In this document: positions 1 through 22,885 of the stretch, piece after piece | Numbering within the stretch: the stretch's first letter is position 1 | Layout of the letters: each line of letters starts with the position of its first letter | NCBI GenBank assembly: GCA_024224995.1 | Contig: JAAENB010000927.1 | Span: 1 to 22,885 of the forward strand | Reading direction: 5' to 3' | Length of the DNA: 22,885 nt | Source: a bacterium | GTDB lineage: Bacteria; Spirochaetota; UBA4802; UBA5550 | Made by a program: the position numbers and the translations under genes | The notes under the pieces: model-generated | The model's database searches: none | Told to the model about the DNA's origin: nothing | The model's input: only the letters and a program-made list of their open reading frames with translations

Positions 1-23
1 AAATAGTATTGCGAGCTGCATCT

Positions 24-117
24 GGCCTGGAAGTAGTATGGGCTCTTTGGGTTGTGAGGACTGTTTGAGCAACGCGAGTTCCGGAGCAATCCAAAGAGCC
101 CATACTACTTCAAGGCC
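24..117. repeat. Long inverted repeat downstream of the cluster
   Basis: The arms 30-50 and 91-111 are perfect 21-bp inverted copies (core AGTAGTATGGGCTCTTTGG). They extend to 24/117 with one mismatch. The 40-bp loop holds TTTGAGC-AACGCGAG-TTCCGGAGC, reminiscent of the short repeats inside the megasynthase gene. No open frame covers 1-200 and no T run follows the stem on either strand. Confidence 0.75.
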
Positions 118-168
118 CGCTCACAAGCAAAATTAAGTTTCTTGAGAGAGTTTCTTAAGAGCAACTAA

Positions 169-184
169 CCCCGCCCCGGCGGGG
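169..184. repeat. Small GC-only hairpin just past the end of the last gene
   Basis: CCCCGCC (169-175) pairs with GGCGGGG (178-184) 17 bp past the stop codon of the B12-radical SAM gene. The stretch of six A lies on the plus-strand right side, so on the transcribed strand the T run precedes the stem. It may still slow or stop transcription but is not a normal intrinsic terminator. The adjacent 135-160 holds an imperfect 13-bp tandem repeat (AAGTTTCTTGAGA / GAGTTTCTTAAGA). Confidence 0.4.
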
Positions 185-200
185 AAAAAATACACAGGTA

Positions 201-2426
201 CTAATTCAACATATTATTAAGTCCGAATTTTTTTACCAGTTTCAGGGTATAGTCCTCGTGTTTCCAGCGGTCATCCATTTCCGCCAGCAGTTGAATATAG
301 CTTTTCCCGTTCCGAACGGGCTCACTGGTAAGCCAGTTCTTAATATCTTTCGTAAGGCTCGACTGGAAAATAACGGGAAACCCAAAAGCCACGGAAGAGG
401 TCCTGAACCCTTTATTAAAATATCCTTTAAGCATCAGGGGAATATGGCGATGGATTTTATTAAAGTAAGTAAGGGCATCAAGAATATCCAGCTGCATTCC
501 CAGCATACTGGAATGCTCTGGTTTCGTGGTAACATACTCACCCTTTTCAAAACAGTATGCCAGGTTCCTCCAGGGCTCATCAAAGAGCTCCGGGGCAATA
601 TGGTTAAGGCAGCGTTTTTTTTCATTATGCCGCCTCGTGGCCCTGGTACCTTCCTGAGCCATTTCAGCGAATATCTGAACAGCATTGACCCCTAATTTCA
701 GCGCCTGTTTCGCCATTTTTTTCGCGTCACCTAAATTATAATTATCAGTGGAACAGACAAGCATGGCCAGGTTGGTAATCCCGGCCTCGTGAAGCGCGCG
801 CGCGGCTTCGGCATTTTCCTCCAGGCTCGACTTGACCATGCCTGCCACAGTACTGTTGTCGCTGCTGAGAATATCCTCATACCCAACCTGGTTCATATCG
901 AATCCAACACCATGCATGCGTTTAAGAAGATAAAAATTATACCGATACACGAAAATAAGGGCACGGGCGCTTATTTCAAGGGCAAAACCGGGAGAGCAGT
1001 TATAGGTCTTTTTAAACCGGTCCATTTCATCGATCATACGGGTAAATTCAATGTAATTACACCGGATCTCTCTCCCCATGAGTTCAGCTTTGTCGGGATT
1101 TTCAATTTCTCTGCTGGCGAAAGGCCGGAATTCCGGGTCCCGCAGTTCAGTGCGAAGAACCAGCTGCAGGGATTCAACAGCCTGGTCAAGGCTGCCCGGG
1201 TTTTGCGGAGAGACGTTTTTAAAAATAAGCTCTCCGCCCGTAGTATAGGGCAGACCCAGGTCTTCCAGGCGCAGTAAAATATTTCGATTCCTCTTTTGTA
1301 TAAAATCAAAAACCGGTTTGGGAATTATCAATTCATGAGTCTTTTTAAATTTTTTCTTTTTTTTATTTTTTTTATTTTTAAGATGATCAATATAATCGAG
1401 AACCTTCGTGAATTCAATATAATCAAAGGGGATATCTTTTTCTATGGCTCCGCCGATAATTGGGCTGTCATCGGTTATGAAAATAGAATAATCAAGAGGA
1501 TTTAACAATGGCTGGTACGACTTGTCTTTTTTAAGAAACCCCATATTGAGCAATACTTCAAAATTTTGAAACAAGCGGTCACAGGGAATATAATGGAAAT
1601 TATTCCTCATAATTTCTTTAACCTGGCAAAAGGAACAGTTATTAAGACAGCCCTGCTCGGAACCGGTAAAACAGTAAGTGGATATTTTTTCATAGTTGTC
1701 AATAACCGTTGGATTAAATACGATATCGGGAATTTCAGGAATGATCATATTTCCGGCTTTTTTTTCAAGACCCATAATACTGTTCTTGTTTACGTATCCA
1801 AGACCGTTAATTTTTTTCAACCTCGCGGAAGTTTCCTTCCCGGATCGAATAAGATCAACAAGCTGCAGCACGGCATTATACTGATCGTGCTGTAGAACAT
1901 ATTGAGCGCCGGGGAATTCATCAAGATCATCATTATAAACATTATTTCTTACCCGGGGCATTTTCCCTTTTCGCAAAACGTCCGACGCCGATTCAACCAT
2001 ACGGGTATGGGGACCGGTGGCAATGACTGTTTTATTCATTTCACGGGCCATGGCAATAATGACTTTTTGCGCCCAGGAATGGATCGTAAGAGCAGTAACA
2101 ATAACGCAATCCGATTCTTTGATGAGTTCCGTTACCCCCGTCAGGGTCGAAGCCTTCTCCGATATCCCGGGGATATAGACCGTGGCGGAAACGCCCTCTT
2201 GTTGGTTAAGAAGATTCGCGGCAAAAAGAGACCCCTGCATTGGAGACATGGGCGTGGCGAATTTGTTTTTTCTCTTTGAGTAGAGACCCCTGCCGTGGAA
2301 AAAAATCTTCGCGAAATCGGCAAGGCTGTTCCAGCGCTGTTTACTCATATCGTATATTGTTGGCGGATCAAATTCCAGCAAAAAATTCTGAGCCTCAAAG
2401 ATGGCGATGGTAAATGGTTTTTTCAT
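201..2426 (-). CDS. B12-binding radical SAM protein
   Basis: A 741-residue protein starting at the ATG at 2426 (MKKPFTIAIFEAQ). AAGGAG at 2436-2441, nine bases before it, decides this start; an in-frame ATG at 2465 would overlap the megasynthase and has no such site. The N-terminal part looks like a cobalamin-binding domain: SPMQGSLFAANLL (about residues 61-73), DCVIVTALTIHSWAQ (106-120), and KTVIATGPHTRMVE (132-145). The radical SAM cluster motif is CLNNCSFC, cysteines 260, 264 and 267. The order B12 then radical SAM is the usual one. A lysine-rich loop (about 350-362) is an oddity. It probably modifies the product or an intermediate, for example by radical methylation, but no substrate can be named. 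It follows the megasynthase by 19 bp and is surely co-transcribed. Confidence 0.88.
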   Translation of the reverse strand: MKKPFTIAIFEAQNFLLEFDPPTIYDMSKQRWNSLADFAKIFFHGRGLYSKRKNKFATPMSPMQGSLFAANLLNQQEGVSATVYIPGISEKASTLTGVTELIKESDCVIVTALTIHSWAQKVIIAMAREMNKTVIATGPHTRMVESASDVLRKGKMPRVRNNVYNDDLDEFPGAQYVLQHDQYNAVLQLVDLIRSGKETSARLKKINGLGYVNKNSIMGLEKKAGNMIIPEIPDIVFNPTVIDNYEKISTYCFTGSEQGCLNNCSFCQVKEIMRNNFHYIPCDRLFQNFEVLLNMGFLKKDKSYQPLLNPLDYSIFITDDSPIIGGAIEKDIPFDYIEFTKVLDYIDHLKNKKNKKKKKFKKTHELIIPKPVFDFIQKRNRNILLRLEDLGLPYTTGGELIFKNVSPQNPGSLDQAVESLQLVLRTELRDPEFRPFASREIENPDKAELMGREIRCNYIEFTRMIDEMDRFKKTYNCSPGFALEISARALIFVYRYNFYLLKRMHGVGFDMNQVGYEDILSSDNSTVAGMVKSSLEENAEAARALHEAGITNLAMLVCSTDNYNLGDAKKMAKQALKLGVNAVQIFAEMAQEGTRATRRHNEKKRCLNHIAPELFDEPWRNLAYCFEKGEYVTTKPEHSSMLGMQLDILDALTYFNKIHRHIPLMLKGYFNKGFRTSSVAFGFPVIFQSSLTKDIKNWLTSEPVRNGKSYIQLLAEMDDRWKHEDYTLKLVKKFGLNNMLN

Positions 2427-2435
2427 GGGTACTGT

Positions 2436-2441
2436 CTCCTT
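2436..2441 (-). promoter_or_regulatory. Ribosome binding site fixing the start of the B12-radical SAM gene
   Basis: AAGGAG on the minus strand, nine bases upstream of the ATG at 2426 and in the 19-bp gap after the megasynthase stop. It favours the shorter, non-overlapping start. Confidence 0.8.
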
Positions 2442-2445
2442 TCTG

Positions 2446-3261
2446 TTATTTATCGAGTATGGCATTCAAAATTGACGAGAACTCTGCAACTCCCGGTTTA
2501 GCAAATATTGAATAATGATTTCCCGGTATGGAATATATTTGAGACTCTTCGGCACTAAACGCTTTCCACGCGCTGCTATTCGTGATAAGAGAGTCTGCCG
2601 CTTTAAAAATATGTATCGGTGTTTTTATTTCCCCCCCGGGTATATACCTGGATTGAGAATTGGAAAAACTTCTAATGACATTCCATAAATAGATAATATC
2701 TTTAATATTCATATCACCATGATTTGGAATGAGCGCTTCAACGGACTCATGGAATCGTGTTGTAAGATTAGCGCTCAGAGCCTTGTTGTTCCGGACACTG
2801 TCCACGACCATAGGCCAGAGATTCTGAATATTTGACTCATTTTTAATTTGATCTTTAATCTCACTTTCCGGCAGCAAGGACAGAATAATTTCTTTTTCCG
2901 AATCCGCGGTAAAATCCGGATGCGCTTCCCAAAAACCCTCCTCCGGAGCCACGGAATCGGCGATTGCCAGCATACCGGTCTCTTTATTCTTTTCCTCAAG
3001 CTGCTTGACTATCTCAAACGCAATACCGCCGCCAATGCACCAGCCAAAAATATTATACGGCCCATCCTCCTGGACCTGCTCGATCATTGCAACATATTTT
3101 TGAGCGGTCTCTTCAACAGAGATATTCTTTGGCGTAAAATTCCCGAACCGGTCCGCTTTTATGCCATAGCAGCTTATACTGTCATGCAGGCCGGAACTGA
3201 GTTCAATATAGTCATCGATCTCACCGCTTCCGGCATGTATAAAGAAAAGATTCCTGTTTTT
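2446..3261 (-). other. Domain: type I thioesterase with cysteine nucleophile
   Basis: Residues 4960-5230, an alpha/beta-hydrolase release domain. FFIHAGSGEIDDY opens it, the nucleophile elbow reads GWCIGG with Cys5034 (codon TGC at 3037-3039) where most NRPS thioesterases have serine, the acid is probably Asp5061 (IADSVA) and the base His5208 (GNHYS). Cysteine thioesterases are known from lines that make strained rings, such as the obafluorin beta-lactone and the sulfazecin beta-lactam. The release chemistry here is an inference. Confidence 0.88.
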
Positions 3262-6200
3262 TTCATCGTTCTTCTTGCTCTTCTTTAAGAGTACAATATT
3301 TTCATCAACAGGGAGCCCTGGGCAAGCCCCTTCTTCGTTGACCGTATTGGCAATATAACGGGCAATGCTCTTAATGGTTGGCGCCTTTAACATTTCCGCC
3401 AGGGGCACGGAGATATTAAACTCATTCCTGATCTTTGACGCCATTACGGCAGCCTTGAGAGAGTGGCCGCCAATGTCGAAAAAATTCGCGTTTACCCCAA
3501 TTGTTTCAACACCGGTTTCCAGAACTGCTCCCCAGATCTCTGCCAGCTTTTTTTCAATGTCCGAGGACGGAGCAATATATTCCATGCCCGTATCATTCTC
3601 CGGCAGCGGCAGGGCCTTTTTGTTAACCTTGCCGTTCGCGTTTAACGGTATCCTGTCCACAAACATTATATACGACGGAACCATATAGTCGGGCAATGTT
3701 TGCGCAAGGAACTCTTTAATTTCCAATATATCTATGGACGATGAACCGGGAACAACATAGGCGCAAATAGTTTTGTCTCCGGAAGTATCTCCCATGGCCT
3801 GTACCGTGGCTTCTTTAACGCGCTCATGATTCAGCAAACGGTTTTCAATTTCACCCAATTCAATCCGGAAGCCCCGGACTTTTACCTGGTTGTCTACCCG
3901 CTCCAGGTATTCCAGGCTGCCGTTGTCCAGCCGCTTCACCAGGTCTCCGCTTCGATACATAAGCTGTTGTGCGGCAAAGGGATTCTTCATAAACTTTTCA
4001 GCGGTCAGCTTCTCATCATTGAGATACCCAAAACCAACCCCCTGCCCTGAGATATATAACTCGCCCGGAACACCAATGGGGACCGGCTTTTGGCCGGAAT
4101 CGAGCACATAGAGCTCCGCGTTATTAATCGCGCTGCCAATGGGGATTGTCCTCTCTTCAGGAAAATTTTTATCGACCCGGTAATACGCGCAAATGTCCGT
4201 GCATTCCGTTGGTCCATAGGTATTCACCACTTCCGCGTTACACCGCGAAGAGCGCAGCCAGGGGTGTAATTTCTTCATTGATATTGGCTCACCGCCAAGG
4301 AAGACCTGCCGTAATGATGACAATTGATCAAATGAACCGGCTTCAAGAATATTATAAAACATCCCGGGAGTACAGTTTAAAAGACTTATTTCATTGCTGT
4401 CAATTTCCCGGACAAGTAAGGCGGGATCAAAAACATCACTCTCCGGGATGTGCAGGGTTCCGCCCGTTATAAGGGGCGCGTAAATATTCTTTTGCGTAAG
4501 ATCAAAGCTGAGGGATGTCATGAGTAACAGCCTATCGTGCTCATTAATATTAAACTCATCGGCATACCAGTTCATGAGGTTCATAAAACTCCGGTGGTAC
4601 ACGCCCGCGCCTTTTGGTTTTCCCGTTGACCCCGAGGTAAAGATCGTATAAATAAGATCATCGGGCTTATTGCTTCTTTTCGGGTTATCAATAATTTCAC
4701 CGGCCGCCGTTTCCGGGAGATGATCCAGCATAATTATTTCCCTGGCTGATCCTGTTTTTACGTTCTCGTCCTTTGGAGAAAGCGCGATGCCCGGTATGGT
4801 TTTCAAGGTCTCTTCTCCGGGAAGTTTCCTGTTATTTTTTAAGATCTCCCCAACAAGTTCCGCGGTTGTGGCCTCCCCCTCACTGAGCACAACAAGGTCA
4901 ATATTCCTGTCCTGAAGGATCGAAGCATAGTCACTGGTCCCATAAGGGCCGCCGGCAATTATTGGAACATCAATCCATTGTTTAATAAGAGACGCGCTCT
5001 TATGAAATAAATCTTTATAGAACGTTAGCGTACGCAATCCAACAAGATCCGGTTTGAAATCATTAACCAGTTTTTTCAGTTCATCAAAACTGTTAAAGTC
5101 AATACGGGCTTTCGCGATTTTGCCGTTAACCTTTTCGCCAAACTCTTTGTTCAAATATGTTTGCACGTACATGAGTCCAAGAGGCGGGTCTACCACGTCA
5201 TATAACATATCCCCACTCTCGTCACTAAAAAACTGGGACAGGTCAAGGAAAAGAATTTTTAACGCGTCGTTCGCCGGTTTATTCGGTTTAAAATGTTTTT
5301 GTATGCTCGCATTCAAATTCGGAACCGCACTCTTTTCTTCGCTTATAAATTCACTGCCTGTAGTGAGCGAAGCCGAACCACCGGCGAGACTCACAAGATC
5401 GGAAAAGGAGTTAATTTCCATGGGAAGATAACTGTTATATTTTTGAACAACTTCATCTTCCGTCATGATCTTCCGTTCATGGAAGAGCACCTGTTCCAGC
5501 CGTTCTTTTGATAAAAAGTATTCATTAAGGAAATCGGCCTGGTAGCTAAGGGAAAAACTCTTATCAAACGGCAATGTTTCGGGAAGCTCGTGCCAGGCAG
5601 TGTTCGCCGACCTTAGAATTTGCTCCCGGGATACGCCGTTTTCAAGGGCCAGTTTTTCCATATCCGTGTTTGGATATATTCTGAGAATATGAACATAGGG
5701 AAAATGAAGCCACCTGGAGCTCTTTATAAAATCCAGCGTGAGCATGGCTTCCTCTTCGGTCTCCGTAGGGAATCCGTGCATGGTAAAGAATTCCAGGATT
5801 ACCTGTGGGTGTTTTTCACAAAAATAATCTACGTTTTCCCTGAGTTTATCCAGGTTAATATTTTTCCGGATGAGCTTCTGAAGCCGTGGAGACGCGGTTT
5901 CCAGGGCCAGGGCAAGGTTTACCACTCCCGCTTCAACCATGAGGTCAATATAATCTTTTGTTAAAATATCCCCGCGCATTCCATTGGGAAAAAACAACTG
6001 CACATCCAGTTTATTCTTAATGATTAATTGAAAGAAACGGGTGCTGTTTTTCCTGTTTTGATTAAAGATATCATCAATTATGGCAAATCTTCGAACGCCC
6101 ATATTGTAGTAGAGCCGTATCTCTTCAAATATATTCTCAGCAGAACGGTACACGTGAGTCTTGGGCCATATCTTGTGGCAGTAGGCGCATTTATACGGGC

Positions 6201-9200
6201 AGCCCCGGGTTCCCTGTATCGACATACAGTGTTTAACCATAGCCTGGCCAATATACTTTCCATACTCGTCGTAATTCACCAGTGACCTGTCCGGAATGGG
6301 AAGACTGTTTAAATCGGCTATTTGCTCGCGTTTGGCAGTACAGTGTATTATTCCGTTTGTTTGCTGCAAGTCCTGAAGCGTGGTAAACGAACGATCATGC
6401 ATGGCGCTTTCTTTTGTCAGTACAACCCCCGCGCCGCAGCTTTCAAGCATATGCTCAATTCGTTCACCGGGATACTGAAGATCAATAGGAGCGTAGGCAC
6501 TGCCCGCTTTCAGTGTCCCAAGAATTCCGGCTGCCATATCCGGGGACCGGTCCAGCATAATGCCGGTAATACGGTTTGGCGCGGCTCCTTTTTCCAACAA
6601 GGCGCCCGCGATAGTGTTAGCCCTGTTGTTCAATTCCCGGTAGGTGATTGATTCGTCACCGTGTTGTACGGCAATACTCCCGGGAGTTTTTTCGACCTGT
6701 TCTTCAAAGAGCTCATGGATACATTTGTTACGGGGAAACTCTTTCGCGGTTTTGTTGTATTCCACCAGAAGATCCTGTTTTTCTTCCCCTGTTAAGAGAT
6801 CCAGCTCCCGGATCTTTTGCCCGGGATTCGCGATGATCGTATCCAGTAAGGTCCGGTAATGCCCGGCCATCCGCTCTATGGTTCCGGGTGAAAAAAGATC
6901 AGGGTTATATTTGAGATGCAGCACATAGCTTTCCTCAATTTCTATTATTTCCAGGGTGAGATCATATACGCCATCCTGTTGTATGTTCAGCATGGGTTCA
7001 AAGGCTGCGTTCAGCGGCGCGTCACTAAACGTTTTATTAATACTTCGTACCCAGTTCTGAAATACAAACACCGTCTGAAACAAAGGGCTCTGGCCCAGGT
7101 TTTTTTGAATATTGATCTCCCGGAAAAGATCGTAAAAAGGATAATCCCCGTGGGTCATGGCTTCAAGGATAGTTGTTTGTACGGTATCCAGAAGATCTCT
7201 AAATGAGAGCGAGCGGTGAACCTGTGCCCGTAAAACAACCATGTTAACGAAATATCCAACAAGGTCTTCGAATTCCGTTTTAGACCGTCCGGCGACCGGG
7301 GCTCCCAGAAGAATATCTTCCTGGTTTGAGTATTTATGCAGCAACACGTAATACGCGGATAGAAGCAATGAAAATACGGAAACATTTTCTTTTACGCTGA
7401 GGTTTTCTATTTTTTCCGCCAGTTCACCGGGGAGCTCTTCTCTGTATACCGCTCCCTGGTAGGTCTGGATCTTTGGCCGGGGAAAATCCGTTGGAAGATT
7501 TAGCGCGGGAATATCTCCCGAGAGTTTCCGAAGCCAGTATTCCCTGCTTTCAGCACCCTGGTCGTTTTCAATGAGTCCTTGCTGCCATGAAACAAAATCC
7601 TTATAGGTCGCTTTCAGCCGCGGCAGCGCTGCCTCTGTTCCTGAAAGTTCTGCCTCGTAGAGTTTTAAGAGGTCTCCCGAAAGGGGAAGAAAGGCTGGTC
7701 CGTCAAAAACAATATGATGCACGGTAATAAGCAAAATATGCGAGCTCCTGGAAAATGAAAAAAGGTGAACCCGCATAAGGGGACCGGTTTCGAGGTTAAA
7801 GGGTTCGCGCACCTTAGTTCGTATATATGATTCAATATCATCACGCGTTCCCCCTTTGTTTTCCAGGTCTTCCGTTTCAAATATAAACTCCGCGCCGGGT
7901 TTAATATATTGTACATATTCATCATCCTGAAGAGCGATATGCGCCCGCAAGCTTTCATGGCGAAGGACCAGCTGCGTAAACGCGTTTTTCAGGGCAGCGG
8001 TGTTCATTTCTCCTGCTATTTTAAAAGCCGTTGGAACGTTGTAGGCGTAGTTCTCCGGTGCCATTTCGTAAATAAGCCATAATCCTTTTTGGCCCGACGA
8101 TAAGGGATAGAAGGATGCTTCTCCGGGAACGGGTTTTGCCGCAGCAGCTTCAATGCGGATTTCACGATTGCCGATCCCTTGATCCAGAAGATAGTGCGCA
8201 AGCAGTTCTATTGAATTGTTTTTAAATAATACTTTTGGAGTCAGTTTGATATTGTACATATCAACGATCCGGTTTACCAGTTTCATACCGCTTAACGAAT
8301 CAAAACCGTAATTGTTCAGAACAACGGACGGGTCAAGATCCTTTTCCGGGATCTTCAATAAGTCCGAGACTATCCCTTTCAGGTTTTCCCTGATGCGATC
8401 AAGAGAGTTCGAGGTTCCAGGTTCCAGGTTCGATGCTTCGGCTCCGCTCAGCACAGGGGTTGGAGATTTTTTAGCCGGAGTCACCTGACGGAAGTTTTCC
8501 TGTTCCGGAGACGTTTCAATCCAGTAGCGGTCCTTTTTAAAGGGATACGTTGGCAGCGGTATCCTGACGGGTGTTCCCGGTGAATAGAGTTCTTCCCAGG
8601 GGATGGAAATTCCATCGACCCAGAGCTGCGCCATCTTTACCCGGTCTTGTTTCTCTATTATCAGTTTGATAATTTCATCACCCAGGTCTCCCTCGGTGAG
8701 AATACCGGTTTTTTTATTTTTAGCGTTCCCCGCAACAATGTTCAAATCTTCGCCACCCGCGATATACGTCTTTAAGCGCTGAGAAGCCTCATCTATATCA
8801 CCGGCGATAATCGCCAGGCGGGCGTCCATTTCCTCCCGGCCAACATGCAGCGTATAGGCGATGTTTTTTAAGGAAGTTCCGCTTGCTGCCTGCCCCCTAT
8901 CCCCCTGTGGGGGCACCATCCCCCCCTTACCCCCCGAGGGGGAAAAAGATGCCGGACAAGGATTCACCTCTGACTGCTCCGGTTCCTCTCCAGAAACTCT
9001 TGCGCCCCCTTTGGGGATGCGACCCCTGCGAGGGGTTGGAGGGCCAGTAGCCCCGTCTAGAAAAAACAATAGCCGTTCCGCGTAGAGCTTAAGCTGTGTT
9101 TCATCTTTTGCCGAAAGAGTTATAACCTCAGTAGTTTCTTTTGTTATTTCTTCAGAGACGGTCTCTTCCGGTTCATCCCCGGTGTATTCTTCCAGGATAA

Positions 9201-12200
9201 TACTGGCATTGGAGCCTCCTGCGCCAAAGGAGTTGATAGCGGCTCGCAGAGGTCGCACCTCTCGCAGAGGTCGCACCCCTTCGGGCCGTTCCCAGGCGGA
9301 GAGTTCTTTTTGAATATAAAACGGAGAATTCTCAAGTTTGAGATTCGGATTCACGGGATCGGCATTAAGGGACCGCACCAGCTGTTTATGCTTCATCTGG
9401 AGCAAAACTTTCGTGACCTGGGCAATACCTGAAGCGGCTTCAATATGCCCGATATTTGATTTAACAGAGCCAACAGCGCAGAACTGTTTTTCCTCAGTAT
9501 GTTTTTTAAACGCTTTGGTTAAACCCGCCATTTCAATAGGATCTCCCAGGGCCGAACCGTTTGCCGCGGTTTCCACATAACTGATGGAACCGGCGTCGAT
9601 ATTTGCTTTTTTAAGAGCCGCAGTTATAAGCTCGGCCTGGGCATTTGGACTGGGAACCATGTAATTGCTGGTCCGCCCCCCGTGATTAACCATGCTTCCC
9701 TTAATGACCCCGTAAATATGATCCCTGTCTTTTTTGGCAAGGGAGAGGGGTTTCAGCAGCAGCGCGCCAACCCCTTCGCCGGGAACCATCCCGTCTCCGT
9801 CCCCAAGGCTTTTACTCTGCCGGCTGCTTCCCAGCATACCGAATTGATTAAGGGCCAGGTACTTTGACGGACTTAAACAGAGATTCACGCCCCCGGCAAC
9901 GGCAACAGAACATTCCCCGCGCCTGATGCTTTCACATGCCAGGTGTACAGTTGTTAAAGAAGAGGCACAGGCAGTGTCAACAGCAAGACTGGGCCCCTGG
10001 AAATTAAATATATAAGAAACACGGTTTACAATGGACCAGTATGAGGTGTTTAAGAGCATCTTCCCAACCCCGGCATGGGCGGCAATAAGAGGATACTGCT
10101 GCGACATTGAACCAATAAAGACACCGGTTTTTTCCCCGTTCTTAAGCTGTCTCTTGCTTAAGGTCTTTCTCGTGTACGCGGCATCCTCCAAAGCTTCCCA
10201 TATGGTCTCCAGAAGCAGCCGGAGCTGGGGGTCCATCCACTCAGCTTCAGCCGGAGAGATATTAAAAAATAAGGGGTCAAATGTATCAACATCATTTAAA
10301 AAACCGCCCCATTTGCACGCGGGTTCTTCAGCAAGATCACTGTATGGGGCGTAGGCTTTTTCAAAATCCCATCGTTCTTTTGGGATCTCCGAAATGGAGT
10401 CAACTCCATCCCGTAGATTATTCCAGAATTCCGTAAGATTAGCAGCCCCGGGATACCGTCCGCTCATGCCGATAATGGCAACAGGTTCGGCATTGGCATC
10501 GATATGAACAATCTCATATTCTTTGTTCGCGGCAAAACGATTCCTAAACGAACCTCCCTTTTGATTGGAATCGGGAGACGGAACGCCTTCTTTATGATGC
10601 CGGTAATACTCATCAAAGGTATCCCAATATTCTTCAAAAAGGAATTCCGCGAATGAGCCAATTGAGGTATGTTCAAAAAAGATCACCGGAGTTAAATCGA
10701 GATCGTATTTATCGTTCATCCGGAACGCGAACTCCGTAAACGTAATAGAGCCGAATCCATAGGAACTAATATCTTCTTCAAGATCAATCTCCCGGGTATC
10801 TATTTTGAGAATAGCCGACACAATAAGCAAAATATCACGCTCAATTTTTCGAAGCAGTTCCCTGTTCTCGTGGGGGGTTTTTGTTTTGTTTTCCTGTTTT
10901 TTTACGGCTGATCTTTTTGCAAGACCTAATATTTTCATCATTTTGCCGCGGTCGCCTTCCAGAACAATAACCTGGTTTCCCTCAAGAGAAAGCGCCCGGG
11001 TAAAGGTATCAAGCCCTGCAGCAGTGGCAAGCTGCCCAATTCCCGTGTATTTTTCTATAATCTTTTGGGTTTTTTCATCAACGGTCATTCCCCCTTCTTT
11101 CCATAAGGGCCAGTTAATGGAAATGGTTTTACCATGCCGTTCCCCGGCACGCCGCTCTGCCTCTCTCTTTTCGGCAAAGACGTCCATAAAACTGTTGGCA
11201 TAGGCATAATCCGACTGCCCTGAATTTCCAATCACAGCAGTTAGCGATGAAAAGAGCACAAAGAAATCAAGGTTTTCACTCCCCAGAGCCTCATCGAGAT
11301 GAACCGTACCGGACACCTTTGGCGCCAGAACGGAATTGATCTCTTCTTCTGTTTTGTTTATGATAAATGAATCCCGGATTATCCCGGCACCGTGGATTAC
11401 CCCATTGATCCCGCCCTGGTCAGCTTTTATTTGACCAATAAGGCGCGTCGCCTCTTCTTTATTCGAGATATCCGCCTTAATATAAATAATCGCAGAACCA
11501 CGGGATTCAAGTTCTTTGAGTCTCTTTTCTTTTTGATGAGACAGATCGGACCGTCCCGTAAGAATAAGGGTTACGTTCTTTTGCGTGGTAAGGTATTCCG
11601 CGAAGATCAATCCCAGGCCTCCGGCTCCGCCCGTAACCAGGTATACGCCATTTTCCTTGAGCAATTCCGGGTCCGCCGCAGGAAACTCTTCCGGCTTAAT
11701 TTCTTTTATTTCACGGACAAATCTTTTGTTATTCTCATAACGGATCTCAGTTCCATCGGAAGGAAGTGCTTTGAATTCATAATCCGCAAGAGCGGCAAGT
11801 TCAGCAGGGTCTCCAGCTCCCCCCTTAAGCTCAATTGTTTTATACAGGAACTTACGGCTCTCCAGGCCAATGGACCGGGCAAAACCGCTCATAGCCGCGT
11901 TATACGGATCGATATCCTCATCCGGGTTTCCGTAAAAATAAAGAAAGTGTACCGGGTCACCGGGTTTTTCTTTCATCAAAGCCCGGCTGAGATAAAAAAC
12001 AGAATAGATGCTGTTATGAAGCCGGTCCGCTCCGGAGAAGGGCCAGGCAAAAATGATCTTATTGGGAAACCGGCCTTTTGCCGTTAACGCTTTTACCAGT
12101 TTTTCATAATCAGCAGGAGAAGCCGGATCAATCTCGTATACCGGGTTTTCCCCATCACTGTCAGTTTCAGAGAAGCTTTTCCCGGGCATTACAAGAGTAC

Positions 12201-15200
12201 TATTCGACAACGAGTCGTTAAGACTATGGTTGTAATCAAAGACCAGGGTTTGCGAAGACTCATCAGCAGAAGCAGCCACGTCGGGCCTTTTTTCTACCCA
12301 GGTGTTTCTGCAATAGATCTTTTCGGCAGGTTTAGTGTTTGCAGCCGCTCCCTCAACCAGGGCCCTGGCTGAGAAATCTTTTATATCAACAATAAGTTGT
12401 CCCGATCCGTCTACGATCTGTATATTGAATTTTTTTATCCCAATATTTTGAGTTTCTCCGGTGGTCTCCGTAACATGGGCATAACACGTTTCCGGTATTT
12501 TTTTAAGTATTTCAATCTCACCCAGGGCGAAAGGAAGATAGGGAGTCCCTGCCGATGAACCGCTCTCATCTTTTAATCCCGATATGGCTTGCAATGCTCC
12601 ATCGAGCATAGTGGGATGGAGTAAAAACTCTTCGGCTCCCTCTTTCCCGTTCCGCAGCGACGCAGGCAGCTCCAGCAGCGCAAGAACTTCTTTTTCATTG
12701 CTGAATAATTCCTTAAGAGCCCGGAAACGCGGACCGTATATCATATTCTTTGATTGAAAAAGGGTATAACAATCTTCACCGCTCATGGAATGAGAACATC
12801 GTTCTTTTATTTCATTGATATTAAGATAGGTCACTTCCGCGCTCTTCTCTTCAGGAGATCCGTAAATAAGTTTGCCCTGTCCGTGTATTACTGATTCATG
12901 ATTTTCGTCCCTGGAACTGACTTCATATCTCGCGTCATTCCTGCCGGGATAGAGACTCATGGTTAGCTCCGGAGGTTTCTCCATAGTCATGACCGGTCTT
13001 GGCCACACAATATTTTTAATTTTTCGAACCATCCCTTCACCCGCGACGGTCCCTGCGGCGCGTGCCATTTCAATATAGGCAACTCCGGGAAAAACTTTAT
13101 ACTCTCCCACAAGATGATCGGCAAGAAAAAATTCAGTACCGCGAAATTGCGCCGTGAATTTTTGTTCACTAAAGGTGGATGAATTTTTTTCGAGTAAGGG
13201 GTGATTCCAGGCAATACGGGTTCTTTTTTTTGTTTCTCCGCCGGGAACCCGGAAACGTTTTCTTTCAAAGGGATAAACCGGTAGAGAGATCCGCTTTGCC
13301 GCTCTGCCGGAATAAAGCTGCTTCCAGTCAACAGTACCGCCATGGGCCCATATTTTCGCGAGTTTGTTAAACTTTCTGCCCGCTATTGCGAGCCGGACAA
13401 ACTCTTTCCCTTCTTCCCCGTTAAAGAGGTCTCCATCTACGGAAGAATCGGCAGGGGTTGTTTTTTTATTACAGCTTCCCCTGAACAGGTTCTCTATATT
13501 TTTTTCAGCGTTAGTATATTGCGACAGTTTTTTAACCAGTTCTTCAATACCCGCAACAACCAGGGCAAGCCGTTCATCCATTTCCTCTCTTCCGGTCTGT
13601 AAGGTAAAAGCAATATCGCGGAGGTTTGTGTTCCCGCTGGCGTTTTGTTTTTCCGCGTACTCCCGCAACAGCCGGGAATATTCATTAAGCCTCTCCTCAT
13701 TCTTTGCCGAAAGGATAATTATTTCAGTCGAGTTTTTCACTTCCGGAAAAATGGTTTCCTGCCAGTATTCTTCTATCAGGATATGAGCGTTTGTTCCGCC
13801 AAATCCAAAAGAGCTCACCCCCGCACGGAGCGGTATGGCCCTTCCCTCACGGTCAATTAAATTGTTCCATTCGGTGGTTGTATCGACAACATAAAAAGGA
13901 CTTCCCGAAAGTTCAATGTAGGGATTTAATTGCTCAAAATGTATGGTAGCCGGAATTTTTTTATGTTTCATTGCCATGACCACTTTTAAAACACCGGCAA
14001 TTCCCGCTGCCGATTCCAGGTGGCCAATATTGGTTTTTACCGCTCCAATGCCGCAGTGCTTTTCTTCCGGTGAATTAGCGGAGGCGAATGCCTTTTTAAG
14101 GCCGTTCACTTCAATTGGGTCGCCAAGAGGAGTTCCGGTACCATGCGTTTCAATATAGCTGATGGTGCCAGGGTCAATGTTCGCCTGCCGATAAACGCTC
14201 GTTAATAATTCCGCCTGGGCATTAGGGTTTGGCGTTGTTAATGAATTGGTACTACCGCCGTGGTTAATGGCACTTCCCAGAATAACAGCATAAATATTAT
14301 CCCCATGAGCAACAGCACTGCTTAAGGGTTTTAATAAAACAGCCCCTGCCCCTTCTCCCCGGATGTAGCCATTTGCCTTTTTGTCAAAGGTTTTGCAGCA
14401 TCCGTCGGGGCTTAACATTCCGGCCTTTCCAAAGGAGATAAATATTTCCGGCAGCAAAATTACATTAACGCCTCCGGCAATTGCCAGGTCACAGGTTTTG
14501 TTCCGGATAGCTTCAACGCCCCGGTGTATGGCAACCAGGGAACTTGAACAGGCCGTATCAACTGCCTCACTTGGTCCATGAATATCCAATAGATAAGAGA
14601 TCCGGTTCACCAGCATTGCGTGAGAATTCCCCGTTGAAACAAAGGGATTCGCGTCTACATTATTTTCCTTTAAGAGGTGAATATAATCGGAGGTGGAAAC
14701 CCCGGCATACAAACCGGTTTTACTTCCCCCAAGGTCCGATGCCTTGTAACCGGCATCTTCAATTGTTTTCCAGACTGTTTCAAGAAAGATCCTCTGCTGA
14801 GGGTCCATCAGTTCCGCTTCCATTGGGGATATGCCGAAAAAAGCCGCGTCAAAACAGTCAACTGCATTAATAAAGCCGCCCCATTTAATATTTGTTTTAT
14901 TCGCTTCCTTTACGGGATCGCCATAATACTCCTGCCAGCTCCAGCGGTCTTCGGGAATTTCAGCAACCAGGTCCCTGCCCGCTTCAAGGTTTTCCCTGAA
15001 GGCTTCCATTGTATCGGACCCGGGCATAATGCCGCTGATGCCGATTATTGCCACGGGTTCAACTCCGTTGTCCGGGATAGATAACTCTTCGGCAGCGGGT
15101 GTATCACTGGGCCCGGGTCTATTCTCTGCTAATGCGGCTTCAGCGCTGCTGCCGTAAAACCGGGACAGGATATCGGAATATTCATTGCATAGATATTGAA

Positions 15201-18138
15201 CAAATGAAGCGATTGTTTGATGATCAAAGTAAACAGCCGGTGAAACTTTAATAGAATATTTTTTGTTAATGAGGTCAATAAGTTCTGTTGCCTGAATGGA
15301 ATTGAGCCCGTAATTATTTATATTCTCGTTAATATCAATCGTATTTTCTTTCACATGCAGCAGACCCGATATAATACTTACCGCTTCTTTATTCACCTCT
15401 TGAACGACCCTCTCATATTCCGGTGTCACTGAAACGCTCTCTTCTTCCGCGAGCTTATTATTCAAAAGCGTTACGGGATCTATCTTATCTTGCGTATACA
15501 TCCCTTTAAGATACTCATCCCTGAGCGCGCTTCTCCGTATCTTGCCGCTGGTTGTTTTGGGAATACTTTTTATCGGTATAATGTAATCTGCCTGTAATCC
15601 CAGTTTAAACTGTAGATGATTATGGAGTGACGCGGCCAGTATGGAAAATTTATCATCATCCTCCTTATAAACCACAAACAGCAGCAGTCCGTCCCGCTGC
15701 TGCTCCTCGTTAAAGGCGCCTACTGCCAGCACTTTTTTATGTCCCAGCCATTCTGTTTCTTCGGCTATAACTTCAATATCATGGGAATAATAATTATACC
15801 CGTTTATAAACAGTATATCTTTTTCCCTGCCCGTAATGGCCAGTTTTCCCTCTTTTATAAAACCAAGATCCCCGGTTTTTAACCAGCCGTCTTTGGTAAA
15901 GGCTTCTTTTGTTTTTTCTTCATCTTTATAATATCCCCTGGTTATGTTCTTCCCCGTAACCTGAATTTTACCCATTACCCCTTCGGGAAGGGGATTATCG
16001 TTATTATCGGCGATGCGGATGGGGGACCCTTCCGGGGGAGAGCCCACGAATACAAAAGAAATCCCATTGGAATTTTCCTCCCCTACCGGAACAATCTCCT
16101 GTCCTATCTCAAGAGAATAACGGTCCAGGGTAATTGATACAAGCTCATCATCGGGAGGAGAAAAGGTTACGGCAAGACAGGCTTCCGCCAAACCATAAGC
16201 AGGATGCATGGACTTTCTTTGCAAGCCGTATGGCTCCAGCTTATCCAAAAATTGGCAGCATACCTCCGTAGATATTGGCTCTGCTCCGTTACTGATGAGC
16301 CGGATACACGAAAGATCCCAGTCTTGTGCCTGCTCAGGATCAAAGTAGCGCAAGAGATGTTTAAACCCAAAATTCGGAGAAGCCAAAAACGTTACCCGGT
16401 GTTCCGAAACCTTTTGCAGCCACAGCATTGGCTTTGTCAAAAAAAGAAAGGGTGACATGAACAAATGATTACACCGCCCCATTGTGGGTACCAGGTGAAA
16501 CCCGATGAGTCCAAAGTCATGGGTAAGAGGAAGCCATACCAGGGATGAATCTTTTGGAGTAGTGTGCGTACAAATAACATTATCCTTTATGTTGGTAACA
16601 AGATTTTCATGGCTCAGGACAACTCCTTTTGAATCTCCTGTTGTTCCCGATGAGAACTGGATAAAAGTGATATCATGTGGATCGGGTGTATACACTACTC
16701 CGTTCTTGTTTGTTGACAGGTCAAATTCGGTAAAATTAAAATTCCTGGCCCTGATCTCTTCAAAGGCTTCAGTATAGCCATGTTCATTGGCAAAGACTTC
16801 AAGTCTTTGCAGTACATCAGGGGAAGTAATAATATATTTGTTTTCCAGTTTATTCCAGATATTATATAATTTAAGCTGGTGATCGTAATTCCCCCGCAGA
16901 TCAACAGGAACAGGAGCCGGAACAAATCCCCCAAGAACGCATGCCCAGAAAAACCTGGTAAAATCCTTTGGGTCTATTATTTGAAATACTACAATGTCCC
17001 CCGGGCGAAGCCCTCTTTCCTGCAAAACTCCAAGAATCTTGATCGCGTCTTCATATATTTTCGCGTAAGGAAAAAACTCGTCACTTTTTTCTCCAACAAA
17101 AGTTATGCCATTTTCACTATCCCATGCTCTTTCATTAAAGACATCAGTAAGGGTTACATAGTTATCAAGATATTCATAATCATTCTCTTCTACAGATTCC
17201 TCTTTAAGATCTTCAACATCCTGAGGAATATCAAACGAAAACGGTTTAATGATTGAGCTGTTCTCAGCGGTTAATTTTTTCAACACATTCATGGGGCCCA
17301 GTTCCAGTGCCACGTCTATCCCTTGCTCTTCCATATAGGATATTGTCTGCTGCCATTGCACGGGACTGATCATTTGCAAAGAAAGATTCTTTACAATGTC
17401 CCTATGGCTTTCATAGGGACGGGCCGTTACATTCGAAATAACATCCCATTCCATTGGTTTATACTCATAGGTCAACAGTTCATTCTTAATATCATCTTCA
17501 AGAAATTTCATAATGCCGCTATGAAACGGGGCGTCAACCCGCATTGGCACCATTGCAAAAGGGACAAATTGAGCTTTTACAAGCTGCATTCTTTTTCTTA
17601 AGGCCCCCATTGCTTCTTTAGTTCCGGCAACAAGAAACTGCATGGGAGAATTATACCCGGAAATAGAAAGTTCTTCCCGGGTTCCCGAAATGGACTGGAT
17701 CTCTTTTTCAAGAGAGTCCCTGGAAATGTTCATTATGAGGCCGCAATTTCCCAGTTTTTTATTAAAGGCTTCATGCATGAGAAAGCCCCGTTTCCGCGCG
17801 AATAAAAGGGAGTCGGAAAACTTCATGGCTCCGGCCGCAACTAAGGCCGAGATTTCGCCAAGGCTGTGACCGGCAGAGCACCGCGGCTTAATGCCGGTTT
17901 CCTGCATATAGACTTTGAATTGCGCGTAGCTGGCTGTAATAACAGCGGGCTGGGCAATTGACGAATGGGTCAGCTCCTCCATGGTTCCGTTAAAAATAAG
18001 ATCCTGCATATTAAAGCCAAGGGTGTCATTGGCTTCTTCAAATACTTCCTGAGCCATTGGGTATTCCTCACAAAGAGCTTTACCCATTTTAATATATTGC
18101 GATCCCTGTCCGGGAAAAATCAATGCCAGTTTTTTCAT
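2446..18138 (-). CDS. PKS/NRPS megasynthase AT-FAAL-ACP-KS-DH-KR-ACP-KS-ACP-C-A(radical SAM-B12)-PCP-TE
   Basis: One uninterrupted 5,230-residue open frame encoding a hybrid assembly line. Approximate residues: AT 1-300, FAAL 325-890, ACP1 905-990 (Ser947), KS1 1025-1455, DH 1640-1925, KR 1950-2405, ACP2 2425-2505 (Ser2464), KS2 2548-2985, ACP3 3245-3322 (Ser3281), C 3340-3790, A 3800-3910 plus 4490-4850, radical SAM/B12 insertion 3911-4482, PCP 4855-4933 (Ser4893), TE 4960-5230. Neither KS is followed by an AT; both are followed by the LSAK...LPxYPF flank typical of trans-AT systems, so the N-terminal AT probably serves the line. The start ATG has AAGG about 11 bases upstream, a weak site, but the AT begins at once (MKKLALIFPGQGSQ), so it is right. 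The predicted product is acyl chain - one ketide - one amino acid. The next gene starts 19 bp past its stop. Confidence 0.97.
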   Translation of the reverse strand: MKKLALIFPGQGSQYIKMGKALCEEYPMAQEVFEEANDTLGFNMQDLIFNGTMEELTHSSIAQPAVITASYAQFKVYMQETGIKPRCSAGHSLGEISALVAAGAMKFSDSLLFARKRGFLMHEAFNKKLGNCGLIMNISRDSLEKEIQSISGTREELSISGYNSPMQFLVAGTKEAMGALRKRMQLVKAQFVPFAMVPMRVDAPFHSGIMKFLEDDIKNELLTYEYKPMEWDVISNVTARPYESHRDIVKNLSLQMISPVQWQQTISYMEEQGIDVALELGPMNVLKKLTAENSSIIKPFSFDIPQDVEDLKEESVEENDYEYLDNYVTLTDVFNERAWDSENGITFVGEKSDEFFPYAKIYEDAIKILGVLQERGLRPGDIVVFQIIDPKDFTRFFWACVLGGFVPAPVPVDLRGNYDHQLKLYNIWNKLENKYIITSPDVLQRLEVFANEHGYTEAFEEIRARNFNFTEFDLSTNKNGVVYTPDPHDITFIQFSSGTTGDSKGVVLSHENLVTNIKDNVICTHTTPKDSSLVWLPLTHDFGLIGFHLVPTMGRCNHLFMSPFLFLTKPMLWLQKVSEHRVTFLASPNFGFKHLLRYFDPEQAQDWDLSCIRLISNGAEPISTEVCCQFLDKLEPYGLQRKSMHPAYGLAEACLAVTFSPPDDELVSITLDRYSLEIGQEIVPVGEENSNGISFVFVGSPPEGSPIRIADNNDNPLPEGVMGKIQVTGKNITRGYYKDEEKTKEAFTKDGWLKTGDLGFIKEGKLAITGREKDILFINGYNYYSHDIEVIAEETEWLGHKKVLAVGAFNEEQQRDGLLLFVVYKEDDDKFSILAASLHNHLQFKLGLQADYIIPIKSIPKTTSGKIRRSALRDEYLKGMYTQDKIDPVTLLNNKLAEEESVSVTPEYERVVQEVNKEAVSIISGLLHVKENTIDINENINNYGLNSIQATELIDLINKKYSIKVSPAVYFDHQTIASFVQYLCNEYSDILSRFYGSSAEAALAENRPGPSDTPAAEELSIPDNGVEPVAIIGISGIMPGSDTMEAFRENLEAGRDLVAEIPEDRWSWQEYYGDPVKEANKTNIKWGGFINAVDCFDAAFFGISPMEAELMDPQQRIFLETVWKTIEDAGYKASDLGGSKTGLYAGVSTSDYIHLLKENNVDANPFVSTGNSHAMLVNRISYLLDIHGPSEAVDTACSSSLVAIHRGVEAIRNKTCDLAIAGGVNVILLPEIFISFGKAGMLSPDGCCKTFDKKANGYIRGEGAGAVLLKPLSSAVAHGDNIYAVILGSAINHGGSTNSLTTPNPNAQAELLTSVYRQANIDPGTISYIETHGTGTPLGDPIEVNGLKKAFASANSPEEKHCGIGAVKTNIGHLESAAGIAGVLKVVMAMKHKKIPATIHFEQLNPYIELSGSPFYVVDTTTEWNNLIDREGRAIPLRAGVSSFGFGGTNAHILIEEYWQETIFPEVKNSTEIIILSAKNEERLNEYSRLLREYAEKQNASGNTNLRDIAFTLQTGREEMDERLALVVAGIEELVKKLSQYTNAEKNIENLFRGSCNKKTTPADSSVDGDLFNGEEGKEFVRLAIAGRKFNKLAKIWAHGGTVDWKQLYSGRAAKRISLPVYPFERKRFRVPGGETKKRTRIAWNHPLLEKNSSTFSEQKFTAQFRGTEFFLADHLVGEYKVFPGVAYIEMARAAGTVAGEGMVRKIKNIVWPRPVMTMEKPPELTMSLYPGRNDARYEVSSRDENHESVIHGQGKLIYGSPEEKSAEVTYLNINEIKERCSHSMSGEDCYTLFQSKNMIYGPRFRALKELFSNEKEVLALLELPASLRNGKEGAEEFLLHPTMLDGALQAISGLKDESGSSAGTPYLPFALGEIEILKKIPETCYAHVTETTGETQNIGIKKFNIQIVDGSGQLIVDIKDFSARALVEGAAANTKPAEKIYCRNTWVEKRPDVAASADESSQTLVFDYNHSLNDSLSNSTLVMPGKSFSETDSDGENPVYEIDPASPADYEKLVKALTAKGRFPNKIIFAWPFSGADRLHNSIYSVFYLSRALMKEKPGDPVHFLYFYGNPDEDIDPYNAAMSGFARSIGLESRKFLYKTIELKGGAGDPAELAALADYEFKALPSDGTEIRYENNKRFVREIKEIKPEEFPAADPELLKENGVYLVTGGAGGLGLIFAEYLTTQKNVTLILTGRSDLSHQKEKRLKELESRGSAIIYIKADISNKEEATRLIGQIKADQGGINGVIHGAGIIRDSFIINKTEEEINSVLAPKVSGTVHLDEALGSENLDFFVLFSSLTAVIGNSGQSDYAYANSFMDVFAEKREAERRAGERHGKTISINWPLWKEGGMTVDEKTQKIIEKYTGIGQLATAAGLDTFTRALSLEGNQVIVLEGDRGKMMKILGLAKRSAVKKQENKTKTPHENRELLRKIERDILLIVSAILKIDTREIDLEEDISSYGFGSITFTEFAFRMNDKYDLDLTPVIFFEHTSIGSFAEFLFEEYWDTFDEYYRHHKEGVPSPDSNQKGGSFRNRFAANKEYEIVHIDANAEPVAIIGMSGRYPGAANLTEFWNNLRDGVDSISEIPKERWDFEKAYAPYSDLAEEPACKWGGFLNDVDTFDPLFFNISPAEAEWMDPQLRLLLETIWEALEDAAYTRKTLSKRQLKNGEKTGVFIGSMSQQYPLIAAHAGVGKMLLNTSYWSIVNRVSYIFNFQGPSLAVDTACASSLTTVHLACESIRRGECSVAVAGGVNLCLSPSKYLALNQFGMLGSSRQSKSLGDGDGMVPGEGVGALLLKPLSLAKKDRDHIYGVIKGSMVNHGGRTSNYMVPSPNAQAELITAALKKANIDAGSISYVETAANGSALGDPIEMAGLTKAFKKHTEEKQFCAVGSVKSNIGHIEAASGIAQVTKVLLQMKHKQLVRSLNADPVNPNLKLENSPFYIQKELSAWERPEGVRPLREVRPLRAAINSFGAGGSNASIILEEYTGDEPEETVSEEITKETTEVITLSAKDETQLKLYAERLLFFLDGATGPPTPRRGRIPKGGARVSGEEPEQSEVNPCPASFSPSGGKGGMVPPQGDRGQAASGTSLKNIAYTLHVGREEMDARLAIIAGDIDEASQRLKTYIAGGEDLNIVAGNAKNKKTGILTEGDLGDEIIKLIIEKQDRVKMAQLWVDGISIPWEELYSPGTPVRIPLPTYPFKKDRYWIETSPEQENFRQVTPAKKSPTPVLSGAEASNLEPGTSNSLDRIRENLKGIVSDLLKIPEKDLDPSVVLNNYGFDSLSGMKLVNRIVDMYNIKLTPKVLFKNNSIELLAHYLLDQGIGNREIRIEAAAAKPVPGEASFYPLSSGQKGLWLIYEMAPENYAYNVPTAFKIAGEMNTAALKNAFTQLVLRHESLRAHIALQDDEYVQYIKPGAEFIFETEDLENKGGTRDDIESYIRTKVREPFNLETGPLMRVHLFSFSRSSHILLITVHHIVFDGPAFLPLSGDLLKLYEAELSGTEAALPRLKATYKDFVSWQQGLIENDQGAESREYWLRKLSGDIPALNLPTDFPRPKIQTYQGAVYREELPGELAEKIENLSVKENVSVFSLLLSAYYVLLHKYSNQEDILLGAPVAGRSKTEFEDLVGYFVNMVVLRAQVHRSLSFRDLLDTVQTTILEAMTHGDYPFYDLFREINIQKNLGQSPLFQTVFVFQNWVRSINKTFSDAPLNAAFEPMLNIQQDGVYDLTLEIIEIEESYVLHLKYNPDLFSPGTIERMAGHYRTLLDTIIANPGQKIRELDLLTGEEKQDLLVEYNKTAKEFPRNKCIHELFEEQVEKTPGSIAVQHGDESITYRELNNRANTIAGALLEKGAAPNRITGIMLDRSPDMAAGILGTLKAGSAYAPIDLQYPGERIEHMLESCGAGVVLTKESAMHDRSFTTLQDLQQTNGIIHCTAKREQIADLNSLPIPDRSLVNYDEYGKYIGQAMVKHCMSIQGTRGCPYKCAYCHKIWPKTHVYRSAENIFEEIRLYYNMGVRRFAIIDDIFNQNRKNSTRFFQLIIKNKLDVQLFFPNGMRGDILTKDYIDLMVEAGVVNLALALETASPRLQKLIRKNINLDKLRENVDYFCEKHPQVILEFFTMHGFPTETEEEAMLTLDFIKSSRWLHFPYVHILRIYPNTDMEKLALENGVSREQILRSANTAWHELPETLPFDKSFSLSYQADFLNEYFLSKERLEQVLFHERKIMTEDEVVQKYNSYLPMEINSFSDLVSLAGGSASLTTGSEFISEEKSAVPNLNASIQKHFKPNKPANDALKILFLDLSQFFSDESGDMLYDVVDPPLGLMYVQTYLNKEFGEKVNGKIAKARIDFNSFDELKKLVNDFKPDLVGLRTLTFYKDLFHKSASLIKQWIDVPIIAGGPYGTSDYASILQDRNIDLVVLSEGEATTAELVGEILKNNRKLPGEETLKTIPGIALSPKDENVKTGSAREIIMLDHLPETAAGEIIDNPKRSNKPDDLIYTIFTSGSTGKPKGAGVYHRSFMNLMNWYADEFNINEHDRLLLMTSLSFDLTQKNIYAPLITGGTLHIPESDVFDPALLVREIDSNEISLLNCTPGMFYNILEAGSFDQLSSLRQVFLGGEPISMKKLHPWLRSSRCNAEVVNTYGPTECTDICAYYRVDKNFPEERTIPIGSAINNAELYVLDSGQKPVPIGVPGELYISGQGVGFGYLNDEKLTAEKFMKNPFAAQQLMYRSGDLVKRLDNGSLEYLERVDNQVKVRGFRIELGEIENRLLNHERVKEATVQAMGDTSGDKTICAYVVPGSSSIDILEIKEFLAQTLPDYMVPSYIMFVDRIPLNANGKVNKKALPLPENDTGMEYIAPSSDIEKKLAEIWGAVLETGVETIGVNANFFDIGGHSLKAAVMASKIRNEFNISVPLAEMLKAPTIKSIARYIANTVNEEGACPGLPVDENIVLLKKSKKNDEKNRNLFFIHAGSGEIDDYIELSSGLHDSISCYGIKADRFGNFTPKNISVEETAQKYVAMIEQVQEDGPYNIFGWCIGGGIAFEIVKQLEEKNKETGMLAIADSVAPEEGFWEAHPDFTADSEKEIILSLLPESEIKDQIKNESNIQNLWPMVVDSVRNNKALSANLTTRFHESVEALIPNHGDMNIKDIIYLWNVIRSFSNSQSRYIPGGEIKTPIHIFKAADSLITNSSAWKAFSAEESQIYSIPGNHYSIFAKPGVAEFSSILNAILDK
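4693..6408 (-). other. Radical SAM + B12-binding insertion inside the A domain (between A2 and A3)
   Basis: Residues 3911-4482. The radical SAM part begins with a LPIPDRSLV linker, then TRGCPYKCAYC with cysteines 3980, 3984 and 3987 for the [4Fe-4S] cluster, AIIDD (4019-4023), a GVVNLALALETAS strand (4071-4083) and HGFPTET (4121-4127), all typical of B12-radical SAM enzymes. The B12-binding-like part (about 4288-4440) has VVDPPLGLMYV, FKPDLVGLRTLT, VPIIAGGPYG and DLVVLSEGEATT, the standard strand signatures; no DxHxxG histidine is present, as is usual in this class. The frame is continuous across both junctions with A-domain sequence. Known class members catalyse radical C- or P-methylation or rearrangements; the target here is unknown, most likely the amino acid handled by this module. 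Confidence 0.92.
5361..5390. repeat. Dispersed short repeat core between the radical SAM and B12-binding domains
   Basis: TGAGCGAAGCCGAACC at 5364-5379 is a near copy, in opposite orientation, of the repeat core at 8435-8450. It encodes part of the linker LAGGSASLTTG (residues 4251-4261), the junction between the radical SAM and B12-binding parts of the A-domain insertion. Confidence 0.6.
8408..8457. repeat. Heptamer tandem repeat and dispersed repeat core in the linker before ACP3
   Basis: Four head-to-tail heptamers of the form GTTCSAG occupy 8408-8435, followed by a segment whose minus strand reads TGAGCGGAGCCGAAGC (8450-8435). The latter matches 14 of 16 bases of the plus strand at 5364-5379. 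Together they encode the low-complexity linker SGAEASNLEPGTSNS (about residues 3231-3245). Confidence 0.7.
8878..9057. repeat. GC-rich palindromic repeat cluster inserted in frame in the KS2-ACP3 linker
   Basis: About 180 bp encoding residues 3028-3087, rich in proline, glycine, arginine and serine and unlike anything in the matching KS1 flank. The DNA holds four small inverted repeats: CCCCC-TGT-GGGGG (8901-8913), CCCCC-GA-GGGGG (8931-8942), CCCC-TTT-GGGG (about 9006-9016) and CCCC-TGCGA-GGGG (9023-9035). It looks like an intergenic-type repeat that landed in the gene without breaking the frame. Confidence 0.75.
9243..9278. repeat. 18-bp tandem duplication inside KS2
   Basis: CTCGCAGAGGTCGCACCT at 9243-9260 is repeated with one change at 9261-9278, giving a repeated VRPLRE hexapeptide just before the final NSFGAGG motif of KS2. 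The unit at 9258-9279 also matches 19 of 22 bases of the minus strand at 9035-9014 inside the neighbouring GC-rich insertion, so the two belong to one repeat family. Confidence 0.8.
10624..15066 (-). other. Domains: KS1-DH-KR-ACP2, the elongating PKS module
   Basis: Residues 1025-2505. KS1 has all catalytic residues: Cys1197 in DTACSSS, His1332 in THGTGT, His1373 in NIGHLE. The DH has His1675 and the DxxxQ pair Asp1846/Gln1850; the motif after the histidine reads HLVGEYKVFP, so the usual glycine at +4 is glutamate with glycine one place earlier. The KR has GGAGGLG (2170-2176), Lys2274, Ser2298 and Tyr2311, plus its N-terminal structural half (about 1950-2150). Asp2256 in IIRDSF matches the B-type stereochemistry marker. 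ACP2 has GFGSI (Ser2464). One extension is expected, with beta-reduction and possibly dehydration. Confidence 0.92.
15169..17166 (-). other. Domains: fatty-acyl-AMP ligase loading domain plus ACP1
   Basis: Residues 325-990. The ligase has the P-loop FIQFSSGTTGDSKG (493-505), the SPFLFLTKPMLWLQ segment characteristic of FAAL-type ligases (562-575), the YGLAEA motif (648-653), TGDLG (755-759), and SGKIRR with the catalytic lysine at 866. It should adenylate a carboxylic acid and transfer it to ACP1, whose phosphopantetheine serine is Ser947 in GLNSI. It is the starter-loading unit. The acid chain length cannot be read from the sequence. Confidence 0.9.
17239..18138 (-). other. Domain: N-terminal trans-type acyltransferase (AT)
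   Basis: Residues 1-300. FPGQGSQ at 8-14, active-site GHSLGE with Ser92, the substrate-carboxylate arginine in RKRGFLM (Arg118 region), and the catalytic histidine in APFHS (His206). The closest known pattern is the discrete malonyl-transferring ATs of trans-AT PKSs. Here it is fused to the front of the line, ahead of the loading ligase, and is the only AT visible. It must supply KS1 with malonyl-CoA, the hydroxymalonyl-ACP made by the upstream genes, or both. Its specificity cannot be told from the motifs alone. Confidence 0.88.
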
Positions 18139-18181
18139 AGTTAATGCCTTTTTGGAGTAATTTATAATTAGTTAGTGCGCC

Positions 18182-18260
18182 CGTGAAATGAGCAGCACCT
18201 CTTCCGAAGAGTGAAAATATTCTTGTTTCACCCTCCGGAAGAGGTGCTGCTCATTTTACG
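18182..18260. repeat. Long inverted repeat between the acyl-CoA dehydrogenase and megasynthase genes
   Basis: The arms 18186-18206 and 18236-18256 are perfect 21-bp inverted copies (core GAGCAGCACCTCTTCC). They extend outward to 18182/18260 with one G-T pair. Inside, GTGAAA (18211-18216) pairs with TTTCAC (18226-18231), so the RNA could fold into one hairpin of about 79 nt. No T run follows on either strand, so it is not a standard terminator. It occupies half of the 167-bp gap between two genes of the apparent operon, where it could be a dispersed palindrome, an mRNA-processing site or an attenuator. Confidence 0.75.
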
Positions 18261-18305
18261 AATGGAGTTTTCTATTTATTCACCGGGAACTTGTTCATAT
18301 AGATG

Positions 18306-19451
18306 TTACGGGGCTTCGGTGTAATATTCCCGGAGTCCGAATTGCGCGATCATGATCTGTTGGATCTGGGAGGTTCCTTCGATGATCTCAAGAACCTTGG
18401 CTTCCCGGAAGAAGCGTTCAACAGGAAAGTCGGTGCAGCAGCCGTTTCCGCCATGAACCTGTACCGCGTCAAGAGCCACCTGCATGGCAATCTTCGAGGT
18501 AAAATATTTTGCCATATTGGTTTCCATTACGGCGTTTTTCTCTTTATTCTTTCTCATCTCACCGGCTCGCAGGCATAAGGCGCGGGCGGCGTGAACTTTC
18601 GTAACCGCGTCCCCGATCATACCCTGTATAAGCTGGTAGTTGTAGATTTTTTCTCCTGCCTGTTCCCTGCTTCTGGCGTACAAGACCATTGCTTCAAGCG
18701 CTCCCTGGGCAATGCCGGTACCGGCCCAGGCAATGCTGTACCTGCCGTGGTCAAGAGCGGTTGAGGCCACATAGGCGAAGCCGCCCCCTTCTCTACCGAG
18801 AATATTTTCTTCCGGAACGGAAACATTGTTGAATTCCACTTCAGCGATGTGGGAAGCCCTGCCCGCGAGCATGCCCGTAATAGCTTTCGTGGAGACTCCT
18901 TCCTGTTCCCTGTCTATGAGAAATGCCGTTATTGCGCTGCCGTTTGAGGCAATGACCAAAAACATATCCGCTCTTCCGCCAAAAGTAATCCACTTCTTTT
19001 TTCCATTGATGATATAGCTGCTTCCCTCTTTCCGGTAAGCGGTTCTAACACTTTTCGCGTCGGACCCAATCTCCGGTTCCGACAGGGCAAAAGCGGCAAT
19101 CTTTTCTCCCGATGCCATAGCAGGAAGCAGTTCGTTTTTTTGTTTATCCGTACCCCACCGCACAATGGTTTCACCAACCAGTGAGGTATGCACGGTTAAA
19201 AGAGCCCGGGTCGATGAACAGACTTTGCCAATCTCCTGAGTAAATAATCCGTAATAAACCGGGTCCAGCCCCAGGCCGCCGTATTCTTTTGGAAAGGGCG
19301 CCGCAAGATACCCTTTCTCTGCCATTGCAGCGATTAAATCTTCCGGCAAGGCGCAATCCTCTTCAAATTTGGAAACATACGGTTTAATATGCTCCGTGGT
19401 AAATGACTTCACTTCATTAATTATTTTATCCTGACAGGTGCTATCAGTCAT
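18306..19451 (-). CDS. Acyl-CoA dehydrogenase family flavoprotein (FkbI/ZmaE-like)
   Basis: A full-length 381-residue acyl-CoA dehydrogenase. The FAD and substrate motifs are FALSEPEIGSDA (residues 121-132) and KKWITFGG (152-159). The catalytic base is expected at Glu358 in EIIEGTSQIQ, next to the conserved FFREAK segment, and QVHGGNG (331-337) is present. In hydroxymalonyl- and methoxymalonyl-ACP clusters a member of this family (FkbI, ZmaE) takes part in oxidising the ACP-bound three-carbon unit. AGGAG lies upstream of the ATG and the gap to the ACP gene is 44 bp. A generic beta-oxidation enzyme cannot be excluded from its own sequence; the assignment rests on the four-gene set. Confidence 0.9.
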   Translation of the reverse strand: MTDSTCQDKIINEVKSFTTEHIKPYVSKFEEDCALPEDLIAAMAEKGYLAAPFPKEYGGLGLDPVYYGLFTQEIGKVCSSTRALLTVHTSLVGETIVRWGTDKQKNELLPAMASGEKIAAFALSEPEIGSDAKSVRTAYRKEGSSYIINGKKKWITFGGRADMFLVIASNGSAITAFLIDREQEGVSTKAITGMLAGRASHIAEVEFNNVSVPEENILGREGGGFAYVASTALDHGRYSIAWAGTGIAQGALEAMVLYARSREQAGEKIYNYQLIQGMIGDAVTKVHAARALCLRAGEMRKNKEKNAVMETNMAKYFTSKIAMQVALDAVQVHGGNGCCTDFPVERFFREAKVLEIIEGTSQIQQIMIAQFGLREYYTEAP

Positions 19452-19495
19452 TGCTTACTCCTGATCTTTTTTTTATTTTTAAATGGACGGTAAAA

Positions 19496-19747
19496 TTACG
19501 CTGCTTTTTTTTCTATAAATGATTGGATGTTATTTATGGTACTGAAATTTGAGATATTCAAATCGTCATTGCTTATTTCCATGTTAAATTCACTTTCAAT
19601 AAAAGTCACCAGTGTCATGGCAAACAGGGAATTAACAAATCCCAGTTCAAAGAAATTATCATCATCCGTAAATTCCAAGTCACTCTCAAATGCTACCAGG
19701 TTCTCTTTAATCAGGTCCCTGATCTTTTGCGATAGAGTTTCGCTCAT
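19496..19747 (-). CDS. Free-standing acyl carrier protein for glyceryl/hydroxymalonyl units
   Basis: An 83-residue acidic carrier protein with the phosphopantetheine site in LGFVNSLFAM, the serine being Ser40. The replacement of the common LGxDSL by FVNSLFAM followed by a VTFIESEF helix is the pattern of the dedicated ACPs that work with FkbH proteins (FkbJ, ZmaD). It is expected to carry glyceryl, then 2-hydroxy-3-oxopropionyl, then hydroxymalonyl intermediates and to hand the unit to an acyltransferase. GAGGT lies nine bases before ATG. It sits between the FkbH-like and acyl-CoA dehydrogenase genes, as in known sets. Confidence 0.93.
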   Translation of the reverse strand: MSETLSQKIRDLIKENLVAFESDLEFTDDDNFFELGFVNSLFAMTLVTFIESEFNMEISNDDLNISNFSTINNIQSFIEKKAA

Positions 19748-19764
19748 TGTATTGTACCTCTTCT

Positions 19765-20814
19765 TTATTTTAATATAAGTTTTATGTGCGGCGGGTAATC
19801 CCGTATTACCGAAAGATCGTTCTCAAAGAGAATCGTTCCATCATCTTCTGAGAATACTTCTTTGAAGTTGGCGAATTTGTAGGATATATACATCATCCGG
19901 TTCCTGTCTGTTTGCTTAAAATCAGCCAGAATTTTTTTGTTATTCTTTTTTGCTTCTTTCATTATATACGTCAGGAGTATGGTGCCCACACCCCGGGACA
20001 TAACCCTGCACGACATGAGCAGTAGTTTTAAGTACCAGGCATGCTCGGTTATTTCAACAAGGGCCAGGCCAATCTTACCGTAGGAACCGTATTTGTCTTT
20101 CAGCTCGCAGCTAAGAAGTATATGGGAATCCGATTTTCTAAACTCATTGAGTTCATCATAATCAAAGGTCTTGCCCGTGGCGTTCAACTGGTTTGTTCTA
20201 ACCGTAAGCTCGGCAGCCCGCTGCAAGTCTTCTTCACGGGCTTCGGCAATGGTAAATTCCAGATCCAACAAGCGTAAAAATTTATCACCGGCGCCCTTAT
20301 ATTCCTTTTCTTTATCGTTTCGTTTTATATCGGCAAGGTACATCTCTCTTCTTTTAGCCGAATCCTGTGTAACAAAACGGGGATTCAAAAAAGAGAAATC
20401 CGGCAATGACCGGTACTCTTCGGCATCAACGCATACCACCGTAGAGTGAACACTATTCACTTCATCGCGCTCAAATTCCTGGTCATCAATAAACAGTATG
20501 GTATCCATCCCAAAGTTGAGATTTTTTTGAATATTTTCTATTGAAGTTGATTTGGCGTTCCAGTTAATTTCCGGGTATAAAAAATAATGATCCACTCCAA
20601 ACTCTTTGAGCTTGTTCATGGCATCATCATGATTATTTTTACTGGCAATTGAATGCAGAATGCCGCGGGAATCGAGTATTTCAAGGATCTCAACTACCTG
20701 CGGTTTTAAAACAACCTCGCCAGGCTCAAGAAGCGTCCCTTCCCAGAGCGTATTGTCCAGATCCCATACAACACATTTGATTTCCTTGTCGACTTGCAGA
20801 TTTCTTTGATTCAT
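19765..20814 (-). CDS. fkbH: FkbH-like HAD-family glyceryl-ACP synthase
   Basis: A 349-residue protein matching the FkbH family in length and motifs. The N-terminal HAD-like domain has VVWDLDNTLW with the nucleophile pair Asp18/Asp20, SIASKNN as motif II, YFLYPEINW, and FIDDQEFERDEV as the acidic motif IV. The C-terminal half looks GNAT-like, with LLMSCRVMSRGVGTILL. Known FkbH proteins capture the glyceryl group of 1,3-bisphosphoglycerate, remove phosphate and load it on a dedicated ACP, the first step toward methoxymalonyl- or hydroxymalonyl-ACP. The dedicated ACP gene follows 17 bp downstream. The start is well supported by GGGAGG six bases before ATG, overlapping the preceding stop. Function is confident at family level. 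Confidence 0.95.
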   Translation of the reverse strand: MNQRNLQVDKEIKCVVWDLDNTLWEGTLLEPGEVVLKPQVVEILEILDSRGILHSIASKNNHDDAMNKLKEFGVDHYFLYPEINWNAKSTSIENIQKNLNFGMDTILFIDDQEFERDEVNSVHSTVVCVDAEEYRSLPDFSFLNPRFVTQDSAKRREMYLADIKRNDKEKEYKGAGDKFLRLLDLEFTIAEAREEDLQRAAELTVRTNQLNATGKTFDYDELNEFRKSDSHILLSCELKDKYGSYGKIGLALVEITEHAWYLKLLLMSCRVMSRGVGTILLTYIMKEAKKNNKKILADFKQTDRNRMMYISYKFANFKEVFSEDDGTILFENDLSVIRDYPPHIKLILK

Positions 20815-21677
20815 TATTTACCTCCCGAATATGTATAAAACCCTTCTCCCGATTTTTTTCCCAGGAGCCCGGCATGGACCATTTTTTTGAGCAATGGGCA
20901 GCACCGGAATTTCGGATCCTGGTAACTTTCGTATAAAACTTCCAGGGAATTTACCACCGTGTCCAGCCCAATGAGGTCGGCTGTTTCAAGGGGCCCCATT
21001 TTATGCCCGTACCCCTGCTTAAAAATAAGATCAATCTCTCCGGCTCCGGCAACACCGTCCTGAATGAGCATTGCCGCTTCGTTCATAAATAGATGAGACA
21101 GCCTGTTAGCAACAAACCCGGGGAAATCATTAACGACAATGGCTTTTTTATTGAGTGTTTTTAAAAAGGCGGTAATATATTCAACCGTATCGTCTGAGGT
21201 GTGATATCCCCGAACAGTCTCTACGATATTTTTTAAGGGTACAGGATTCATAAAGTGCAGACCAATAACTTTTTCCGCGTTCGGCAGGAGAGAAGCTATC
21301 CGGGTAATGGAAATACAGCTTGTGTTTGCCGCGTAGTATGTTTCAGGGCCGCAGTGCTTTTGCAGCTCCTCATAGAGGTCTTTTTTGGCGTCCCAGTCTT
21401 CCGTAATATTTTCAATTATGATTTTGACCTTGCTTAATGACGAATATTCAGTTGTGAATTCTATATTATTGAATATATCTTCAATGGACAGATCTTTCGC
21501 GTCCTTTTTCATCATTTTAACAAGTTTGAATTCTTTTGTTATTTTTTCTCTTGATTGCTCTAAAATAGAGCTTTCCCTGTCTATTAATAACACGGTATGC
21601 CCGTAACAGGCCAGGTCGAGCGCTACATCACTTCCCATAATGCCCGCGCCAATAACGGCGATTGTTGTTTCTGCCAT
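20814..21677 (-). CDS. 3-hydroxyacyl-CoA dehydrogenase family protein (hydroxymalonyl-ACP pathway)
   Basis: A 287-residue protein of the NAD-dependent 3-hydroxyacyl-CoA dehydrogenase family at the usual length for single-function members. The N-terminus is a Rossmann fold with VIGAGIMG at residues 8-15, and RES after the second strand suggests NAD. The catalytic region reads GLHFMNPVPL with His141, then VVNDFPGFVANRL around Asn191 and a C-terminal helical dimerisation domain ending in GKKSGEGFY. In the hydroxymalonyl/methoxymalonyl-ACP pathway this family (FkbK, ZmaG) oxidises C1 or C2 of glyceryl-ACP; that role here is inferred from the three adjacent genes. The ATG at 21677 follows a GAGGGGA ribosome site. 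Its stop overlaps the next start by one base (TAATG), showing translational coupling. A fatty-acid beta-oxidation enzyme is the alternative, but no thiolase or hydratase is nearby. Confidence 0.9.
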   Translation of the reverse strand: MAETTIAVIGAGIMGSDVALDLACYGHTVLLIDRESSILEQSREKITKEFKLVKMMKKDAKDLSIEDIFNNIEFTTEYSSLSKVKIIIENITEDWDAKKDLYEELQKHCGPETYYAANTSCISITRIASLLPNAEKVIGLHFMNPVPLKNIVETVRGYHTSDDTVEYITAFLKTLNKKAIVVNDFPGFVANRLSHLFMNEAAMLIQDGVAGAGEIDLIFKQGYGHKMGPLETADLIGLDTVVNSLEVLYESYQDPKFRCCPLLKKMVHAGLLGKKSGEGFYTYSGGK

Positions 21678-21699
21678 GACTTCCCCTCTTTTTTTAAGA

Positions 21700-21765
21700 C
21701 TTTCTTCTATATAATAGCTATTTATTATATAATACTGAAATGCTAGTATATAATACTGTTCCGTT
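21700..21765 (-). promoter_or_regulatory. AT-rich region with iterated TATATAATA repeats, likely cluster promoter/operator
   Basis: The 270-bp gap between the discoidin-repeat gene and the first biosynthetic gene contains TATATAATA three times on the plus strand, starting at 21708, 21726 and 21747. The last two copies extend to an identical 12-mer, TATATAATACTG, 21 bp apart (two helical turns). Read on the minus strand these give TATTATATA, which resembles a -10 element, upstream of the 3-hydroxyacyl-CoA dehydrogenase gene. They may be overlapping -10 elements or a repeated regulator site. I could not fix a -35 box. The rest of the gap, 21766-21890, shows no gene. Confidence 0.4.
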
Positions 21766-21890
21766 TAAGAGCCAGAACTACCTCCTCCTGCATGAATCAT
21801 TATGTCTCAAAGCAGAGGCAAATTTAATTTTGCACCCCATTTTGTCAAGATAATAATATTTTTTTCAAAAAAATCACTTAATTTCAGACA

Positions 21891-21923
21891 GTTTGAATAG
21901 ACGGCTTGCCCGTCTATTCAAAC
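21891..21923 (-). terminator. Perfect 14-bp hairpin downstream of the discoidin-repeat gene
   Basis: GTTTGAATAGACGG at 21891-21904 pairs perfectly with 21910-21923 around a 5-nt loop. It lies 24 bp past the stop codon of the discoidin-repeat gene. On the minus strand a run of seven T follows about a dozen bases beyond the stem, too far for a textbook intrinsic terminator. The position between two transcription units makes a termination role plausible. It could equally be a dispersed palindrome. Confidence 0.4.
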
Positions 21924-21947
21924 CAATCGTCTATTTAAAAAACCTCG

Positions 21948-22885
21948 TTAATCTACGGAAACTCCAAAAACCTCGATTTCCGAGAGTCCTGTATTATGCC
22001 CTGCGGCTTCATCAATAACAAGCTTCACCCACTTGATCTCCCGGGCCGGGAAATTTATAATATGCCCGCTGCCATTATTGGGAAGCGTACCAACGCTAAC
22101 AGAACTGCCGTCACTAAACAGGAGGCTGCCGCTGGTAATATTATCACTGGAATTTGGCCGGTCATACAGAATAACCGAATCCACGCTAAAGGTCCGTTCC
22201 CACTCAAGAGTAATCCAGGCACCGGCTGTTTCACTCCGGGTAGACCACTCCCTGGAATAGTCTCCGGGATAGCCGTCTTTCTCTTCATCAATGGCCTTTA
22301 TCCCGGCCTGGGCCGAGCCCTGAGAGGAAACCAGAACCCTTGAAAAAGGAGCAATGTTCCCATACCCTTCCTCAAGAGGATAACCAAACACCTGCATCTC
22401 CGCAAGACCAACATTCACCCCTTCCGCATCGGAAATATTCAGTTTAACCCAGCTTACTGTTTTAGCGTCAAACGTAACAGTATGAGCGGAACCGTCTTCA
22501 GGAAGAGAACCCACTTCAATAGTGCTGCCGTCGGAGAATTCAAGGAGAGCCCCATTAATATTGTCAAGAGGGTTTGGCCTGTCATATAATACAACAGAGT
22601 TAATAGTCCGGTTAACATTCCACGAAAGAGAGATCCAGGCGCCGGAAACCTCATTTTGAGAAGCCCATTCCTCCCGGTAATTTCCCGGATACCCGCCGGT
22701 CTTTCCATCTATCGCTTTAAGCCCGGTCTGGGAAGTACTGCTGCTTTCCGAAGAAACCGCGACCGAAGCATCAGGAGCGATATTCTTCACGCGGGCCGGG
22801 TAAACCTCAAATTCAGAAATACCAACCTCAGACCCGGCCGCTTCATCAATCGTAAAACGGACCGAATCAATTGTTTTTGGCGGAA
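21948..22885 (-). CDS. Tandem discoidin-like (F5/8 type C-like) repeat protein, 3' part only
   Basis: The frame is open to the right edge of the window, so the gene's start is missing; about 311 residues are visible, ending in TAA at 21948. The GTG at 22790 is unlikely to be the start, because the codons upstream of it continue a third repeat (DEAAG...GISEFEVY). Two complete repeats of about 138 residues follow. Each begins NIAP, carries a conserved YPG(N/D)Y-REW motif, then ISLSW or ITLEW, a VxLYDRPN strand, a FSDGS strand, a TLP/SLP turn, a WVKL strand, and ends GL(A/S)E(M/I)(Q/E)VFG. This strand pattern resembles galactose-binding discoidin-like beta-sandwiches, usually secreted carbohydrate- or surface-binding modules. 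No catalytic domain is visible in this part. It lies upstream of a hairpin and a likely promoter, so I think it is a neighbour and not a pathway gene. The family call is from fold-like pattern only. Confidence 0.7.
   Translation of the reverse strand, partial: PPKTIDSVRFTIDEAAGSEVGISEFEVYPARVKNIAPDASVAVSSESSSTSQTGLKAIDGKTGGYPGNYREEWASQNEVSGAWISLSWNVNRTINSVVLYDRPNPLDNINGALLEFSDGSTIEVGSLPEDGSAHTVTFDAKTVSWVKLNISDAEGVNVGLAEMQVFGYPLEEGYGNIAPFSRVLVSSQGSAQAGIKAIDEEKDGYPGDYSREWSTRSETAGAWITLEWERTFSVDSVILYDRPNSSDNITSGSLLFSDGSSVSVGTLPNNGSGHIINFPAREIKWVKLVIDEAAGHNTGLSEIEVFGVSVD

Follow-up and report, generated by a model that had tools for sequence, protein, structure and literature searches.

The terminal adenylation (A) domain of a hybrid polyketide-nonribosomal peptide synthetase (PKS-NRPS) encoded in the window, the 22,885-nucleotide stretch of spirochaetal DNA analyzed here (contig JAAENB010000927.1), is interrupted between motifs A2 and A3 by ~540 residues that carry a radical SAM domain followed by a B12-binding domain. 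By sequence alignment, this inserted unit is circularly permuted with respect to ordinary enzymes of its kind. It is reasonably probable, in our judgment, that the unit is a cobalamin-dependent radical C-methyltransferase working in-line on the residue that its own module loads.

The synthetase gene is a single open reading frame on the minus strand (2446 to 18138), as are all features described below, and its 5230-residue translation has the Pfam domain order AT-FAAL-ACP-KS-DH-KR-ACP-KS-ACP-C-A(interrupted)-PCP-TE, in which the assignment of the first AMP-binding domain as a FAAL is our own reading. The interrupted module begins with a condensation domain (residues 3342-3791, positions 6766 to 8115; PF00668, 375.7 bits) and continues into an N-terminal A-domain piece located by its motifs, which holds A1-A2 and ends in TTLQDLQ (residues 3809-3925, 6364 to 6714). 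The inserted unit, delimited by Pfam and a family alignment (residues ~3928-4464, 4747 to 6357), consists of a radical SAM domain (residues 3976-4138, 5725 to 6213; CxxxCxxC at 3980-3987), a linker and a Rossmann-type B12-binding domain (residues 4318-4428, 4855 to 5187). Beyond it lie the remainder of the A domain, identified by motifs and Pfam and containing A3-A10 (residues 4495-4850, 3589 to 4656), a peptidyl carrier protein (residues 4864-4929, 3352 to 3549; PF00550, 61.7 bits) and a thioesterase (residues 4963-5219, 2482 to 3252; PF00975, 80.9 bits).

Core motifs of the A domain are complete on both sides of the insert, and each was located in the translation. ITYRELN (3831-3837) and LKAGSAYAPID (A2, 3876-3886) stand upstream, and the unit itself carries the iron-sulfur motif GCPYKCAYC (3979-3987; Cys 3980, 3984 and 3987). 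Past the insert are TSGSTGKPKG (A3, 4501-4510), YGPTEC (4641-4646), YRSGDL (4728-4733), RGFRIELGEIE (4755-4765), LPDYMVPS (A9, 4815-4822) and NGKVNKKAL (4835-4843), which includes Lys4837; the motif numbers (A2, A3 and so forth) are the conventional ones. Motifs A2 and A3 are 625 residues apart in the synthetase; of 396 A domains in which this distance could be measured, 333 have a value of 60-89. A first-pass annotation of this DNA had described a continuous frame with an A domain interrupted between A2 and A3 and with the other A motifs and Lys4837 intact, all of which the open reading frame, translation and motif positions bear out. The Pfam search that it proposed, run on the excised A-domain piece, matched AMP-binding in two stretches (274.9 bits), AMP-binding_C (52.8 bits), Radical_SAM (PF04055; 71.2 bits against a gathering threshold of 29.5) and B12-binding (PF02310; 34.6 bits against 32.1). 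Its location for the insert also stands, and the extent it gave, 4693 to 6408 or ~570 residues, is slightly wider than the present boundaries. An auxiliary catalytic domain is thus found in frame at the known A2-A3 site, and the domain has the functional look that had been ascribed to it, with the Fe-S motif, B12 domain and A core all intact.

A search for relatives returned 1151 matches in all, and the best 120 long ones (P0001 included) were analyzed. Of these best 120, 53 contained a total of 73 near-full copies of the insert. In a further listing of relatives, PF04055 was present in all 120 matches given. One of the relatives (P0042) comes from Desulfopila sp. IMCC35008, which is probably an isolate. 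The search for homologues with the same insertion point, also suggested in the first-pass annotation, recovered matching junctions and spacing on many contigs from several phyla, the distance from A2 to the cluster-motif Cys being 103-106 with few exceptions. The architecture is common among these relatives and not unique to this synthetase. We consider it a negligible prospect that the unit is a decayed passenger or an assembly artefact: the window is covered by a single contig, as such an artefact would allow, but identical junctions in many contigs exclude an assembly error, all but one of 312 full insert copies (311) retain an intact CxxxCxxC motif, and one relative is located within a 4.07-Mb contig. 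By genome search, the unit was found in 1 of 291 genomes in the class of G002 and in 1 of 11 in the family of G142, both counts referring to the same genome; 0 of 396 genomes in the phylum of G001 had it, a result that shows little.

The order of domains in the insert, radical SAM and then B12, is the reverse of that in ordinary enzymes such as CysS, where the B12 domain comes first. Scans of genomes and viral contigs with two generic radical SAM patterns yielded, among the matches listed, distant enzymes of no more than 37% identity, and one of these, L001, was chosen for study. Insert residues 16-258 aligned to residues 147-396 of the L001 protein and insert residues 408-572 to its residues 17-175, with each half 32-36% identical to the ordinary enzymes of L001. 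This permuted match identifies the insert as a circularly permuted radical SAM and B12 unit and rules out the ordinary domain order. Class 1 cobalamin-dependent radical SAM enzymes comprise TokK, TsrM and OxsB by a review's definition, with CysS, ApyD and BchE as likely members. The insert shares with them a CxxxCxxC motif in the Radical_SAM domain and, as judged by its PF02310 match, a Rossmann B12-binding domain; it differs in that the B12 domain is not N-terminal to the radical SAM domain and in its location inside an A domain. The same radical SAM-then-cobalamin order does occur in Mmp10 and the DUF512 enzymes, but their cobalamin domain is a modified, 4-stranded one (PMC13331322, excerpt), whereas that of the insert is recognized by PF02310 and shows weak similarity to the Rossmann domain of TokK. 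We also considered the sequences LNSLP at the start of the insert and LDHLP at its end as a duplication scar left by tandem fusion. This explanation was dropped because the second sequence is absent in aligned stand-alone relatives and the REI..LD stretch at the insert end is frequent in interrupted A domains (43 of 97, versus 3 of 338 uninterrupted ones); the stretch may instead belong to the A domain.

Previously known interrupted A domains include TioN and MarQ, interrupted at A2-A3, and KtzH and TioS, interrupted at A8-A9; the inserts in such domains are SAM-dependent methyltransferases, oxidases or ketoreductases. The present family resembles them in having an in-frame catalytic unit, in using the two classical sites and, if our reading holds, in changing the loaded residue in-line, but differs in that the insert is a radical SAM and B12-binding unit. 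The inserts named in a review of interrupted A domains are of the methylation, Ox and KR kinds, and the word "radical" does not appear in its main text (PMC11355689, excerpt). No account of a B12-radical SAM unit inside an A domain was found in the literature searched, a body of work that lies apart from the interrupted-A surveys of Lundy 2020 and Labby 2015. CysS is a cobalamin-dependent radical methylase that methylates a carrier-protein-bound substrate in an NRPS pathway (PMC8992657, excerpt), but it is a separate protein, whereas the insert is built into the synthetase.

The insert could not be assigned to a named radical SAM family, as none of the 25 NCBIfam families shown (37 in all) reached its curated cut-off. 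The best match was ApyD at 98.1 bits (cut-off 750), whose product is beta-methyltyrosine (PMC10635010, excerpt), and the second was the non-methylase BchE at 94.4 bits (cut-off 481.35). TokK Trp76 sits under the cobalt (PMC13331322, excerpt), and at the position aligned to it, in an alignment that is weak (17.4 bits locally), at least 299 of 312 copies have F, Y, L, I, V or M. A hydrophobic or aromatic residue below the cobalt is a weak hint toward a methyltransferase. It is possible, though on balance unlikely, that the unit acts in-line as a cobalamin radical SAM enzyme that does not methylate, and instead catalyzes oxidation, desaturation, ring formation or cross-linking in the manner of BchE or OxsB. 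The BchE score would fit such an activity, as would the several cobalamin-dependent radical SAM enzymes that do not methylate (PMC13142503, excerpt). Methylation is favored by the top match to a beta-methylase, by the diverse predicted substrates with their unactivated carbons and, within the limits of that weak alignment, by a residue under the cobalt that is like that of TokK and not the Asn of OxsB.

Of the 73 insert copies, 65 are located at A2-A3, 2 at A8-A9 and 6 between the A domain and the carrier protein. Downstream of the insert, a PCP precedes any C domain in 72 copies, the remaining one having neither; this order is expected for copies within an A domain, so it is the six outside copies that carry weight. 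They bear on the alternative that the unit is a separate enzyme merely housed in the A domain, with the later chain, another module or a partner protein as its target. Stand-alone relatives with the same radical SAM-then-B12 order (85 of 120 proteins among the matches listed) indicate that the unit needs no A domain. Nevertheless, copies outside the A domain are still followed by a PCP ahead of any C domain, except for the one copy of 73 that has neither, the lineage of the insert partly tracks the A-domain substrate, and we regard a separate target as quite improbable.

Presence of the insert on an A3-A10 tree of 53 interrupted and 108 uninterrupted A domains required 27 changes, 17 of them forced by well supported branches; by this tree, the insert has been gained or lost many times. 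On a tree of the 43 inserts from copies with a readable specificity code, predicted substrate required 15 changes compared to 25.3 in shuffles, with 0 of 200 shuffles as low. Insert lineage appears to follow the predicted amino acid in part, and this may partly reflect joint descent of the A domain and insert. Isoleucine copies did not cluster on the insert tree (100 of 500 shuffles were as low). Together, the A8-A9 site, the position between A and PCP and the partial substrate tracking support in-line action. The first-pass annotation had proposed in-line radical chemistry, with methylation of an unactivated carbon as an example; the alternate sites and substrate tracking strengthen its in-line component, and methylation appears to be the likeliest chemistry.

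The specificity code of the interrupted A domain, DLKNFGTDIK, is equal at 8 of 10 positions to DLKNFGSDVK, which was assigned to Hse by antiSMASH 4.1.0 (PMC7524897, excerpt), and its substrate is probably homoserine. Predicted substrates of interrupted A domains in relatives span many amino acids, so no single target carbon is obvious. In the pathway we propose, the A core would activate the amino acid, probably homoserine, and load it onto the neighboring carrier protein, while the inserted unit would bind a [4Fe-4S] cluster, SAM and methylcobalamin. A 5'-deoxyadenosyl radical would then abstract hydrogen from an unactivated carbon of the carrier-bound residue, likely the beta carbon, and methylcobalamin would donate the methyl group. 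The C domain would then couple this modified residue with the polyketide chain, after which the thioesterase would free the product.

The broad substrate range would also fit a radical epimerase working at the alpha carbon, where it would invert the configuration of the loaded residue, and radical SAM peptide epimerases such as EreD are known (PMC9259500, excerpt). However, of 45 condensation domains that follow interrupted modules, 44 were nearest to the non-epimerised type in a quick tree that carries a long-branch warning; the control counts were 27 of 28 for those behind E domains and 68 of 70 for those behind plain modules (70 of 421 used). Radical SAM epimerases of the EreD kind are not known to have a B12 domain. 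Epimerization is thereby countered, and we hold it to be very improbable.

Reactions described for the known interrupted A domains are polar N, O or S methylation, oxidation and reduction (PMC11355689, excerpt). If our preferred reading of in-line radical C-methylation is true, a radical cobalamin unit built into the synthetase would bring unreactive carbons within reach of in-line tailoring, a route to bulky beta-branched and quaternary residues that would be predictable from sequence. The circular permutation is a natural one that may have rendered the enzyme insertable, and the natural gains, losses and site changes of the insert could guide engineering. More tentatively, and with a probability that we place a little short of even, the relatives may constitute a class of radical NRPS modules that is widespread and as yet undescribed, in which a permuted B12-radical SAM cassette plugs into either A-domain site and C-methylates carrier-bound residues. 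Diverse and largely uncultured bacteria would then methylate residue by residue, for example at the beta carbon of Thr, Val, Ile, Pro, Gln or homoserine, and the window would yield a C-methylated N-acyl-homoserine, perhaps freed in lactone form.

In databases, these genes are named as A-domain proteins or YgiQ-like radical SAM proteins, names under which the interruption is easily overlooked. The first-pass annotation made no mention of the circular permutation, the family spread, the stand-alone relatives or the probable homoserine substrate. Downstream of the synthetase, an open reading frame on the minus strand (201 to 2465) encodes a 754-residue radical SAM-like protein whose Radical_SAM match is weak (E 0.0051) and falls short of the gathering threshold. 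The start of this gene and the stop of the synthetase gene overlap, and the protein is a possible partner of the synthetase.

One long gene of the window, defined by open frame and translation at 2446-18138 on the minus strand, encodes a PKS-NRPS of 5230 aa. Pfam places its domains in the order AT, AMP-binding, ACP, KS, DH, KR, ACP, KS, ACP, C, A, PCP and TE; we read the first AMP-binding domain as a FAAL from its position in the protein. In the last-module A domain, motif searches located A2 at residues 3876-3886, the CxxxCxxC of the insert at 3980-3987 and A3 at 4501-4510, with the post-A3 motifs and Lys4837 present. The domain search proposed in the first-pass annotation found Radical_SAM (71.2 bits) and, downstream of it, B12-binding (34.6 bits, gathering threshold 32.1) between A2 and A3. 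On the A-domain tree, the nearest A3-A10 half belongs to an uninterrupted A domain of the relative P0002 (code DLKNFGTDVK), which lacks the unit and aligns with the A domain of the last module at 45% identity through A2 and at 53% over the stretch that begins shortly ahead of A3 and ends at A10. Because motifs, Pfam domains and the P0002 comparison agree, the original observation of an A domain split between A2 and A3 by a radical SAM and B12 unit stands.

Interrupted A domains are a known kind, and we rate the radical SAM and B12 insert as a new sort of insert. The inserts named in a 2024 A-domain review are of the methylation, Ox and KR types, and the word radical is absent from its main text (PMC11355689), while a study of NRPS recombination lists methyltransferases, ketoreductases, oxidases and monooxygenases (PMC8097286). 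A full-text literature search, with most subscription journals outside its coverage, returned no radical SAM unit within an A domain among the matches listed, as judged by title and start of abstract.

The interrupted A domain is a member of a family and not a single oddity; a search for homologues with the same insertion point, also proposed at first pass, yielded many relatives with tight spacing from several phyla. Residues 3790-4860 matched 1151 proteins, and a script counted 73 near-full unit copies in 53 of the best 120 (P0001 included), with two copies in 20 of the 53. The names of proteins with the unit include Acidobacteriota, Aminicenantes, Halanaerobiales, Clostridium, Desulfopila, Kapabacteria and Vulcanimicrobiota. 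Searching by the A domain alone added Bacteroidales, Omnitrophota, Desulfobacterales and Herbinix, and Radical_SAM was present in all 120 proteins listed, the best of 4673 matches. All three motifs could be located by simple patterns in 78 of these 120, at least one pattern failing in the others; A2 to the first Cys spans 103-106 residues in nearly all relatives and A2 to A3 about 610-655. The A2-to-A3 distance is 60-89 in 333 of 396 measured A domains. CxxxCxxC is intact in 311 of 312 full unit copies, which come from 291 of the 360 proteins collected.

Among the 73 copies in the best 120 of 1151 proteins, 65 lie between A2 and A3 halves and those of P0003 and P0006 between A8 and A9. In P0008, P0040, P0041, P0046 and P0057 an A2-type half precedes the unit and no A3-A10 half was found downstream, and in P0017 the unit is free between a complete A domain and a PCP. 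The next downstream C or PCP domain is a PCP for 72 of the 73 copies, neither being found for one; since this is expected for copies inside an A domain, the count is informative for the six outside. The P0005 A domain at residue 1981 keeps the insert flanks (..FPVLQD, CREILMLD..) around a short loop in place of the insert and looks like a natural loss. Five proteins of 724-727 aa (P0132, P0135, P0150, P0153 and P0162) carry an N-terminal A-domain piece (PF00501) before the unit and lack the A3 motif, an arrangement they share with P0046 and the other proteins having an A2 half and the unit.

The insert itself is, judging from its alignments, a permuted form of its own enzyme class. Locus L001, from a marine metagenome-assembled genome, contains several consecutive radical SAM genes of the ordinary B12-first order, and five of the seven L001 proteins tried gave two matches each to the insert in swapped order. 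In one example, insert residues 16-258 match protein residues 147-396 (36% identity, E 1e-45) and 408-572 match 17-175 (35%, E 1e-19); in the remaining two proteins the radical SAM part alone matched. The new ends of the unit thereby lie at the old joint between the radical SAM and B12 domains, and we infer that permutation would bring the ends together, making the enzyme insertable. Five ordinary B12-first genes lie head to tail at 1-7408 of L001 (32-36% identity to the insert), and such a row could plausibly have supplied the material for a permuted fusion. The permuted enzyme also exists on its own, because stand-alone relatives (at most 610 aa with a match near the protein start; 85 of 120 proteins listed) begin with the radical SAM part as the insert does. 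They are 50-62% identical to it, and 14 of them were aligned with it over the full length. Of the 85 proteins no longer than 610 aa (P0121-P0240 list), 26 terminate in an acidic tail like QFNDDLEDE, against none of 275 other proteins; the tail may serve for docking when the enzyme acts in trans. P0241, an Aminicenantes protein of 1122 aa without an AMP-binding domain, joins the unit to a second family, PF19864, a radical SAM-type domain. Mmp10, described as the sole characterised class member whose radical SAM domain precedes the cobalamin domain, shares this order with the insert but has a different, 4-stranded cobalamin domain (PMC13331322).

All trees of units and A domains were built by quick methods. 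On a tree of 118 units (the 73 NRPS copies and 45 of the 85 stand-alone ones), the two kinds are intermixed, with 11 changes, three of them forced by well supported branches, and the A8-A9 pair forms one clade amid A2-A3 copies. An A3-A10 tree combined 53 of the 65 interrupted halves, those aligning well enough, with 108 uninterrupted halves from the same proteins. Insert presence requires 27 changes on it, 17 forced by well supported branches, and predicted substrate requires six (rows with a named substrate); gains, losses or swaps of A-domain parts could produce the insert pattern. For 43 inserts with a readable A-domain code, substrate required 15 changes on the insert tree against 25.3 in shuffles, and 0 of 200 shuffles were as low. 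Clustering is seen for the copies with proline (three changes), threonine, valine and glutamine codes and is absent for those with isoleucine, where 100 of 500 shuffles were equally low. Part of this tracking is explained by insert and A domain having descended together.

Specificity codes of the 53 interrupted A domains, read by GrsA numbering, keep Asp235 in 52 and Lys517 in 50, with three gaps. We assigned 14 as proline-like, 11 threonine-like, six valine-like, five isoleucine-like, five glutamine-like, one leucine, one serine and 10 others. Leucine and homoserine codes are named in PMC7524897, where antiSMASH 4.1.0 calls DLKNFGSDVK homoserine; the window code, DLKNFGTDIK, differs from it at two positions. 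Given this homoserine-like code and the thioesterase that comes next, one guess is that an N-acyl-homoserine may be released, either free or as a lactone.

As the predicted activity of the insert we commit to in-line radical C-methylation, which would act on the amino acid of its own module. Among named families it scores highest against ApyD (98.1 bits, far under the cut-off of 750), an enzyme that forms beta-methyltyrosine within a peptide. The main rival is another B12-radical reaction, given that BchE, which is not a methylase, follows closely at 94.4 bits, although the top match remains the beta-methyltyrosine maker. In one NRPS pathway, CysS adds a methyl group to a substrate attached to a carrier (PMC8992657). 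Trp76 of TokK sits beneath the cobalt (PMC13331322); in a weak alignment to TokK, at least 299 of 312 copies have F, Y, L, I, V or M at the position opposite it. Epimerisation was examined by grouping C domains by preceding module: interrupted (45), with an E domain (28) or plain (421, 70 used). On a quick tree with a warning on some long branches, 44 of the 45 had a plain-module C domain as their closest neighbour from the other two groups; as controls, C domains lay nearest their own kind in 27 of 28 cases following E domains and in 68 of 70 following plain modules. Since these downstream C domains resemble those after plain modules, the residue most likely stays L.

The minus-strand gene at 201-2465 is probably co-translated with the synthetase because its start overlaps the synthetase stop. 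Its product of 754 aa contains CLNNCSFC and matches Radical_SAM only weakly (E 0.0051). The N-terminal part of this protein resembles, by eye, a B12-type Rossmann domain, and none of the collected loci and proteins matched the protein at E 1e-8. Minus-strand genes at 18306-21677 match acyl-CoA dehydrogenases, FkbH and 3-hydroxyacyl-CoA dehydrogenases, a set known from the supply of hydroxy- or methoxymalonyl-ACP extender units. A partial open frame at 21948-22883, also minus, has by eye two repeats of sugar-binding (discoidin-like) look. A relative at 12806-19255 (plus) of locus L170, on a 4.07-Mb contig of genome G142, has a stretch of about 490 aa between A core and PCP in which Pfam matches nothing at E 1e-5; it may be a second, unnamed insert at A8-A9. 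Nearby are a B12-first radical SAM gene of its own and another A domain with a nitroreductase-type insert.
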